A DNA stretch of 64,000 nucleotides from Polyangiaceae bacterium (lineage in GTDB: Bacteria; Myxococcota_A; Polyangia; Polyangiales; Polyangiaceae): assembly GCA_015075635.1 (NCBI GenBank), contig JABTUA010000001.1, forward strand, positions 1,674,001 to 1,738,000, in the 5' to 3' direction. The notes below the pieces were generated by a model. It saw nothing but the letters and a program-made list of their open reading frames with translations, was not told where the DNA came from and did no database searches. Position numbers and translations under genes: made by a program. Below are positions 1-64,000 of this stretch, in pieces. Every line of letters starts with the position of its first letter. Within the stretch, counting starts at the first letter, position 1.

Positions 1-554
1 GCGAACGGCGCGAGGTCGCCGAGAGCGGCCTGTGCATCGAGTCGATGCTCGGGAGCGCGCTCTCCTCCGCGCAGATAGACTCGGTGTACGAGCTGTACCT
101 GACGACGGTGGACAAGTTCGTCTGGGGTCGCCGCTACCTGACCCGCGAGTTCTTCCACGAGGTCTGCGCCAAGATGGGCGAGCAGATCCACCTGGTGTTC
201 GCCCGCGACGCGAGCGGGGGCGAGCCCATCGCCGGTGCGTTCAACCTGCTCGGGCGCGACGCGCTCTACGGCCGCTACTGGGGCGCGCGGGAGGAGCGCC
301 GCTTCCTGCACTTCGAGGTCTGCTACTACCGAGGCATCCAAGACTGCATCGAGCGCGGGCTCGCACGCTTCGAGCCCGGAGCGGGCGGCGAGCACAAAGC
401 GGCGCGCGGCTTCTTGCCAACGGTCACCCACAGCACCCACCTCCTCTTGGACCGGCGCCTCGACCTAGCGGTGCGCGACTTCGTGCAGCGCGAGCGGGCT
501 GCCGTGATCGAGCACGTGAGCCGGGAGCGGGCGCTCACTCGGCCAGGCCGCTGA
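1..554 (+). CDS. FemAB/GNAT-like acyltransferase (DUF482/PF04339 family), 5' end missing
   Basis: The frame is open from the left window edge, so only the C-terminal ~183 residues are present. They match the end of the 'peptidoglycan biosynthesis/recognition' acyltransferase family: a beta-rich stretch LYGRYWG, then LHFEVCYY, a helix, and the signature GAGGEHK followed by RGF and a threonine/serine/histidine segment. These proteins have a GNAT-type fold and are thought to be cytoplasmic N-acyltransferases; the substrate is not established. The last 20 bases overlap the 3' end of the convergent exported-protein gene. Family assignment is fairly secure, function is not. Confidence 0.75.
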   Translation, partial: ERREVAESGLCIESMLGSALSSAQIDSVYELYLTTVDKFVWGRRYLTREFFHEVCAKMGEQIHLVFARDASGGEPIAGAFNLLGRDALYGRYWGAREERRFLHFEVCYYRGIQDCIERGLARFEPGAGGEHKAARGFLPTVTHSTHLLLDRRLDLAVRDFVQRERAAVIEHVSRERALTRPGR

Positions 555-1179
555 GCAGCACGCTGTGCCAGGACAGGACCACCAAGACGGCGTGGTCACG
601 TTCGTCCGCACCGCCGGGGTCGAGCCAGCGGTACACGTAGCGCGCCTCGAGCCAGGGCCCAGAGGCGTTCTGGAAGAAGGGCAGACCCGCGCCGAGCGAG
701 AGATCGAGCCCGCGCGCCGAGCCGAAGTCGCGGCCGCGCGGCTGTGCGAAGAACGCGCCCATCCCCAAGGACAGTGAGTCGATGGCCAGATCGAGGGTCG
801 CTGGGCCTTGCTCCAGATCCTGTGACCAGCGCGGGAGGAAGAGCGGGCGGAGCTCCGCGCCGAAGGAGCCGAAACGCCGGGTCTCTCCCTCCTGGCCCAG
901 CCCGTCGGCGTACACGGCGTACACCCCCAGCGTCGAGTAGTAGTGCAGGCCGAGCCGGGCTGCGCCGAGCGCGTCGTCCTGCGTCGTGCCGAGCCCGAGC
1001 CCGAAGCCCAGGTCGAAGTCGCCGGCGAAGCGCCCGTGCACGCCGTCGCCGCGACCGCCGCGTGGCTCGGAGATCTGCCCGCGCACGCGCGAGGCAGTGG
1101 GCTCGCCGGGGTCCCAGCCCTGGGCCAGGAGCGGCGCGGGTGTGAGCAGGAGCGCGGCGCACCACCAGAGGCGAGGCAT
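535..1179 (-). CDS. Exported barrel-like hypothetical protein
   Basis: The 214-residue product starts with a clear signal peptide (hydrophobic stretch to about residue 19, ending LLAQ). The rest is rich in alternating Gly/aromatic segments such as DFDLGFGLGLG and LGLHYYSTLGVYAVY, which resembles short outer-membrane beta-strands. It ends in hydrophobic residues but not the classical terminal aromatic. Its ATG overlaps the stop of the upstream HD-domain gene in a TGATG junction (1177-1181), so translation is probably coupled. No named family was recognised; an outer-membrane or periplasmic location is inferred. Confidence 0.65.
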   Translation of the reverse strand: MPRLWWCAALLLTPAPLLAQGWDPGEPTASRVRGQISEPRGGRGDGVHGRFAGDFDLGFGLGLGTTQDDALGAARLGLHYYSTLGVYAVYADGLGQEGETRRFGSFGAELRPLFLPRWSQDLEQGPATLDLAIDSLSLGMGAFFAQPRGRDFGSARGLDLSLGAGLPFFQNASGPWLEARYVYRWLDPGGADERDHAVLVVLSWHSVLLSGLAE

Positions 1180-2471
1180 CAGCTCTCCACGGCGCGGCTG
1201 ATCTCGTCGCGCAGCTCCTCGGCGAAGATCAAGCGCACGCGCGCCATGCGCTGGCCGCGTAGACGGCCGAGCAGGTAGGAGACGTCACCCGGGCGGCGCG
1301 GCGCGCCCGTCGGGAAGATCACCGTGAGCGAGCCGTCGGAGTCGTCGAAGGGTAGGTCGGACGCGCAGTCGAGCCCGACGTACACTTCGGGATCGAGCCC
1401 CGCGGCCCGCGCCACTTCTCGAGCGCGTTCGAGCAGCTCCCGGCGCACCTCCGGCTCGGCCTGGGCGCCGTACAGCTCGTAGGTCTTGAAGAGCTTGCGC
1501 GTCGACAGGCGCGTGCACAGGTCCCGCAGCACCGGATCGCCGGCGTTCTTCCACTCGGCGAGCGCCGTCCAGAGGATCGCGTCGTCGAGCGCGAGGTAGT
1601 CGCCGAGCGCAGCGTCCCCGTCGCGGGAGAGGGACGCAACGGCCTGCGGAACGCCGCCGAGGCGCGTGCCGTCGACGAGCAGCTGGCGCACCCGGCCGAG
1701 GATGCGAGCCAAGAGCCACTCGCTGGCGCGGCAGGTCTTGTGGAAATAGACCTGCTGGAACATGAAGAGCCGCGCCAGGATGAACGACTCGATGGCCGGC
1801 AGGCCCTTGGCGCCGTCGATGGCGAGCGGCGGCGCTTGTCCGTCCACTTGGGGTGCGCCGAGGCGCAGGCTGCGCAAGAGCCAGTCCAGATCGAACGAGC
1901 CGTAGCCGACGCCCGTGAAGTAGGCGTCGCGCAGCAAGTAGTCGCAGCGATCGACGTCGAAGGTGCCGCTGACCGCGCGCGCCAGAAAGGTGAGCTCGTG
2001 GCGCCCGTGCACCAGCTCGGCCACCCGCTGGGGCAAGGTGGCGTCGTAGCGCGAGAGGATGCGGTTCACGTCGGTCCCGCTATCCAAGATGATGCGGCTG
2101 GTCCAGGTCTCGTGGCGTGGCCCGTCGGGTAGCGCCTCCTCGAACAGGTGCGAGAACGGACCGTGCCCGACGTCGTGGAGCAGCGCCGCGGCCAGCGCGT
2201 CCCGCGCGCGCTCCGTGGTCACGCGCTGCCAGAAGGGCAGCTCGTCGTGCACCTGGCGCATGCGGCGGATGAAGCGCGTCATCACGAACGCCGCGCCGAT
2301 GGCGTGCGAGAAGCGAGTGTGGTCGGCGCCCGGGTAGGCGAGGGCGGCGAGGCCGAGCTGGCGGATGCGACGCAAGCGTTGCACCTCCGCGGCCTCGAGC
2401 AGCGCCGAGACGATGTCTTCCTCGTCCGTCTCGAATTCGACCAGTCCATGAACGGGATCGCGTAGGATCAA
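1179..2471 (-). CDS. HD-domain phosphohydrolase (dGTPase-like)
   Basis: The product belongs to the HD superfamily related to dGTPases and SAMHD1. It opens with the family's RDPVHG motif. The metal-binding residues are visible as a His in HTRFSHAIG, the HD pair in LLHDVGHGPFSH, and a later Asp in FDVDRCDYLLRDA. These enzymes hydrolyse nucleotides or similar phosphoesters in the cytoplasm; the substrate cannot be told from sequence. I chose the TTG at 2471 because GGAGG lies 4 bases upstream and it puts RDPVHG near the N-terminus (430 aa). A GTG at 2555 would add 28 unconserved residues. It is coupled by TGATG to the exported-protein gene. Confidence 0.82.
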   Translation of the reverse strand: MILRDPVHGLVEFETDEEDIVSALLEAAEVQRLRRIRQLGLAALAYPGADHTRFSHAIGAAFVMTRFIRRMRQVHDELPFWQRVTTERARDALAAALLHDVGHGPFSHLFEEALPDGPRHETWTSRIILDSGTDVNRILSRYDATLPQRVAELVHGRHELTFLARAVSGTFDVDRCDYLLRDAYFTGVGYGSFDLDWLLRSLRLGAPQVDGQAPPLAIDGAKGLPAIESFILARLFMFQQVYFHKTCRASEWLLARILGRVRQLLVDGTRLGGVPQAVASLSRDGDAALGDYLALDDAILWTALAEWKNAGDPVLRDLCTRLSTRKLFKTYELYGAQAEPEVRRELLERAREVARAAGLDPEVYVGLDCASDLPFDDSDGSLTVIFPTGAPRRPGDVSYLLGRLRGQRMARVRLIFAEELRDEISRAVES

Positions 2472-2653
2472 GCGGCCTCCGACCGAGCGTCTGCGCTCCG
2501 CTCCCACATTTAGCGCGAGCGCGCCGCGATGTGGGAGACAGTGTGCGTGAGTCACCCACCACCTGCGTCAGCACTACCCCGCCTGGACAAGCGCGCCGAA
2601 TCGCGGTTTCCTGTGAGAAGCGCGGACTCGTCTGCGCCCCAGGAGCGGCAAGC

Positions 2654-4837
2654 ATGGAGGGTCGAGAGCCAGGAAGGAGCGCACTATCGCACTACGCGCT
2701 CCGCCTAGCCGACCTGCTCAGGCAGCTGCCCGAGCGGGAGCTGTCGTCCTTGATCGACCGCATGGAGATCGCGGTCGATCAGGCCAAGCGCATCGACGTC
2801 GCGTCGCAGGTGGCGCGGGCGCTGGTCTCTCTGCCCGAGGTCCGGGACCCGGCCGGGTACCTGCCCGGTGCGACCGCGGAGCTCTTGTTTCGCATCGCCG
2901 AGGCGAAAGGCGTGCTCGTCCTGGACGCGCTGCCCCCGGCGGTGGCGCCGCTGGTCCATCGGGGCATCGTGTTCGCACGGGGCGGAAACCACGGCGGGGT
3001 CGAGCTGATCCTCCCCATCGCCTACATGGTCCAGGTGCGGAGCTGGCAGGGCGACGATCCGCGCGGCGCCCGTGCGCTCTTGGCTCAGGCGAGCCCCGAG
3101 GTCGCGAGTAGCATCGCCTCGCACTACCTGGGGCGTCCGGCTACACCGCCCCTGGCGCTCTCGCTCGAGCCGGCTTGGGAGGTCATGAACGACCCGCAGG
3201 CGCTCGCCAAGGAGGTGGAGGCGCTGGCCCCCCTCGAGCGCAAGCTGCTCAAGGCGGTCGAGAAGGTGGGCGGCGAGGTCGACACCGAGGAGCTGCTCGA
3301 CCTGGAGCGCGAGCCGATGCGCCTGCGCGGCGCAACCGGCGCGACGCCCTCGCGTCGTGGGGTGGGCTTCGCGCTGGAGCGCCGCGGATTCTTGATCCCG
3401 GTGTACCCGAACCGGCACGTCGTTCCGACGGAGGTGGCGGCGGTGGTGGGCGCGCAGCGCCGCGCCGAGCGCGATGCGCAGCGCCGCGAGATCTTGAGCT
3501 ACGTGCTCGCGGAGGACCACGCGCCGCGCCGCGCGCGCTTCGCGGAGGATCCGGTGCCGCTGGCGCTCGCCTTGGCGCTGGCGGTGCGCGACCCCTCGGT
3601 GGACGTGCGTCCCGGGGTCGGCACCCCGCGGTCGCTCGTCTCGAAGCTCGCCACGCGCTTCGGCAAGCATCCGGACTCGGTCGCGCTGATCGCGGCGCTG
3701 AGCCGGGCAATGGGGCTCTGGGACGCTTCGGTGATCAGCGTCACCTCACCGCCGGGCGCGAGCCGCGTCGGCGATCTCGGGCGCCTGCTGTTCGAGACCT
3801 GGCTGCGCGGTGGCGCCTGGGACGAAGCACGACCCGACGGAGAGGTGCTGCGCGTCACTGCCGAGGCCCGGGAGGCGAGCGCGGTGGGCGTGCTTCGCCG
3901 CATCGTGCTCGACGCGCTGCGCGAGCTCGGCGACGGGCGCTGGGCACCGTGGGAGGCCGTCGCGGCGTTCGTTCGCGCCGACTCGCGCACGCCCGGGCTG
4001 GCGCGGCTGCTCGAGCGCTGGGCCCAACGAGCGGGCGTCGAGGTCTCGACCCCGGCGGAGATCGCTCAGCGCATCGCCTGCGAGACGCTGCATTCCCTCG
4101 GGGTGGTCGACCTCGGGGATCCCTCCGACGACTCGGAGCGTCCGACCCTGCGCATCACGCCCCGCGGCCGCGCCTACATCACGGGCACCGCGCTGCCCAA
4201 CCCGGACGCGCAGCGGGAGGGCAGCCGCTTCGTCGATGGTCAGGTCTTGCGCATCGGCCCGGCGGACCGCATCGGCAGCGTCGTAGCGCTCTCCCCGCTG
4301 ATCGAGATCGGCTCAGTCACTGGAAGCCTCGATGTCAGCGTGACCCAACACACCCTCTCGCTGGCCCTCGCCGCGGGCTTCGACGCCGACAACCTCAAGG
4401 GCCGGCTCGAGGCGCTGGCCCAGCTGCCGGACCCCATCGAGCGCATGCTGACGCAGGCCTCGGCGGTGCTCGGCCGTGCGGAGTACGTGCCGACCCAGGG
4501 CTTTTTGTGGGTCGAGGACAACGAGATCCGCGAGATGCTTCGGACGCGCCGGCAGACCGCCGATCTGTTCGTCGATCCGTCGCCGCCCGCCGGGCTCCTG
4601 CTGAGTCCAGGCACCGACATCGAGCGGGTGGCGCGGCGCTGTCGATCGCTCGGGGTGGAGGTGGTGGTCGACGGCGAAGTCTACCGCACGCGCAGCCTGA
4701 CCCCGCCGCCGCGCAACGGGAGCGCCGCGCGGCGCTACGACCGCACCGAACCTCCGACCAGCAACATCGCGCGAAAGCACACCGGGACGCGGCGGCGCTC
4801 GTCCACTCAGACCCCGGCGCTGAAGCGCAAGCCGTAG
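2654..4837 (+). CDS. Helicase-C-associated domain protein (XPB/Ssl2-like), function unknown
   Basis: A 727-residue cytoplasmic protein without signal peptide. The C-terminal part (roughly residues 510-680) resembles the XPB/Ssl2 'helicase_C_3' domain: a beta strand (SPLIEIGSVTG), an alpha-helical unit around SVTQHTLSLALAAGFDADNLKGRL, then a segment placing values such as LLLSPGTDIE before a second small fold. Actinobacterial and myxobacterial proteins with this domain often lack helicase motifs, and none are visible here. The tail is basic and Ser/Thr-rich. The start at 2654 has AGGAG 8 bases upstream. Diverges from the HD gene. The family call is tentative. Confidence 0.6.
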   Translation: MEGREPGRSALSHYALRLADLLRQLPERELSSLIDRMEIAVDQAKRIDVASQVARALVSLPEVRDPAGYLPGATAELLFRIAEAKGVLVLDALPPAVAPLVHRGIVFARGGNHGGVELILPIAYMVQVRSWQGDDPRGARALLAQASPEVASSIASHYLGRPATPPLALSLEPAWEVMNDPQALAKEVEALAPLERKLLKAVEKVGGEVDTEELLDLEREPMRLRGATGATPSRRGVGFALERRGFLIPVYPNRHVVPTEVAAVVGAQRRAERDAQRREILSYVLAEDHAPRRARFAEDPVPLALALALAVRDPSVDVRPGVGTPRSLVSKLATRFGKHPDSVALIAALSRAMGLWDASVISVTSPPGASRVGDLGRLLFETWLRGGAWDEARPDGEVLRVTAEAREASAVGVLRRIVLDALRELGDGRWAPWEAVAAFVRADSRTPGLARLLERWAQRAGVEVSTPAEIAQRIACETLHSLGVVDLGDPSDDSERPTLRITPRGRAYITGTALPNPDAQREGSRFVDGQVLRIGPADRIGSVVALSPLIEIGSVTGSLDVSVTQHTLSLALAAGFDADNLKGRLEALAQLPDPIERMLTQASAVLGRAEYVPTQGFLWVEDNEIREMLRTRRQTADLFVDPSPPAGLLLSPGTDIERVARRCRSLGVEVVVDGEVYRTRSLTPPPRNGSAARRYDRTEPPTSNIARKHTGTRRRSSTQTPALKRKP

Positions 4838-4851
4838 CGCGTGCGTCTCCC

Positions 4852-6108
4852 TCAGGCTTCCAGCCGCCGCTTCACCCAGCTCTGGACGCCGGGCGAGGCC
4901 GAGACGTGGGCGCCCTTGCCCCGGCTGACGAAGACCTCGGCGGGCAACGCGCGGCCGTTGTACTCGCTCGCCATCGTGAAGCCGTAGGCCCCGGCGTCTC
5001 GCACCACGATCCGCGCCGGGACGCTCGGCCCCAAGGCATGGAGCCCGAAGTCGTCGGCGCTCTCGCACACCGGTCCCACCACCTGCCACTCGGGCGCCGA
5101 GGGCGCGCGCTCCAGCGGTTCGATGCGGTGACGGGCGGCGTAGAGCGCGGGACGGATCAGATCGTTCATCCCCGCGTCGATCAGACACCAGCGGCGCGCC
5201 CCGCTCTGCTTCGACTGCACGACGCCCGCGACGAGCACGCCGAAGGGCGCGACCAGCGCGCGTCCGGGCTCCACCACCAGCGCGAGCTCGCCGAGGCCTT
5301 GCTCGCGCAACAGCGCGAGCGCAGCGCGCACGAACGCGGGCGGAGCGTCGACGGGCGCGCCGCCGTAATCGATGCCGAAGCCGCCGCCGAAGTCCACGAA
5401 TTCGAGGGCGTTCCCGGCCCCCAGGCGCTCCTTGGCGACGCCACACACCACGCGCGCGCTCTCCAGGTAGGGGGCCGGCGTCGCCAGCATCGAGCCGACG
5501 TGGGTGGACAGCCCGGCGAGCCGGAGTGCGCTGCCGGCCCGCTCGAGCTCCGCGAACGCAGCGGCCAGATCCCGGGCCACGATGCCGAACTTCGCCTCGT
5601 CGTGTCCGGTGGCGATGTGAGCGTGGGAGTCGATCTCGACGTCCGGGTTGATGCGCAGGCTGACGCGGGCGGTCTTGCCGAGCGCGCGGGCTCGCGCCGC
5701 CACCCGCGCGACCTCCTCGACGCTCTCCAGCTGGATGGCGCGAATGTCGCGGGAGATGGCCAGGTCGAGCTCCCAGTCGAGCTTCGCGACGCCGCTCATC
5801 ACGATGCGATCCGGCGGCATGCTCCCGCCGAGTGCGACCTCGAGCTCGCCGCCGCTCACCACGTCGGCGCCACCGCCGGCACCGGCGACTGCCCGGACCA
5901 CGCTCCCCGCCGTGTTGGCCTTCACGGCGTACGCCACCAGGCCCGGCGAGTCATCGAAGGCCGTCACCAGCTCGCGAGTCGCCCGGCTGATGCCGTCGAG
6001 GTCGTAGAAGTAGGCGGGAGTCGGGATCCGGGCCTCCTCCAAGAGCTCGGCGAGAGACCTGCCGCCCAGGGTGGCGCCCCCGCGTTCGTCGCGTGCAAAT
6101 CCGGACAT
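4852..6108 (-). CDS. lysA: Diaminopimelate decarboxylase
   Basis: LysA decarboxylates meso-diaminopimelate to lysine, the last step of lysine synthesis, in the cytoplasm using PLP. The PLP lysine is in YAVKANT, followed by the family landmarks SGGELEVAL, HVGS, GGGFGIDYGG and EPGR. The active-site Cys of the partner subunit is in VCESADDF, and the C-terminal DAGAYGFTMASEYNGR closes the barrel domain. Length (418 aa from the ATG at 6108) is normal. An upstream ATG at 6186 would add 26 unconserved residues, so 6108 is preferred. It is divergent from pyk with an 86-bp gap and convergent with the helicase-C-like gene. Confidence 0.93.
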   Translation of the reverse strand: MSGFARDERGGATLGGRSLAELLEEARIPTPAYFYDLDGISRATRELVTAFDDSPGLVAYAVKANTAGSVVRAVAGAGGGADVVSGGELEVALGGSMPPDRIVMSGVAKLDWELDLAISRDIRAIQLESVEEVARVAARARALGKTARVSLRINPDVEIDSHAHIATGHDEAKFGIVARDLAAAFAELERAGSALRLAGLSTHVGSMLATPAPYLESARVVCGVAKERLGAGNALEFVDFGGGFGIDYGGAPVDAPPAFVRAALALLREQGLGELALVVEPGRALVAPFGVLVAGVVQSKQSGARRWCLIDAGMNDLIRPALYAARHRIEPLERAPSAPEWQVVGPVCESADDFGLHALGPSVPARIVVRDAGAYGFTMASEYNGRALPAEVFVSRGKGAHVSASPGVQSWVKRRLEA

Positions 6109-6194
6109 GGCCCGGCTTATAGCGTCTTTTGCCGGCGTTTGCCTCGTGAGCGTTCTCCCCCAGGCGGCCGTGTGCTGTGGCACCATGACGCCTG

Positions 6195-7595
6195 ATGACT
6201 CTCCGCCGCGCCAAGATCGTCTGCACTCTGGGGCCGGCGGTGCAGACCCCCGAGCGCATCGCCGAGCTGATCGCGGCGGGGATGGACGTAGCGCGCTTGA
6301 ACTTCTCCCATGGCACCCACGCGGACCACGGGCGCATGGTCGAGCTGATCCGGGATGCGAGCGCCACGGCGGGCAAGCCGGTGGCCATCCTGCAAGACCT
6401 GTGCGGCCCCAAGATTCGCACCAGCAGCGTGGTGCCTTCGAGCCTGGAGGTGGGGCAGAGCGTCGATCTGGTGGCGCGCGCTCCGGGGGACGACAAGACC
6501 ATCGGCGTCGACTACGACGGCCTGCACGAAGATCTGCGCGCCGGCGACCGCATCCTGCTCGGCGACGGCCAGGTCGAGCTTCGGGTCGAGCAGGTGGCCG
6601 ACGAGCGGGTCATGGCGCGGGTGGACCACGGGGGCGCGCTGCGCGCGCGCATGGGCGTGAACCTGCCGTCGCACCGCGTGCGCTTCGGCGGACTGACCCA
6701 GAAGGATCGCGAGGACCTGGCGTTCGGTCTCGGTCTCGGTGTGGACTACGTGGCCCTCTCGTTCGTGCGCAGCGCCGCCGACGTGGAGGAGCTGCGCGAG
6801 CTGTGCGCGGGACACGGCCGGCCCACGCCCATCGTGGCCAAGATCGAGACCCCGAGCGCCGTGGAGTCCATCGAGTCCATCGTGCAGGCAGCGGACGCGG
6901 CCATGGTCGCCCGCGGCGATCTGGGCGTGGAGCTCCCGCCGGAGCGGGTGCCGGTGGTGCAGCGCCAGATCATCGGGACCTGTCGGGCGCTCAAGAAGCC
7001 CGTGATCGTCGCGACGGAGATGCTGCAATCGATGGTGGACGCGCCGCGCCCGACCCGAGCCGAGGCCAGCGACGTGGCCGGGGCGGTGTTCGGCGGGGCG
7101 GACGCGGTGATGCTGTCCGGGGAGACGGCGACCGGGAAGTTCCCGATCCGGGCCTGCCAGATGATGGACCGCATCATCCGAGAGGCCGAGGCGAGCCCGT
7201 TCTTCCAGCCCGTGCCTTCGGAGCGCGGGAGCGCCACCGCAGAGGCCATCGCCCATGCCGCGTGCAGCATTGCCCGGGAAGTCGGCGCCAAGGTCATCGT
7301 GGCTCTCACCGAGAGCGGGGGCACCGCTCGCCTGGTCTCCAAGGCCCGACCCATGGTTCCGCTCGTGGCCCTGTCGCCGGACGAGCGGACTCTGCGCCGT
7401 CTCGCGCTATTCTGGGGCGTGTCGCCCCGAGCCCTGGACGTCGTGACCGACCTCGAGGTCCTGGCGGCGCGTACCCGCGCGCTGCTCGTCGACAGCGGCA
7501 TGGTCGCTGTCGGCGACCGCTTCGTGATCGTGTACGGCGCGCCGGTCGGGGGGCGGGGCTCGACCAACGCGCTGCGCGTCGAGGTGGTGAAGTGA
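6195..7595 (+). CDS. pyk: Pyruvate kinase
   Basis: Pyruvate kinase transfers phosphate from phosphoenolpyruvate to ADP, the last glycolytic step. The N-terminus RRAKIVCTLGPA and RLNFSHGTH are canonical. The catalytic Lys and metal-binding Glu are in IVAKIETPSAVE, the Asp in ARGDLGVELP, and the helix signature in VIVATEMLQSM. A C-terminal regulatory domain (residues ~340-466) is present, with TESGGTARLVSKARP; total length 466 aa is typical of the bacterial enzyme. The following kinase gene begins 34 bases downstream on the same strand, so co-transcription is possible. Confidence 0.95.
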   Translation: MTLRRAKIVCTLGPAVQTPERIAELIAAGMDVARLNFSHGTHADHGRMVELIRDASATAGKPVAILQDLCGPKIRTSSVVPSSLEVGQSVDLVARAPGDDKTIGVDYDGLHEDLRAGDRILLGDGQVELRVEQVADERVMARVDHGGALRARMGVNLPSHRVRFGGLTQKDREDLAFGLGLGVDYVALSFVRSAADVEELRELCAGHGRPTPIVAKIETPSAVESIESIVQAADAAMVARGDLGVELPPERVPVVQRQIIGTCRALKKPVIVATEMLQSMVDAPRPTRAEASDVAGAVFGGADAVMLSGETATGKFPIRACQMMDRIIREAEASPFFQPVPSERGSATAEAIAHAACSIAREVGAKVIVALTESGGTARLVSKARPMVPLVALSPDERTLRRLALFWGVSPRALDVVTDLEVLAARTRALLVDSGMVAVGDRFVIVYGAPVGGRGSTNALRVEVVK

Positions 7596-7629
7596 GCCGA
7601 GTCGCGTCGCGCGGTTGGGAGGCGGGCTA

Positions 7630-9471
7630 GTGCCGCTCGTCGCCGAACTGATCCCGAAGCTCGAGAAGTACGAGGTGCTCGAGGAGATCGGACATGGCGG
7701 CATGGCGACGGTGTACCGCGCTCGCGATCGGCGCCTGGGCCGCGACGTCGCGATCAAGGTCATCCACAAACACCTGCGCGAGAACAAGGAAGTGGGCTTG
7801 CGCTTCGTCAGCGAGGCTCGCGCGGTCGCCAAGCTCAAGCACCCGAACATCGTCGAGGTCTACGACGTCTCGGACGAGGCCGATGACGAGCGCTACCTGG
7901 TGGTGGAGCTCGTGCCCGGCACGACGCTTCGCAAGCTCTTGGCCGAGCGCGGCCACATGCCCGCCGAGGTCGCCGCGGCCATGGCCATCGAGATCGGCGC
8001 GGCGCTCGAGCACGCCCACGAGCAAGGCGTGATCCACCGCGACGTGAAGCCCGAGAACGTGCTGGTCGATTTCTCGGATCGCTCGTCGAGCAAGCGCGGA
8101 GCGTCGCAGGAGCGACCGGCGGACGCCGAGTCGGGCAGGGTGAAGATCACCGACTTCGGCATCGCGAAGCTGCTCGACGCCCAGGGCGTGACCAGCACCG
8201 GTCAAGTGCTCGGCTCGCCGGCGCACATGGCCCCGGAGCAGATCGAGGGCGGCGACGTGACCGCCCGCGCGGACGTGTTCGGCCTCGGCGTGCTGCTCTA
8301 CGAGTGCCTGGTGGGTCGGCTGCCGTTCGACGGGAAGAACCCCGCTCAGGTGCTGCGCAAGGTGCTCGACGGGACCTTCACGCCGCCGGAGCGCGCGCGC
8401 CCTACGGTGGGCGCGGGGCTGAGCAAGATCGTGGAGCGCGCCTTGGCGCGCGAGCCGGAGGGCCGCTACCCGAGCTGCGGGGAGCTGTGCGAAGCCCTGC
8501 GCAAGGAGCTGGCGTCCGTCGGCTTCGACAACCCGCGGCGCGAGCTGGTCGAGTACCTCACCTCGCCGGAGAGCTACGCCGCGGACTACGAAGGCCGCGT
8601 GGTCCGGCGTCTGGTCGAGCTGGGTAAGAAGGCGCGCGCGGCGCGGCAGGCCCCTGCCGCCGCCGCCTACTTCAACCGCGCGCTGGCGTTTCGCCCCGAC
8701 GACGCCGAGCTCTTGAAACAGGTCGCGGGGCTCGCGCAGAGCGAGCGGCGCCGGCGCCTGGGCGCGCGTGCCGGTGCGGTCTTCGCCATGAGCGTGGTGC
8801 TGGGCAGCGTCGCCTACGGCGTGAGCCGGCAGGCGCGGCAGCCGGTCCTCTTGCCGGATCCCGATCCGAGCGCCGAGCGTGTGGTGCGCCCCGGACCGAG
8901 CGCGCCGCCGCTGGCCCCGCGAGCCTCGGCGAGCGCCCAACCGGCGCCGAGCGAGCGCCCCGTGACGGCGCCCAAGCTGCCGGTCGTTGGGCCCTTGCCG
9001 AGCGCGGGGCCGACGGAGACGCGCAAGGTGATGATCGTGGTGACCGGCGCGCGCTCGGGGGTGGTCAAGGTCGACGGACAGGCGGTCGACGGCTGGTTCG
9101 GCAAGACGCTCGAGCTCGCGGTCGGCAAGCACACCCTCGAAGTCGTGCCTCCCAACAGCGATTGCTGCGTCAACCAGGGGCCCAGGGCCTTCGACGTTAC
9201 CGCCGGCACCAGCGTGCTCACGATCCACGGGGCCGCCCCGTTCAAGCCCGCCTCGCTCGCGCTCGCGGGCCCCGAGGGCTCCGAGGCCGAGTGCCCGCTG
9301 CTGTTCAGCGGCAAGCTCTTGGGTGGGAGCTCGATCACGGTCAAGATCCCCGGCCCCGAATCGACGGTGAAGGGCAGCTGCACGATCGTCGGCCCGCCCG
9401 CCGGTTCGGCGCCAAAAGCCGCCAAGGTCGAGCTCGGCCCGGGCCAGTCTCGACAGCTCGCCTGGCCCTAG
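7630..9471 (+). CDS. Hanks-type Ser/Thr protein kinase, membrane-anchored
   Basis: A eukaryotic-like kinase of 613 aa. The kinase domain spans about residues 14-290, with the glycine loop GHGGMATVY, Lys43 in VAIKVI, HRDVKPEN (Asp138), DFG (Asp175) and APEQ. An insert of about 22 residues lies between HRD and DFG. A single membrane helix follows at about 381-398, then a Pro/Ser/Ala linker and a periplasmic beta-rich module (VKVDGQAVDGWFGKTLEL) that looks PEGA-like. The GTG at 7630 is chosen because GGGAGG lies 7 bases upstream; a TTG at 7615 is the alternative. The two following genes encode envelope proteins, suggesting one operon. Confidence 0.9.
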   Translation: MPLVAELIPKLEKYEVLEEIGHGGMATVYRARDRRLGRDVAIKVIHKHLRENKEVGLRFVSEARAVAKLKHPNIVEVYDVSDEADDERYLVVELVPGTTLRKLLAERGHMPAEVAAAMAIEIGAALEHAHEQGVIHRDVKPENVLVDFSDRSSSKRGASQERPADAESGRVKITDFGIAKLLDAQGVTSTGQVLGSPAHMAPEQIEGGDVTARADVFGLGVLLYECLVGRLPFDGKNPAQVLRKVLDGTFTPPERARPTVGAGLSKIVERALAREPEGRYPSCGELCEALRKELASVGFDNPRRELVEYLTSPESYAADYEGRVVRRLVELGKKARAARQAPAAAAYFNRALAFRPDDAELLKQVAGLAQSERRRRLGARAGAVFAMSVVLGSVAYGVSRQARQPVLLPDPDPSAERVVRPGPSAPPLAPRASASAQPAPSERPVTAPKLPVVGPLPSAGPTETRKVMIVVTGARSGVVKVDGQAVDGWFGKTLELAVGKHTLEVVPPNSDCCVNQGPRAFDVTAGTSVLTIHGAAPFKPASLALAGPEGSEAECPLLFSGKLLGGSSITVKIPGPESTVKGSCTIVGPPAGSAPKAAKVELGPGQSRQLAWP

Positions 9472-9548
9472 GAGGTTGACGCGCCCGCTGCCGCGTTCGA
9501 ACCTCGGTTTCGGCGCGCTCCGAACGGTCGTTCGAAGCCGCGGCCAAG

Positions 9549-10508
9549 ATGCCCCCGGCTCGAATCCGCCCACCCCTGCTCGGTCTGCTCTTGGCGCTCG
9601 CGCTGACGCCATCCCGCGCGTCGGCCCAGGCGGGTGGCCTCAGCGACGAGGCCGAGCTCGCGCGAGCCATCACGCTCTACGACGCTGGCAGGTACGCCGA
9701 CTGCGTCAAGGAGTTCGCGGACCTCGTCGGCAGTGAGCCGCGCAAGCTTCAAGACCCCGAAGTGCTCGAGCGCGCGCGCATCTACTACGCCGCGTGTCTG
9801 ATCGGCAACGGTCAGGTCCCCGAGGCGGAGGCGCAGATGCGCGCCGCCATCCGTCAGAACCCGCAGATGCGCGCGCCGGACAGCTTGGTCTTCCCCGCGA
9901 CCGTCATCGATCGCTTCTTCCAGGTGCGGGACTCGCTGGTCGACGAGATCAAGAAGGCGCAGGCCGAGGAGCTCGCCAAGAAGCGCGCCGCCGCGGAGGA
10001 GGCCGCGCGCCGAGCGCTCGCCGAGCGCCGCCGCGTCGAGCGACTCGAAGAGCTGGCGAGCCGCGAAGTCGTGGTCGAAAAGAACGACCGCTGGATCGCG
10101 GCTTTGCCCTTCGGCGTGGGGCAGTTCCAGAACCGCGACCCGCTCCTGGGCTACCTGTTCCTGGGGGCCGAGGTGGCGCTGGCTGGCACCGCGCTCACGG
10201 CGATGGTCATCGAGCTGGATCTCAACGCTCGCGCCGACGACGACCCGCCGCCAGATCCCTCGGACTTGAAAAACAAACTCCGCTCGGCCCACCAGGTGCT
10301 GACCATCTCGAGCTGGGGCTTTGTGGGCGTGGCCGCCGTGGGCGTGCTACAGGCTCAGTTGGCGTTCGTTCCGGAGTTCCGTGACACCGTGAAGAAACCG
10401 CTCAGCCCCGACTTGCGCCGCACGCCGGATGCGCCGGTGGTCTCGTTGCGTCCGTTGGCGCTGCCCACCGCCGGGGGAATGGAGCTCGGCGTAGTCGGTC
10501 GCTTCTGA
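9549..10508 (+). CDS. Exported TPR-like protein with charged coiled coil
   Basis: A 319-aa protein with a signal peptide (LLGLLLALALTPSRASAQ). Residues ~35-115 form two TPR-like helix pairs (ITLYDAGRYADCVKEFADLV and the stretch around GQVPEAEAQM). A highly charged Glu/Ala/Arg/Lys coiled coil follows at ~135-180. Two hydrophobic segments near 205-225 and 250-270 suggest membrane association. It lies 77 bases after the kinase and overlaps the next gene in TGATG, so it is probably part of a kinase-TPR-metallohydrolase operon. The role is unknown. Confidence 0.7.
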   Translation: MPPARIRPPLLGLLLALALTPSRASAQAGGLSDEAELARAITLYDAGRYADCVKEFADLVGSEPRKLQDPEVLERARIYYAACLIGNGQVPEAEAQMRAAIRQNPQMRAPDSLVFPATVIDRFFQVRDSLVDEIKKAQAEELAKKRAAAEEAARRALAERRRVERLEELASREVVVEKNDRWIAALPFGVGQFQNRDPLLGYLFLGAEVALAGTALTAMVIELDLNARADDDPPPDPSDLKNKLRSAHQVLTISSWGFVGVAAVGVLQAQLAFVPEFRDTVKKPLSPDLRRTPDAPVVSLRPLALPTAGGMELGVVGRF

Positions 10509-12064
10509 TGCGACCGCCGGACCTGCTCGTCCCCGGTCTGGCTCTCGCGCTGGCTGCGGGGCTGTTCAGCCACGCCTGCGGTCGCGCGCCGAGCCGTGAG
10601 CTCGAAGGTCTCGGCGTGGACTCCGGAGCGAGCCCGCTCCCGTCGGCGAGCCCGCAGGAGCCGGCGCCGAAGCAGCGGGGCAACGTCAGCTTCTCCGTCC
10701 GCGACCCGTCCGGGCAGTCCATCCCGTGCAAGCTCACGTTGCTCGGGCGGGACGGGACGCCGAACCCGGACTTGGGCATGGGTCTGCCCACCGCCGCCAT
10801 CGACGGGGGGATGGTGGCTTACCATCGGGTCTTCTCCCTGAGCGGCAGCGGCGCCTTCGTGCTGCCCAAGGGCAGCTACGACGTCTACGTCAGCCGTGGC
10901 CTCGAGTGGAGCCTGCACGTCGAAGAGCTCCGTGTGGGCGAGGACCCCATCTCCATCACGCCCACGCTGACCAAGGTCGTGGTCCGGGAGGGCTGGCTCA
11001 GCGCGGACATGCACGTCCACGCCGCGCCATCCTGGGACTCGAGCGTGCCGATGCCCGCGCGTGTCTACGAGTTCGCCGCTGAAGGCGTGGACGTGTTGGT
11101 CTCCACCGATCACAACATCGTGACGGACTACCGCCCGGAGATCGAGCGAGCGGGTGCGCGGGACCTGCTCGGCACCGTCGCCGGATCGGAGATCAGCACC
11201 ACGGACTGGGGGCACTTCGGGGCATTCCCCATGCGCGACGAGAACGACTGGTGGGTCCTGCACGGCGTGCGCATGAACGGCATGCGTCCAGACGAGCTGC
11301 TCGGAGCGCTCCGGCGCCATGGACCGAGCGCGCTCGTCACGGTGAACCATCCCCGCCTGGGCAAGATGGGCTACTTCAGCGTGGGCGGCTTCGATCCCAG
11401 GTCCGGTCGCTTCACCAAGAACCGCGTGTCGTTCGAGTTCGACGCCATCGAGGTGATGAACGGGGCCAAGCACGGCTCCGCGCAGGCCGTGGAGCGGGTG
11501 CTCGCGGACTGGTTCGGGCTGCTCAGGAGCGGCCGCAGGGTCACCGCCGTCGGCAACTCGGACACTCACGAAATCCAGACCAGCTACGCCGGCTATCCGC
11601 GCAACTACGTGCGCCTCGACGACCCCGTGCCCGCCGTGGACGGTGACCGCATGGCCGCCGCCTTCCGCGAGGGCCACTCGTTCTTCAGCTCCGGCCCCTT
11701 CGTCGAGGCCCGCGTCGCCGACAAGTCGTACGGGGAGCTGGTTCGCGCTCGGGATGGCCGCGTCAACCTTGAGCTCAAGCTCTGGGCACCGGACTGGGTC
11801 TCGGTCTCGCGCCTCAGGATCTACGTGAACGGTGAGGTGAAGCGCGATCTCGCGGTTCCGGCGGGGACGGGGCCGGTGCGCTTCTCCGACACGGTCGCGG
11901 TCGAGGCGCCCACCGACGCCTTCGTCGTCGTGCGCGTGGACGGTGACCGCGCGCTGCCGCCCATCGTGGGCGGCCCGGGGGACGAGCCGCTCACCCCCAT
12001 CGCCATCACCAACCCCATCTACGTGGACGCGGACGGCGACGGGAAGTATCGGGCCGGTCGCTGA
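10508..12064 (+). CDS. CehA/McbA-family PHP-type metallohydrolase, lipoprotein
   Basis: The 518-aa product has an N-terminal signal ending near a Cys (FSHAC at ~20-24), consistent with a lipoprotein. A carboxypeptidase-like beta domain (~55-160) precedes the CehA/McbA metallohydrolase domain. Predicted metal ligands are in ADMHVHA, STDHN and, near the end of the domain, NSDTHE. The family includes carbaryl and microcin esterases/amidases, but most members have unknown substrates. The ATG overlaps the stop of the TPR gene. The stop directly abuts that of the convergent methyltransferase gene, with no base between. Confidence 0.83.
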   Translation: MRPPDLLVPGLALALAAGLFSHACGRAPSRELEGLGVDSGASPLPSASPQEPAPKQRGNVSFSVRDPSGQSIPCKLTLLGRDGTPNPDLGMGLPTAAIDGGMVAYHRVFSLSGSGAFVLPKGSYDVYVSRGLEWSLHVEELRVGEDPISITPTLTKVVVREGWLSADMHVHAAPSWDSSVPMPARVYEFAAEGVDVLVSTDHNIVTDYRPEIERAGARDLLGTVAGSEISTTDWGHFGAFPMRDENDWWVLHGVRMNGMRPDELLGALRRHGPSALVTVNHPRLGKMGYFSVGGFDPRSGRFTKNRVSFEFDAIEVMNGAKHGSAQAVERVLADWFGLLRSGRRVTAVGNSDTHEIQTSYAGYPRNYVRLDDPVPAVDGDRMAAAFREGHSFFSSGPFVEARVADKSYGELVRARDGRVNLELKLWAPDWVSVSRLRIYVNGEVKRDLAVPAGTGPVRFSDTVAVEAPTDAFVVVRVDGDRALPPIVGGPGDEPLTPIAITNPIYVDADGDGKYRAGR

Positions 12065-12805
12065 TCAACCCCGCTTGCGGATCGCCGCGATCCAGAAGCC
12101 TCCCAGGTACTTGAACGGCGAGTCGCAGAGAGCGCGCTCGGCGGCGCGGAAGAAGCGGCGCCCCACCGGGTGCTTCATCATCTTGGCGGTCGGCGTGGCG
12201 ATGCGGACGCCGCGGGAGTCCACGATGTGGCAGCCCGGCGGCAGCAGCCTCTCGACCGCCCGCGGCGAGTCGTAGCGGGTGTAGACGTGGCCTTCGTGGG
12301 TCGCGTCGGCGATGCGCCCGGGGGGCGCCAGGCGCTTGGCCAGGCCGCGGAAGCTGTACGGGTTGTAGAACTCGGCAATCAGCACGCCTCCCGGGCGTGT
12401 GACCCGCGCCATCTCCGACAGGGCCACACGGATGTCCGGGATGTGAGCCAGCACCTTGAACGAGCAGGTCACGTCGAAGCTCTCGTGGGCGAAGGGCAGC
12501 TCCGTGGCCGAGCCGAGCACCACGTCGAGCCCCCGCGCCTGCGCCTTCTCCAGCATGCCCGGCGAGAGATCGACGCCGCGGGCGCTCCTCGCGAAGCGCC
12601 CGATGCGCGACAGTACCAGCCCGGTGCCGCAGCCCACCTCGAGCACGTCGCGATCGCGGCCGTAGCGCTCGACGAACTCCGCTTCGAGCTCGTCGAGGAG
12701 GTCGTGGTAGCCGCCCGGGTCGTTGTCTCCGCGGTGGCTCTCGTATTCCTCGGCGAAGGCGTCGTAATAGGCCCGGTTCGACTCGTGGCTGCCGCTGGCG
12801 TCCAT
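12065..12805 (-). CDS. Class I SAM-dependent methyltransferase (UbiE/Methyltransf_11 type)
   Basis: A 246-aa soluble enzyme with a Rossmann methyltransferase core: motif I is VLEVGCGTGL, the acidic residue after strand 2 is in GVDLSPGML, then ATELPFAHESFDV and the motif around VTRPGGVLI. The C-terminal third is basic and carries no second domain. The substrate is unknown; the fold is shared by quinone, lipid and small-molecule methylases. The ATG at 12805 is used; a TTG at 12844 would add 13 residues and neither has a clear ribosome site. It is the last gene of a minus-strand group that begins with the dehydrogenase. Confidence 0.85.
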   Translation of the reverse strand: MDASGSHESNRAYYDAFAEEYESHRGDNDPGGYHDLLDELEAEFVERYGRDRDVLEVGCGTGLVLSRIGRFARSARGVDLSPGMLEKAQARGLDVVLGSATELPFAHESFDVTCSFKVLAHIPDIRVALSEMARVTRPGGVLIAEFYNPYSFRGLAKRLAPPGRIADATHEGHVYTRYDSPRAVERLLPPGCHIVDSRGVRIATPTAKMMKHPVGRRFFRAAERALCDSPFKYLGGFWIAAIRKRG

Positions 12806-12868
12806 GACGCGGCGAAAGGTGTCGCCGAAACGGCCCCGGGGCAAGTCTTGGCCCGACTTGGGCCGCGC

Positions 12869-14422
12869 TCAGGGACGCGCGCCGCTCTGCCTGGCTTCTT
12901 CCGGGAAACGTCGGACGAGCTCGTCGAACAGCGCCCTGGCCTCGGTCGTCCGACCCTGGCGGGAGAGCACGCGCACCAGGTTCGCGTAGATCTTGGGATC
13001 GTCGGGCCAGCGCAGGCGCCCAGCCGCGAGCACCGCCTCGGCTCCCTCGAGGTCACCGGTCTCTACCCGCAGCTTGGCCAGGTTGTTGGTGGCGCGACGG
13101 CCGACCTCGTCGCGTCCGCGGCTGCGCACCAGGGCGAGCTCGTAGAGGCGGAGCGCGCCGGGAATGTCGCGCCCTTCCTCGAGCGCGCTCGCGAGCTGGT
13201 AAGGCGCGGTGGGCGAGAGCCGGGTCTTTGCCGTCGCGTCCGCGAACGCGCGCTCGCTCGAGGCAAAGACGTACGCGCGCTCCGCCGTCGCGAGCCCGAG
13301 GCCCAAGAGCACGAGCGGAGCCAGCGCGAAGCTCGGGCTCCGGACCGAGTCGAAGAGCGCGCCGAAGAGCAGCGCCGCGCCGAGCAGCGACAGGAACAGG
13401 TAGCGATCGGCCATCTGGTTCTGGAGCGGGAAGACGAGCTGACTCACCGGCAGGAGCGGAACGAAGAACGCGAGGAAGGACGCGAGGCCGAGCGGGCGAG
13501 CGCGGCGCAGCCACAGGTACGCGCCCGCGGCGCCCCAGCCCATGACGAGCCCCAGCGCGAGCAGGGTGGTGACGCCGAGGCGCGCGACCACCGGGACGTC
13601 GTGCACCAGGCTGAGCGCCGGCGGAAAGAACAGGCAGCCCACGTAGCGCCAGACCACCGGCGCCATGCTGAGCGCCTGGGTGAGCGTGCTGCCGCCGGCT
13701 GGCGGTTGGGTCATTCCGACCAGATCGCCGACCGCGGTATGGACCAGGAGCGCGCCGAACGCGACTGCACCTGCGCCGGCGTAGATGCGGAGATCCGGGC
13801 GACGGCGCGCGAGCAGGTCTTGCACGACGAGCAGGCCGGCGGCCACCACCGTCATCGACTTCGACAGGTGGGCCGAGAGGAGCAGGGCAGGCACTGCCCA
13901 GAGCCTCTGCCGGCTCGTCCCCGCGTGCACCGCCATCGCCGCCGCCACGAACAGGAGGGCAAGCACGTCCTTCCTCCCGGACAGCCAGGCCACACTCTCG
14001 ACGTGCACGGGGTGGAGCGCGAAGACCCAGGCCGCGACCTCGGCGGGCACCGGCCGCCCGAGTGTCCGGCGGAGCGCGCTGCGCAAGAGCAGCATCGCTG
14101 CGACGTAGAGCGCGAGCGCCGAGGCGCGCAGGCCACCCGGGGACAGATCGAACAGGCGCGCCTCGAGCCAGAGCTCCGTGTCTCGCACGGGCAGATACTC
14201 CGCGCCCAGCTCGAGCCGGGTCTCGGGGGAAAAATCGCGCCAGATGCGCCCGAGCGCGGACGGGCTCGGGTCGGCGAGCACGCGGTTGTCGCGGATCAGC
14301 CAGGGATCGTCCCAGTTGAGGAATCCGCCGGAGAGCGAGGGCAAGTAGGCGAGCAGGACGGCGAGCGCGAGCAGGTAGGGCGCGAGGCTCTGCCAGCGCC
14401 GGCTGAGGTCTCCGCCCGTCAC
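12869..14422 (-). CDS. GT-C fold membrane glycosyltransferase, TMTC-like, with C-terminal TPR
   Basis: A 517-aa multi-spanning membrane protein. After the first helix it shows a luminal/periplasmic loop GFLNWDDPWLIRDNR, the NxDD-type acidic motif seen in TMTC/PMT-related GT-C enzymes. HPVHVESVAWLSGRKD is a second TMTC landmark. About ten hydrophobic helices follow, then two or three TPR-like repeats from ~400. Eukaryotic TMTC proteins are O-mannosyltransferases; bacterial relatives are uncharacterised, so the donor and acceptor are unknown. The GTG at 14422 overlaps the stop of the dehydrogenase gene (GTGA), which fixes the start. Confidence 0.8.
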   Translation of the reverse strand: MTGGDLSRRWQSLAPYLLALAVLLAYLPSLSGGFLNWDDPWLIRDNRVLADPSPSALGRIWRDFSPETRLELGAEYLPVRDTELWLEARLFDLSPGGLRASALALYVAAMLLLRSALRRTLGRPVPAEVAAWVFALHPVHVESVAWLSGRKDVLALLFVAAAMAVHAGTSRQRLWAVPALLLSAHLSKSMTVVAAGLLVVQDLLARRRPDLRIYAGAGAVAFGALLVHTAVGDLVGMTQPPAGGSTLTQALSMAPVVWRYVGCLFFPPALSLVHDVPVVARLGVTTLLALGLVMGWGAAGAYLWLRRARPLGLASFLAFFVPLLPVSQLVFPLQNQMADRYLFLSLLGAALLFGALFDSVRSPSFALAPLVLLGLGLATAERAYVFASSERAFADATAKTRLSPTAPYQLASALEEGRDIPGALRLYELALVRSRGRDEVGRRATNNLAKLRVETGDLEGAEAVLAAGRLRWPDDPKIYANLVRVLSRQGRTTEARALFDELVRRFPEEARQSGARP

Positions 14423-15765
14423 TCGGAGCTTCCGTAGACCAGCGGCGAGAACCAGCGCACCGCCACCGCCGAGGGCGTCTCGCCGGTCCGCGCAGCCTCG
14501 CGCAAGAGATCGCGCGTCCCGTCGCCCGCCGCGCGCGAGATGTCCGTCTGCACCTTGGCGAAGCTCGCGAGATCGCGCTTCTGGTAGACCTCCCAGCCCG
14601 TGAGGATCCCTCCCATCGTGTAGGTGAAATCCGGCTGGAACAGCACGCCGCGTGCGGCGAGCAGCTCGGCGAGCTCGAGCTCTTCTTCGGTCGAGCTCGC
14701 CGCGAGCTGGTTGTTCGCCGCGCCATAGATCATCGCGCAGCGCAGCTCGCCGATGTTGCGCGCGTCGAGCACGCCGCCGAGCGCGCACGGCGAGAGCACG
14801 TCGCAGTCCGTGTACAGGACGCGCTCCGGGTTGGTCACGACGAGCTTCGGGAGGCGGGCCCGCGCCATCTCGACGCGCTCCGGATCGGGATCGGCACCGA
14901 TGATCTCCGCGCCCTCCGCGGCGAGCTCCACGGCGAGCTCGAGGCCCACCGAGCCGAGCCCCTGGAGCGCGACCCGCTTTCCCTTCAGGCTGCGCGCGCC
15001 GTAGCGGTGCTCGGCGGCGGCCGCGAGCGCCGCGCGGACGCCGGCCGCCGTGGGCCCTGCGGTGGAGCCGAGCGGGCTCGACCTGCCGCACAGGGCGTGG
15101 GGAGTCACCCGCGAGAGCGCGTCGAGCAAGTCCGGCTCGAGGCCGATGTCGGGTCCGGTCATCAGCTGGCCGCGGTCCACGCAGAAGGCGATGAAGCCGA
15201 CGCGAGCCGCGTCGGACGCCGGAAACGGGGCGGCCGAGAGCGTGGTCTTGCTGCCTCCGAAAGGGACCCCGGCGGCGGCGCACTTGAACGACATGGCGCG
15301 CGACAGGTTCAGCCCGTCGGCGAGGGCCTCGCCCTCGGCGACGCCCGGCGGAAGGCGGCGGATGCCGCCGGCGCGGAGCGCGTGGAAGCCGTTCCGTCGG
15401 CCGAGCGCCGTCGAGTGCACGAAGTGGCAGACCTCCACGCCGAGGCCCGAGTGGCGCCGCATCACGAAGAGCTCGTGCCGCCCCCGGCGCATCCCCTCCG
15501 AGAGCGCGGCCAGCGCGCCCTCGGCGCCGCGCTCGGCGAGGAGCGCGCGAGCCGCCGCGTCGCCCAGGACCTCTGGCTCGCGACACGTCAACTGATCGCT
15601 GCTGAAGCGCCGACCGTATCCCGAGAAGTCCTGACCTGGGTCCCACTCGCGGCTGACCGAGCAGACGACCTCGTCGCCCTGCCGCAGGACCGAGAGCGTG
15701 GTGAGATCGCTCTGCTCGAGGACGCTCGACAGGCTCATGACCCGCGGGACAGGCTTGCGAAGCAT
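14419..15765 (-). CDS. Glu/Leu/Phe/Val dehydrogenase family amino-acid dehydrogenase
   Basis: A 448-aa NAD(P)-dependent amino-acid dehydrogenase that would oxidatively deaminate an amino acid to its 2-oxo acid. The N-terminal catalytic domain has GGIRRLP, then a long helix to SFKCAAAGVPFGGSKTTL with the conserved lysines, and TGPDIG. The nucleotide-binding domain starts at GKRVALQGLGSVG and has the acidic residue in GADPDPER. The last part contains GAANNQL and a Gly-rich TMGGILTGWE. It looks closer to leucine/phenylalanine dehydrogenases than to glutamate dehydrogenase, but substrate is undecided. A second ATG at 15738 is an equally plausible start. Confidence 0.85.
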   Translation of the reverse strand: MLRKPVPRVMSLSSVLEQSDLTTLSVLRQGDEVVCSVSREWDPGQDFSGYGRRFSSDQLTCREPEVLGDAAARALLAERGAEGALAALSEGMRRGRHELFVMRRHSGLGVEVCHFVHSTALGRRNGFHALRAGGIRRLPPGVAEGEALADGLNLSRAMSFKCAAAGVPFGGSKTTLSAAPFPASDAARVGFIAFCVDRGQLMTGPDIGLEPDLLDALSRVTPHALCGRSSPLGSTAGPTAAGVRAALAAAAEHRYGARSLKGKRVALQGLGSVGLELAVELAAEGAEIIGADPDPERVEMARARLPKLVVTNPERVLYTDCDVLSPCALGGVLDARNIGELRCAMIYGAANNQLAASSTEEELELAELLAARGVLFQPDFTYTMGGILTGWEVYQKRDLASFAKVQTDISRAAGDGTRDLLREAARTGETPSAVAVRWFSPLVYGSSE

Positions 15766-15823
15766 GGGCGCCGCGTCAACCCTGCTGAAATCCGCCAGAA
15801 GATTGGTCTAGGATGCGCGGTCC

Positions 15824-16294
15824 ATGATCTCCGACGCGCTCCGTCAGCTCCTTCGAGGCGGAGTGTCGACCATGCTGGGGACGCGCGACGCACAGCTCGT
15901 CCCCGAGTGCGCGCGTGCTGTGGGTTGCGTCGTGCACGCGGACGGGCGTCGTTTGACTCTGTTCTTGCCGCAGGCAACGGCGGCGCGCAGCGTGGCGAAT
16001 CTGCGCGACAACGGGCAAGTGGCCGTGACCTTCTCCGAGGTTCCGACGCACCGCACCCGGCAGCTCAAGGGCCGCGCGGTCGTGGTCCGCGAAGCGACGA
16101 ACGCGGAGCGCGCGATCATGGAGCGCTACGTCGAGGCATTCGCCAAGGAGCTCGACATCGTGGGCTTGCCCCCGAGCGTGTCGCGGAGGATCGCGTTCCT
16201 GCCGGCCCACGCCGTCGAGATCGAGGTGACGGAGGTCTTCGACCAAACGCCGGGGCCCGGCGCCGGAGCGCGGCTCGCCGCGAGCGAAGCGTGA
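15824..16294 (+). CDS. PNPOx-like split-barrel flavin-binding protein
   Basis: The 156-aa product has the pyridoxamine 5'-phosphate oxidase-like split barrel: SDALRQLLRGGVSTMLGTRD, LTLFLPQATAARSVANL, and the strand set VAVTFSEVPTHRTRQLKGRAVV. Members bind FMN or F420 and are commonly stress-related reductases. The stop overlaps the GTG of the next gene, whose N-terminus has the same fold, so the pair may work together or reflect an old duplication. No specific reaction can be assigned. Confidence 0.8.
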   Translation: MISDALRQLLRGGVSTMLGTRDAQLVPECARAVGCVVHADGRRLTLFLPQATAARSVANLRDNGQVAVTFSEVPTHRTRQLKGRAVVVREATNAERAIMERYVEAFAKELDIVGLPPSVSRRIAFLPAHAVEIEVTEVFDQTPGPGAGARLAASEA

Positions 16295-17673
16295 CGCTGG
16301 CGCTCGAAGACCTGAATCGCTGCTTCCAGGGCGTGATCCCCTGCAGCATCGCCACCTGCTCCAAGAGCGGCGTGCCCAACATCACGCTGGTCTCGCAGGT
16401 GAAGCTGATCGACGCGCGCCGCGTCGCGCTCTCTTGCCAGTTCTTCAACAAAACGCGGCAAAACGTCGAAGAGAACCCGCGCGCCTGCCTTCAGATCTAC
16501 GACCCGCTGACCTTCGACGCCTACCGGCTCCTGTGTCGCTTCGACCACTCCGAGAAGGAGGGCCCGCTATTCGACGAGATGTCCCTGCGCATCGACGCCA
16601 TCGCCTCGCACACGGGCATGAGCGGCATCTTCCGGCTCTTGTCCGCGGACGTCTACGAGGTGCTGGAGCTCGAGCGCATCGAAGGCTTCTTGCGCCCGCC
16701 CGAGCCATGCGACGAACCCGAGCTCGCCGAGAAGCCGCCGGGGCCCATCACCGAGCTCCGGGGCTTGCAGTCGGTCTCGTCGAGCATCAACCTGGCGCGG
16801 GACCTGGGCGAGCTGCTCGAGTCGGCGCTCGACGCGCTGGACCGGCTCTTTCACTTCTCTCATTCGATGGTGCTCTTGCCGGACGAGACCGGGAGGCGCC
16901 TGTTCACGATCGCTTCGCATGGCTTCGGCGAGAGCGGCATCGGCGCCGAGGTCAGCGTGGGAGAAGGCCTGATAGGCACGGTGGCCGAGCAGCGCCGGCT
17001 GATCAGCATGAGCGCGACGGACGAGCTCTTGCGCTACGGGCGGGCGGTGCGGGACCGGGTGAGCGCCACCGACGGCTCGGCGGCGCTCACGCCGGAGATC
17101 CCGCTGCCCGGGCTCTCCGACGCGCGCAGTCACATGGCGCTGCCGCTCCTGCTCCAGGACAAGTTGGTGGGCGTGCTCGCCGTCGAGAGCCGGGATCCGC
17201 TGTGCTTTCAGCGTTGGCACGAGGCGTTCCTGGCCGTGATCGGCAACCAGATCGCCATCGGCATCGACCACATGCAGAGCCGCGACGACGAGGAGCTCGA
17301 GCCGCCGAGCCAGCTGGCTCCCGCCCCCGGACCGGCGGCGCAGCGAACACGCGTGTTCCGCTTCTACAAGAACGACGACTGCGTGTTCGTGGACGGCGAG
17401 TACTTGATCCGCAACGTGCCCGGCAAGATCCTGTGGAAGATCTTGAAGGAGCACCAGGCGGGGCGAGAGACCGAGTTCTCCAACCGCGAGCTGCGCCTGG
17501 ACACCACGCTCGGCCTGCCGCCCATCAAGGACAACCTCGAGAGCCGGCTGATCCTCCTGCGCAAGCGGCTCGAGCAGAAGTGTCCGGACGTCCGCATCGT
17601 GCCGACGCGCCGGGGCCGCTTCATGCTCGAGGCCACGAGCGCCGTCGTGCTGGAAGAGCGCGAGTGCGGCTGA
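16291..17673 (+). CDS. PNPOx-GAF-winged-helix fusion, probable redox/ligand-responsive regulator
   Basis: Three domains are visible in 460 aa. Residues ~1-165 are a PNPOx-like split barrel (IPCSIATCSKSGVPNITLVSQV, broken by family positions such as FFNKTRQNV). Residues ~185-340 are a GAF domain (ARDLGELLESALDALDRLF, later MALPLLLQDKLVGVLAVES). Residues ~365-455 are a basic winged-helix-like module (LWKILKEHQAGRETEFSNREL and RLILLRKRLEQK). The order suggests a cytoplasmic regulator whose output domain binds nucleic acid. The start is fixed by the GTGA overlap with the upstream gene. The DNA-binding call is inference from the C-terminal helices. Confidence 0.75.
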   Translation: MTLALEDLNRCFQGVIPCSIATCSKSGVPNITLVSQVKLIDARRVALSCQFFNKTRQNVEENPRACLQIYDPLTFDAYRLLCRFDHSEKEGPLFDEMSLRIDAIASHTGMSGIFRLLSADVYEVLELERIEGFLRPPEPCDEPELAEKPPGPITELRGLQSVSSSINLARDLGELLESALDALDRLFHFSHSMVLLPDETGRRLFTIASHGFGESGIGAEVSVGEGLIGTVAEQRRLISMSATDELLRYGRAVRDRVSATDGSAALTPEIPLPGLSDARSHMALPLLLQDKLVGVLAVESRDPLCFQRWHEAFLAVIGNQIAIGIDHMQSRDDEELEPPSQLAPAPGPAAQRTRVFRFYKNDDCVFVDGEYLIRNVPGKILWKILKEHQAGRETEFSNRELRLDTTLGLPPIKDNLESRLILLRKRLEQKCPDVRIVPTRRGRFMLEATSAVVLEERECG

Positions 17674-17674
17674 A

Positions 17675-18655
17675 TCAGGGCTCGAAGCGCAGCATCGGGT
17701 TGTGCACCGCGGGGACGCTCTTCAGGTAGTCGTAGATGGCGCCCAGGTCGGCATCGCTCATGCCCGCGTAGAACGTCCAGGGCATCAGCGTGTTCGGCTG
17801 CCCGGCTTCGACCCTGGGCGCCGCCTTGGGATCGCGATAGGCGGCGAAGCGCGCGACGAACTCGGCCCGAGTCCAGCGGCCGATGCCGGTCTCCGCATCG
17901 GGGGTGATGTTCGCGGAGCGCACCGCACCGCCGGTCGGGAGCGGGATGCGGGTGCCGCCGGCCAGGTACATGCCGGCCTTGGGCTCGTTGCCGTCGCGTT
18001 GGGTGTGGCAGTGGGTGCAGCCGCCGACCGTGACCAGGTACTTGCCCGCCGCGAGGGGGTCCTTCGTGCTGTCCGGGCAGGCCCAGGGCTCGGCGGCCTT
18101 CGGCAGCGTGCGGATCAGCAGGCTCACCGGGAAGTCCAGCTGCGCCTCCGGCACCGTGCCGGCCTTCGGAGAGAGCGTGCGCAGGTAGGCGACGATGGCG
18201 TCGGCGTCGCTCTGGCAGAGGTGTGAGAAGTCCTGCCATGGCATCAGCGGAAAGAGCGCGCGCCCGTCCTGGGCGACTCCGGTGGTCATCGCGCGCGCGA
18301 CCTCTCCGTCGCTGTGAGCTCCGACGCCGGCCGGGGTGATGTTCGGCGCGTATACGGTGCCCGGCAAGCCGAGCTCCCGGCCGAAGCGCTGTCCGCCCTT
18401 GCCCTCCGTGCCCGGCACCAGGGGCCCCGAGTAGCGGGAGAAGTCCCGGCTGGAGTGGCAGTCGGTGCAGCCGGCGACGTGGTTGGCCAGGTAACGCCCA
18501 CGCTCGACCGCCTCCGGGGTGGCCGACACCGGCGCGTCGCTCGCCGCCGGCGCGTTGGGCAGACCCGCGTAGACGAACCCGAGCCCAGCCCCGAGCAAGG
18601 ACCCCGGGATCGAGACCGCGACCGAAACCCACTTGAACAGCTTCTTCATGCCCAT
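17675..18655 (-). CDS. Diheme c-type cytochrome
   Basis: A 326-aa exported or membrane-anchored cytochrome c. A hydrophobic N-terminal signal/anchor (SVAVSIPGSLLGAGLGFVYAG) is followed by two heme-attachment sites, CTDCH and CTHCH, each in a cytochrome c domain. Axial-ligand regions around ALFPLMPWQDF and NTLMPWTFYAG complete the two domains. It resembles the cytochrome subunits of periplasmic alcohol/gluconate-type dehydrogenases and would carry electrons in the periplasm. AGGAGG lies 10 bases before the ATG at 18655; an ATG at 18649 is an alternative. It diverges from the kinase/redox operon and shares its upstream region. Confidence 0.88.
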   Translation of the reverse strand: MGMKKLFKWVSVAVSIPGSLLGAGLGFVYAGLPNAPAASDAPVSATPEAVERGRYLANHVAGCTDCHSSRDFSRYSGPLVPGTEGKGGQRFGRELGLPGTVYAPNITPAGVGAHSDGEVARAMTTGVAQDGRALFPLMPWQDFSHLCQSDADAIVAYLRTLSPKAGTVPEAQLDFPVSLLIRTLPKAAEPWACPDSTKDPLAAGKYLVTVGGCTHCHTQRDGNEPKAGMYLAGGTRIPLPTGGAVRSANITPDAETGIGRWTRAEFVARFAAYRDPKAAPRVEAGQPNTLMPWTFYAGMSDADLGAIYDYLKSVPAVHNPMLRFEP

Positions 18656-18707
18656 CTCCGTCGTTCCTCCTGACTCGAGCGAGGATGGGGCTTTGCTGCG
18701 GACCGTG

Positions 18708-18745
18708 TTCCTAAGAGCTTCCTCCGAGCTTCCTATCAATTTCCT
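18708..18745. promoter_or_regulatory. Four TTCCT direct repeats with exact 11-bp period
   Basis: TTCCT occurs at 18708, 18719, 18730 and 18741, so every copy starts 11 bases after the last and lies on the same face of the helix. The block sits in the 264-bp divergent region between the diheme cytochrome gene and the kinase/redox operon. An 11-bp direct-repeat pitch is typical of OmpR/PhoB-family response-regulator operators. Which regulator binds, and whether it controls one or both sides, is not known. No convincing sigma70 promoter was seen in the rest of the region. Confidence 0.5.
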
Positions 18746-18919
18746 ATCCAGCCACCCCGCCCCGGACCCAGGGACTTGCGCTGAGATATCCGGGGGTTGT
18801 CCGGCCCGACTGCAAGGTCGGCGGCGCGCGCGGCGTTTCTGGGCACGCGGCGGGCGGTAGGCTCGACCCCGGGCGGCAGCACGATTCGGCTGCTCGCGCG
18901 TATCAAGGCGGCAAGGCTG

Positions 18920-20068
18920 ATGGAGCGGATTGGCGAGTACCTCGTTCGGCGGCTGGTGGGCGAGGGCGGCATGGGCAAGGTCTACGAGGCCGAGGAGCGC
19001 CTCTCCCGCCGGCGCGTCGCGCTGAAGGTGCTCCGGCCCGAGCTCGCCAAGAGCGAGGAGGGGCGCCGTCTGTTCTTGAACGAGATGACGATCCTCGCGC
19101 ACCTGGACCACCCGAACGTGGTGCGTTGCCTGGCCTGCACCGAGGCGGACGAGCAGCTGGTGATGGCCCTCGAGTACCTCGAAGGCAAGACGCTGCGGGA
19201 GTACCTGAACCAACACGGCGCGTTGCCCTGGGAAGAGGCGGTGGACGTCGCGGTGCAGATCGCGTCGGCGCTCTCCGCCGCGCACCGCCAAGAGCCGCCC
19301 ATCGTGCACCGGGATCTGAAGCCCGAGAACGTGATGATCCTCGACGACGGCGGCGTGAAGGTCATGGACTTCGGCATCGCCAAGGTGCTTCAAGCGCTGA
19401 GCAAGACCACGACGCACAGCGTGGGCACGCTGCAGTACATGAGCCCGGAGCAGATCGACGCGACCGGCGTGGACGCGCGCAGCGATCTCTACTGTCTGGG
19501 CCTGGTGCTGTACGAGATGCTGGCCGGCAAGCCGCCCTTCGAGTCGCCCTCTCCGCGCGAGCTCTTGAACATGCAGTGCACGCAGGCGCCGCCGCCGCTG
19601 GGCGACAAGGTGCGGGGTGCTCTGCCCAAGGGCATCGAGCGCCTGTTGTTCGAGCTGCTCGAGAAGCGCCCCGACGATCGACCGGGCTCTGCGGCGGACG
19701 TATTGCACGAGCTCGAGCCCTTCGCTCCCGCGAGCGGCGGAGCGCGGCGGCGCACCCGGCCGAGCGCGACGGTTCCCGCCGCGAGCGAGCGCGAGGCGGA
19801 GGCCACGGCCAAGAAGGGCCCCGAGGCGGATGTCGCAGAGCGGCCTGCGCCCCGACCGAAGCAGGACAAACCCCGCGCCGACACCATCGCGCTGGTGGAG
19901 AAGGCCGCGGCGCCGCGCGACGTTCCGGCGCGCACGGGGCTCCTGATAGTGGTCCTGCTCAGCCTGATCGCCGGCCTCGTCACCTACCTCGTGCGCGCTT
20001 CTGGCTCGGACGACGAGCCGAGGAACGAGCCCGCGCTCACCGCCAATCCCCGGAGCGAGGCGCGGTGA
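18920..20068 (+). CDS. Hanks-type Ser/Thr protein kinase, tail-anchored
   Basis: A 382-aa kinase with an intact catalytic domain (~residues 5-265): GEGGMGKVY, Lys36 in VALKVL, HRDLKPEN (Asp132), DFG (Asp150) and the SPEQ of the activation segment. A charged Glu/Ala/Lys/Arg linker leads to one membrane helix at about 340-359 and only a short external tail, so it has no sensor domain of its own. The ATG at 18920 has AAGG 4 bases upstream. Its stop overlaps the GTG of the pseudokinase-cytochrome gene, which suggests that the partner supplies the extracytoplasmic sensing part. That pairing is inference. Confidence 0.9.
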   Translation: MERIGEYLVRRLVGEGGMGKVYEAEERLSRRRVALKVLRPELAKSEEGRRLFLNEMTILAHLDHPNVVRCLACTEADEQLVMALEYLEGKTLREYLNQHGALPWEEAVDVAVQIASALSAAHRQEPPIVHRDLKPENVMILDDGGVKVMDFGIAKVLQALSKTTTHSVGTLQYMSPEQIDATGVDARSDLYCLGLVLYEMLAGKPPFESPSPRELLNMQCTQAPPPLGDKVRGALPKGIERLLFELLEKRPDDRPGSAADVLHELEPFAPASGGARRRTRPSATVPAASEREAEATAKKGPEADVAERPAPRPKQDKPRADTIALVEKAAAPRDVPARTGLLIVVLLSLIAGLVTYLVRASGSDDEPRNEPALTANPRSEAR

Positions 20069-22989
20069 GCCGTCGGGAGCTCGGCCGCGTCGGTCGAGCG
20101 CGACGCTTCGAGGCGGGCTCGGCGGAGCTGTGGCGGCTGGGGTCCGAAGAGCGCGCCCTCGCCGAACGGCTCGCGGAGCTCGGGCGCCGCGGTATCGGCG
20201 GCTTCGTCGCCATGGGTGAGGACGCCGATGGGATCTGGGTCGAGCGCCGGGTACCTCGGGAGACGCTGGCGGAGTTCTTGCGCGCGGAGCACGAGCCCAG
20301 CTCGGTGGTCGAGCGCCTCCTGGCCCTCGCGCGTGTGCTCGAGGCGCTGGAGGAGGCGAGCCTGTTCCCGGGACCGCTCTCGCCCAAGGGAGTCGTCGTG
20401 GTCGGCGACCGTGTCGAGCTCCTGGCGGACCCACTGATCCACGCGCTGGTCGGTGAGCCCGCCCTGCCCGACCGCGCCGCGGACAGTGCGTCCCCGCGCT
20501 TCATGCCGCCGGAGCAAGCGGACGGTGCTGCCTGGGACAACGCGGCCAACCGCTACGTGCTCGGGCTGATGCTCTACCGGGGGCTCGCGCTCGAGCACGC
20601 CTTCGCGGTGCGTGGCCTGCGCCACGGTCTCGAGGAGGCGGCGCACCGCGCGCCGCCGCCCATCGCCGACGCGCGGGCCGCCCTGCTGCCCCCCGGGCTT
20701 CAGAGCTTCTGCTTGCGCCTGTTGGATCCGGACCCGCGCGAGCGCCCGAAGAGCGCGGCGGAGATCGCAAGGGGCCTCTCGCGCTTCCTCGCCGGGGAGG
20801 CCCCGAAGACCGCGCGCTCTCCGGACCCCCGAGCGCCCGAGCCACCGCGGGCCGCGGAGCCGACGACCGAGGGCGCGCGTCCGGCCAAGCCAGTCTCCAG
20901 CTGGCGGCTCGGCGCGCTTCTGCCAGTGCTGGCCGGCCTCGCGCTGGCCGCCGTCGCGTTCGCGGCCTTGGACGAGCGTCCTGGCACCGAGAAGCGAGCC
21001 TTGGCTCGGGAGCCGCTCCGGCCGAGCGAGACGCTGGCCAGCGACTGCGCGGCGTGCCACCCGCGCCAGACCGGGGAGTGGCATCGCTCGGTGATGGCGC
21101 ACGCCGCCAAGAGCCCCCTCTACCAGGCGCTGGAGATCTTGATCGAGGAGCAGGTCGGGCGCGACCTCGACTGCCCGAACGGCGCCGGCATTCTGCGCAG
21201 CGCCGGAGCGGGGGCGTGCCGCGATCGCGTCTCCGGATTGCCGGTCACCGGTTCTGGCGGCGAGCTCTGGTGCGTGAACTGTCACGCGCCCGCCGAGAAC
21301 CTGGAGAAGAGCCTGCCGGCCTGGGACGGACGCGGCAGCGACGCGCGCTCCCGCTTGCCGCTCGCGGATCTGCTCTCCGAGCGGGCCATGGAAGGGATCT
21401 CGTGCGGCTTCTGTCATCAGGTGCGCGGGCCGGTGCGCCCGGCGCGAGGCGGCTACCAGGGCAATCCGTTCTGGACGAGCACGCGCACCGGCGAACGCTT
21501 CAGCATGCGCCCCGAAGACGCCCGGGGCGCGTTCGGCATCTCCAATAGCGGCTACGAGCTCGATCCCGCCGAGCTGTTCGCGGCAGCGGCGGCGCCGGAG
21601 GACCGGGTGCCCGGCGGCGCGCACGCCCGACCCACGAAGGCGGCCGCCGCGTTCCTTCAGGACAGTCGCTTCTGCGGCACTTGCCACGACGTGCGCTTGT
21701 TCGGCAGCGACGTGATCGGCGCGCGCAAGGGCGAGCACTTCAAGCGGCTGCGCAACGCGTTCAGCGAGTGGCAGGACTACGTCGCGGCGGAGGCTCGCGC
21801 GGGCCGCAAGGCGGCGAGCTGTCAGGACTGCCACATGTCCACGTTCCCCGGCGTGTGCGAGACCGAACGCGGGGCGCCGGGCGGCAGCGGCTGCCCACCC
21901 GGCACGCGGCTCGTGAAGCGGGCGCCCGGGAGCTATCCCGACGGGCGCTGGGCGAGCAGCTCGGGCGAGCCCAGGAGGAGCACGCCGCACTACTTCAGCG
22001 GGGTCGATCTACCGCTCTCGGCGGAGTTCGCCGATGGCCTGGTCAGTGAGCCCACCGTGGACGTGTTCGGGATCCCGCTCGGAGCCGCCCAGCGGCGCCA
22101 GATTCTGCTGCAAGCGAGCGTTTCGCTGAAGCTCGAGGGTCCCGCCCTGCGCGGCGCGACGCTCGAGCTGCCGGTGGTGTTCGAAAACGTGGGCGGCGGG
22201 CACCGAGTCCCTGCGGGGTTCAGCCAAGAACGCGAGGTCTGGCTGCACCTCCGCGTCAGCGACGCCCGCGGGCGCCGGGTCTACGAGGTCGGGCGCGTGG
22301 AGCGCGACGACGAGGATCTGCGGGACAAGGTCTTCTTGCGCGTCAACACCGACGACGGGCTCCGCGACGGGCAGGGGCGTCCGCTCGGGATGTTCGGCGC
22401 CGACGTCGCCGATGGGCCGGACGTCCCGCGCTTCAGCCCGAACCCGGCGCGCGGCGGCCAGCGCTTCCGGGGGCGAGGCCTGGTGAACTTCCAGAACGGC
22501 TTCTTGCGCTGCGTGGTCTGCATCGGCAGCGTGGACGCGAGCGGCCGCTGCCAGCCCTTGCCGGGCCAGGAGCGCGCGCGCGCCGATCGCTACGCCGACG
22601 GCACCTACGATCCGGACACGGGCGAGTGCCAGAGCAACTTGCTCGGCGACGAGGCGCTGTTCGAGACCTACTTCCCCATCGGTGCCCTGGACGCGACGCG
22701 CGGCGCGACGCGCGGTCCCGACGCCATCATCGACACGCGCTCGCTGCCGCCGCGCGTCCCCATCACCTACGTCTACGAGATCCCGACCAGCGGGTTCACG
22801 CCACCCTTCGAGGTCGAGACACGGCTCCTGTTCCGGGCCTTCCCGCCCTTCCTGCTGCGCGCGTTCATCGACTACGAGCGCCGGCAGGCGCGCCTGGGCA
22901 AGCGCCCCAGCGGACCCGCAATCGACCAGAGCGCGCTCGCTCGGAACACCATCGTGGAGATGGCCCGCGTGAGCACGGTGGTGCGGTGA
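20065..22989 (+). CDS. Pseudokinase-TM-pentaheme cytochrome c fusion
   Basis: A 974-aa fusion. Residues ~1-255 align by order and spacing with a Ser/Thr kinase, but the catalytic residues are missing: the HRD region reads FPGPLSPKG, the DFG region reads LADPLIH, while the activation-segment PPEQ and the late RERP motif survive. A Pro-rich linker leads to one membrane helix (~280-302). The external part holds five heme sites, CAACH, CVNCH, CGFCH, CGTCH and CQDCH at residues 328, 403, 447, 537 and 586, then a large beta-rich domain. The topology puts the pseudokinase in the cytoplasm and the hemes in the periplasm. The GTGA overlap fixes the start. Confidence 0.82.
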   Translation: MSRRELGRVGRARRFEAGSAELWRLGSEERALAERLAELGRRGIGGFVAMGEDADGIWVERRVPRETLAEFLRAEHEPSSVVERLLALARVLEALEEASLFPGPLSPKGVVVVGDRVELLADPLIHALVGEPALPDRAADSASPRFMPPEQADGAAWDNAANRYVLGLMLYRGLALEHAFAVRGLRHGLEEAAHRAPPPIADARAALLPPGLQSFCLRLLDPDPRERPKSAAEIARGLSRFLAGEAPKTARSPDPRAPEPPRAAEPTTEGARPAKPVSSWRLGALLPVLAGLALAAVAFAALDERPGTEKRALAREPLRPSETLASDCAACHPRQTGEWHRSVMAHAAKSPLYQALEILIEEQVGRDLDCPNGAGILRSAGAGACRDRVSGLPVTGSGGELWCVNCHAPAENLEKSLPAWDGRGSDARSRLPLADLLSERAMEGISCGFCHQVRGPVRPARGGYQGNPFWTSTRTGERFSMRPEDARGAFGISNSGYELDPAELFAAAAAPEDRVPGGAHARPTKAAAAFLQDSRFCGTCHDVRLFGSDVIGARKGEHFKRLRNAFSEWQDYVAAEARAGRKAASCQDCHMSTFPGVCETERGAPGGSGCPPGTRLVKRAPGSYPDGRWASSSGEPRRSTPHYFSGVDLPLSAEFADGLVSEPTVDVFGIPLGAAQRRQILLQASVSLKLEGPALRGATLELPVVFENVGGGHRVPAGFSQEREVWLHLRVSDARGRRVYEVGRVERDDEDLRDKVFLRVNTDDGLRDGQGRPLGMFGADVADGPDVPRFSPNPARGGQRFRGRGLVNFQNGFLRCVVCIGSVDASGRCQPLPGQERARADRYADGTYDPDTGECQSNLLGDEALFETYFPIGALDATRGATRGPDAIIDTRSLPPRVPITYVYEIPTSGFTPPFEVETRLLFRAFPPFLLRAFIDYERRQARLGKRPSGPAIDQSALARNTIVEMARVSTVVR

Positions 22990-25241
22990 GCTCGAGCGCC
23001 TGGCCGCCCTCGGTGTTCGACGCGCCGGCGCTCGTCGGCCTCGACGCCCGCGCACGCGCCGAGGTCGAACGCGCCGGGCGTTGGCGCGAGCTCGCCGCCG
23101 GCGACGTGCTCTACCGCGCTGGTGAGCCGAGCGACGCGCTCTTCGTGGTGTCGAGCGGCGCGCTCCGCCTGACCGCGGTGCGCCGCGGCGACGAGCACGA
23201 GAGCGAGCTGCGGCGCGCGCGGCGGGGCGACACGCTGGGCGAAGAAGCGGCGCTGCCGGGCGCCGCGCGGGCGGCCACCGCCACGGCAGAGCAAGCCTGC
23301 GAGCTGGCCGAGATCCCCATGGGCGTCTTGACGCGGGCGCTGGCCAAGAGCGGCGGCGACGGCCTGCCGCGCGAGGAGCGCGCGCTGCGTCGCGCGGCTT
23401 CCCGCGACCTGCTCGGCACGCTGGCGTTCGCCCGGGACCTGCCCGGAGAAGATCTGGAGCTCTTGCTCGACGGGGTGCGCTGGACCGCGCTGCCTCGACG
23501 CGCACGCCTGTTCGGAGTGGGCGATCCGTCGGACGCGGCGTACCTGGTGGTGAGCGGACTGCTCCAGCTCCAGACCGAGCACGAAGGTCGAGTCCAGGTG
23601 CGGGCCTACGTGAGCCGAGGCGACCTGTTCGGAGACGAAGACGCGCTCTCGGGGGAGCGGCGCGGCGTGCACGCCGTGGCCAAGGGAGATTGCCAGCTCT
23701 TGGCGGTGCCACGCGCGCTGCTCCGCTCGCTCGTCGATCGCAACCCGGGAGTGCTCGAGCGCATCGCGCGTCTTCGGGCGGAGCGCGTGGCGCGCCAGCG
23801 GCGAGTCGCCGACGCTTCCGTAAAGACCACCCAGCACGTGTTCCAGGATCTGTATCGACTGCAGATGGCGCGCTCGCTCCTGGCCATCGACCAAGACCGA
23901 TGCGTCCGCTGCGGTCATTGCGCCTGGGCTTGTGCGGACACCCACGACGGCGTCGCGCGCCTGGTGCGCCGAGGAGACAAAATCGTGACGGAGCTCGCGG
24001 TGGCCGAGAGCGCCGCGAAGAGCCTGATGTTGCCGAGCTCGTGCCAGCACTGCCACAACCCGGTGTGCATGATCGACTGCCCTACGGGCGCCATCGGTCG
24101 CGATCCGGAAGGGGACGTGTTCATTCGCGAGGCGCTCTGCACCGGCTGCGGCGCCTGCGCCAAGGCCTGCCCCTGGGAGAACATCCGGATGGCGCCCCGC
24201 GCCGCCGGCGGCGGCTCGGAGGAGGTCGCGGTGAAGTGCGACCTGTGCAAGGGCTTCGACGCCCCAGCCTGTGTCAGCGCTTGCCCGACCGAGGCCATCA
24301 CCCGGCTGGATCCGCAGCGCGACTTCCGCGAGCTCGGCGCGCTGTTCGGCGGCGAGTCGGCGGTCGCCAGCGCGGCGCCGGAGCGCTCGGGCTGGCTCGC
24401 GCTCGCGCCCTCGGTCGGTGTCGCGCTCGCCATCGGGCTGGTCCCGGCCGGCGTGCTCTTCCACGCGCGCGCGCTCGGGTCGCCGGGAAGCGGTCTGCCC
24501 TACGCGGCGGGGCTCGGCGCGCTCCTCGGCTGCTTCGGGCTCGCCGCCTACGCGCTGCCCAAGCGCCTGGGCAAGCGCTGGACGAAGCCCCGCGCGCGCA
24601 AGACGGACGCTCGAGAGATGCCTGCACCGCGCTCGCGCGTCGTTCCGCACTATCGGCTGCACGTCGCGCTCGGCCTCGGGACGGTGGCTGCGGTCGCGCT
24701 GCACTCCGGCGGACGCATCGGTCACGGCTTGGCCGGCGCGCTCTCGGTGGCGTTCTGGCTGACGGCGCTCCTCGGTGGGGTCGCCGCGCTGGCCTACCGC
24801 GGGATCCCCGCGCGGCTCTCGCGTCTCGAGCGAAAGGGCGCGCTGCCCGAGGATCTGGCACTGGAGAACGACACCTTGTTCGATCGGCTGCACCGCGCGA
24901 CCAGCGGCACCAGCGAGCTGACAAAGACCATCACCGAGAAGCTGCTGGTCCCATACGCGCGCTCACCGTTCGGCGCCCTCGCGCTGATCGCGTCCGGTCG
25001 CACGCTCAGCCAGGAGCGCAGCGTGCTCCGCGCGCGCGTGGACGCCGTGCTCGAGGGCCGCGGCGGAGAACGGCTGGACGGGCTCGATGAGCTGATCCGC
25101 ATCGTGGTCGAGCTCCGCGCGCTGCCCGCGCGACGCTTGCTGACCTTCTGCCTGAGAGGCCTGGTTCCCGCGCACCTGCTCGGGACCGGGATCTTGCTCG
25201 TGCTGCTGGCGCTGCACGTGCTCCAGATGACGAGGTGGTGA
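22986..25241 (+). CDS. Double cNMP-binding, four-[4Fe-4S] membrane redox protein
   Basis: A 751-aa protein with domains in this order. Two cyclic-nucleotide-binding-like barrels lie at about 10-130 and 150-270 (LFVVSSGALRL, then AYLVVSGLLQL and GDLFGDEDAL). A ferredoxin region at ~300-440 has Cys clusters beginning at residues 306, 353, 385 and 418, for example CVRCGHCAWAC and CTGCGACAKAC, giving up to four [4Fe-4S] clusters as in HybA/DmsB-type subunits. Four hydrophobic helices follow (~460-600), some with His that could ligate heme b, and a last helix near the C-terminus. CQHCH at 353 belongs to the ferredoxin pattern and is not a heme site. GTGA-coupled to the previous gene. Confidence 0.82.
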   Translation: MSSSAWPPSVFDAPALVGLDARARAEVERAGRWRELAAGDVLYRAGEPSDALFVVSSGALRLTAVRRGDEHESELRRARRGDTLGEEAALPGAARAATATAEQACELAEIPMGVLTRALAKSGGDGLPREERALRRAASRDLLGTLAFARDLPGEDLELLLDGVRWTALPRRARLFGVGDPSDAAYLVVSGLLQLQTEHEGRVQVRAYVSRGDLFGDEDALSGERRGVHAVAKGDCQLLAVPRALLRSLVDRNPGVLERIARLRAERVARQRRVADASVKTTQHVFQDLYRLQMARSLLAIDQDRCVRCGHCAWACADTHDGVARLVRRGDKIVTELAVAESAAKSLMLPSSCQHCHNPVCMIDCPTGAIGRDPEGDVFIREALCTGCGACAKACPWENIRMAPRAAGGGSEEVAVKCDLCKGFDAPACVSACPTEAITRLDPQRDFRELGALFGGESAVASAAPERSGWLALAPSVGVALAIGLVPAGVLFHARALGSPGSGLPYAAGLGALLGCFGLAAYALPKRLGKRWTKPRARKTDAREMPAPRSRVVPHYRLHVALGLGTVAAVALHSGGRIGHGLAGALSVAFWLTALLGGVAALAYRGIPARLSRLERKGALPEDLALENDTLFDRLHRATSGTSELTKTITEKLLVPYARSPFGALALIASGRTLSQERSVLRARVDAVLEGRGGERLDGLDELIRIVVELRALPARRLLTFCLRGLVPAHLLGTGILLVLLALHVLQMTRW

Positions 25242-27310
25242 TGGCCGACGACCGTCCCCTCGTCGAGCTCGCGCCCGAGGCTGCCCACGGCCGCCGCCGA
25301 GGCGCGCCGCGCGCGCTCGAGACCAGCGACGTGACGCGATTTCGCGGTCTGCTCCCGGCCGCCGCCGTCGGCGCCGTGGTGGCCGCCGCGCTCGCGATCT
25401 GGAGCAGCGGGCTGCCCGGGCTGCGCTCTCCCGGCGGGCAGTCGCGCCCGCATCGCCTCGCCAAGCTCGAATGCGGGAGCTGCCACACCGACGAGGGCAA
25501 GCCCCAGGAGGCCTGCCGGCGCTGTCACGGCGGGCTCCCCTCGGAGCGCCCGGCGCACCAGGAGTTGCGGAGGCGGCGCGAGCTCGGCTGTACCAGCTGC
25601 CACGCAATCCATCGCGCCGACGAAGGCGTGGCGTTCACGCCCGACGGCGCGGTGATCCGCTACGGCACGGGCTGGGAGCGCGAGCTCTCGGGGGAGCACA
25701 CTCTGTTCCGCCCGACCAAGACCGTGAGCGTGCCGCTGGTCCCGGCGCGCGCGTGCGCCAAGTGCCACGACCTCGGACGGCAGGACGATCCGATCCGGGA
25801 GTGCCTGATCGAGGGCCAGCGCTCGCCCGAGCGCCCCACGGTCTGCTTCGACGAGCACCGCGCCGTCAGCGGGCTGGCCGGCGTCGGGGCGAAGGTCGCC
25901 CCCGGCGCCACCACCGAGCGCGACGCCGCCTGGGAAGCGGCGCGCGAGGTCGCCAGCCGCGGCGCCGCGCCGGCGCTCGCCGGCGTCGCGGGCAGCCCCG
26001 TCGGGATCGTCGGCAGCGGCTTCGGCGCTGCGCTGCTCGTGTTCGGGGGGCTCAGACTACGGGCACGCCGTCGCTCCGCGCGACTGGAGCAGGCTCGGCG
26101 TCAGCTCAGCGTGGTGCAGCCGGCAGCAGTGCGACGCGTGCCACACGTGGACGTGGCCACCTGCCTCGGCTGCTATGCCTGCGTCGACGCTTGCCCCTAC
26201 GACGTGCTCGAGGTGCGGCGCTACGTCGCGGTCGTTGCTCGACCCGACGACTGCTGTGGTTTGACGCTGTGCGAGCAGCGCTGTCCGAACGGGTCCCTGG
26301 TGGTCAGCGATGGCGACCCCATCGACGACCGCCCCAAGGTGAAGGACACGCTGGAGTCGGTGGACGTGCCGGGGCTCTACCTGGCCGGCGATCTCACCGG
26401 GCTGCCTCTGATCCGCAACGCCATCAACCAAGGCTCGCACGCCGTGCGCGAGATCGCCGAGCGGCAGGGGCGCGCGCGCGACCGCGACGGCGACCTCGAC
26501 CTGATCGTCGTCGGCGCCGGTCCCGCGGGCATCAGCGCGGCGCTCGAGGCCAAGGCCCGAGGGCTCACGGCGAAGCTCTTGGAGCAGGCGACGGTCGCCG
26601 CCAGCATCCAGAGCTTCCCTCGCGGCAAGCTGGTGTTCGACCAACCCCTGGGCATGCCCATGGTGGGCGACCTGTGGCTGGAGGAGTCCACCAAGGAGGA
26701 GCTCTTGGCCAAGTGGCTCCGCATCGTGCGTCGGGCGGAGCTCGACATCGACGAGGGGCGCCGTGTCACTCGGGTCGAGCGGCACGGCGAAGCGTTCGTC
26801 GTGACGGCGCTCGGCGAGGAAGGCGGCGAGCGGGTCTATCGCGCGCGGAACGTCCTGCTCGCCATCGGCCGCCGGGGCTCGCCGCGCCGGCTGGACGTAC
26901 CCATCGCCCAGGCGGCCGAGTCCCGCGTGTTCTACGCGCTGGTGGACGCCCGGGCGTTCGCCGGACAGCGCGTGGTCGTGGTGGGACTCGGGGACACGGC
27001 GATGGAGACGGCCATCGCGCTCGCCCGCCAGCCCGCCACCCGGGTCACCCTGGTCTACCGCGGCAGCGGGTTCCGTCGCGGGAAGGCTCGCAACATCGAC
27101 GAGGTGAAGCGCCTCGTCGGGCAGGGGCGGGTCCAGCTCGCCTTCGACTCCACGGTGGCGCGCGTGGAGCCGGATCACGTCGTGCTGCGGACGACAGCGG
27201 GCGAAGAGCGCGTGGACGCCGACGCCGTGTTCGTGCTGATCGGCTCGATCTTGCCCTGGGAGTTCCTGGGCGCCGTGGGTGTCCGGCGCGGCGCGGCATC
27301 CGCAGGATGA
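25241..27310 (+). CDS. Tetraheme cytochrome-[4Fe-4S]-flavoprotein (YpdA/TrxR-like) fusion
   Basis: A 689-aa fusion. After a membrane helix (~35-58) it has four CxxCH sites (CGSCH, CRRCH, CTSCH, CAKCH at residues 78, 92, 117 and 172), then a second helix (~247-270). A ferredoxin domain begins at 308 with CLGCYACVDACPYD, followed by a Cys-rich CCGLTLCEQRCPNG. The last ~270 residues are a two-dinucleotide flavoprotein: GAGPAGISAALEA for FAD and VVGLGDTAMETAIA for NAD(P). It resembles the thioredoxin-reductase/YpdA group without the CxxC redox pair. This could pass electrons between NAD(P)H and periplasmic hemes across the membrane. The ATG overlaps the preceding stop (TGATG). Confidence 0.82.
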   Translation: MADDRPLVELAPEAAHGRRRGAPRALETSDVTRFRGLLPAAAVGAVVAAALAIWSSGLPGLRSPGGQSRPHRLAKLECGSCHTDEGKPQEACRRCHGGLPSERPAHQELRRRRELGCTSCHAIHRADEGVAFTPDGAVIRYGTGWERELSGEHTLFRPTKTVSVPLVPARACAKCHDLGRQDDPIRECLIEGQRSPERPTVCFDEHRAVSGLAGVGAKVAPGATTERDAAWEAAREVASRGAAPALAGVAGSPVGIVGSGFGAALLVFGGLRLRARRRSARLEQARRQLSVVQPAAVRRVPHVDVATCLGCYACVDACPYDVLEVRRYVAVVARPDDCCGLTLCEQRCPNGSLVVSDGDPIDDRPKVKDTLESVDVPGLYLAGDLTGLPLIRNAINQGSHAVREIAERQGRARDRDGDLDLIVVGAGPAGISAALEAKARGLTAKLLEQATVAASIQSFPRGKLVFDQPLGMPMVGDLWLEESTKEELLAKWLRIVRRAELDIDEGRRVTRVERHGEAFVVTALGEEGGERVYRARNVLLAIGRRGSPRRLDVPIAQAAESRVFYALVDARAFAGQRVVVVGLGDTAMETAIALARQPATRVTLVYRGSGFRRGKARNIDEVKRLVGQGRVQLAFDSTVARVEPDHVVLRTTAGEERVDADAVFVLIGSILPWEFLGAVGVRRGAASAG

Positions 27311-27436
27311 CCCCGAATATTGCGGTCTTTTTCGCCAGGGGCGAGGGCCGAGAGATCCTTTGTCGGCCCCAGGCGTACTGACGAAGCACCGCCTGTAAGC
27401 TCCCGCTTCCAGGCCCGTTTGGGAGGAACAGCCGAG

Positions 27437-28921
27437 ATGAAGGTCAAGAGCGTCGCGGGCCTGGCGGCCATCGGAATGTTGCTGTCGAGCGTGTCGGTCT
27501 GGTCCCTGACCAAGCCTCGGCTCGAGCCAGAGCCCCTCGGCGGGGTGGGGGGCGCGGAGCCGGAGCAGCCCGAGGTCCCGGCCCACCCGGGCGCCAGCTT
27601 CACTGCCGGCAGGACGCTGATGATGGAGGGCCGACTCGGCCACGGCAAGCTCCTCGCCAGCAAGGACAACCAGACCATGCTGCTGGTCAACGTGGCGGCG
27701 GACGGGTCCGGGGCGCCGCCCGTGGCCGCGCCGCTCAACCTGGCCATCGTGATCGATCGCTCGGGGTCGATGAAGGGCAAGCGCTTGCAGAACGCCATCG
27801 ACGGCGCCCGCGGCATGGTGCGCCGCCTACGCGACGGGGACGTGGTGTCCGTCGTGACCTACAGCCAGACCGCCGAGGTCTTGGTCGCCCCGACGACGGT
27901 GGACTCCTTCTCGCGCGACCGCGTCAGCGCCTCGCTGGGCACCATCTCCGCGCTGGGCGACACCTGCATCTCGTGCGGCATCGACGAGGGCATGGCTCAG
28001 CTGCGCCAGCGCAGCGGGATGATCGACCGCATCTTGCTGCTCTCCGACGGCGAGGCCACCGCGGGCGTGCGCGACCCGGAGGGTTTCCGGGCCATCGGCG
28101 CGCGCATCCGCAACATGGGCGCCAGCATCAGCAGCGTCGGCGTCGACGTCGACTACAACGAGCGCGTGATGAACACGCTGGCCATCGAGTCGAACGGCCG
28201 GCACCACTTCGTGGAGAACGCGGCGGATCTTCCCCGCGTGTTCGATCAGGAGCTGGACACGCTGGCCAAGTCGCTGGCGAAGAACGCCGAGGTCGCCATC
28301 GACCTGGCGCCGGGCGTGGAGGTCGAGCGCGTGTTCGATCGCACGTTCCGCCGCGAGGGCCGCAAGCTGTTCGTGCCCCTCGGCAGCTTCAGCTCCGGCG
28401 AAGAGAAGACGCTCCTGGTCTCGCTGCGCGTTCCGCGTGGCGCGAGCGGCGAGCGGCCCGTCGCCGACATCAAGATGGGCTACGACGACCTGTCTTCGGG
28501 CACGCTGCTCGGGACCCGGGGCGAGTGCCAAGGCAAGCTGAGCGCGCTCTTGACCGACAACCCCGCGAACGTGAGCGAGATCGACCCGTTGGTCACCGCG
28601 CGCATGCTGCGCAGCCAGACCGCCGCCGCGCTCACCGAGGCGAACGAGCTGTGGGCCGCGGGCCGCGGCGAGGAAGCGCGGCGCAAGCTCGACGCGCGCC
28701 TCGACGACCTGAAGAAGCAGCGCGAGGCGACCGTGGCGCGGGCGCCGTCGCCCGCCAAAGCGAAGCTCGAAGCGGATTTCCAGGGTCAATCGAGCGCGCT
28801 CGGACAGGCCAATGAAGGGTTCTCGTCGCCGCCTGCCGGGGCCGCTCCAGCGGAAGCCGAGCGCAAGGGCAAGGCGCAGGTTCGCAGCAACGCGACCAAG
28901 GCGCTGGACTTGGCTTTCTAG
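27437..28921 (+). CDS. Exported VWA-domain protein
   Basis: A 494-aa protein with an N-terminal hydrophobic signal/anchor (AGLAAIGMLLSSVSVWSL). The von Willebrand A domain (~95-275) has an intact metal site, DRSGS in AIVIDRSGSMKGK, with later Thr/Asp positions around GDTCISCG and LLLSDGEAT. The C-terminal half has a beta-rich part and an alpha-helical Ala/Glu/Arg stretch. The role is probably protein-protein contact in the envelope. GGGAGG 10 bases before the ATG at 27437 supports this start. It precedes the giant VIT/VWA gene by 103 bases, so the two may be paired. Confidence 0.85.
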   Translation: MKVKSVAGLAAIGMLLSSVSVWSLTKPRLEPEPLGGVGGAEPEQPEVPAHPGASFTAGRTLMMEGRLGHGKLLASKDNQTMLLVNVAADGSGAPPVAAPLNLAIVIDRSGSMKGKRLQNAIDGARGMVRRLRDGDVVSVVTYSQTAEVLVAPTTVDSFSRDRVSASLGTISALGDTCISCGIDEGMAQLRQRSGMIDRILLLSDGEATAGVRDPEGFRAIGARIRNMGASISSVGVDVDYNERVMNTLAIESNGRHHFVENAADLPRVFDQELDTLAKSLAKNAEVAIDLAPGVEVERVFDRTFRREGRKLFVPLGSFSSGEEKTLLVSLRVPRGASGERPVADIKMGYDDLSSGTLLGTRGECQGKLSALLTDNPANVSEIDPLVTARMLRSQTAAALTEANELWAAGRGEEARRKLDARLDDLKKQREATVARAPSPAKAKLEADFQGQSSALGQANEGFSSPPAGAAPAEAERKGKAQVRSNATKALDLAF

Positions 28922-29024
28922 AGTTGATTCTTCACTCCGTGGGACTTGTGGATTTGCCTGGACCGCAGGAACATTCGCACCAAGGGACGCCTCGTAGGCG
29001 GAGTCCGAATCGGCGGAGGAAGAC

Positions 29025-32000
29025 ATGAGTGAGAACCTCAAGGCGTCGCGCGCGCGAACACTCACGCGGCTCGTACTGGCAGTGCTCGGCCTCGGGCTCT
29101 TCGTCGCGGTGCTGCTCGCGGTCGCGCTCCGCAAGCCGCCGCCGGCGAAGGCGTCGCCGATCCAAGCGCGGCTCGAGCTGGCCGCCGGAGAGGTCAGCGT
29201 GGACCTGGGCCAGGGACCGGCGCGCGCGGTGAGCGGTACGCCGTTGCTCGCAGACGCGAAGATCACCACCGAGAAGGGCGCCCGGGCGCTGGTACGGCTG
29301 CCCGACGGGTCGCGCCTGTTCATGCGGGCCGAGAGCAGCATCAAGCTGGGCGGCGAGTCGGTCGTGCTCGAGAAGGGCGAGTACTTCCTCGACGCCCCGC
29401 CGACCGATCGCAAGCCGATGGTGCACGAGATCGCCGCGACGAGCGTGACGGCGGCGGAGGCCGGCGTGGCCATCCGTCGCGACGGCGCCGACGCCTCCGT
29501 GTACGTCGCTCGGGGCATGGCCACCGTCACGGGCAAAGGCGGCCGCGCCGAGGTGAAGGCCGGCGAGCAAGGCAGCGTGAAGGGAGAAGCCGCGCCCGTC
29601 GTCGCCGCGCTCGCGTTTTGGGAGGACTGGACCGGCGGCATGGCCGATTTCTCCTCGGGCAGCGGCGTGCCCGGCGCTGGCGCCGGCACCATTTACGGAG
29701 TGGACGTCGGAGCGCTGCCCGGCAGCGCGGCCAAGCGCCTGGAGATCGGCCGCCAGAGCGTGCGCGCCGTGGTGCGCGAGGGGCTCAGCGAGACCGAGGT
29801 CGACCAGACCTTCTTCAACCCGGGCGAGCGCGACGTGGAAGGCTGGTACTGGTTCACGGTGCCGGACAACGCCAGCGTCACGAGCTTCGCGCTCGAGACC
29901 AACGGCAACCTGATCGAAGGCGAGTTCATCGAGTCGAAGGAGGCGGCCGCGCAGTACACCGCCGCCAAACAAACCGGCCATTCTCCCGCGATCTTGGAGT
30001 GGGTGGACGCCCGCAGCTACCGCGCGCGCATCTACCCGATCCGCGCCGGGGGCACCCGTCGAGTGGTGCTGCGCTACGTGCAGATCAACCCTTCGAACGA
30101 CGGCAAGCTCACCTACGTCTACCCGATGGGGCAGGGCGATCCGGTGCGCATCGGCGAGTTCTCGCTCAGCGTGGATCTGGGCGAAGCCGGGCCGAAGATG
30201 AAGCTCTCGACCTTGGTGGACGCGCGCGTCGAGGGCAACGGACGCAGCGTGACCATGCGTCGCTCCGGCTACACGCCCCGCGCGGACTTCCAGCTGGAGG
30301 CGACGCTGCCGGATCGGCGCCCGGCGCTGGCCGTGTCGCGCCACAAGGCCGACGGCGAGAGCGCCGACTACGTGATGGTGCGCTACACGCCGGACCTCGA
30401 CTGGAAAGGCGTGAAGCAACAGCGCGGCGACGTGGTCGTGGTGGTGGACACCTCCGCGGCCGGGGACGAGTCGTCGCGGCAGCTCAAGACGGCGACCGCG
30501 GAGGCCATCATGCGCGCGCTCTCGGACGACGATCGCTTCGCCCTGGTGGCGCTCGACGTGCGCCCGACCGTGCTGCACCCGAAAGAAGGCATGGCAGCGG
30601 CCAGCGAGGGCGAGATCGCCAAGGCGCTCGAGGCGCTGGCGGGGCACCAACCGGGGGGCGCCACCGACATCGCCAGCATGTTCGACGTCTCGCTCCAGCG
30701 CCTGCACGGGGCCGAGCAGCCTGCCGTGGTCTACGTCGGCGACGGCGTGGCCACCAGCGGCGAGCTCAGCGGCGAGCAGATCGTGGAGCGCCTGCGGCGC
30801 GCGCTCGGCACCTCTCGCTCGCGCCTGTTCGCGGTGGGCGTCGGCTCGGAGGCGAACTACCCGCTGCTCGCCGAGCTCTCCCGGGCCGGCGGCGGCAGCG
30901 CGTTCCGTGTGGACGAGGCCGAGCAGACCACCGCGCGCGCGCTGGAGCTGACCGCGGCGCTCAAGGTCCCGACCATCACCGATCTGGAGCTCGATCTCGG
31001 CGCCGGCCTGGACGAGCCGTTCTACAGCGCCAGCGGCAAGGTCAGCCGCGGCCAGGAGGTCGTGGTGCTGGCCCGCACCCACCACGACCTGCCCAAACGC
31101 GTGAAGGTGAAGGGGCGCATCGGCGGCGAGCAGTTCACGAAGGAGTACGAGGCCGAGCGCGAGACGAGCGTGATCGCCGAGTTCGTGCCGCGGCTCTGGG
31201 CGGCGGAGTACGTCCGGCGCTTGCTCGGTGGCTCGCAGGGACCGGACGCGGAGCGCGGGCGCATCGTGGCCCTCGGCCTGGAGTACGGCCTGATGACGCC
31301 GTTCACCAGCATCCTCGCGCTCGAGAGCGAGGGCGCGTATTACCAGATGGGGATCCAGCGCAAGAAGAAGAGCAAGCTCCGCGGCAAGCAGCTCACCCTG
31401 CTCGACCTCGACGCGGACAGCGAGCGGCGCCTGGCGCTTCGTCACGCCGCCATCACGCCGCCCGGGTTCATGCCGCTCGGTTGCAGCAAGCTCGACCTGG
31501 GCGCCTCGAACGAGAAGGAGTCGGCTCCGGCGTCACGACCAGCGCCCGCCACCCAGGCGCAGCCGGGCTACGCGCCGGGTCCGCGCGCGGACATGGAAGA
31601 GCAGAAGGCCGAGGCGCCGATGGCGGCGGAGCCGATGCCGGCGCCGACCATCGCCCCCGCCGCGCCGCAGGAAGAAGCTCTCGACCAGGGCGCCATGGGT
31701 CGAAAAGGCGGAGGCTTCGCCGCGGGGGCAGGCGGCCCACCGAGGGCCGCGGCTCGCCCGAAGGCTCGGCCCATCGACGGCGACGACCTGAACCAACCCG
31801 CCAAGCCGACCATGCTGCCCCAGGCTCCGCCGCCGGTGCTGGAGAAGAAGAAGGTCGCAGCACCGGTCAAGCTCGACCCGGAGGTTGCGTCACCCTACGG
31901 CGGTAAGCTGGGCAAGGACCAGGAGGCGGACAAGCGCGGCGTCGCGCTGGCGGCCCCCGCGCTCCGCACCTGCAGCGACGCCGCGGCGCGGCCCTTGGCC

Positions 32001-33236
32001 CAGCGCGTGCTGCTCTGGCAGAAGCGGCTCAAGACCATCAAGAGCCCGGCGGAGCTCGTGCAACGCTACGACGCCGCCCTCGGCGCTTGCGAGCTGTCCG
32101 ACTGGCGCGCGGAGCGCACCTTCCTCGATCTCTTGCAGAAGCGCGTCGACGGCGAGGGCTCTGCGAGCGTCGTGCTCGCGCACTTCGTGGGCCGCCCGGA
32201 GGTCCAGAAGTTCGTCGCCAAGCTGATCCTGCGCCGGGCCGTGGACGGGCGCCTGGTGGCGGCGGTGGAGCGCGCGCTCTTCGGCAGCGCGGTGGACTGG
32301 CCGAAGCTCGATCTCGAGCTGTCCGAGATCGGGGACGTGGACAAGCGCATCGAGAAGGTGCGCGAGGCCAGCGCGAAGGCGCCGGAGGATCCCAACGGCG
32401 GCATGCGACTGGTCAAGCTCTTGGTCGAAGCCGACAAGAAGGACGAGGCCGTGGCGCTGGGACACCGCCTGCGCGATCAGGGGTTCCTCACGCCCAACAT
32501 CGCCCGCGAAATCGGCGACGTCCTGGCCCGCGCGGGCCTGGCCGACGAGGCGGTGCGTACCTACTCCGAGATCGTCGAGTTCGATCCGGAGGGCATCGAC
32601 TCGCGCCGCCTGCTCGGGGACATCTACCTGGGGCACGGCTGGTACGAGCCGGCCTATCGCCAGTACCGCACCATCACCGAGCTGGCGAAGGACGACGCGC
32701 TCGGCTGGCTCCGGCTGGCGGCGGCGGCCGCCGGCGCCGGTCGCGTGGACGAGGCGCTCAGGCTCGAGCGCAAGATCGCCAACGCCCAGGGTACGCCCGG
32801 GCCGACCGATCCGCGGCGCTGGGCGCGCATGCTGTCGGCCGCTCGGCTCGCGCGCCTGGTCGAGAAACCGCCGGCGGGGACCAAGCCGGAGAGCGTGAAG
32901 CGAGAGCTGAAGGAGCTGCAGCTCTTCAGCGGCGCGGGTACGTTGGTGCTCCTGACCTGGGAGGATCTCTCGGCGGACGTCCAGCTCGTGACTCGGCTCG
33001 ACGACAAGGACCTCGGGCTCGGCGAGGCGACCGATGCCGCCAAGGCGGGGCTATCGTCGGTGCTCTTGACCACACCCGACGCGGAGCGCGCGGCGTTCTT
33101 GGCGCGGCTCCGTAGCGCGAAGAAGGACGCGCCAGTGAAGCTCCAGCGCCACGACGTGGTCTGGGACGGCAAAGACTTCAAGGTCAGCTCGAAGGCGGTC
33201 GAACTCGGCGCCAAGGCGAGCGAAGCGACGCTTTGA
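29025..33236 (+). CDS. Giant FecR-VIT-VWA-TPR envelope protein
   Basis: A 1403-aa membrane-anchored protein. One N-terminal helix (~12-36) is followed by a FecR-like beta domain (~45-190; LFMRAESSIKLGGESVVLEKGEYF region) and a VIT domain (~235-365; SVRAVVREGLSETEVDQ and the family YRARIYPI). The VWA domain (~455-620) has a degenerate metal site, VDTSAA instead of DxSxS. A Pro/Ala-rich linker and a C-terminal TPR-like segment (~1150-1260) complete it. The loss of the last metal-site Ser contrasts with the intact neighbour upstream, so the two VWA domains may act as a pair. The stop overlaps the TTG of rsmE. Confidence 0.8.
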   Translation: MSENLKASRARTLTRLVLAVLGLGLFVAVLLAVALRKPPPAKASPIQARLELAAGEVSVDLGQGPARAVSGTPLLADAKITTEKGARALVRLPDGSRLFMRAESSIKLGGESVVLEKGEYFLDAPPTDRKPMVHEIAATSVTAAEAGVAIRRDGADASVYVARGMATVTGKGGRAEVKAGEQGSVKGEAAPVVAALAFWEDWTGGMADFSSGSGVPGAGAGTIYGVDVGALPGSAAKRLEIGRQSVRAVVREGLSETEVDQTFFNPGERDVEGWYWFTVPDNASVTSFALETNGNLIEGEFIESKEAAAQYTAAKQTGHSPAILEWVDARSYRARIYPIRAGGTRRVVLRYVQINPSNDGKLTYVYPMGQGDPVRIGEFSLSVDLGEAGPKMKLSTLVDARVEGNGRSVTMRRSGYTPRADFQLEATLPDRRPALAVSRHKADGESADYVMVRYTPDLDWKGVKQQRGDVVVVVDTSAAGDESSRQLKTATAEAIMRALSDDDRFALVALDVRPTVLHPKEGMAAASEGEIAKALEALAGHQPGGATDIASMFDVSLQRLHGAEQPAVVYVGDGVATSGELSGEQIVERLRRALGTSRSRLFAVGVGSEANYPLLAELSRAGGGSAFRVDEAEQTTARALELTAALKVPTITDLELDLGAGLDEPFYSASGKVSRGQEVVVLARTHHDLPKRVKVKGRIGGEQFTKEYEAERETSVIAEFVPRLWAAEYVRRLLGGSQGPDAERGRIVALGLEYGLMTPFTSILALESEGAYYQMGIQRKKKSKLRGKQLTLLDLDADSERRLALRHAAITPPGFMPLGCSKLDLGASNEKESAPASRPAPATQAQPGYAPGPRADMEEQKAEAPMAAEPMPAPTIAPAAPQEEALDQGAMGRKGGGFAAGAGGPPRAAARPKARPIDGDDLNQPAKPTMLPQAPPPVLEKKKVAAPVKLDPEVASPYGGKLGKDQEADKRGVALAAPALRTCSDAAARPLAQRVLLWQKRLKTIKSPAELVQRYDAALGACELSDWRAERTFLDLLQKRVDGEGSASVVLAHFVGRPEVQKFVAKLILRRAVDGRLVAAVERALFGSAVDWPKLDLELSEIGDVDKRIEKVREASAKAPEDPNGGMRLVKLLVEADKKDEAVALGHRLRDQGFLTPNIAREIGDVLARAGLADEAVRTYSEIVEFDPEGIDSRRLLGDIYLGHGWYEPAYRQYRTITELAKDDALGWLRLAAAAAGAGRVDEALRLERKIANAQGTPGPTDPRRWARMLSAARLARLVEKPPAGTKPESVKRELKELQLFSGAGTLVLLTWEDLSADVQLVTRLDDKDLGLGEATDAAKAGLSSVLLTTPDAERAAFLARLRSAKKDAPVKLQRHDVVWDGKDFKVSSKAVELGAKASEATL

Positions 33237-33976
33237 ACCTGCTGCTCTTCGAGCCGAGCGAGCTCGATCCGAGCGGGCGCGCGGTGCTCACGGACGAGCG
33301 GGCGCGGCACGTGCGCGAGGTGCTCCGGGCCGTGCCGGGGCAAGAGCTCCGCGCGGGTCTGGTGGACGGCCCGCTCGGGGTCGCCCGGGTCGTCGAGGTG
33401 CACGCGGACCGCGTGGTGTTCGACGCGTCGACCCTCGCCAGCGCGCCGACGCCCGAGCGCCCGAGGCTGGACCTGCTCTTGGCCATGCCGCGCCCGAAGG
33501 TGTTCGCGCGGCTCCTGCCCGCGCTCGGGTCCCTCGGAGTCGGGCACATTTACGTCAGCAACGCCGCCCGCGTCGAGCGCTACTACTTCGACTCGCACCG
33601 CCTGGAGGCTGCCGAGATCCGGCGCCAGCTCCTCGATGGCCTGGTGCAGGCGCGGGACACGCGCCTGCCCGAGCTCACGCTGCACCGCTCGTTTCGCAAG
33701 CTGGTGGAGGACGAGCTTCCGGCGGAGAGCCGGCGCGTGGCGCTCGACCCGGACAGCGCGGGGCGACTCCATGAGGCTTGCGCGGGCCTGGGCGCGGGTC
33801 AGCGACTCCTGCTCGCGGTGGGGCCCGAGGGCGGCTGGGTGGACTTCGAGCGCGCGCTGCTCGCTGCCGCGGGCTTCGCGTTCGCGGGCCTGGGCGAGCG
33901 GGTGCTGCGCGCCGACGTCGCGTGCCTGGTTGCGCTCGGTCTCGTGCACGAGACGCTCAGAGACTCACCTTCGTGA
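33233..33976 (+). CDS. rsmE: 16S rRNA m3U1498 methyltransferase
   Basis: RsmE methylates N3 of U1498 in 16S rRNA with SAM. The N-terminal PUA-like domain is MNLLLFEPSEL...RHVREVLRA. The SPOUT knot is identified by LLLAMPRPKVFARLLPALGSLGV, ERYYFDS and the C-terminal LLAVGPEGGWVDFE, with LRADVACLVALG at the end. The 247-aa length is normal. It starts with TTG inside the stop of the VIT/VWA gene (TTGA), so its translation is likely coupled to that unrelated membrane protein. The 3' end overlaps the convergent radical-SAM gene by 20 bases. Confidence 0.88.
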   Translation: MNLLLFEPSELDPSGRAVLTDERARHVREVLRAVPGQELRAGLVDGPLGVARVVEVHADRVVFDASTLASAPTPERPRLDLLLAMPRPKVFARLLPALGSLGVGHIYVSNAARVERYYFDSHRLEAAEIRRQLLDGLVQARDTRLPELTLHRSFRKLVEDELPAESRRVALDPDSAGRLHEACAGLGAGQRLLLAVGPEGGWVDFERALLAAAGFAFAGLGERVLRADVACLVALGLVHETLRDSPS

Positions 33977-34859
33977 CGAAGCCGAGCGCGCGAGTGCGTT
34001 CGGCGAACGCCTCCAGCCACTCCGGCTCGAGCGGCGCGAGCTCGGTCGCCTCCGGCTGAAGCGAGGGGCGCGCGAGCGTGTACAGATGGATGCCGGCGAC
34101 CGGCACGCCCTCCCGGGCGAGGCCCCCGAGCGCCGCGAGGTAGGCCGCCTGCTCGAGTTCGCTCGGCGCCGTCCCGTGCCAGCGAAACCAACAGGTCTGG
34201 AGCCACGTGGGGCAGGCACGCGCCGCGGAGCGGAGCTTCTGCAAGTGCTCCGCCGGCGTAGCGTGACACGAGTTGATGCGTCGCGCGCCTTCGGCGGTTG
34301 CGCTGTCGAGCTTGAACCAGAGCTCGCCGCCCAGCTCGGCCAAGCGAGCGACGGCGGCGCGCACCTCGGGCTTCTCGAGCATCGACCCGTTGGTGATCAG
34401 GAGGACCTTCAGCTTGCCGCGGAGCCCGAAGCGCTCGAGCGCTCGCCCCACCACCTCGAGCGCCGGGCCGAAGTCCGGCGAGGTCGTCGGCTCTCCGTTT
34501 CCCGAGAAGGCGATGTCGGTCAGGCGGCGCGCCCCTTCGGGCGCGCGCTGGAGGAAGTCGCCGTTCAGGACCGCATCGAGCATCTCCTCGAGCTCGCTGG
34601 CGAAGAGCTCGAGATCGATGGCCGGGCCCTTGCCGGCCACGAGCTCCGGCACCTGGCAGTACACGCAGCGCCAGTTGCAGGCGTTGTTCGGGTTCAGGTT
34701 CACGCCGATGCTCACGCCGCCGGCGCGGCGCGACACGACAGGGTAGACGTAGCGCATCCCCGCGAGATCGCGGCGGTGGTCGCTCACGCTGAGGGAGCGC
34801 ACCCGATCGAGCCGGTCGGACACTTCCGGGAGTCTAGCCTCCGCCGGGCAGTGGCCCAT
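33957..34859 (-). CDS. Radical SAM enzyme
   Basis: A 300-aa radical SAM protein. The [4Fe-4S] ligands are the three Cys in CNWRCVYCQ (CxxxCxxC). The 'GGE-like' segment is SGNGEPT, and the barrel strands continue through VLLITNGSML and the region FRWHG. No C-terminal SPASM or TRAM domain is evident. It resembles the short wyosine-type/MoaA-related radical SAM proteins, but the substrate is not known. It overlaps rsmE tail to tail and diverges from the downstream kinase gene with 95 bases between the two starts. Confidence 0.82.
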   Translation of the reverse strand: MGHCPAEARLPEVSDRLDRVRSLSVSDHRRDLAGMRYVYPVVSRRAGGVSIGVNLNPNNACNWRCVYCQVPELVAGKGPAIDLELFASELEEMLDAVLNGDFLQRAPEGARRLTDIAFSGNGEPTTSPDFGPALEVVGRALERFGLRGKLKVLLITNGSMLEKPEVRAAVARLAELGGELWFKLDSATAEGARRINSCHATPAEHLQKLRSAARACPTWLQTCWFRWHGTAPSELEQAAYLAALGGLAREGVPVAGIHLYTLARPSLQPEATELAPLEPEWLEAFAERTRALGFVTKVSL

Positions 34860-34954
34860 CCCTCGGGAAAAGCACGGCCAGCTTGATCCCGGGTGCGAGC
34901 GTGCTTTCCTCAGGCTTCTCGCATGCGCCAGCAGGTGGACCAGGAGGGGGCAGC

Positions 34955-36715
34955 GTGAGCGACGAAGGACACGCTCACGACGCCGGCCACTCGGCCGACA
35001 CTGGCTTGCGTCCCGCCGACCCGCTGGTGGGCACCACGTTGAAGGGGACCTATCAGGTCGTCCGGAAGATCGCCGAAGGCGGCATGGGCGTCGTCTACGA
35101 GGGCGAGCACGTGCGGCTGAAGCGACGCGTCGCCATCAAGGTCCTGCTCTCCCAGTACGCGCGTCACGCAGAGGTCATCGAGCGCTTCCGCCGGGAGGCG
35201 GAGGTCGTGGGCAGCCTGGGGCACCCGCACATCGTGCAGGTCTTCGACGTGGACGAGACGGAGCAGCACGACCCGTTCCTGGTCATGGAGTACCTGGACG
35301 GCGACACCTTGGCCGAGCGCCTCGAGCGCGAGCGGCGCTTGCCGCTGGCCACCGCCGTCCGCATCGCGTCGCAGGTCGCGTCCGCCCTCGCCAGCACGCA
35401 CGAGAAGGGCATCGTGCACCGGGATTTGAAGCCGGAAAACGTGTTCCTGGTCCGGGTCACCGGCGAGAAGGAGTTCGCCAAGGTCCTCGATTTCGGCATC
35501 AGCAAGGTGCGCGGCGCGGGGCGCCGCCTCACCGCGCAGAACATGGTGATCGGCACGCCGGCGTACATGGCGCCGGAGCAGGCCCGGGGCGAGCGCGAGG
35601 TCGATCACCGCGTGGACGAGTTCGCGCTGGCGGCCATCACCTACGAGATGCTCTCCGGGCAGTCGCCGTTCCCTGGCGAGGAGCCGGTCGAGATCATGAC
35701 GCGGGTCATCGCGGCGAATCCCGAGCCGCTGACCAGGGTCGCCCCCTGGGTGCCCAGCGCGATCGGAGCCGTGGTGATGCGCGCCATGGCGAAGCTGCCC
35801 GCCGATCGCTACCCGACCGTGACCGAATACGCCCAGGCGCTCGAGCAGGCGATGAGCGGCGCCGAGATCGCGACCACGCTGCCGCCGGAGGAGCGACGCA
35901 CGGCTCCGGCGTCGCTCGGCACCTATAGCGAAACGAGCCCCCCGGCGGCGGAGGAGCGCATTCCCACCTCGGCCGCCCGCCACGAGCAGCCGACGCCGCT
36001 CGCGGCCCGGAAGGTGACCGCCGAGCGCGCGACGAGCCCCTCGGCTCACCCTTCGGGTCCGCCCAAGGCTCCGCTCATTCAGTCGGGCCGGACCCCGCCG
36101 CCCACGCCGGCGGAACATCGCATCGAGCACTTCACGCCGGTGTCCCGCCGGCCGTCGCGCACGCCGAGCTCGCAGCCTGCGGCGCCGGCGCCAGAACCAC
36201 CGCCGGCCGCCCGCGCGAGCCCGGTGCCGCCCGAGAGCGTGCCGCCCTTCGAGCGCATCTCGCGCAGCCCGTCCAGCCCGCCGCCGCCCGTGAGCCCCTC
36301 GCCCGACGGGCTCTCGGAGAAGAACGTGCTGCGCGCCCAGCAAGTGCTCGAAGAGGCGCGGGCCGCCCTCAAGCTCGGCCGAATGGATGAAGCCGTGCGC
36401 CACGCCGAGGCGCTGCTCGAGCTGGCGCTGTTCGGGAAGAACTCCGCGATGTACGAGGTCCTGCGCAGCGGCATGCCGGTGGTCGACCACATCTTCGAGG
36501 CGCGGGTCGGGCCTCTGGACCGCCGCTTGGAGATCACCGACGTCGCTCGCGACCCGAAGAAGCTGAACCTGTCGAGCAAGGCGGCGTTCGTGCTCTCCTG
36601 CGCCGAGGGCGGCGTCACGATCCAGGAGGTGATCGACGCCTCCGGCATCCCGCGACGGGACGTGATCCGGATGCTGGCCGGGCTGATGCGGCGCGGGGCG
36701 CTGGTGCCGCATTGA
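34955..36715 (+). CDS. Ser/Thr protein kinase with C-terminal helix-turn-helix-like output domain
   Basis: A 586-aa soluble kinase. The N-terminal His/Asp-rich tail precedes the catalytic domain (~25-290), with EGGMGVVYEGEH, VAIKVL, HRDLKPEN, DFGISK and MAPEQ. A Pro/Ser/Thr-rich linker of ~140 residues follows. The last ~120 residues are helical and end in a winged-helix-like segment (LSCAEGGVTIQEVIDAS, RRDVIRMLAGLMRRG) that resembles the tail of PATAN/DUF4388-type proteins. No membrane helix was seen. GTG at 34955 has AGGAGG 7 bases upstream. The domain pairing implies a kinase with an interaction output, which is inference. Confidence 0.88.
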   Translation: MSDEGHAHDAGHSADTGLRPADPLVGTTLKGTYQVVRKIAEGGMGVVYEGEHVRLKRRVAIKVLLSQYARHAEVIERFRREAEVVGSLGHPHIVQVFDVDETEQHDPFLVMEYLDGDTLAERLERERRLPLATAVRIASQVASALASTHEKGIVHRDLKPENVFLVRVTGEKEFAKVLDFGISKVRGAGRRLTAQNMVIGTPAYMAPEQARGEREVDHRVDEFALAAITYEMLSGQSPFPGEEPVEIMTRVIAANPEPLTRVAPWVPSAIGAVVMRAMAKLPADRYPTVTEYAQALEQAMSGAEIATTLPPEERRTAPASLGTYSETSPPAAEERIPTSAARHEQPTPLAARKVTAERATSPSAHPSGPPKAPLIQSGRTPPPTPAEHRIEHFTPVSRRPSRTPSSQPAAPAPEPPPAARASPVPPESVPPFERISRSPSSPPPPVSPSPDGLSEKNVLRAQQVLEEARAALKLGRMDEAVRHAEALLELALFGKNSAMYEVLRSGMPVVDHIFEARVGPLDRRLEITDVARDPKKLNLSSKAAFVLSCAEGGVTIQEVIDASGIPRRDVIRMLAGLMRRGALVPH

Positions 36716-36769
36716 AATTCTGATCGCCCGTGCTAAGTGAGGCGGGCGCCAGGCGCGCGGGGTGCGTAC

Positions 36770-38713
36770 ATGCGAAGGACTGTGTTTTCGGTGGGAGCTC
36801 TCGTGTTCGGGATGGCCTCCCTCTCTTGCGGCTCCGAGTCGGGGAGCGGCGCTGGCAGCGGGGGCAGCGGCGGCAGCGCCGGCGGTACGGGCGGCGGCGC
36901 CGGGAGCCCGCCGGCCTGCGACGCGCACGCGGTCTCGGGCGAGCCGACCTTCACCAAGCGCACGGCCGAGTGGGGGCTCAGCGGTGTCAACGGCAACCGG
37001 CTGGTGGCCGCGGATCTCGACGGCGACGGCTATCCCGACCTCGTGGTCCACTCGCTCTCCACCAACACGCGGGACCCGCTCGACGGCGGCCAGCCCGCGC
37101 TGATTCGCGTGCTGATGAACCGCCCCGCTCCCGGCGGCGGACGCAGCTTCGTGGACGAGACGCTGGCGAGCGGCTACGGCACGCCCCGCGACGGCGCCCA
37201 GAACGAGCTGCGCGCGGCCCACCTGGTGGTCAGCGCCGACGTGGACAACGACGGCGATCTGGATCTGTTCAGCGGGACCTTCACCGACAACAAGAAGGTG
37301 CAGTCGCCGCCGACACCCGGCGACGGCGATCGCAGCGAGCTCCTGCTGAACGACGGCAAGGGGCACTTCAGCTTGGCGCCGCCGCTGGAGCCGCACGCCA
37401 GCACGGGCCTGCCCACCAGCGGCGCCACCTTCGCGGACGTGAACCGCGACGGCAACGTCGACCTGTTCGTGGTCGGCTGGTACGAGAGCTACGGCACCTC
37501 GTACGTCGGCACGCAGGCGCGGCTGCACCTGGGCAACGGCGACGGCACCTTCACGGAGGTCACGGACAGCTCTGGCTTGACCACCGACGACTGGGGCCTC
37601 GAAGAAGGCACCAACCACCGGCCGGCCTACGGCGCAACCTCGTGCGACGTCGATGGCGACGGCGACATGGATCTCCTGGTCAGCGCCTACGGGCGCCAGT
37701 GGAATCTGCTCTACGTCAACGACGGCAGCGGCAAGTTCGTCGAGCAGGGCAAGGTCAGCGGCTTCGCCGGCGACGAGAACCAGGACTTCACCGACAACCA
37801 GATGTTCCTCTGCTACTGCACCAAGAGCAGCGACGCGGCGTGCCCCGCGAACCCGCAGCCGGTGATCAGCTGCACGAACACCGCCTGGAGCCAGTACGAC
37901 TCGATGCCGTGGCGGAACAACGGCAACACCTTCAGCACGGTGTGCGCGGACGTCACCGGGGACGGCACGCTCGACCTGTACAACGCCGAGATCCGTCACT
38001 TCTGGGCCGGGCAGTCCAGCGATCCGAGCGGGCTCCTGGTGGGCGACGCCGCCGCCGGCGCCGTCAAATACGCGCGACCGTCCCTCGCGGAGCTGGGTCT
38101 CGCCTGGCCGCACCCCACGCCCTCCTGGAACGAAGGCGGGCTGATGGCCGCGACGGCCGACCTGGAGAACGACGGTCGCAACGAGATCCTGGTCGCGTCG
38201 AGCGACTACGCCGATCAGTACCTGTGGGTGTTCCACCAGAAGGTGGACGGCAGCTTCGAGGAGAAGGGTGAAACCTACGGCCTGAAGCACCCCTGCGCCA
38301 GCGGTCTGGCGGTCGCGGACTTCGACCGCGACGGCGACTTGGACGTCGTGGTCGGCTCCGGCACCGCGCGCGACTGCGGCAAGATCTGGGCGACGAACGA
38401 GGTCCACCTGTACGAGAGCGACGCCTCCACCAAGGGCAACTGGATCGAGCTCGACCTGCGCGGCGGCCCCGGCAGCAACGCCGCGGCCGTCGGTGCGCGC
38501 GTCACCCTGAACGCCGGCGGCACCAAAATGGTGCGTGAGGTGGGCGGCGGGTACGGCCACTTCGGCATGCAGAACGATCTGGTCGTCCACTTCGGTGTCG
38601 GCGCTTGCGACGCGGCTCAGCTGGAGGTGCGCTGGCCGGATGCGACGGGCAGCGTCGAATCACGCGGGCTCGTCGCCGCTGGCGCGCTGACCCAGGTCGT
38701 GCAAGGCAAGTGA
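36770..38713 (+). CDS. FG-GAP/VCBS repeat lipoprotein, CRTAC1-like with ASPIC/UnbV end
   Basis: A 647-aa exported protein. The lipobox is in MASLSC, followed by a Gly/Ser linker. Calcium-binding FG-GAP repeats are seen as DLDGDGYPD, DVDNDGDLDLF, DVNRDGNVDLF, DVDGDGDMDLL and DFDRDGDLDVVVG, suggesting a beta-propeller. The C-terminal ~110 residues are the ASPIC/UnbV domain (NWIELDLRGGPGSN, FGMQNDLVVHFGVG, EVRWPDATG). Members are surface or secreted proteins; the ligand is not known. The stop overlaps the GTG of the DUF1285 gene. The ATG at 36770 lies 54 bases after the kinase stop. Confidence 0.87.
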   Translation: MRRTVFSVGALVFGMASLSCGSESGSGAGSGGSGGSAGGTGGGAGSPPACDAHAVSGEPTFTKRTAEWGLSGVNGNRLVAADLDGDGYPDLVVHSLSTNTRDPLDGGQPALIRVLMNRPAPGGGRSFVDETLASGYGTPRDGAQNELRAAHLVVSADVDNDGDLDLFSGTFTDNKKVQSPPTPGDGDRSELLLNDGKGHFSLAPPLEPHASTGLPTSGATFADVNRDGNVDLFVVGWYESYGTSYVGTQARLHLGNGDGTFTEVTDSSGLTTDDWGLEEGTNHRPAYGATSCDVDGDGDMDLLVSAYGRQWNLLYVNDGSGKFVEQGKVSGFAGDENQDFTDNQMFLCYCTKSSDAACPANPQPVISCTNTAWSQYDSMPWRNNGNTFSTVCADVTGDGTLDLYNAEIRHFWAGQSSDPSGLLVGDAAAGAVKYARPSLAELGLAWPHPTPSWNEGGLMAATADLENDGRNEILVASSDYADQYLWVFHQKVDGSFEEKGETYGLKHPCASGLAVADFDRDGDLDVVVGSGTARDCGKIWATNEVHLYESDASTKGNWIELDLRGGPGSNAAAVGARVTLNAGGTKMVREVGGGYGHFGMQNDLVVHFGVGACDAAQLEVRWPDATGSVESRGLVAAGALTQVVQGK

Positions 38714-39204
38714 AGCCCGGCGATCACCCCGAGTTCTTCCGCTGGCCCGCGCCCGAGGGGCGCTCGCGCGAGAGCAGCATCCGACTGGATCGCGAGGGGC
38801 GCTTCTGGCACGACGGCGCGCGGGTGGAGCACCCGGGCATGCAGCGCGCGTTCGCCTCGTGGATCGACCGCCACCCGGACGACGGCCGCTTCATCCTCAC
38901 CAACGGCTGGGACTGGACCTACTTCAGCGTCGACGACGTGCCGTTCTTCGTCCACTCGCTCCGCGTCGAGCCGGGCCGCGTGACCTTGCTGCTTTCGGAT
39001 GGCAGCGAGGAGAGCCTCGACCCGACGACCGTGTGCGTCGGCGACAACGACGCGGTCTACGTTCGGGTGAAAGACGGACGCTTCGAGGCGCGCTTCTCGC
39101 CGGAGGCCCAGACCCGCCTCGCGCCGCTGCTCTCGGAGACGCCGGGCGGGGAGCTCGTGCTCTGCCTCGCAGAGACCCAGCACCGCATCGGGCCCAGGCG
39201 CTGA
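38710..39204 (+). CDS. DUF1285 family protein
   Basis: A 164-aa cytoplasmic protein without signal or membrane segment. The start region HPEFFRWPAPEGRSRESSIR and RDGRFWHDGARVEHPGM-type positions match DUF1285. A conserved LTNGWDWTYFSVDDVPFFVHSL spans the centre and is noted here by its ends, LTNGWD and FFVHSL. The biochemical role of the family is unknown. The start is fixed by the GTGA overlap with the FG-GAP lipoprotein gene, although the two products would sit in different compartments. Alternative upstream starts would overlap that gene more. Confidence 0.75.
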   Translation: MKPGDHPEFFRWPAPEGRSRESSIRLDREGRFWHDGARVEHPGMQRAFASWIDRHPDDGRFILTNGWDWTYFSVDDVPFFVHSLRVEPGRVTLLLSDGSEESLDPTTVCVGDNDAVYVRVKDGRFEARFSPEAQTRLAPLLSETPGGELVLCLAETQHRIGPRR

Positions 39205-39273
39205 ACGGGCTTTCGCGGGGTCCGGGCGTCCCGGTAACAAAACTCTCCCGCCCGTGATAAAAGCGTCGCCCTC

Positions 39274-40485
39274 ATGAAGGTCCTGGTCGCGGACAAGCTC
39301 AATCCGGCGGCGCTCGACGAGATGCGCACGTTGGGCGTCGAGGTCTCGTATCAGCCCGAGATCCGCGCAGACGCGCTGCCCGCCGCGGTGAAGGACGTCA
39401 ACGTGCTGGTGGTTCGTGGCACGGAGGTCCGCGCCGACGCGATGAAGGCGGGGGTGATGCTGAACCTGATCATCCGCGCTGGGGCCGGCGTGAAGAACAT
39501 CGACGTCAAGACCGCCAGCGAGCGCGGAATCTACGTCGCGAACACCCCGGGCAAGAACGCCTCCGGTGTCGCCGAGCTCACCATGACGCTGATCGGCAGC
39601 CTGGACAGGCGCGTGCCAGACGCCGTCAGCAGCCTGCGCGCGGGCAAGTGGGACAAGCAGGAGTTCGCGAAAGCGAAGGGCCTGCGCGGTCGGAGCATGG
39701 GCATCGTGGGCTTCGGCCACGTCGGCCGCGCCGTGGCCAAGCTGGGCTTGGCCTACGGCATGGACGTCCACGCCTGGAGCCGGTCGCTGGTGCCGGCGCG
39801 CGCCGCGGACCTGGGCGTCGGCTGGGCGCAGAACGTGCTCGAGCTGGCCAAGCGCTCCGAGATCCTGTGCGTGCACCTGGAGCTGACCGAGCGTACCCGC
39901 GGCATCATCTCGCGCGAGGTGATCTCCGCGCTGCCGAACGGCGGCATGCTGATCAACACCGCCGACGCGGGGCTCGTGGACTTCGCGGCGCTCACCGAGC
40001 TCGGGCCGATGAAGGAGCTGCGCGTCGGGCTCGACGTCCTGCCGAACGAGCCGGACACGCGGGTGGCCGACTACGACAACGCCATCTTGCACGCCGGGCT
40101 GGTCTACGCGACGCCTCACATCGGTGCTTCCACCGACGAGGCGCAGGTGGCGATTGCCGCGGAAACTGTGCGGATCTTGCGCAGCTTCTTGGTGAAGGGC
40201 GAGGTCCCGAACGTGGTGAACATCGCCGCCAACACCCGCGGGCGCTACGTGCTCGTGGTCCGCTTCCTGGACAAGGTCGGCGCGCTCGCCAACGTGCTGG
40301 GCGTGCTCAAGCGCCACGCCATCAACATTCAGGAGTTGGAGAACACCGTCTTCGAAGGTGGGCGCGCGGGTTGCGCCAAGATCCGCACCGACACCCGCCC
40401 GAGCGAAGGCTGTCTGGCGGAGATGATGGCGTTCAGCGACGAGGTTCTGCACGTCGATCTGGTCACGTTGCCGAACCTGGCGTGA
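39274..40485 (+). CDS. serA: D-3-phosphoglycerate dehydrogenase homologue lacking the usual catalytic Arg
   Basis: A 403-aa D-2-hydroxyacid dehydrogenase with a C-terminal ACT domain (~325-400), the typical arrangement for phosphoglycerate dehydrogenase in serine synthesis. The NAD-binding Rossmann fold is MGIVGFGHVGRAVA. The catalytic Glu is in DVLPNEP and the His in TPHIGAST. In the family's NxxRG motif, which carries the catalytic Arg (Arg240 in E. coli SerA), this protein reads INTADAG, with Asp231 in the Arg position. Activity as a standard PGDH is therefore doubtful, and a different 2-hydroxyacid substrate is possible. The N-terminal RAGAGVKNID is canonical. Confidence 0.82.
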   Translation: MKVLVADKLNPAALDEMRTLGVEVSYQPEIRADALPAAVKDVNVLVVRGTEVRADAMKAGVMLNLIIRAGAGVKNIDVKTASERGIYVANTPGKNASGVAELTMTLIGSLDRRVPDAVSSLRAGKWDKQEFAKAKGLRGRSMGIVGFGHVGRAVAKLGLAYGMDVHAWSRSLVPARAADLGVGWAQNVLELAKRSEILCVHLELTERTRGIISREVISALPNGGMLINTADAGLVDFAALTELGPMKELRVGLDVLPNEPDTRVADYDNAILHAGLVYATPHIGASTDEAQVAIAAETVRILRSFLVKGEVPNVVNIAANTRGRYVLVVRFLDKVGALANVLGVLKRHAINIQELENTVFEGGRAGCAKIRTDTRPSEGCLAEMMAFSDEVLHVDLVTLPNLA

Positions 40486-40488
40486 GCC

Positions 40489-41109
40489 ATGGCGCGGCGG
40501 AAGACCCAGCCGGCCTCGCCAGCCCCTGCGCCCACCCCGGCGCCCGACCCCCCGCCGGTGATCCGCGTGCGGCGCATGCACCGGCGCGACATCAAGCGCG
40601 TCTGGGAGTTCCTGAAGCTGGTGTTCCGCGACGTCAACCGCGAGACGGTCGAGTACCAGCGTCCCCGCACGCGCAATCAGTTCGAAGAGGTCTACGAAGA
40701 GGAAGGTATCGAGCAGCTCGTGTTCGAGACAGGCGCCGGGTCGAAGAGCCAGATCGTCGCCTACTCGGAGTGCGCCTTCGAGGTCGCCAAGGACAGCTGG
40801 GTCAACAGCCGCTACTTCGAGAAGCGCGACATGCGCCCCTTGTTCGTGGAGGAGCTGGCAGTTCACCCGGCCTACCAGGGGCACGGCGTGGGCAGCTTCG
40901 CGCTCGAGCAGCTGGAGCACCTGGCGCGAGTGCGGGGTTGTACGCACCTGGTGCTCGAGGTCGCGGAGAACAACGAGGCCGCGCTCAAGTTCTACCGGGT
41001 TCGGCACTTCATCAAACTGGACGCGATGATCTTCATGGCCAAGAAGATCCCGGGTCAGGAGGAGCTCCTGCCGCCCCGCAAAATGCGCTCGCGCCCCAAG
41101 CCCGGCTGA
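40489..41109 (+). CDS. GNAT family N-acetyltransferase
   Basis: A 206-aa protein with a Pro/Ala-rich N-terminal ~25 residues and a GNAT fold after that. The acetyl-CoA motif is VEELAVHPAYQGHGVGSFALEQLEHLAR region, with the R/Q-x-x-G-x-G type HGVGSF; the last strands are LVLEVAENNEAALKFYR. The acceptor is unknown. The ATG at 40489 is 3 bases after the serA stop, so co-transcription is likely. Transcription from this gene would run into the terminator at 41223. Confidence 0.85.
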   Translation: MARRKTQPASPAPAPTPAPDPPPVIRVRRMHRRDIKRVWEFLKLVFRDVNRETVEYQRPRTRNQFEEVYEEEGIEQLVFETGAGSKSQIVAYSECAFEVAKDSWVNSRYFEKRDMRPLFVEELAVHPAYQGHGVGSFALEQLEHLARVRGCTHLVLEVAENNEAALKFYRVRHFIKLDAMIFMAKKIPGQEELLPPRKMRSRPKPG

Positions 41110-41166
41110 GGCGCTGCCCCGGTTCTCGGGCCCATCCCCCGGTAATCCCGGTAGTTTTTCCCTGGC

Positions 41167-41195
41167 TTGCGCTCCCCCGCGGCGTCGGCTAAATA
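41167..41195 (+). promoter_or_regulatory. Sigma70-like promoter of the rimP-nusA-infB operon
   Basis: TTGCGC at 41167-41172 and TAAATA at 41190-41195 are separated by exactly 17 bases. This is an unusually AT-rich patch in a very GC-rich neighbourhood, in the 237-bp gap before rimP. Transcription would start near 41202, giving a leader of about 145 bases. The terminator at 41223-41253 lies inside that leader. Confidence 0.6.
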
Positions 41196-41222
41196 CCCCG
41201 CCGACAACTCGGGTGGATCCAG

Positions 41223-41253
41223 ACGGACCCCCTACTAGGGTCCGTTTTTTTTT
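41223..41253 (+). terminator. Intrinsic terminator inside the rimP leader
   Basis: A perfect 8-bp stem, ACGGACCC (41223-41230) with GGGTCCGT (41238-41245), encloses a 7-base loop and is followed directly by a run of T to 41253. It terminates plus-strand transcription only. It lies about 20 bases downstream of the predicted start of the operon promoter, so it either controls read-through into rimP (attenuation) or ends a transcript of ~50 bases. It would also stop transcripts arriving from the GNAT gene. Confidence 0.8.
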
Positions 41254-41346
41254 GGCCGGGTCCCGCGATCTCGGCCGGAAAACTCGGGTCTTCTCGAGCG
41301 CGGGGTACGGCCGTGGCCTGCCTCGCGAGTCGCCAAAGAACCATCC

Positions 41347-41919
41347 ATGACCCTCGTCGCCCATGAACGTCTCCCCGGTCTCGACCGCGAGCGCGTGCTC
41401 GCTGCGGTGGAGCCCGTGCTCCGTGCGCACGGTGTCGAGGGCGTCGAGCTCGTGTGGCGCACGGATCGCGGCGGCTGGTTGCTGGAGCTCACCATCGAGC
41501 GACCGGACGGCCGCATCCCCGGCGAGGGCATCACCATCGAGCTGTGCACCGACGTCTCCCGCGACCTCTCCGCCGCGCTCGACGTGGCGGACGTGTTGAG
41601 CCACGCCTACCGGCTCGAGGTCGGCTCCCCCGGGCTCGACCGGGCGCTGTACTCGGCGCGGGACTACGCGCGCTTCGCGGGGCAATCCGCGAAGCTGAAG
41701 CTGCGCGAGGCCGTCGCGGGGCAGCGGGTGATTCATGGAACGCTTCACGGGCTCGACGAGTCGGGCCGTGTGGTGCTCGAGACGGAGCAGGGGCTCTCGA
41801 GCCTCGAGCTCGAGCAGATCGAGAGCGGGCGCCTCACCTTCAGTTGGGGCGGCGCCCCGCGCAAAGGCAAGCCGAAGGGAAAGGGGCCCGTACGACGGGC
41901 ATCCGGCCACGGGCGCTGA
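41347..41919 (+). CDS. rimP: Ribosome maturation factor RimP
   Basis: RimP assists 30S subunit maturation. The 190-aa product has the N-terminal domain VLAAVEPVLRAHGVEGVELVW and the signature TIELCTDVSRDLSAALD, then VGSPGLDRAL, and the C-terminal SH3-like barrel (LREAVAGQRVIHGTLHG, VVLETEQGL). The tail is basic (GKPKGKGPVRRASGHGR). It is the first gene of the translation operon and is followed by nusA after 24 bases, the usual order in bacteria. Confidence 0.9.
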   Translation: MTLVAHERLPGLDRERVLAAVEPVLRAHGVEGVELVWRTDRGGWLLELTIERPDGRIPGEGITIELCTDVSRDLSAALDVADVLSHAYRLEVGSPGLDRALYSARDYARFAGQSAKLKLREAVAGQRVIHGTLHGLDESGRVVLETEQGLSSLELEQIESGRLTFSWGGAPRKGKPKGKGPVRRASGHGR

Positions 41920-41943
41920 CCCGGGGCTCAGATCACGGAGACA

Positions 41944-43607
<1,664 letters not shown>

Positions 43608-43611
<4 letters not shown>

Positions 43612-44261
43612 GGCGAGCGCGGCCCATGCTCACCATGTCCGAAGCCCGAGCGCCGAGCGGTTCCAGCCGCACTTGCGTGGGCTGCCAGAAAGAGGCAGCC
43701 CCGGAGGAGCTGGTGCGCTTCGTGCTCGGACCAGACGGTGAGCTCGGGCCGGTGCTGTCCGGCAAGCAGAGCGGGCGTGGCGCCTGGGTACACCCGAGGA
43801 CCGACTGCCTCGGCGCGGCGGCCAAGCGCGGCTTCGCGAAGAGCTTCCGCGCCCCGGTGCAAGCGGATGCCGCCGAGCTGGCGGCTCGAATCCGCGCCGC
43901 CGCCGATCGCCGGGTCCAGAGCCTGCTCGGAGCGGCGCTCGGTGCGCGGCAGCTCGCGGTCGGGGTGAACGAGGTCAAGGAGGCGCTCGGCAGCTCGAAG
44001 GCTCGCTTGCTGATCGTGGCGACCGACGCCCGCGCGGCGGCAGAGGCCCAAGAGGTTCGAGCCGCCGTCGCCCGCGGGCTCGCTCGAGCATGGGGGACCA
44101 AGAGTGAGCTCGGTCGCGTCACGCGCCGAAACGAGACGGGGATAGTGGCCGTGCTCGACTCGGGGCTCGGCCGCGCCCTCGCACAGACCATCGACTGGGC
44201 TCACACGGCGGAGCCAACAGCACGAGACGAAGCCGGTGGGGATTTGCCCACGGAGGAATGA
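43608..44261 (+). CDS. YlxR (DUF448) domain with C-terminal L7Ae-like domain
   Basis: A 217-aa RNA-binding-type protein found between nusA and infB in many bacteria. The YlxR part has RTCVGCQKEA, the GRGAWVHP loop and a second Cys (DCLGAAAKRGF). The C-terminal half (~95-190) looks like an L7Ae/YlxQ RNA-binding domain, usually encoded separately, so this is probably a fusion. The GTG at 43608 overlaps nusA's stop; ATGs at 43626 and 43635 are alternatives that would place RTCVGCQ closer to the N-terminus. The function is linked to translation by position. Confidence 0.85.
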
Positions 44262-46891
44262 CGAAGATGCGTGTCTACGAGATCGCCCGCGATCTGGGCA
44301 TGGAAAACAAAGCTCTGGTGGCTTTGCTCCAGTCGATTGGGGTGTCCGACGTGCGTAACCACATGAGCGTGGTCGGACCGGATGCCGTCGAGCGTGTCCG
44401 TCGACATCTCGAGAAGCAGGCCGCGCCGAAGGCGGCCGAAGAGCGCATTCGCCCCACCGTCGTGAAGCGCCGTGCGCCGGCGCGTCCCGCCGGCGAGGTG
44501 AAGGTGACCGACGTCGGGGTGGACACCCTGCGCTCGTCGCCGGTCGCCGCGTCGTCGCCGCGCGCGGCCGACGTGGTGCTGAAGTCGGCTCCGCAGGCCG
44601 CGCCGCCGCCCCTGCCGAGCGCGCCGCGCCACGAGCCGCCGCCGCCAGCGATGGAGCCCCCGCCCAGCGTCGAGGAGGTCGCGCCGCCGTCGGTGGAGGC
44701 GCAGCCGCCTGCTTCGGCGCCTCTGCCGTCGGCTCCGGTCGTCGAGGCTCCGCCGCCGCCGGTAGAAGCAGTGGCGCCGCCGGTGGAAGCCGCGCCGCCG
44801 CCCGTGGAGGCCGCGCCCGCTCCGTCCCCGACGCCGCCTCCGGCGCCGCGTCCGTCCAGCCCACCCAAGACCGGCATCGAGGTCTGGGAGGGTCGGCCGG
44901 GCGTGACCATGCCGGCGCGCACTCAGCCGACTCCGCGCCGCGTGCAGTACGACGCCAAGGCCGGAACCGGGCTCGGCGCCCGCGGGCAGCGTGGCGGTCC
45001 AGGCATGGGCGGCCCGATGGGACGGCCCATGGGCGGTCGTCCCGGGCAGATGCGCGGCCGCGGAATCGGCCAGTTCGTCAAGCCGAAGGGCACCGGCCAG
45101 GTCGTGACGCAGGAGCGCTCGGCCCACAAGAAGGTCGTCAAGATCGAGGGCTCGACCAACCTGCAGACGTTGGCCGGTCGCATGGGCATCAAGGCGACCG
45201 AGGTGCTGATGAAGCTGATGCGCCTGGGCATGACGGGCGTGAACATCAACAGCACCCTCGACGCGGACACCGCGAAGATCGTCGCCAGCGAGTTCGGCTG
45301 GGAGGTCTCGGACGTGGCGGTGAGCGAGGAGGACGCGCTCGTCGCGGCCCAGGGCCTCGAGACCGAGGAGGACCAGAACAGCGTGGGACGGCCGCCGGTC
45401 GTCACCGTCATGGGTCACGTGGACCACGGCAAGACCAGCCTGCTCGACAAGATCCGCAAGGCGAACGTCGTCGCCGGAGAGGCCGGGGGCATCACCCAGC
45501 ACATCGGCGCCTACTCGGTGGACACACCTCACGGCAAGCTGACGTTCCTCGACACGCCCGGTCACGAGGCGTTCACGGCGATGCGCGCCCGCGGCGCGCA
45601 GACCACCGACGTCGTCATCCTGGTGGTCGCGGCGGACGACGGCGTGATGCCGCAGACGGTCGAGGCGCTGAACCACGCCAAGGCCGCTCAGGTGCCGATC
45701 ATCGTCGCCATCAACAAGTGCGACAAGCCCGACGCTCAGCCCGAGCGCGCGCGGCGCGAGCTGTCCGAGCACGGCCTGGTGCCCGAGGAGTGGGGCGGCG
45801 ACGCCATGTTCGCCGAGGTCAGCGCGCACACCGGCGCCGGCATCGACGACCTGCTCGAGAAGGTGGTGCTGCAGTCCGAGGTGCTCGAGCTCCGGGCCAA
45901 CCCGGAGAAGCCCGCCACCGGCGTGGTGGTCGAGGCCGAGCTCGACCGCGGGCGCGGTCCGGTGGCGACCATCCTGGTTCAGGACGGCACCCTCAACCGC
46001 GGCGACACCATCCTGGCCGGTGCGGCCTGGGGCAAGGTGCGCGCGATGCTCGACGATCGTGGCCGCATGGTCGCGACGGCGGGCCCGGCGACGCCTGTGA
46101 GCGTGATCGGTCTGGACGACGTCCCCTCGGCGGGTGACCCCGTCCACGTCATCAAGGACGTCAAGAAGGCGCAGGAGATCGCCGAGAGCCGCAAGGTCAA
46201 GGAGCGGCGCAGCCTGATGCCGGGGACGGCCCGTGTCTCGCTCGAGGATCTGGCCAAGGCAATGTCCGAGACCGATCAGCTGGAGCTCAAGCTGATCATC
46301 AAGGCGGACGTGCAGGGCTCCGTGGAAGCGCTGCGCGACGCGCTGGTGAAGATGAGCACCAACAAGGTGAAGGTCAGCGTGGTGCACGCCGCGGTCGGTG
46401 CCATCACCGAAGGCGACGTGAACCTGGCCGTCGCCGCCAAGGGCATCATCATCGGATTCAACGTGCGCCCCGCGGGCAAGGCCACCGGCCTGGCTCAGCA
46501 GGAAGGCGTGCAGATCCGCCAGTACAGCATCATCTACAACGTGGTCGACGACGTGAAGGCCGCCATGGAAGGCCTGCTCGCCCCGACGCTGGTCGAGAAG
46601 GAGCTCGGCAAGGCCGAGGTCCGCCAGGTCTTCAAGCTCAGCAAGGCGGGCACCATCGCCGGCAGCATGGTGGTCCAGGGACTCGCCCGCCGCAGCGCCA
46701 CCGCGCGTCTGGTCCGCGACGGCACGGTGGTCTGGAGCGGCAAGGTCTCGAGTCTGAAGCGCTTCAAGGACGACGCCCGCGAGGTCAAGGAAGGCTTCGA
46801 CTGCGGTATCGGCCTCGAGGGCTACAACGACCTGAAAGAGGGCGACTTCATCGAGTTCTTCGAGATGGAAGAAGTGAAGCAGACTTTGTGA
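44258..46891 (+). CDS. infB: Translation initiation factor IF-2
   Basis: IF-2 is the GTPase that positions initiator tRNA on the ribosome. The 877-aa product starts with the IF2-N motif ([20 protein letters not shown] region), a second copy in the middle ([18 protein letters not shown]), and a long Pro/Ala/Glu linker between. GTPase motifs are [16 protein letters not shown] and NKCDKPDA. Domains II-IV follow to the end. Length is at the long end of the family because of the linker. The ATG overlaps the YlxR gene stop (ATGA). Confidence 0.96.
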
Positions 46892-46903
46892 TTTCGCACG
46901 AAC

Positions 46904-47299
46904 ATGTTCGTAGGAGTTGCACGCTTGGTTCTTCAGATCCCCGGCGCCCGCTCGCTCAAGGACCGGCGCCAGGTCGTCAAGAGCTTCAAGGAGCGCGCGC
47001 GGGCGCGCCTGCCCGTTAGCATCTCCGAGGTCGGGGACGTGGAGCGCCACCAGGTGGCGACCCTGGGCGCGGTGACGGTCGCGCGGGACTCCGCCTACTG
47101 CGTCAGCGTGATTTCCCAGCTGACGGAGCTGGCGAGCTCTCTGCCCGACGGCGTGCTCGCAGACGTACGCACCGAGGTGCTCTCGTTCGGCGAGGGCGGC
47201 GAAGGGATCCGCGGCGGCATCGAGTCTCGGGCCGAGGGCTCGCGCTCGAACCCGCCGGGCGACTTCGCCGATTTAGCCGAGAAGTGGGGTCAGAAGTGA
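46904..47299 (+). CDS. DUF503 family protein
   Basis: A 131-aa cytoplasmic protein with the DUF503 pattern: VGVARLVLQIPGARSLKDRRQ near the N-terminus and SISEVGDVERHQVATLGAV in the centre. The family is a usual neighbour of infB and rbfA, but its biochemistry is unknown. The C-terminal ~40 residues (GEGGEGIRGGIESRAEGSR) are a low-complexity tail not found in the core family. The stop overlaps the GTG of rbfA. Confidence 0.85.
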   Translation: MFVGVARLVLQIPGARSLKDRRQVVKSFKERARARLPVSISEVGDVERHQVATLGAVTVARDSAYCVSVISQLTELASSLPDGVLADVRTEVLSFGEGGEGIRGGIESRAEGSRSNPPGDFADLAEKWGQK

Positions 47300-47670
47300 G
47301 CCGGGGCGGACGCCGAGCGGACCGCGTGGCGGGCCTCGTGCGCATGCACCTGACGGAGCTGCTCCGCGAGCTGGGCGACGAGCGCCTGTCCACGGTGGTG
47401 ATCACCGAGGTGGACGTGAGCGATGACCTCTCGGTGGCGACCCTGTCGGTGCGTTCACTCGCCGAGGAGTCCGATCCGAAGGCGCAGAAGGCGCTGCTCC
47501 GAGCGCTCGGTCACGCGTCGAGCCGGCTCAAGCGTGGGCTCGGCCCGCGGCTCGACCTGCGCAAGCTGCCCGAGCTGCGCTTCACCTACGATCTGGGTCA
47601 CGACAACGTGCGGCGCGTGGACGAGCTGCTCCACGAGATCGAGGCCGAGGCCCGGGCAGAGAAGAAGTGA
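47296..47670 (+). CDS. rbfA: Ribosome-binding factor A
   Basis: RbfA is a KH-like 30S maturation and cold-shock factor. The 124-aa product has RRADRVAGLVRMHLTELLREL, the strand VVITEVDVSDDLSVATLSVR, and the C-terminal LRKLPELRFTYDLGHDNVRRVDELLHEI, here indicated by its ends. The start is fixed by the GTGA overlap with the DUF503 gene. It is the last gene of the operon and ends 6 bases before the stop of the convergent lipoprotein gene. Confidence 0.93.
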   Translation: MSRGGRRADRVAGLVRMHLTELLRELGDERLSTVVITEVDVSDDLSVATLSVRSLAEESDPKAQKALLRALGHASSRLKRGLGPRLDLRKLPELRFTYDLGHDNVRRVDELLHEIEAEARAEKK

Positions 47671-47676
47671 GCCCCG

Positions 47677-48198
47677 TCACTGCTTGCAGGGGCGCAAGGT
47701 CATGCTCCAGCGCATGTTCTTCTCGGTCATCTGCCCGTTGGCCTCGGTGTACTTCTGCTTGAACGTGAGGCTCACGGGGTTCGGCGACGATTTGCCGTCG
47801 CCGATGGTGCCGGAGTAGCGCATCGGATCCTTCTCGGAGCGGTTCAGGTCCAGGTTGACGTTGAGCGAGCCCGCGAACTTCGAGCGCGCGGAGCCGATGG
47901 CACTGCAGTTGACCAGGCAGCTCGCCTTCAGCTTGGCGCCGTCGTCCTTCTCCTCGAGGTCGTTGCACTTGCCGTCGCAGCTGATGTTCACGCCGCCCTT
48001 CTGCACGCCACCGCCGAGCGTGTAGTAGAGGCCGAGGCGTGCGCAGCTCGTCGCCGCTGGTGCCTCCACGACCGCTGGCGGGGGCGAGGCCGGCGGGGGG
48101 AGCTCCACCGCCGGCTGTGGCTGCTGCTGCTGCTCGTTCCCCTTGTTCTTGCACGCCAGGAGCGCGCCCAACACCAAGACGACGTGGAACACCCGCAT
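47677..48198 (-). CDS. Hypothetical lipoprotein
   Basis: A 173-aa exported protein with a lipobox near residue 16 (LGALLAC) and a Gln/Pro/Glu-rich linker after it. The mature part has six Cys residues (CARLG, CDGKCNDLE, CLVNC, and a terminal PCK), probably disulfide-bonded, and alternating beta-type segments. No family was recognised. It is convergent with rbfA and follows the hydrolase lipoprotein gene on the same strand after 32 bases. Confidence 0.7.
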   Translation of the reverse strand: MRVFHVVLVLGALLACKNKGNEQQQQPQPAVELPPPASPPPAVVEAPAATSCARLGLYYTLGGGVQKGGVNISCDGKCNDLEEKDDGAKLKASCLVNCSAIGSARSKFAGSLNVNLDLNRSEKDPMRYSGTIGDGKSSPNPVSLTFKQKYTEANGQMTEKNMRWSMTLRPCKQ

Positions 48199-48230
48199 CA
48201 GCCGACCTCCGCGTTGGCGTTCACGATACA

Positions 48231-49400
48231 CTACTTCGACTCGAACGATGCCACGCCTGGTCCGAGCGGGGCGCTCGGGTCGAGGACGTTCGAGACGTCC
48301 ACCCCGAGCAGGGTGCGCTGGAACCACGCCGTCGAATAGCGGTCGATGATGGCATGGGCTTCGGCGAACGGGATGTTGCTCGGCCCGCAGCCGTCGTCGA
48401 ACTCTTGCACCGTCAAGCCGAGCTCTTCGATGAGCAGGCACATGTCCGAGAAGGTGAAGTGCCCGGCCTTCTCGATGCCGAGCAGGCTCTTGGGGGCGGG
48501 CAAGGAGTCGAAGGGGGCCTCTTGCTCCGTGGCCCAGGGGGTGATCGCGTCCGTCGTGCCGCCCTGGATCATCACCGGCATGGACACGTCGGCGAAGCCG
48601 TTGCGGTTGCCCCCATACATGGCCTGCGCGCCGCCGGGGGCGTGGGCCAAAGCCGAGACGAAGCGCGGATCCGCGTGGGACGCCGGCATCTCGACGTTCT
48701 CCCAGCCGTCGCAGATCAGGCCGCCTCCGGCCAGGCACTCCGCGAGCACGGCGGCGGTGTCGATGGTCGCACCGGCGACGCGCAGCGTGGTGTAGCCGCC
48801 GAAGCTGTGGCCGGCCACGCCCAGGCGCGAGGCGTCCGTCGAGCCCGAGAGCGTCCCGTCCGGCGCATCGGACCGCTCGAGCAAGGCGTCCAGCGCGCGG
48901 GAGACGTCGCCCGGGCGCAGCGCCGCCGCTTCTGCCGGCGGGATGGCCAGGGCCTTGTTGACCTGCTCCGCGAAGGTGTTTCCGACGTGATCCGGCGCCG
49001 CCACGACGAAGCCATGGGTCACCAGGTACTCCGTCAGGTAGACGCTCTGGATGCGGGTGCCGCCGTTGCCGTGGGAGAAGACCACGGCCGGGTAGGGGGC
49101 TCCGCGTCGGTCGAGCTGGGCGTCGCGCCGCGCTCCGCGCGGCGAGGGCAGGCGCGCCAGCTCGAGCACGCCGACCTTCAGCACGTACTCTGCGGGCTCG
49201 CCCCCGCCCCGCGCGGGGTACCAGACCTCGACGGGCAGCGTGCGGTCGCCACTCTGCACCTCCACCGTGGTCACGCCGATGGCGTAGGGGCCGGCCGCCT
49301 CCGGCGGCGCCGGCTGGGGAGCGCCTTCGTCCTCGGGTCCCGCGTCGTCGGCGCAGCCGGCCACGCAGCTGAGCACGCACAAAAACGAGAGCGCCCGCAT
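48231..49400 (-). CDS. Alpha/beta hydrolase lipoprotein (dienelactone hydrolase/PAF-AH-like)
   Basis: A 389-aa exported hydrolase. A lipobox is in VLSCVAGC. The nucleophile elbow is GHSFGG, the oxyanion region is SHGNGG, the acid is probably in GGTTDAITP, and the His in KAGHFTF. The overall order resembles platelet-activating-factor acetylhydrolase-like and dienelactone-hydrolase-like enzymes, so an ester is a likely substrate. The C-terminal ~80 residues contain one disulfide candidate (DGCGPSN). It precedes the Cys-rich lipoprotein gene and follows the OmpA-family gene, all on the minus strand. Confidence 0.82.
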   Translation of the reverse strand: MRALSFLCVLSCVAGCADDAGPEDEGAPQPAPPEAAGPYAIGVTTVEVQSGDRTLPVEVWYPARGGGEPAEYVLKVGVLELARLPSPRGARRDAQLDRRGAPYPAVVFSHGNGGTRIQSVYLTEYLVTHGFVVAAPDHVGNTFAEQVNKALAIPPAEAAALRPGDVSRALDALLERSDAPDGTLSGSTDASRLGVAGHSFGGYTTLRVAGATIDTAAVLAECLAGGGLICDGWENVEMPASHADPRFVSALAHAPGGAQAMYGGNRNGFADVSMPVMIQGGTTDAITPWATEQEAPFDSLPAPKSLLGIEKAGHFTFSDMCLLIEELGLTVQEFDDGCGPSNIPFAEAHAIIDRYSTAWFQRTLLGVDVSNVLDPSAPLGPGVASFESK

Positions 49401-49441
49401 CTCGCGAGGATAGCGCGGGATGCGGGCGCCTGCTTCGGGGA

Positions 49442-51832
49442 TCACTTCTTCTGGGTGATCATCAGCTGCACGCGGCGGTTCCGCGCGCGGTTGGCCGGCG
49501 AGACGTTGGGCACCAGCGGCTTGTCCTGGCCGTAGCCCTTGGCGTCGAGGCGGCTGCCATCGACTCCGAGCTTGACCAGCGCGTCGCGGACCGCGTCGGC
49601 GCGCTGCTGGCTCAGGCGCTGGTTGTAGACCGGCGAGCCGGTGTTGTCGGTGTGGCCCTGGATCTCGATCTTGGCGATCTCGGCCCGGTTCTTGAGCACG
49701 TCGGCGATCTCCTCGAGCAGCGCGTGCGAGTCGGGCTCGATGGTCGCCGCGTCGTGGGCGAAGTGGACCTGCTTCTTCAGCTTCACCTCGTTGGCCACCA
49801 CCGTGACGTTCGGCGCCTTCGGGCGCTTGTTGAGGGAGATGGTCGCCTTCAGATCTTCCTGCGGCTTGACCTCCAGCTCGGTCACGCTGGTGAAGTAGCC
49901 GTTGGCCGTGACCGTGATCTTGGCCGGGCCCGGCGGCACGTTCTCGAAGCGGAAGGCGCCCGAGGCGTCGGCCGCGAGCTCGAGCTCGCGATTCAGCTTG
50001 TCGGTGATCTTCACGCTCGCGGTGGCCACGGGTTGGTTGTTCTCGCCATCGACCAGACCGCCGATGATGTTGCCGACCTTCGGCAGCGCCTCGAGCTCGC
50101 AGGTCATGTTGACGATGGTCGGCTGGTTGGCGGGGGCCGGCGCCATGCCCGGTCCCGCTGGGGCAGCGCCCGGATAGGCCGGAGCGGTGTAGCCCGGCGG
50201 CGCGCCGAAGGCCGGGGCGGCGCCCATTCCGGCGGCGGGGATGGTCGCCTGGCACTGGCCGTCGCGGTAGCCGTCGGCCTTCACCGTGAAGGTGTAGGTG
50301 CCGGGCTCGAGGTCGATGGTGCGGAAGGTGCCGTCGTCGTTCGCGACCATGCCGGTCAGGTTGCGGCCGTCGAAGCGGATGATGGCGCCGCCCACCGGCG
50401 TGTTCGCGCCCTTCTCGACCACCGTGCCGGCGACGTAGCGGTCGGCGGCGACCGGCGCGACCGCGGGCTTCTCGACCTGCACCTCCTTGATGATGGGGGG
50501 CTCCTTCTTGGTGTCCGCCGCCCAGCCCAGGCCCAGGTACAGGGTCCACGGCGACTCGGGCGCGACCTCCTGGATGAAGTTCGAGGTGGCGCCGGTGCCG
50601 ATGTCGAAGGCGGCGAGCAAGCTCAGGCCGTCGATGCCCGGATAGGCGCGCGCGCCCAGCGTGATGCGAGAAGGCGAGCTGCCGAAGCCGGCGTCGGTAC
50701 CCAAGCAGCCGTCGCCCACCTCCTTGCGGCTCTCGTTACACACGTAGTCCTGGCGGTTCATCGGTACGTCGATGGTCCACTCCGCGAACGGCCGCACGTA
50801 GTCGAACATGCCCTCGAGGCCGAGGCCGATCTGAAAGGTGTCAACGCGGTTGATGTCGAGGCCGTAGCGCTCGATGCGCGTGATCTTCTGCCCGTTGCGC
50901 GCCTTCTCGGTGTCGCCCACCAGCTCGCCCGAGTTGTCGAACTTGTAGCCGAGGTTGGCGTTGATCTTCAGCGGGATGCGGTCGTCGGGGTTGGTGTGGT
51001 TGTTCAGATCGGCGGTGGCCAGGCCGCGGATGGCGTAGCTGGTGCCCGAGCCGTCGAGGCCGACGCCGCCCGTGCCGTTCAGGAGCCAGAGCTGAAGCTC
51101 GCCGCCCACCGAGAAGACCGAGTCCGGCTGCCAGGGCATGAAGCCCTTCAGGCCGATGTTGGTGTCGCCGAGCACCTGGAGCAGGCGCGGGCGGCTTTGA
51201 TCGTTCTCCGTCGCCGTGGCGTGGAAGCCGAGATAGGCCTCCAGGAACGGCAAGAGCGTCGCGTTCATGCTGAGGTGGGCGCCGATGCGCGTGACCTCGT
51301 CGTCGGCCGTGGCGCCCGCCGGGTTGTTGGAGGTGTTGTAGTTGCAGCGGCCGCCTTCGCACAGGAAGCCGGTGCCGGTGAAGTAGCTGGTGATGAAGCC
51401 GACGCGCAGCGACCCCGGAGCGCCGGAGCCGGCGTACGAGGTGTGCAGGAGCCCGGTCGAAGCGGCGAGGTTGTTCTGGATCATCAGCGACGTGCGGCGC
51501 CACTGGCGCTCCGTCTCCGGATCCATCTCGCCACCGCCGGCTCCGCTCGCTTCGCCGCTCGTCTGCATACCGCTGCCGAGCGACCAGCTCGCGCTGCCGC
51601 TCGCGCCAGCCGCGTTCGGATCTCCCGCCGGTGCGCCGCCAGCCGGAGGGGCGCCCCAGCCGGGCTGCGCACCCGGTGCCGGAGTCGGCGCGGCGGGCGC
51701 GGGCGCGGGCTCCGCGCCGGGGGCGGGCTGACCACCTTCGGGTGGCGGCGGCAGCGGTTGCTGCGCCAGGACACTGGAAGCGAAGGTGAGAGAGCCGAGC
51801 AGGGAGAGAGAGGCGAGACCGGAGCTTTTCAT
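49442..51832 (-). CDS. OmpA-family outer-membrane protein with carboxypeptidase-like repeats
   Basis: A 796-aa exported protein. The signal peptide ends at SVLAQ. After a Pro/Ala linker, residues ~100-430 look like an outer-membrane barrel (GFITSYF, FLEAYLGFHA, YGLDINRVDTFQIGLGLEG). Two carboxypeptidase-regulatory-like domains follow (VAGTVVEKGANTPVGGAI and GLVDGENNQPVATA). The last ~120 residues are an OmpA peptidoglycan-binding domain (VHFAHDAATIEPDSHALL, GHTDNTGSP, and RNRRVQL). It anchors the outer membrane to the cell wall. ACGAGGG before the ATG at 51832 is a good ribosome site. Confidence 0.9.
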   Translation of the reverse strand: MKSSGLASLSLLGSLTFASSVLAQQPLPPPPEGGQPAPGAEPAPAPAAPTPAPGAQPGWGAPPAGGAPAGDPNAAGASGSASWSLGSGMQTSGEASGAGGGEMDPETERQWRRTSLMIQNNLAASTGLLHTSYAGSGAPGSLRVGFITSYFTGTGFLCEGGRCNYNTSNNPAGATADDEVTRIGAHLSMNATLLPFLEAYLGFHATATENDQSRPRLLQVLGDTNIGLKGFMPWQPDSVFSVGGELQLWLLNGTGGVGLDGSGTSYAIRGLATADLNNHTNPDDRIPLKINANLGYKFDNSGELVGDTEKARNGQKITRIERYGLDINRVDTFQIGLGLEGMFDYVRPFAEWTIDVPMNRQDYVCNESRKEVGDGCLGTDAGFGSSPSRITLGARAYPGIDGLSLLAAFDIGTGATSNFIQEVAPESPWTLYLGLGWAADTKKEPPIIKEVQVEKPAVAPVAADRYVAGTVVEKGANTPVGGAIIRFDGRNLTGMVANDDGTFRTIDLEPGTYTFTVKADGYRDGQCQATIPAAGMGAAPAFGAPPGYTAPAYPGAAPAGPGMAPAPANQPTIVNMTCELEALPKVGNIIGGLVDGENNQPVATASVKITDKLNRELELAADASGAFRFENVPPGPAKITVTANGYFTSVTELEVKPQEDLKATISLNKRPKAPNVTVVANEVKLKKQVHFAHDAATIEPDSHALLEEIADVLKNRAEIAKIEIQGHTDNTGSPVYNQRLSQQRADAVRDALVKLGVDGSRLDAKGYGQDKPLVPNVSPANRARNRRVQLMITQKK

Positions 51833-51927
51833 TTTCCCTCGTTAAAAAAACCACGCGGCCGAGCGAGCCCGTTTGCTCGCACCCGAGCCACGGCCGGGCC
51901 GGGTTTTAACACCCTTTGTCGCGCCGC

Positions 51928-51944
51928 CGAAATGCGCGATTTCG
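51928..51944. promoter_or_regulatory. 17-bp palindrome between the OmpA gene and the ABC ATPase gene
   Basis: CGAAAT (51928-51933), a 5-base centre, then ATTTCG (51939-51944) is a perfect inverted repeat. It stands out as AT-rich in a GC-rich divergent region of 240 bp that must hold the control signals of the OmpA-family gene and the ABC ATPase gene. It is about 95 bases before the OmpA start. A dimeric repressor site is one explanation; no promoter was confirmed next to it. Confidence 0.35.
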
Positions 51945-52072
51945 CTCGGCTCGTCGTGGACGGGAGGGGCGATTTCTCGACGCGGCACCGGCGTCCACCC
52001 ACCACGCCGAGATTTTCCAAGGGAATCTAGCTAGTTGGACGCTGAGTGGGGCGGAGGTAAGCTGCCCACCGC

Positions 52073-53038
52073 GTGAGCGAGGTGCTGATCGCAGTCAAGG
52101 GCCTGAGGAAGGTCTTTCGTCACGGCCTGGCACGGCGCCGCGTCGAGGCGGTGAAGGGCGTCAGCTTCGACGTTCGGCGCGGCGACATCTTCGGCTTCCT
52201 GGGTCCGAACGGCGCCGGCAAGACCACGACCATCAAGATGCTCACGGGCCTGATCGCGCCGAGCGGCGGCACGGCGACCATCTTCGGTCACTCCATTCCG
52301 AGCGCCAAGGCGATGGAGCGCGTGGGCTTCATGCCCGAGAACCCCTACGTCTACCCCTACCTCACGCCCGTCGAGTTCGTGGAGATGTGCGCGCGCCTCT
52401 CCGGCCTCACCGGCAAGAAGGTCCGCGACCGTTCGCGCGCCGTATTGGAACAGGTCGGCATCTGGTACGCAGCCGAGCGTCCCGTGCGCCGACTGTCCAA
52501 GGGCATGTTGCAGCGCACCGGGCTCGCCGCGGCCTTGGTCGCCGATCCCGAGCTGCTCATCCTCGACGAGCCGATGAGCGGGCTCGATCCGGTCGGGCGC
52601 AAGGAGGTACGCGATCTGATCTTCGAAGAGCGCAAGGCGGGCCGCACGATCTTCTTCTCGACGCACATCTTGAGCGACGTCGAGACGCTGTGCGACCACG
52701 TCACCATCCTGCGCCAAGGCAACGTGGTGGTGAGCGGCCGCCTCGCCGAGCTGCTCAAGAGCGACGTGAAGCGCACCGACGTGGTGCTCGTGGGCGCCGA
52801 CACCGCCTTCGAAGCACTCGTGTCCGAGCTCGGGCACGGGAGCCGGCGCGCGGCGGATCGCCTGATCGTCGAGGTGGAGGGGCAGTCGCGCGTGAGCGAG
52901 CTGCTCCGGGCTGCCCTGGACGCCAGGGTCGCGATCGCGGAGGTCACCCCTCGCCACGAGACCCTGGAGGATCTGTTCGTGCGGGAAGCCATCGACGAGA
53001 GCAGCGGAGAAGGTCGCGCGCCGAGCGCGGCGACGTGA
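52073..53038 (+). CDS. ABC transporter ATP-binding protein (ABC-2/GldA-like), orphan
   Basis: A 321-aa ATPase of the type that energises ABC-2 permeases. Walker A is GPNGAGKTT, the signature is RRLSKGML, Walker B is LLILDEPMSGLDPV, and the H-loop His is in FFSTHILSDV. The extra C-terminal ~90 residues are typical of drug/polysaccharide or gliding-type ABC-2 ATPases. No permease gene lies next to it: the neighbour downstream (7 bases) encodes a Gly-rich lipoprotein. The GTG at 52073 is the first codon, with GGAGG 14-18 bases upstream, so the start is uncertain. Confidence 0.85.
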   Translation: MSEVLIAVKGLRKVFRHGLARRRVEAVKGVSFDVRRGDIFGFLGPNGAGKTTTIKMLTGLIAPSGGTATIFGHSIPSAKAMERVGFMPENPYVYPYLTPVEFVEMCARLSGLTGKKVRDRSRAVLEQVGIWYAAERPVRRLSKGMLQRTGLAAALVADPELLILDEPMSGLDPVGRKEVRDLIFEERKAGRTIFFSTHILSDVETLCDHVTILRQGNVVVSGRLAELLKSDVKRTDVVLVGADTAFEALVSELGHGSRRAADRLIVEVEGQSRVSELLRAALDARVAIAEVTPRHETLEDLFVREAIDESSGEGRAPSAAT

Positions 53039-53044
53039 GCTATC

Positions 53045-54028
53045 ATGGGGGAAATGCGCCTCGCCTTCGCCTTGCTCTGGGGATCGGCCCTCGCGCTCGC
53101 CAACGCCTGCCTCGTCCTGGGTGAGTCCGACACCGGCGGCCCCTCCGGTGGTGGCGGCGCCGGTGGTGGCGGCGGTGCGATCGGCGACGGCAGTTGGCCG
53201 GATGGAAACAGCGGCGGCAGCGGCGCGACGACGTCCGGTGGTGGTGGGAGCGCCGGCAGCCCGAGCGGTGGCGGCGGCAGCCCGAGCGGTGGCGGCGGCA
53301 GCCCGAGCGGTGGCGGTGCCCCGAGCGGTGGTGGTGGTTCGGGCGGGAGCGGCGGCGGCAGCGTGAGCTGGACGCTCTTCTCCTACGACTGGGGCAGCGG
53401 TGTCTGGTCTGCGCCGACGGCGCTCGAGCTGGTCTGGAGCGGCACGAACGCGCCGCCTTCGACCGGGATCGCGTCGGTGGTCCAGCTCGAGCACTACGAT
53501 CGGTTGCTGGTGTTCACGGACTCGGGGCAGTTCCACGTGCGCTCCGGCTCGGCCTGGAAGACGCCGGTGGCCACGAGCGCGAAGTTCCCCGAGCTCGGCG
53601 GGCTCACGCCGCGCTCGACCTACCACGTCGCTTCACCGACGATCGTGGCGGAGTCCATCACCATCTTCTCGAATCCGACGGCGGTGATCTACGACTACAA
53701 GTCGGACGACAGCGTCGTCTTCGAGCAGAAGGTGACCGTGCCGGACGAGGCGCCTCCGGGGCCGCCGCAGGGGACGGGTACGGTGCTCTGGGACTTCGAG
53801 GTGCGCGACCCGTCGCTCTACCTGAAATCAGGCGACTGGTATCGCGCCTACGCCGGCTACGCGAACGGCAACGTGTACCAGCTGGACGGCGCGTTCGTCT
53901 GGAAGTCCTGGCCCATGGGCTCCGCGCCGTTCTTCGCCGGGAAGGCCAACGCGCCGGATCCGCTGAAGATGCGCGCGGCGTGGTTCGACGCCAAGCTCAA
54001 CCGCGCCTACTTCGTCGGGCCCGTTTGA
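53045..54028 (+). CDS. Gly/Ser-rich lipoprotein of unknown function
   Basis: A 327-aa exported protein, with a signal ending in a Cys near residue 22 (LANACLVLG), so a lipoprotein or SP-I protein. Residues ~30-105 are a flexible Gly/Ser/Pro linker including three 7-residue units SPSGGGG. The C-terminal ~220 residues are beta-rich with many aromatic residues (TLFSYDWGSGVW, YDRLLVFTDSGQFHVR), possibly a propeller-like or surface domain. No family was recognised. It starts 7 bases after the ABC ATPase gene. Confidence 0.7.
   Translation: MGEMRLAFALLWGSALALANACLVLGESDTGGPSGGGGAGGGGGAIGDGSWPDGNSGGSGATTSGGGGSAGSPSGGGGSPSGGGGSPSGGGAPSGGGGSGGSGGGSVSWTLFSYDWGSGVWSAPTALELVWSGTNAPPSTGIASVVQLEHYDRLLVFTDSGQFHVRSGSAWKTPVATSAKFPELGGLTPRSTYHVASPTIVAESITIFSNPTAVIYDYKSDDSVVFEQKVTVPDEAPPGPPQGTGTVLWDFEVRDPSLYLKSGDWYRAYAGYANGNVYQLDGAFVWKSWPMGSAPFFAGKANAPDPLKMRAAWFDAKLNRAYFVGPV
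53258..53320 (+). repeat. In-frame 21-bp minisatellite, three units
   Basis: Units at 53258-53278, 53279-53299 and 53300-53320 are nearly identical and encode SPSGGGG, SPSGGGG and SPSGGGA. The length is a multiple of three, so gain or loss of units would only change the linker length. Confidence 0.85.
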
Positions 54029-54103
54029 AGGCCCGCCCACCCACTCCCGCCGCAGTTCACCCCGGGGGCACGGCCCCCGGACCCCCGACGCGACTCGCTC
54101 CGC

Positions 54104-55675
54104 TCATCGCGGGCCCGGTTTGCTCGCCGAAGCCTTCTTGCCGAGCACCGCTTTCACGGTGGCCAGGTCGGCCCTGCCGAGCTCGCGGCTGACGAGCAGC
54201 AACGTCACGTAGATGCCGCCGAGCGCGGCAGCGTACCCGAGCGTCATCAGCTTGCCGGGGTGGGGCAGGACGCGACCGATCGTGATCGTCACCGCCATCG
54301 CGCCCAGAACTCGCAGGAGAGTGACGAGCGGAGCCACCGCGCCCGCCGTGCGGTACACGACGACGGCAGCGGCCAGCGTCGCGAGGGCGAGGCCGCTGGT
54401 GGTCGCGCTGGCGGTGCGCCAGAGCAGCTCGGCGCCGAACTCGGTGCCGCGCACGCGCAGGAAGCACAGCGCCACGACCAGCCCGAACGCGACCGCAGTG
54501 ATGGCCATGCTCGCCACCTCGCGCTTCAGGCTGTTGAGCACCGTGGTCAGGATGCCGAACACCGCGAACGCGCCGAAGCCCAGGGTCAAGAGCTGCATCG
54601 AGCGCGCCCCGAGCTCGGCGGCCTGGGCCGGGAAGACCAAGCGCATCAGCGGATCGGCCAGACCGGAGGTGACGCTGACCATCAGCCCCATCAGCACCAG
54701 CGCCAGCCGCACGCCCGTGCGCACGTAGCGCGCGACGGCGTCCCGGTCGCCGTCGCGGTGAGCGGTGGCGAGCATGGGAAACAGGATGAAGGTGACCGCG
54801 AGCAGCAGCTGATAGGGCAGGAAGCAGAAGAGCTGCGTCGCGCGGTAGGCCCCCACGAGCGGATCCGCGGCCTCGGGCCCGAGCCCGGCGGCGCGCGCCG
54901 AGTCGGCGGCGAACGCCCGGAGCAAGGTCAGATCCGCCTGGAGCAGCAGGTTCAAGAGCGTCTGGCCCAAGAGGAGCGGCGCGATGAAGCCGAGGTGCTG
55001 CCCGAGCGTCGGGCCACCCGGCCCCCGCTTGCCGATCCCCACGACCCCGAGCGCCACGACGAAGATCGCCGCGGAGGCGGCGACGAAGCCGCCGCTCGAG
55101 CCGGCTACCTTGCCGCCCAAGGAGCCGGCGAGCAGAAGCGCGCCGGCGACCAGCGCCACCGTGCGGATGGTGGCGTAGAGCATGTCCAGGCCCGCCTGCC
55201 ACAAGAAGCGCTTCTGCCCGTTGAGCACGCCGACGAACGGCGTGTACAGGCTGTAGAACAGCACCACTCCGCTCACGATGCGCAGCGCGCCGACCAGGTG
55301 GGGAGCCCCCGCTGCCTCGCCGATGGGCCGCGCCAACAGAAAGAACCCGAGCGCGAGCGGGAAGGCGAGCAGGGCGTGGATGGTCAGCGTGCGTCGGATG
55401 GCCTGAGGCTGCTGAGCGTCCGGCGACTGCGCCACCGCGCGGCTCACGCCCTGGATGCTGGTCGAGACGATGGGGTTGTACGCGATGCTCGAGATGCTGA
55501 GCACGCTCGAGAGCGCGCCGTAGCCGTCGAGCCCGAGCACCCGCGGCAAGATCACCTGCTGCACCAGCCCGACCAGGATGAAGTAGATCTTGGCGAAGGC
55601 CACGGCGAGACCGCCGCGGCCGGCGGTGCGCGTGACGTCCGCCGAGTTCTTGGGCACGGGGCTCTCGCTGGTCAC
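54104..55675 (-). CDS. Polysaccharide/lipid flippase, MOP (MATE/MurJ-Wzx) superfamily
   Basis: A 523-aa multi-spanning membrane protein with about 14 hydrophobic helices and no soluble domain. The N-terminal AVAFAKIYFILVGLVQQVIL and the spacing of the helices fit the oligosaccharide flippase/lipid II flippase group of the MOP superfamily, which moves lipid-linked sugars across the inner membrane. The central helices resemble MurJ, but the family-defining charged residues could not be checked. No glycan gene cluster surrounds it. It diverges from the Gly-rich lipoprotein gene with 91 bases between. Confidence 0.72.
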   Translation of the reverse strand: MTSESPVPKNSADVTRTAGRGGLAVAFAKIYFILVGLVQQVILPRVLGLDGYGALSSVLSISSIAYNPIVSTSIQGVSRAVAQSPDAQQPQAIRRTLTIHALLAFPLALGFFLLARPIGEAAGAPHLVGALRIVSGVVLFYSLYTPFVGVLNGQKRFLWQAGLDMLYATIRTVALVAGALLLAGSLGGKVAGSSGGFVAASAAIFVVALGVVGIGKRGPGGPTLGQHLGFIAPLLLGQTLLNLLLQADLTLLRAFAADSARAAGLGPEAADPLVGAYRATQLFCFLPYQLLLAVTFILFPMLATAHRDGDRDAVARYVRTGVRLALVLMGLMVSVTSGLADPLMRLVFPAQAAELGARSMQLLTLGFGAFAVFGILTTVLNSLKREVASMAITAVAFGLVVALCFLRVRGTEFGAELLWRTASATTSGLALATLAAAVVVYRTAGAVAPLVTLLRVLGAMAVTITIGRVLPHPGKLMTLGYAAALGGIYVTLLLVSRELGRADLATVKAVLGKKASASKPGPR

Positions 55676-55766
55676 CTGAGCCTTGTCGCCCGCACGGCGC
55701 CTCGGGTCAAAGATCTGGTTTTTGCGGGCGATTGCCCTTTGCCCGCTCTGGAGCGATCATGGGCCC

Positions 55767-57398
55767 ATGCTGGGACGAGCCCGCTTCGGTGGCTTTTCGG
55801 CGGTCCTGCTCGTCGGGGCGTGCAGCCAGGTGCTCGGCTACGACGAGGTGGACTTCAAGGGCAGCGGTGGCGCGGCGAGCGGCGGAGCCGGCGCGACGGA
55901 CGCCTCCGCTGGCAGCGGTGGCAGCGGCGGCTCGCTCGGCGGGGCGCCGTCGGGCGGCGCTGCCGGCACGTCGCTCGGCGGCGCACCGAGCGGCGGCGCG
56001 GCCGGAGCGGGCGGCGCGGCGAGCGGCGGCGCAGCCGGAGCGGGCGGCGCGGCGAGCGGCGGCACGGCAGGAGCAGGTGGCACGCTCCCGACTGGTGGCA
56101 GCGGTGGCACGACCGCGACGGGTGGCAGCGGCGGCACGACCTCGACCGGTGGCACGACCGCGACGGGCGGCAGCGGTGGCACGACCTCGACGGGCGGCAG
56201 CGGTGGCACCACATCGACTGGTGGCAGCGGTGGCACGACCGCGACGGGTGGCAGCGGTGGCACGACCTCGACCGGTGGCACGGGCGGCGCGACCGGTGGA
56301 AGTGGCGGCACCGGTGGCAGCTGCACCGGCGGGGTGGTCGAAAAGACCATCACCGCGAGCGGCAGCCCAGGAGGCTCGCCGATCTACGGCGCAGTGATGC
56401 CGAGCGGCGATACGGCCATCGCCTGGATGAGCGGCGGGAACATCTACGTGACGCGGGTGAACGCCGCGGGCACTCGCCTCGGCACGGACTACAGCGTACC
56501 GGGCCTGCACGTCCACGGCTTCACCGCCACGACCGACGGCTACGCCATGCTCGTCGCGCGGAGCCCCGATCACCTCTACTTCGTGAAGCTCAACACGAGC
56601 GGCGCCGTCGTGGTGGACAAGGATCTGATCGGCGGCTGCAACCAGGCGACGATCGGCTGCGAGTGGTACAGCTACTCCAGCACCTTCGCCGCCGAGGGCG
56701 GACGCCTCCACTTCAAGGGCAGCGGCTACACCGCGTACTTCCCCATCTACCGGCGCTGGCCCGACAACATCGCCCACACCGGCGACACGCTCCGGCACCT
56801 GGACCTCTCCGGCAACGCCGGTACGGGCAGCGTCGCCGGCTGGGGCTGGGGCTGTAGCCACTCGCTGGACCTGCGCCTGGCGCAGAACGGCACCACCGTC
56901 GGTCCGGTGTGTCTCTCGGACTGCTACGCCTCGAAGTCCATCCTCTGGGCCGACAGCAAGGTCATCTCCAGCGAGCCGAGCGGCAACTGCGCCGGCACCA
57001 GCGGCGCCGCCCTCGGCGGTTTCGTCTCGGTCAGCGGTGGGTATTGGCTGTCCTACGTCTCGCCCGAGGGACGGCCCAACAAGGACATCGCGGTGGCGAA
57101 GCTCAACACCGCCGGCAACGTCTCGACCAAAGTCTGGCTCACCAGCAACTCGGTGGACGACGACTCGGCGCACCTGGTCGCGTTCAAGGGCGGCCTGCTC
57201 GCCGCCTGGCGCACCGGCACGACGCGCACGCTCCAGGAGCTGGACATCACGACCGGCAACCCGGTCGGCGCGCCGGTCACCACCACCAGCGCCTTCCGCG
57301 CCAAGGACGACTTCTTCGCGTACCCGAACGGCGACGCCGGCTGGGTCTACGCGAGCGGCGCGAACCTGATTCTGGCCCGGTATTCCAAGTGCCCGTGA
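55767..57398 (+). CDS. Gly/Ser/Thr-rich lipoprotein with minisatellite linker
   Basis: A 543-aa exported protein. The signal ends in VLLVGAC, a lipobox. Residues ~32-190 are a Gly/Ala/Ser/Thr linker with a run of TGGSGGTTA/S units (109-168). The mature C-terminal ~350 residues are beta-rich with repeated motifs such as NAAGTRLGTDYSV and LNTAGNVSTKVWL, probably a beta-propeller. It has no recognised family; this lipoprotein architecture is common in myxobacterial envelopes. ATG at 55767 follows the nearest Met; an upstream GTG/ATG in frame is possible. It ends 45 bases before the tRNA-Asn gene. Confidence 0.78.
   Translation: MLGRARFGGFSAVLLVGACSQVLGYDEVDFKGSGGAASGGAGATDASAGSGGSGGSLGGAPSGGAAGTSLGGAPSGGAAGAGGAASGGAAGAGGAASGGTAGAGGTLPTGGSGGTTATGGSGGTTSTGGTTATGGSGGTTSTGGSGGTTSTGGSGGTTATGGSGGTTSTGGTGGATGGSGGTGGSCTGGVVEKTITASGSPGGSPIYGAVMPSGDTAIAWMSGGNIYVTRVNAAGTRLGTDYSVPGLHVHGFTATTDGYAMLVARSPDHLYFVKLNTSGAVVVDKDLIGGCNQATIGCEWYSYSSTFAAEGGRLHFKGSGYTAYFPIYRRWPDNIAHTGDTLRHLDLSGNAGTGSVAGWGWGCSHSLDLRLAQNGTTVGPVCLSDCYASKSILWADSKVISSEPSGNCAGTSGAALGGFVSVSGGYWLSYVSPEGRPNKDIAVAKLNTAGNVSTKVWLTSNSVDDDSAHLVAFKGGLLAAWRTGTTRTLQELDITTGNPVGAPVTTTSAFRAKDDFFAYPNGDAGWVYASGANLILARYSKCP
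56091..56270 (+). repeat. In-frame 27-bp minisatellite, six full units and one 18-bp unit
   Basis: Units of 27 bases start at 56091, 56118, 56163, 56190, 56217 and 56244, encoding TGGSGGTTA or TGGSGGTTS, with a shortened 18-base unit at 56145-56162. Variation is mainly at third codon positions, so the repeat is ancient enough to have drifted or is selected for protein. The short unit shows that in-frame deletion has happened. Confidence 0.9.
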
Positions 57399-57405
57399 TT
57401 GCGCT

Positions 57406-57432
57406 TGACGAAGGGGCCCCCCTGAATACCCT
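57406..57432 (+). promoter_or_regulatory. Likely promoter of tRNA-Asn
   Basis: TTGACG (57406-57411) and TACCCT (57427-57432) are separated by 15 bases, slightly short but with a perfect -35 core. Transcription would begin near 57439, about 5 bases before the mature tRNA. It lies directly after the stop of the lipoprotein gene. Confidence 0.45.
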
Positions 57433-57443
57433 TACGGCCCCAT

Positions 57444-57519
57444 TCCAGCTTAGCTCAGTCGGTAGAGCAGGCGGCTGTTAACCGCCGGGTCCCTGGTTCG
57501 AGTCCAGGAGCTGGAGCCA
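57444..57519 (+). tRNA. tRNA-Asn (anticodon GTT)
   Basis: A full cloverleaf is visible. The acceptor stem is TCCAGCT (57444-57450) with AGCTGGA (57509-57515), followed by G and an encoded CCA (57517-57519). The D arm is GCTC/GAGC, the anticodon stem GGCGG/CCGCC with loop CTGTTAA (anticodon GTT at 57477-57479), and the T arm CCTGG/CCAGG with TTCGAGT. The 3' end is followed by an AbiEi-like antitoxin relic, as often near integration targets, but no attachment-site duplicate was found in this window. Confidence 0.97.
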
Positions 57520-57595
57520 CTTTCGAGTCGGCGCTAGAGCCGCTGTTCGAGCGCGTGCTTGAAGGCCTCGGGTGAGGCGTAGGTGCGAGGTGACT

Positions 57596-57859
57596 TCATG
57601 CGCCGAGGCCTCCGAAGGGCGCGAGCCCGCGCTCGACCTCGGCGATGTCTTCACGCCCGACGAGGCCGCGACGGATCGCCTGCAGCGTCGCCTGCCGGAG
57701 CAGCTCCGGCGAGAGCCCCTCGTGCGCGCAGTGGATCAGCGTGCGACGTGGGGTGGTGATCGGCACTGCACCGAACCATGCGTCCCTGGTGCAGGGCGCC
57801 TTCAAACTTGCCGAAAGTGAAGGCTTCTCGCCCCGGGGCCCACGCCGGCATGACCTCAC
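57596..57859 (-). pseudogene. C-terminal remnant of an AbiEi-like antitoxin
   Basis: On the minus strand, residues like GAVPITTPRRTLIHCAHEGL and LLRQATLQAIRRGLVGREDI match the C-terminal part of AbiEi-type IV antitoxins, where a 'TTPxRTLxDxA' motif is followed by helical 'RxGLV'. The N-terminal winged helix is missing, an in-frame stop lies just upstream (57872-57874), and no AbiEii toxin gene is nearby. It therefore looks like a truncated relic. The rest of the 506-base stretch 57520-58025 holds no other gene that I can support. Confidence 0.5.
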
Positions 57860-58025
57860 TCTCCTTTCGGATCATCGCCGTCCTGCTCTTGAACCGAGCC
57901 GACGCCACGGCTCGTCGAGGGCGGCGACCGCGCACCAGGCGCTGTCGGTTCGTCCTGCCATGGAGCAGCGTGATGAGCTCGAAGGCTACCGCTCGCGGGA
58001 GCTTCGCGCAGAGCGGAGGCTCGGC

Positions 58026-58766
58026 GTGAACGCACGCAGGGGCAGGGACCAGCGCGTGAGCGCGATCCTCGACGAGCTTCGCGGCAAGGGCAGCGCGCGC
58101 GACCGGGCGGGCATGGCGCGCTACGGCATCAACGTGGAGAACGCCTTCGGCGTGTCGGTCTGCGAGCTGCGCAAGGTCGCCAAGCGCCTCGGTCGGGACC
58201 ACGAGCTGGCGCTCGCGCTGTGGGCGACCGGGAACCACGAAGCGCGGCTGCTGGCGTGCTTCGTCGACGAGCCGGCGGCGGTCACCGCGGCGCAGATGGA
58301 GGCCTGGGCCAGCGACTTCGACTCGTGGGACGTCTGCGACCAGGCGACGACGAGCCTCTTCGACCGGACCCAGCACGCCTGGCCCAAGGCGACCGAGTGG
58401 GCCAGGCGAGACGAGGAGTGGGTCAAGCGCGCCGGCTTCGCGCTGATGGCAGGGCTCGCCGTCCACGACGAGACCGCCGCGAATCGAGCCTTCGTTACGC
58501 TCCTGCCGTTGATCGAGCGGGGCGCGTTCGACGAGCGCAACTTCGTCAAGAAGGCCGTCAACTGGGCGCTGCGCAACATCGGCAAGCGCAGCCGGCCGCT
58601 GAACACGGCCGCCGTGGCGCGCGCGCGGCGGATCCTCGCGATCGCGAACGAGCGCGCCGCCGGCGGGCGGGGCGGCGATCCGGCGGCGCGCGCAGCCCGC
58701 TGGGTCGCGACCGACGCCATCCGGGAGCTCACCTCCCCGAAGGTCCGAGCGCGCCTCGCGGTTTGA
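58026..58766 (+). CDS. AlkD-like DNA alkylation repair (HEAT-repeat) protein
   Basis: A 246-aa all-helical protein. Repeats resembling HEAT units run from [12 protein letters not shown] through [26 protein letters not shown] to the family's [15 protein letters not shown] and [15 protein letters not shown]. AlkD enzymes remove bulky alkylated bases such as 3-methyladenine or 7-methylguanine without base flipping. The GTG at 58026 has GGAGG 6 bases upstream, which supports this start over upstream alternatives. The promoter of arsR overlaps its 3' end. Confidence 0.85.
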
Positions 58767-58802
58767 CGGGGTGCCCCGAGTGAGCTATCGTCAATCTACG
58801 AT
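58763..58802 (+). promoter_or_regulatory. arsR promoter with operator palindrome across the start codon
   Basis: TTGACG (58763-58768) and TATCGT (58786-58791) are 17 bases apart. A perfect ATCGT...ACGAT inverted repeat (58787-58791 and 58798-58802) overlaps the -10 box and runs into the ATG at 58801. RNA would begin near 58797-58798, so the message is almost leaderless and has no Shine-Dalgarno sequence. The palindrome is the probable ArsR operator; binding there would block the polymerase. The -35 box lies inside the end of the AlkD-like gene. Confidence 0.6.
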
Positions 58803-59133
58803 GAACGCTGAAGCCTGCTGTCCGCCGGCGGACGAAGAGGCGGATCTCCGCCCCATCGAGGGCGGGGAGGCCGACGAGGAGCTGGCGAGCCTCGCCAAGG
58901 CGCTCGGACATCCGGCGCGGGTCAAGATCCTCCGCATCCTCGTGCGCAAGAACGCGTGCATCTGCGGCGACATCGTCGAGGAGCTGCCGCTCGCGCAATC
59001 CACCGTCTCGCAGCACCTGAAGGTGCTCAAGGAGGCCGGGCTGATCCGCGGCGACGTGGACGGTCCTCGGGTCTGCTACTGCATCGAGCCCCGCGCGCTG
59101 CGCCGCCTGAAGGCGCTGATCGGGGGCCTGTGA
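58801..59133 (+). CDS. arsR: ArsR-family arsenic-responsive repressor
   Basis: A 110-aa winged-helix repressor. The arsenite-binding site is CICGDI at about residues 59-64 (C-x-C) in the recognition region, followed by the DNA-binding helix [19 protein letters not shown]. Two extra Cys near the N-terminus (EACCPP) and a third at CYC near the end could add metal ligands. It would bind the palindrome at its own start and release it with As(III). The first gene of arsR-arsD-arsM-sigZ. Confidence 0.92.
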
Positions 59134-59150
59134 CCTCGAAAGGAAACCCC

Positions 59151-59546
59151 ATGTCCGTGACCATCCGCGTGTTCGATCCCGCCCTCTGCTGCTCCACCGG
59201 CGTCTGCGGACCGAGCGTCGATCCCGAGCTCGCCCGCTTCGCCGCGGACGTCGATTGGCTTCAAAAGCAGGGCGTGAGCGTCGAGCGCTTCAACCTCGCG
59301 CAGCAGCCAGGCGCGTTCGCCGAGACGCCTGCGGTGAAGGCGGCGCACGAGCGGGGGACCGAGGTGCTCCCGCTCGTGCTGGTCGGGGATCGCATCGCCG
59401 TCGAGGGCGCCTACCCGTCCCGCGAGACGCTCGCGGCCTTGGCGGGCGTCGTGGTGCGGAAGCTCGAGGCGGCGCCGGCAGCGCAGACTGGCTGCTGCGG
59501 ACCGAGCACGGGGACCCAGGCGAAGCCGAAATCGGGCTGCTGCTGA
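59151..59546 (+). CDS. arsD: Arsenic metallochaperone/regulator ArsD
   Basis: ArsD carries As(III) to the ArsA ATPase and can act as a weak repressor. The 131-aa product has the essential Cys12-Cys13-Cys18-type site as CC-x4-C (ALCCSTGVCGPS, Cys13, 14 and 19) and a Cys-rich C-terminus (TGCCGPS, SGCC). AAAGGA lies 7 bases before the ATG. No arsA or arsB is in this window, so it may serve ArsM or a pump encoded elsewhere, or act as regulator. It follows arsR by 17 bases. Confidence 0.9.
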   Translation: MSVTIRVFDPALCCSTGVCGPSVDPELARFAADVDWLQKQGVSVERFNLAQQPGAFAETPAVKAAHERGTEVLPLVLVGDRIAVEGAYPSRETLAALAGVVVRKLEAAPAAQTGCCGPSTGTQAKPKSGCC

Positions 59547-59603
59547 GGGCAAGCTGCGTCCTTTCGTTCCGGTCCCCGTCATCGGGGTGTGGAGGCCATG
59601 AAG

Positions 59604-60434
59604 ATGAACGAACAGAGCAAGGATCAGGTCCGCGCGGCCGTGCGCGAGCAGTATGGAAACATCGCGCGCGGGGCGAGCAGCGGGTGCTGCGCGCCGGGGA
59701 CCTGCGGGCCGGGCGCGGAGGCGAGCCTCGGGCTCGGCTACTCCGCGGAGGATCTGGCCGCGGTGCCGGAGGGCGCGAACATGGGGCTCGGCTGCGGCAA
59801 CCCTCAGGCCATCGCCGCGCTCCGGGCGGGGGAGACGGTGCTCGACCTCGGAGCGGGCGGGGGCTTCGACTGCTTCCTCGCCGCCAGGCAGGTGGGCCCG
59901 AGCGGGCGCGTCATCGGCGTCGACATGACCGCCGACATGGTGGCGAAGGCGCGCGTCAACGCCCAGAAGCTCGAGGCGAAGAACGTCGAGTTCCGACTGG
60001 GTGAGATCGAGCACCTGCCGGTCGCCGACGGGACGGTGGACGTCATCCTGTCCAACTGCGTGATCAACCTGAGCCCGGACAAGCGCGCGGTCTTCCAGGA
60101 CGCCTTTCGCGTGCTGAAGCCGGGCGGGCGCTTGGCGATCTCGGACGTGGTGATGATCAAGGAGCTGCCCGAGGCTCTCCAGAACGACGTGCTCGCGCTC
60201 ACGGGCTGCGTGGCCGGCGCGGCGAGCGTCGAGACCATCGGGGCGCTCTTGCGCGTGGCCGGCTTCGAGGGCATCCGCGTCGAGGTGAAGGCGGGGAGCC
60301 GGGAGTTCATCCGCGAGTGGATGCCCGGGTCGGGCGTCGAGGACTACATCGCGTCGGCGACCATCGAAGCGGTGAAGCCCGGAGGCCAGGCGTGCTGCGG
60401 ACCGTCGTGCTGCTCGCCGGAGCCCTCGGCGTGA
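59604..60434 (+). CDS. arsM: Arsenite S-adenosylmethionine methyltransferase
   Basis: ArsM methylates As(III) with SAM, producing volatile or less toxic forms. The 276-aa product has the SAM motif [18 protein letters not shown], and [12 protein letters not shown] with the conserved Cys, and [11 protein letters not shown] with another Cys of the arsenic site. N-terminal [13 protein letters not shown] and C-terminal [12 protein letters not shown] add Cys pairs. The ATG at 59604 has GGAGG 8 bases upstream and is preferred over the ATG at 59598. GTGA overlap joins it to sigZ. Confidence 0.93.
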
Positions 60435-61045
60435 TCGAGCCCGCACAGCGTGGCGCGTGGCGCGACCTCGAGGCCAAGCTGAGGCCGTTCGTCGCGCGCC
60501 GCGTGCGGGCCCCGGCCGACGTGGACGACGTGGTGCAGGAGGTCTTCCTGAGGATGCAACGCGGCCTCGCGGGCCTGCGCGACGAAGAGCGCTTCGGCCC
60601 GTGGGTGTACCAGATCGCGCGCAGCGCCATCGCCGACCACCAGCGCGCCGCCGCGAAGCACCGCGTCGCAGATGACCCCGCCGCCGAGGAGCGTCCCGAC
60701 GAGCTCGATCCAGACGACGACGGTGCCGTGATGCAGGAGCTTGCCAGCACCATCGCGCCGTTCGTGGCGATGCTGCCCCAGCACTACCGCGAAGCGCTGA
60801 CCCTGACCGAGCTCGAGGGGCTCACGCAGAAGCAAGCCGCCGACATGCTGGGGATCTCGCTCTCGGGGATGAAGTCTCGCGTCCAGCGCGGCCGGCGCGA
60901 GCTGCGCCGCGCGCTCGAGGACTGCTGCCACATCGCGCTCGACGCGCGGGGGCGCGTCGTGTCCTGCGAGCCGCGGCCCGACGGAAAGCTGCCTGCCGGC
61001 TGCTGCCAGGATGCGCCGCCTCCCCAAGCGCTGGCGCGGCCGTAG
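60431..61045 (+). CDS. sigZ: ECF-type RNA polymerase sigma factor SigZ
   Basis: A 204-aa sigma factor. Region 2 has [17 protein letters not shown], and region 4 has [40 protein letters not shown]. The C-terminus carries [15 protein letters not shown] and a further GCC, a Cys-rich tail typical of SigZ. In this operon the tail might sense a thiophilic metalloid, which is inference. The GTG overlaps the arsM stop (GTGA). No anti-sigma gene is next to it. Confidence 0.88.
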
Positions 61046-61075
61046 GGGGCGTCCCTAGTTCGGTGGGCGACGAGG

Positions 61076-61129
61076 CTGCTCGATACGAGCCGCTCGGCGG
61101 TCAGCCGAGCCCCGGGATCACTCGAGCAG
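61076..61129. repeat. Nested inverted repeat downstream of sigZ
   Basis: An outer pair CTGCTCGA (61076-61083) and TCGAGCAG (61122-61129) encloses a perfect inner stem GCTCGGC (61092-61098) and GCCGAGC (61104-61110) with a 5-base loop. It lies 31 bases after the sigZ stop and could act as an RNA hairpin, but there is no T-tract, so it is not called a classical terminator. Confidence 0.6.
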
Positions 61130-61266
61130 TCTTGCCATGATCAGATCACGTTCCGCCACTGACAGGCGAGTGCGAATGCCGGCCGGGACCGGCGCCGGCC
61201 GTTTCGACGGAACGGAAGAGTCGCGTGGCGTTGGCGGCCGCCAGCGGAGCGCGAATAGGGACACCC

Positions 61267-61641
61267 CGTAGCGACGGGCGAGCCGGGCAGGGGGAGCGCG
61301 CGGCGCCGAAGCGCGCGCCGAAGCGCACGCCGAAGCGCACGCTGAAGCGCACGCCGAAGCGCACGCTGAAGCGCACGCTGAACCGCACGCTGAAGCGCAC
61401 GCTGAACCGCACGCCGAAGCGCACGCTGAAGCGCACGCCGAAGCGCACGCTGAACCGCACACTTCGCTGGCGTGAGGGAGCGCGCCTTCGTCAAGCTGTG
61501 GCGCGTCCGGCGTGTCGTAGCGACGGGCGAGCCGGGCAGGGGGCGCGCGCCGAAGCGCACGCTGAAGCGCGCGCCGAAGCGCACGCTGAAGCGCACGCTG
61601 AACCGCACACTTCGCTGGCGTGAGGGAGCGCGCCTTCGTCA
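61267..61641. repeat. Non-coding repeat block: direct repeats around 12-bp tandem arrays
   Basis: A 28-base sequence occurs at 61267-61294 and again at 61516-61543. A 53-base sequence occurs at 61441-61493 and 61589-61641. Between the members of each unit lie runs of a 12-base unit like AAGCGCACGCTG or AAGCGCACGCCG, about 13 copies in the first and 5 in the second. The second unit ends exactly at the stop of the cysteine desulfurase gene. The whole 61046-61638 stretch (593 bases) shows no supported gene; long open frames through it are repeats in all readings. Confidence 0.85.
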
Positions 61642-62781
61642 GCTCTCGACGCTTCGTCGCCAGGATCTCGCTAGAGCGTCCGCCGCCCGCGCGACGTCGT
61701 CGGCGCTCGTGCCTCGCCCGAGCGTCAAGCGCACCGAGCCCAGGGCGTCCGGGGGAGCGACGCCCATCGCGAGGATCACTGCCGAAGCGCTCTCGTGGCC
61801 TTCGTGGCACGCCGAGCCGGTGGACGCGGCGATCTCCGGCGCGCCGGCGAGCACGGCGTTCCCCGACACGCGCGGGAAGCGGACGTTGAGGGTGTTCGGC
61901 AGGCGGAGCTCGCGGTGGCCGGAGAGCGCGAGGCCGGGGACGGCGCGCTCGAGGCGGCTCCACAGCTCGTCGCGCAGCGCCGTCATGCGCAGCGCCGACT
62001 CGTGAAGGTCGCGCCCGACCGCTTCGCACGCGGCGCCGAGCCCGACGATGGATGCCACGTTCTCGGTTCCCGGTCGCAGCCCGCGCTCGTGGCCCGCGCC
62101 GAGCACGAGCGGCACCAGCGGCGTGCCGCGCTTCACGTACAGAGCGCCGACGCCCTTGGGCGCGTAGAGCTTGTGGCCGGCGACGGAGAGCAGATCGACG
62201 TCGAGCTCGCGGACACGCACTGGGACCTTGCCCAGGGACTGCGCGGCGTCGCTGTGAACGAGGGCGCCCGCGGCGTGCGCGAGGCGGGCCACCTCCGCGA
62301 CCGGCTGGAGCACTCCGGTCTCGTTGTTCGAGTGCATGATGGTGACCAGCGCCGTGTCGGCGTCGATGGCTCGCTCGGCGTCGGCGACCCGGGCTCGGCC
62401 TTCGCCGTCTACGCCGAGGCGGGTGGCGCGCCAGCCGTGCTGCTCCAGCCAAGCGCAGGGGCGCGCGGTCGCGGGATGCTCGATGACCGTGGTGACGACG
62501 CCGCGCCTCCGCTCGAGCGCCTCGCAAACGCCCCGGATGGCGAGGTTGTTGGCCTCGGTGCCGCCGGAGGTGAACACCACCTCGTCCGCGTCGCAGCCGA
62601 GGAGCACGGCCACCTGCTCTCGCGCGCGCGCCACCACGCTGCTCGTCCGAGCGCCGTACACGTGGCTGCTCGACGGGTTTCCGAAGTGCTCCCGCAGGTA
62701 GGGCAGCATCGCCTCGACGACCTCGGGCAGGAGCGGCGTCGTGGCGTTGTGGTCGAGGTAGATGGGAGCCACGTCGAGCAC
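61639..62781 (-). CDS. Cysteine desulfurase (NifS/IscS family)
   Basis: A PLP enzyme that takes sulfur from cysteine for Fe-S clusters or thio-cofactors. The N-terminus IYLDHNATTPLLPEV is canonical. The PLP Lys is in VAGHKLYAPKGVG, preceded by HSDAAQSLGKVPV, and the active-site Cys is in TGSACHEG. The 380-aa length matches the NifS group. The start is GTG at 62781, or GTG at 62772. No IscU, IscA or regulator gene lies next to it, and its stop is the end of the repeat block. The group (NifS or IscS) is not resolved. Confidence 0.9.
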   Translation of the reverse strand: MLDVAPIYLDHNATTPLLPEVVEAMLPYLREHFGNPSSSHVYGARTSSVVARAREQVAVLLGCDADEVVFTSGGTEANNLAIRGVCEALERRRGVVTTVIEHPATARPCAWLEQHGWRATRLGVDGEGRARVADAERAIDADTALVTIMHSNNETGVLQPVAEVARLAHAAGALVHSDAAQSLGKVPVRVRELDVDLLSVAGHKLYAPKGVGALYVKRGTPLVPLVLGAGHERGLRPGTENVASIVGLGAACEAVGRDLHESALRMTALRDELWSRLERAVPGLALSGHRELRLPNTLNVRFPRVSGNAVLAGAPEIAASTGSACHEGHESASAVILAMGVAPPDALGSVRLTLGRGTSADDVARAADALARSWRRSVES

Positions 62782-62839
62782 GGTAAAATGAGAGCGAGCC
62801 GGCGCGCGAGCACCGGCTCACCCTGCCGTCAGCGGCTTC

Positions 62840-63223
62840 TCACCAGCGTCCGCCGCGATCGCCGCGATCGCCGCGTCCGCCGCGATCGCCCCCGCGACCC
62901 CCACCGCCGCCACCACCCCCACCGCCGCCGCGTCCACCGCGGAAGCCACCGCCGCCGCCGCCACCGCCGCCACCGCGGCGCTCCTCAGCGACGTTGACGC
63001 GCAGCGGACGGCCGTCGAGGTCTGCTCCGTTCAGCGCCTCGATCGCCTTCTGGGCGGCCTCGGCCGTCGCCATGGAGACGAAGGCGAAGCCGCGGGAGCG
63101 GCCGGTTTCGCGGTCGAGCACGAGCTTCACCTCGGCGACCTCGCCGTGCTCGGCGAAGGCGCGCTGGATCACGTCTTCGGTGGTGTGGAACGCAAGGTTG
63201 CCCACGTACAGTCGATTGCTCAT
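62840..63223 (-). CDS. Glycine-rich RRM RNA-binding protein
   Basis: A 127-aa protein with one RRM domain (~1-80). RNP2 is LYVGNL and RNP1 is RGFAFVSM, both intact; the C-terminal ~45 residues are almost only Gly, Arg and Asp. This is the cyanobacterial/myxobacterial cold-shock-type Rbp architecture, and such proteins bind single-stranded RNA. The ATG at 63223 gives MSNRLYVGN, which is the usual N-terminus. The 295-base region upstream (63224-63518) contains no gene; it would hold the leader. Confidence 0.92.
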   Translation of the reverse strand: MSNRLYVGNLAFHTTEDVIQRAFAEHGEVAEVKLVLDRETGRSRGFAFVSMATAEAAQKAIEALNGADLDGRPLRVNVAEERRGGGGGGGGGGFRGGRGGGGGGGGGGGRGGDRGGRGDRGDRGGRW

Positions 63224-63440
63224 TTTTCTGTTCTCTCGTTGCGGCTCGGGAGACGCCGGGGCGTCCATTCGACCCACCCCGAGGCGCCGCGGCCCGGGGA
63301 GGGTGGCGGCGCCAGCCGCCGCCCATTTTCGTGACCGTGCCCCGAAGAAACCGACCTTCCGCGTTCCCAGAAAAACGAGAGAGCAGTGAGCCGAGTGCCA
63401 GAGACGTTCGCGACGGCGCAGGATTTATCACGCGCTCCGG

Positions 63441-63473
63441 CCGACCGCAATCGGCCCTGGGGCCGATTGTCGG
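63441..63473. repeat. Inverted repeat in the divergent RRM/cytochrome region
   Basis: CAATCGGCCC (63448-63457) and GGGCCGATTG (63460-63469) form a perfect 10-bp stem with a 2-base loop, and CCGAC/GTCGG extends it with a bulge (63441-63473). It lies about 50 bases before the monoheme lipoprotein gene. There is no T-tract, so an operator or RNA structure is more likely than a terminator. Confidence 0.55.
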
Positions 63474-63518
63474 GCCTGCCAGGAACCGTGCTAACACGGC
63501 CCGAAAGGGAGAATTTCG

Positions 63519-63833
63519 ATGGCTTTTCGGCCGACTTGGGGGTGGGCCTTGGCGGGGGTGCTGCTCTCGGGGTGCGGTGGGGGGGCGGTCACGCCGGCCA
63601 TGCTGACCGCGGCCCAGAAGCGCTGGCCAGACGCCTCGGAGCAGTCCCTCGGGCACGGGCGCGACCTATTCGCCCAGAAGTGCAAGACCTGCCACGCCCT
63701 ACCCGCGCCGAAGGACCACTCGGCGGAGGAATGGCAGAAGCTGATGGTGAAGATGGGCAAGCTCGCGGAGCTCGACGCTTCGGGTCGCGAGGCGGTGCTG
63801 CGCTTCGTGATCGCGGCGCGGGAAGCCGAGTGA
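63519..63833 (+). CDS. Monoheme cytochrome c-like lipoprotein
   Basis: A 104-aa exported protein. The lipobox is in VLLSGC. One heme site is present, CKTCH at about residues 55-59, and a Met in the LMVKMGK stretch could be the sixth ligand. It is a small periplasmic electron carrier in all likelihood. AAGGGAG ahead of the ATG is a good ribosome site. The stop overlaps the GTG of the next gene, which has no known link to electron transport. Confidence 0.82.
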   Translation: MAFRPTWGWALAGVLLSGCGGGAVTPAMLTAAQKRWPDASEQSLGHGRDLFAQKCKTCHALPAPKDHSAEEWQKLMVKMGKLAELDASGREAVLRFVIAAREAE

Positions 63834-64000
63834 CCCAGCTCATCCGCAGTCGGCGCTTGCAGCGCTGCGAGCGCTGCGGGCTCTCGACCGAGCTGTGCTT
63901 TTGCGCAAGCCTACCGCGGCTCCGCACGCGCACCGAGCTCGTGCTCTTGATGCACAAGAACGAGCTGGCCAAGACCAGCAACACCGGGCGACTGGCCTTG
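63830..64000 (+). CDS. DTW-domain tRNA-uridine aminocarboxypropyltransferase, 3' end missing
   Basis: The 57 residues in the window match the DTW family (TapT/TuaA), which adds a 3-amino-3-carboxypropyl group from SAM to uridine in tRNA. The N-terminal zinc-site-like motif RCERCGLSTELCFC is present, followed by LVLLMHKNELAKTSNTGRLA. The GTG at 63830 overlaps the preceding stop (GTGA). The gene runs off the window, so the DTW motif itself is not seen. Confidence 0.75.
   Translation, partial: MTQLIRSRRLQRCERCGLSTELCFCASLPRLRTRTELVLLMHKNELAKTSNTGRLAL

Follow-up and report, generated by a model that had tools for sequence, protein, structure and literature searches.

A conserved five-gene module of Polyangia links a Ser/Thr kinase and a pseudokinase to a predicted transmembrane electron conduit

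A group of overlapping genes in the window, the whole stretch of 64,000 nucleotides of Polyangiaceae DNA that was analysed, belongs to a conserved module of five genes, one beyond the four first noticed in a sequence-only reading, in which a Ser/Thr kinase and a pseudokinase accompany proteins with heme-binding motifs, iron-sulfur (FeS) domains and a flavin domain. On balance, and by a modest measure, we favour the view that the module encodes an electron conduit of the inner membrane, under the control of signals, which would lead from NAD(P)H to periplasmic c hemes. One kinase has been kept beside this putative transmembrane electron-transfer machine throughout a class, and distant relatives add phosphothreonine readers. 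In the open-licence PMC literature, nothing relevant was found on a kinase, pseudokinase or FHA domain combined with multiheme or cNMP-FeS proteins, and neither a permuted flavoprotein fused to hemes nor a pseudokinase fused to a cytochrome was found there. The initial impression that the combination is not a characterised system agrees with the lack of any description in that literature.

The four overlapping genes all lie on the plus strand, and re-reading of the DNA bore out their overlap at every junction: 4 bp (GTGA) between genes 1 and 2, 4 bp between genes 2 and 3, and 1 bp (TGATG) between genes 3 and 4. Gene 1 (18920-20068, ATG start) encodes the kinase (Pfam Pkinase, 4.3e-58). Gene 2 (20065-22989, GTG start) encodes a pseudokinase, a transmembrane (TM) segment and a pentaheme cytochrome c, as read from an AF2 model searched with Foldseek and from five CXXCH motifs. 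Gene 3 (22986-25241, GTG start) joins tandem cNMP domains and a four-[4Fe-4S] domain to a five-TM predicted diheme cytochrome b, on the basis of Pfam matches and Cys/His conservation, and gene 4 (25241-27310, ATG start) encodes a TM-tetraheme-TM-2[4Fe-4S]-FAD/NAD(P) protein with four CXXCH motifs, on the basis of Pfam, NCBIfam and hydropathy. Pfam matches comprised two cNMP_binding stretches and ferredoxin domains in gene 3 and Pyr_redox_3 and ferredoxin in gene 4; matches to multiheme families were weak in both Pfam and NCBIfam. The fifth conserved gene, kept beside the module, lies on the same strand (27437-28921) and encodes a predicted secreted or periplasmic VWA protein (Pfam VWA, 8e-15). 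A diheme cytochrome c gene (17675-18655, two CXXCH) that had been grouped with the system is present as described on the minus strand, but at E 1e-5 none of the relatives has a homologue close to the module, and it was ruled out as a part of it.

Relatives were collected by a gene 4 search of GTDB contigs, which gave 51 loci, nearly all of them from Polyangia (Polyangiaceae, Nannocystaceae, Sorangium, Labilithrix and Kofleriaceae); the handful from Planctomycetota and Verrucomicrobia match essentially in the flavin region only. A search for the neighbourhood in both Myxococcota and Planctomycetota had been proposed, and synteny indeed extends across Polyangia, but no intact module was found among the Planctomycetota loci of this search, which gave a related flavin domain only. 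The order of kinase, pseudokinase/cytochrome, cNMP/FeS protein and heme/flavoprotein is kept in about 25 relatives, and mirror-tree correlations of pairwise distances among the five proteins range from 0.77 to 0.94, with none of 999 permutations as high. Both results uphold the idea of one conserved module, and the correlations indicate co-inheritance, a pattern that vertical descent alone can also give. The pentaheme part was found in 11 of 284 sampled Myxococcota genomes; in eight of these the match is close and genes 3 and 4 are present as well. Flank clustering placed the VWA gene directly downstream of the module in most relatives; its protein retains the MIDAS motif (DxSGSM; DRSGS in the window) and an invariant TCISCG with its CxxC. 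At three loci (L021, L041 and L099) the kinase and VWA genes stand together as a divergent unit apart from the rest, an arrangement which indicates that the VWA gene travels with the kinase. The module of one further locus (L084) is missing the pseudokinase domain. In Sorangium, genes with weak VWA and PPC domains are inserted within the module and are uninformative.

Electron entry is best considered from gene 4. Hydropathy predicts that its N-terminus lies inside, followed by a TM segment at about residues 36-58, the tetraheme part outside, a second TM segment at about 250-271 with six basic residues directly after it, and the FeS and flavin parts inside; hydropathy and flanking charges together predict that the module hemes lie outside and FeS and FAD inside. 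In the alignment all four CXXCH motifs are invariant, as are His 71, 106, 124 and 206, and these four further histidines fit bis-His heme ligation. Together with the Pfam and NCBIfam matches, the motifs sustain the first description of gene 4 as a tetraheme-[4Fe-4S]-flavoprotein. The flavin domain, which matches the NCBIfam YpdA model at 1.5e-38, is by its motifs a circularly permuted, TrxR/YpdA-like and non-thiol domain. A TrxR-type terminal FAD motif, PGLYLAGDLTGLPLI, precedes the Rossmann GxGxxG (motif PGxYLAGDxxGxPLI at 377-391; GxGxxG at 425), whereas conventional TrxR controls carry the terminal FAD motif at the C-terminus; the permutation call rests on this short motif, the position of which is constant in all aligned sequences. 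The redox CXXC is missing from all 23 aligned flavin domains, while the TrxR controls have CAVCDGA. This loss rules out a thioredoxin reductase or thiol function for gene 4 and suggests an electron-transfer rather than a thiol enzyme.

Gene 3 would provide both a regulatory input and a passage through the bilayer. Its tandem cNMP domains have the fold of a PKA-R/PKG-like CNB pair (Foldseek prob 1.00; VIA-align), and pocket residues are mostly kept (E86 in 28 of 29 sequences, R95 in 26 of 29, D217 in 30 of 31 and R226 in 29 of 31, with an Asp in domain B at the position of the classical Glu), which makes cNMP binding plausible. The 16 Cys of the FeS domain are invariant across 32 sequences and are enough for four [4Fe-4S] clusters; along with the Pfam matches, they confirm the protein as the double cNMP, four-[4Fe-4S] membrane protein originally proposed. 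The membrane part spans 286 residues with five predicted TM segments and 16 invariant columns, just four of them His, arranged as two Hx13H pairs, H559/H573 and H730/H744, on predicted TM3 and TM5 (helices 553-574 and 700-750 of an AF2 model with pLDDT 80). Exactly two such pairs occur in hydrophobic stretches of all 20 distant gene 3 relatives, some of which are near the detection limit, and two or more arose in 1.4% of shuffles of the window membrane domain, of which neither TM placement nor conservation was required. By the positive-inside rule, H559 and H730 would face the cytoplasm and H573 and H744 the periplasm, in a bis-His diheme-b geometry. We infer heme b itself from these ligands and predict that the membrane part is a diheme cytochrome b, the probable electron wire across the membrane that was formerly missing from the scheme. 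Its profile gave weak Pfam traces of Ni_hydr_CYTB/Ferric_reduct and cytochrome b561, the Ni_hydr_CYTB trace appearing in 5 of 28 gene 3 members (best E 0.05) and reaching 28 bits in one distant relative (L096). An hmmsearch of the membrane profile against the PDB returned nothing significant and matched no solved cytochrome b, and Foldseek and VIA-align matches with the gene 3 model were confined to the cNMP domains.

At the far side of the membrane stands the pentaheme part of gene 2, separated from the pseudokinase by a TM segment at residues 284-302. Its five CXXCH motifs are invariant in 26 sequences, and candidate distal ligands are H520, H642 and H713 (26 of 26 each) and H558 (23 of 26). 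Heme 1 has two distal candidates, H346 (22 of 26) and the invariant M344, so that one heme may be His/Met-ligated or open. The pentaheme profile found one match in the PDB, which was insignificant.

These parts can be arranged into a path in which NAD(P)H would reduce the FAD of the permuted flavoprotein domain that gene 4 places in the cytoplasm. Electrons would then move by way of the two [4Fe-4S] clusters of that protein into the four carried by gene 3, traverse the membrane by a stack of two b hemes (H559/H730 inner, H573/H744 outer), and arrive at the periplasmic tetraheme and pentaheme domains of genes 4 and 2. The path from FAD through FeS and membrane to heme put forward earlier is therefore plausible and has gained a predicted diheme-b wire, but the divergent cytochrome falls outside it. 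A control layer would be formed by the kinase, by the pseudokinase part of gene 2 and by the tandem cNMP domains, with assembly or flux depending on kinase and cyclic nucleotide, and the VWA protein may be an extracytoplasmic partner. The donor, the outward direction and the gating are all conjectural elements of this scheme. The same membrane chemistry could instead be coupled to quinone: the diheme b and FeS domains would exchange electrons with menaquinol, in the manner of CbcL or of subunits of FdnI/NarI type, the c hemes would be the output of a quinol oxidase or the input of a quinone reductase, and the flavoprotein would feed or drain the same pool. A diheme b with NrfC/DmsB-like FeS is a standard quinone-linked layout, the b561 traces in the membrane profile are in keeping with it, and CbcL homologues, in which a multiheme c is joined to a HydC/FdnI-like b, occur in 15 phyla (PMC6295460); however, CbcL has no cytoplasmic FAD/FeS entry sharing a polypeptide with a tetraheme domain, and we judge the quinone-coupled version unlikely.

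The kinase and pseudokinase differ sharply in their catalytic residues. Judged by the VAIK Lys, HRD and DFG motifs, gene 1 very probably encodes an active Hanks-type Ser/Thr kinase: VALK, HRDLKPEN and DFG are conserved across 24 orthologues, and a single C-terminal TM segment is predicted from hydropathy at residues 340-358 of 382, in accord with its first description as an intact, tail-anchored kinase. It is not a PASTA kinase (PknB/Stk1 equivalog), since it scores 294.7 bits against a cut-off of 450 for NF033483 and has no PASTA match in Pfam. The N-terminal half of gene 2 is a pseudokinase: the kinase fold is kept (AF2 model; PknB matches by Foldseek at prob 1.00), none of the 25 orthologues retains the VAIK Lys, HRD or DFG, and a PPEQ remnant persists in most. 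The fold match, the catalytic loss and the five CXXCH motifs establish the suspected fusion of a pseudokinase to a periplasmic pentaheme cytochrome.

With the gene 3 profile, relatives were also found in further families of Myxococcota, in which these domains are combined in other arrangements. Fusions read from stop-to-stop frames place FHA domains, which bind phosphothreonine, in electron-transfer proteins at nine of ten distant loci with enough sequence, the exception being L098. Two loci (L096 and L097) encode FHA, flavoprotein, two cNMP and FeS domains as a single chain and a cytochrome b561-like subunit separately behind it, after which L096 has an FHA-multiheme protein; at L085-L088 one to four FHA domains stand ahead of the FeS-flavin part in one long frame; L094 encodes FHA2-cNMP2-FeS, L095 FHA-flavin, and L093 an FHA domain on a multiheme protein. 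The phosphorylation link is thus not peculiar to the window, and these recurrent fusions support an independent tie of the probable electron core to Ser/Thr phosphorylation, a connection that had been proposed from the window and is reinforced by the conserved orthologous kinase. The flavoprotein has the conventional domain order at L093, L096 and L097, which suggests a separate assembly of that lineage. Without the kinase, the FeS-flavoprotein part is widely distributed (89 of 284 Myxococcota genomes); as a stand-alone protein it usually has no kinase adjoining, and at L102-L104 it lies beside cytochrome b and proteins of about 20 hemes. In the profile search many distant gene 3 relatives had no kinase beside them. 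The electron core can consequently exist without the kinase, whose link to it is confined to the Polyangia form, and the kinase-pseudokinase layer is an elaboration of that core conserved in Polyangia. Scattering of the four genes in relatives, or regular occurrence of the cytochrome and FeS genes with an unrelated known reductase, was named at the outset as contrary to a module; this applies in part, through the FeS-flavoprotein that occurs without the kinase.

Pseudokinases commonly act as regulators of active kinases, and this general role, with the fusion of the pseudokinase to a pentaheme domain and the overlap of the active kinase gene with gene 2, lends some substance to a redox sensor that has the kinase as its output. 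Extracytoplasmic redox state would then be relayed through hemes and FeS to pseudokinase and kinase, electron flow serving as signal rather than purpose. Nevertheless, with at least 15 redox centres predicted and a domain for NAD(P) and FAD, the module has more than a sensor requires, and the core occurs without kinase, pseudokinase or FHA, so that we regard a sensor as distinctly improbable. Myxobacteria encode hundreds of eukaryote-like kinases, most without known substrate. That a metabolic redox operon has by chance a kinase, out of more than 150, for a neighbour is most improbable in spite of the density of kinases (at least 151 in the 9.47-Mb genome of the window) and of the finding that they are not enriched near the FeS-flavoprotein where it stands alone (4 of 14 stretches), since the orthologous kinase, 54-70% identical to that of the window against 25-36% for other kinases in the same loci, overlaps or abuts gene 2 and adjoins it in 23 of 25 loci having the gene 2 start and upstream sequence, and is still adjacent in rearranged loci (downstream in L018; divergent in L021, L041 and L099). 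Two loci, L014 and L045, have no adjoining kinase.

Returning to the signal-set conduit, we tentatively suggest that it may represent an undescribed Myxococcota class of phosphorylation- and cyclic-nucleotide-gated conduits, with a kinase-pseudokinase pair in Polyangia or built-in FHA domains in other lineages as the switch for electrons passing between NAD(P)H in the cytoplasm and multiheme cytochromes in the periplasm. If this is true, membrane electron transfer would be a direct target of eukaryote-like signalling, and if gating holds, Ser/Thr phosphorylation and cyclic nucleotides would switch the passage of electrons through a bacterial membrane. In its compactness the operon lends itself to expression and assay.

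Comparison with known systems places the module among familiar parts. CbcL, MtrH and MtoC are inner-membrane bc-type cytochromes of Geobacter and others (PMC6295460, PMC12307469) in which a membrane diheme b leads to a periplasmic multiheme c, as it would in the module with its predicted b. They carry the multiheme c (3-23 CXXCH) and b on one polypeptide, whereas gene 3 has no CXXCH, the c hemes of the module reside on genes 2 and 4, and FeS, FAD, cNMP, kinase and pseudokinase parts are extra. The pentaheme part of gene 2 is weakly similar to ExtKL-type multiheme cytochromes (26.8 bits against a family cut-off of 250). Like NrfC/DmsB FeS subunits with b-type anchors (FdnI, NarI), gene 3 sets a 16-Cys FeS domain beside a putative heme-b membrane domain, but it has fused tandem cNMP domains and no conserved molybdopterin partner and falls below every NCBIfam cut-off (65.7 against 377.6 and 65.8 against 214.1 for the NrfC/DmsB equivalog models). 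In NOX/FRE enzymes, NAD(P)H and FAD feed a stack of two b hemes, the His ligands of which sit on TM3 and TM5; the His of gene 3 are placed in keeping with such an arrangement of putative hemes. The module differs in its TrxR-like flavin domain (Pyr_redox_2/3 type in Pfam, the FNR-type FAD/NADPH domain of NOX and ferric reductases not being present), in the FeS between and in its multiheme c acceptor, and sequence kinship is only hinted at. TrxR, YpdA and TrxR-type ferredoxin-NADP reductase share Rossmann FAD and NAD(P) domains with gene 4, which unlike TrxR lacks the CXXC, has the C-terminal FAD motif moved forward and is fused to hemes and FeS. The tandem CNB fold and a Ser/Thr kinase encoded nearby recall the PKA regulatory subunit and PKG, in which an inhibitor sequence or a kinase is the fusion partner of the CNB pair, as opposed to FeS and a predicted cytochrome b in gene 3. 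Anti-phage defence systems (PD-T4-6, Pycsar) were ruled out, the similarity being of generic kinase and cNMP kind and genes 4 and 5 unmatched. All parts of the module have relatives, and we would class the combination as a variant form of transmembrane redox conduit, one that has a genuine prospect of founding a regulated class.

The module, which runs from the kinase gene to the VWA gene, may include a sixth gene in close relatives. In the window the VWA gene is followed on the forward strand by a gene for a membrane-anchored protein of about 1400 residues (28998-33233, +), and relatives of this protein come after the VWA gene in four loci from related genomes (L013, L025, L036, L040), which suggests the extended membership. 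The module can also carry insertions. In Sorangium (L043 5186-9798; L055 3839-8877), two large secreted proteins lie between the cNMP-FeS and heme-flavoprotein genes, their domains being VWA (weak) and PPC with DUF4215. Elsewhere in the window, two additional Ser/Thr kinase genes (7591-9468, + and 34838-36712, +) gave no indication of module membership, and a small cytochrome c-like protein with a single CXXCH is encoded at the right edge (63495-63830, +).

The circularly permuted 2[4Fe-4S]-flavoprotein is widespread in Myxococcota as a stand-alone protein of about 445 aa (L009, L010, L102, L103, L104, L112), and in L102-L104 a cytochrome b and a 21-CXXCH protein are found near it. The same permuted motif order occurs at the N-terminus of paired flavin/FeS proteins of ~800 aa each in a Phycisphaeraceae member and another planctomycete (L057 6830-12301; L060 919-6473), and a conserved gene set adjoins these pairs. 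Flavin, FeS or multiheme polypeptides with fused FHA domains were also observed, in loci that span several Myxococcota lineages (L085, L086, L087, L088, L094, L095, L096, L097).

The first heme of the pentaheme domain of gene 2 (20065-22989, residues 328-346) is possibly a His/Met heme; an invariant Met (W..SVM) occupies the position at which related cytochromes generally have the distal His.
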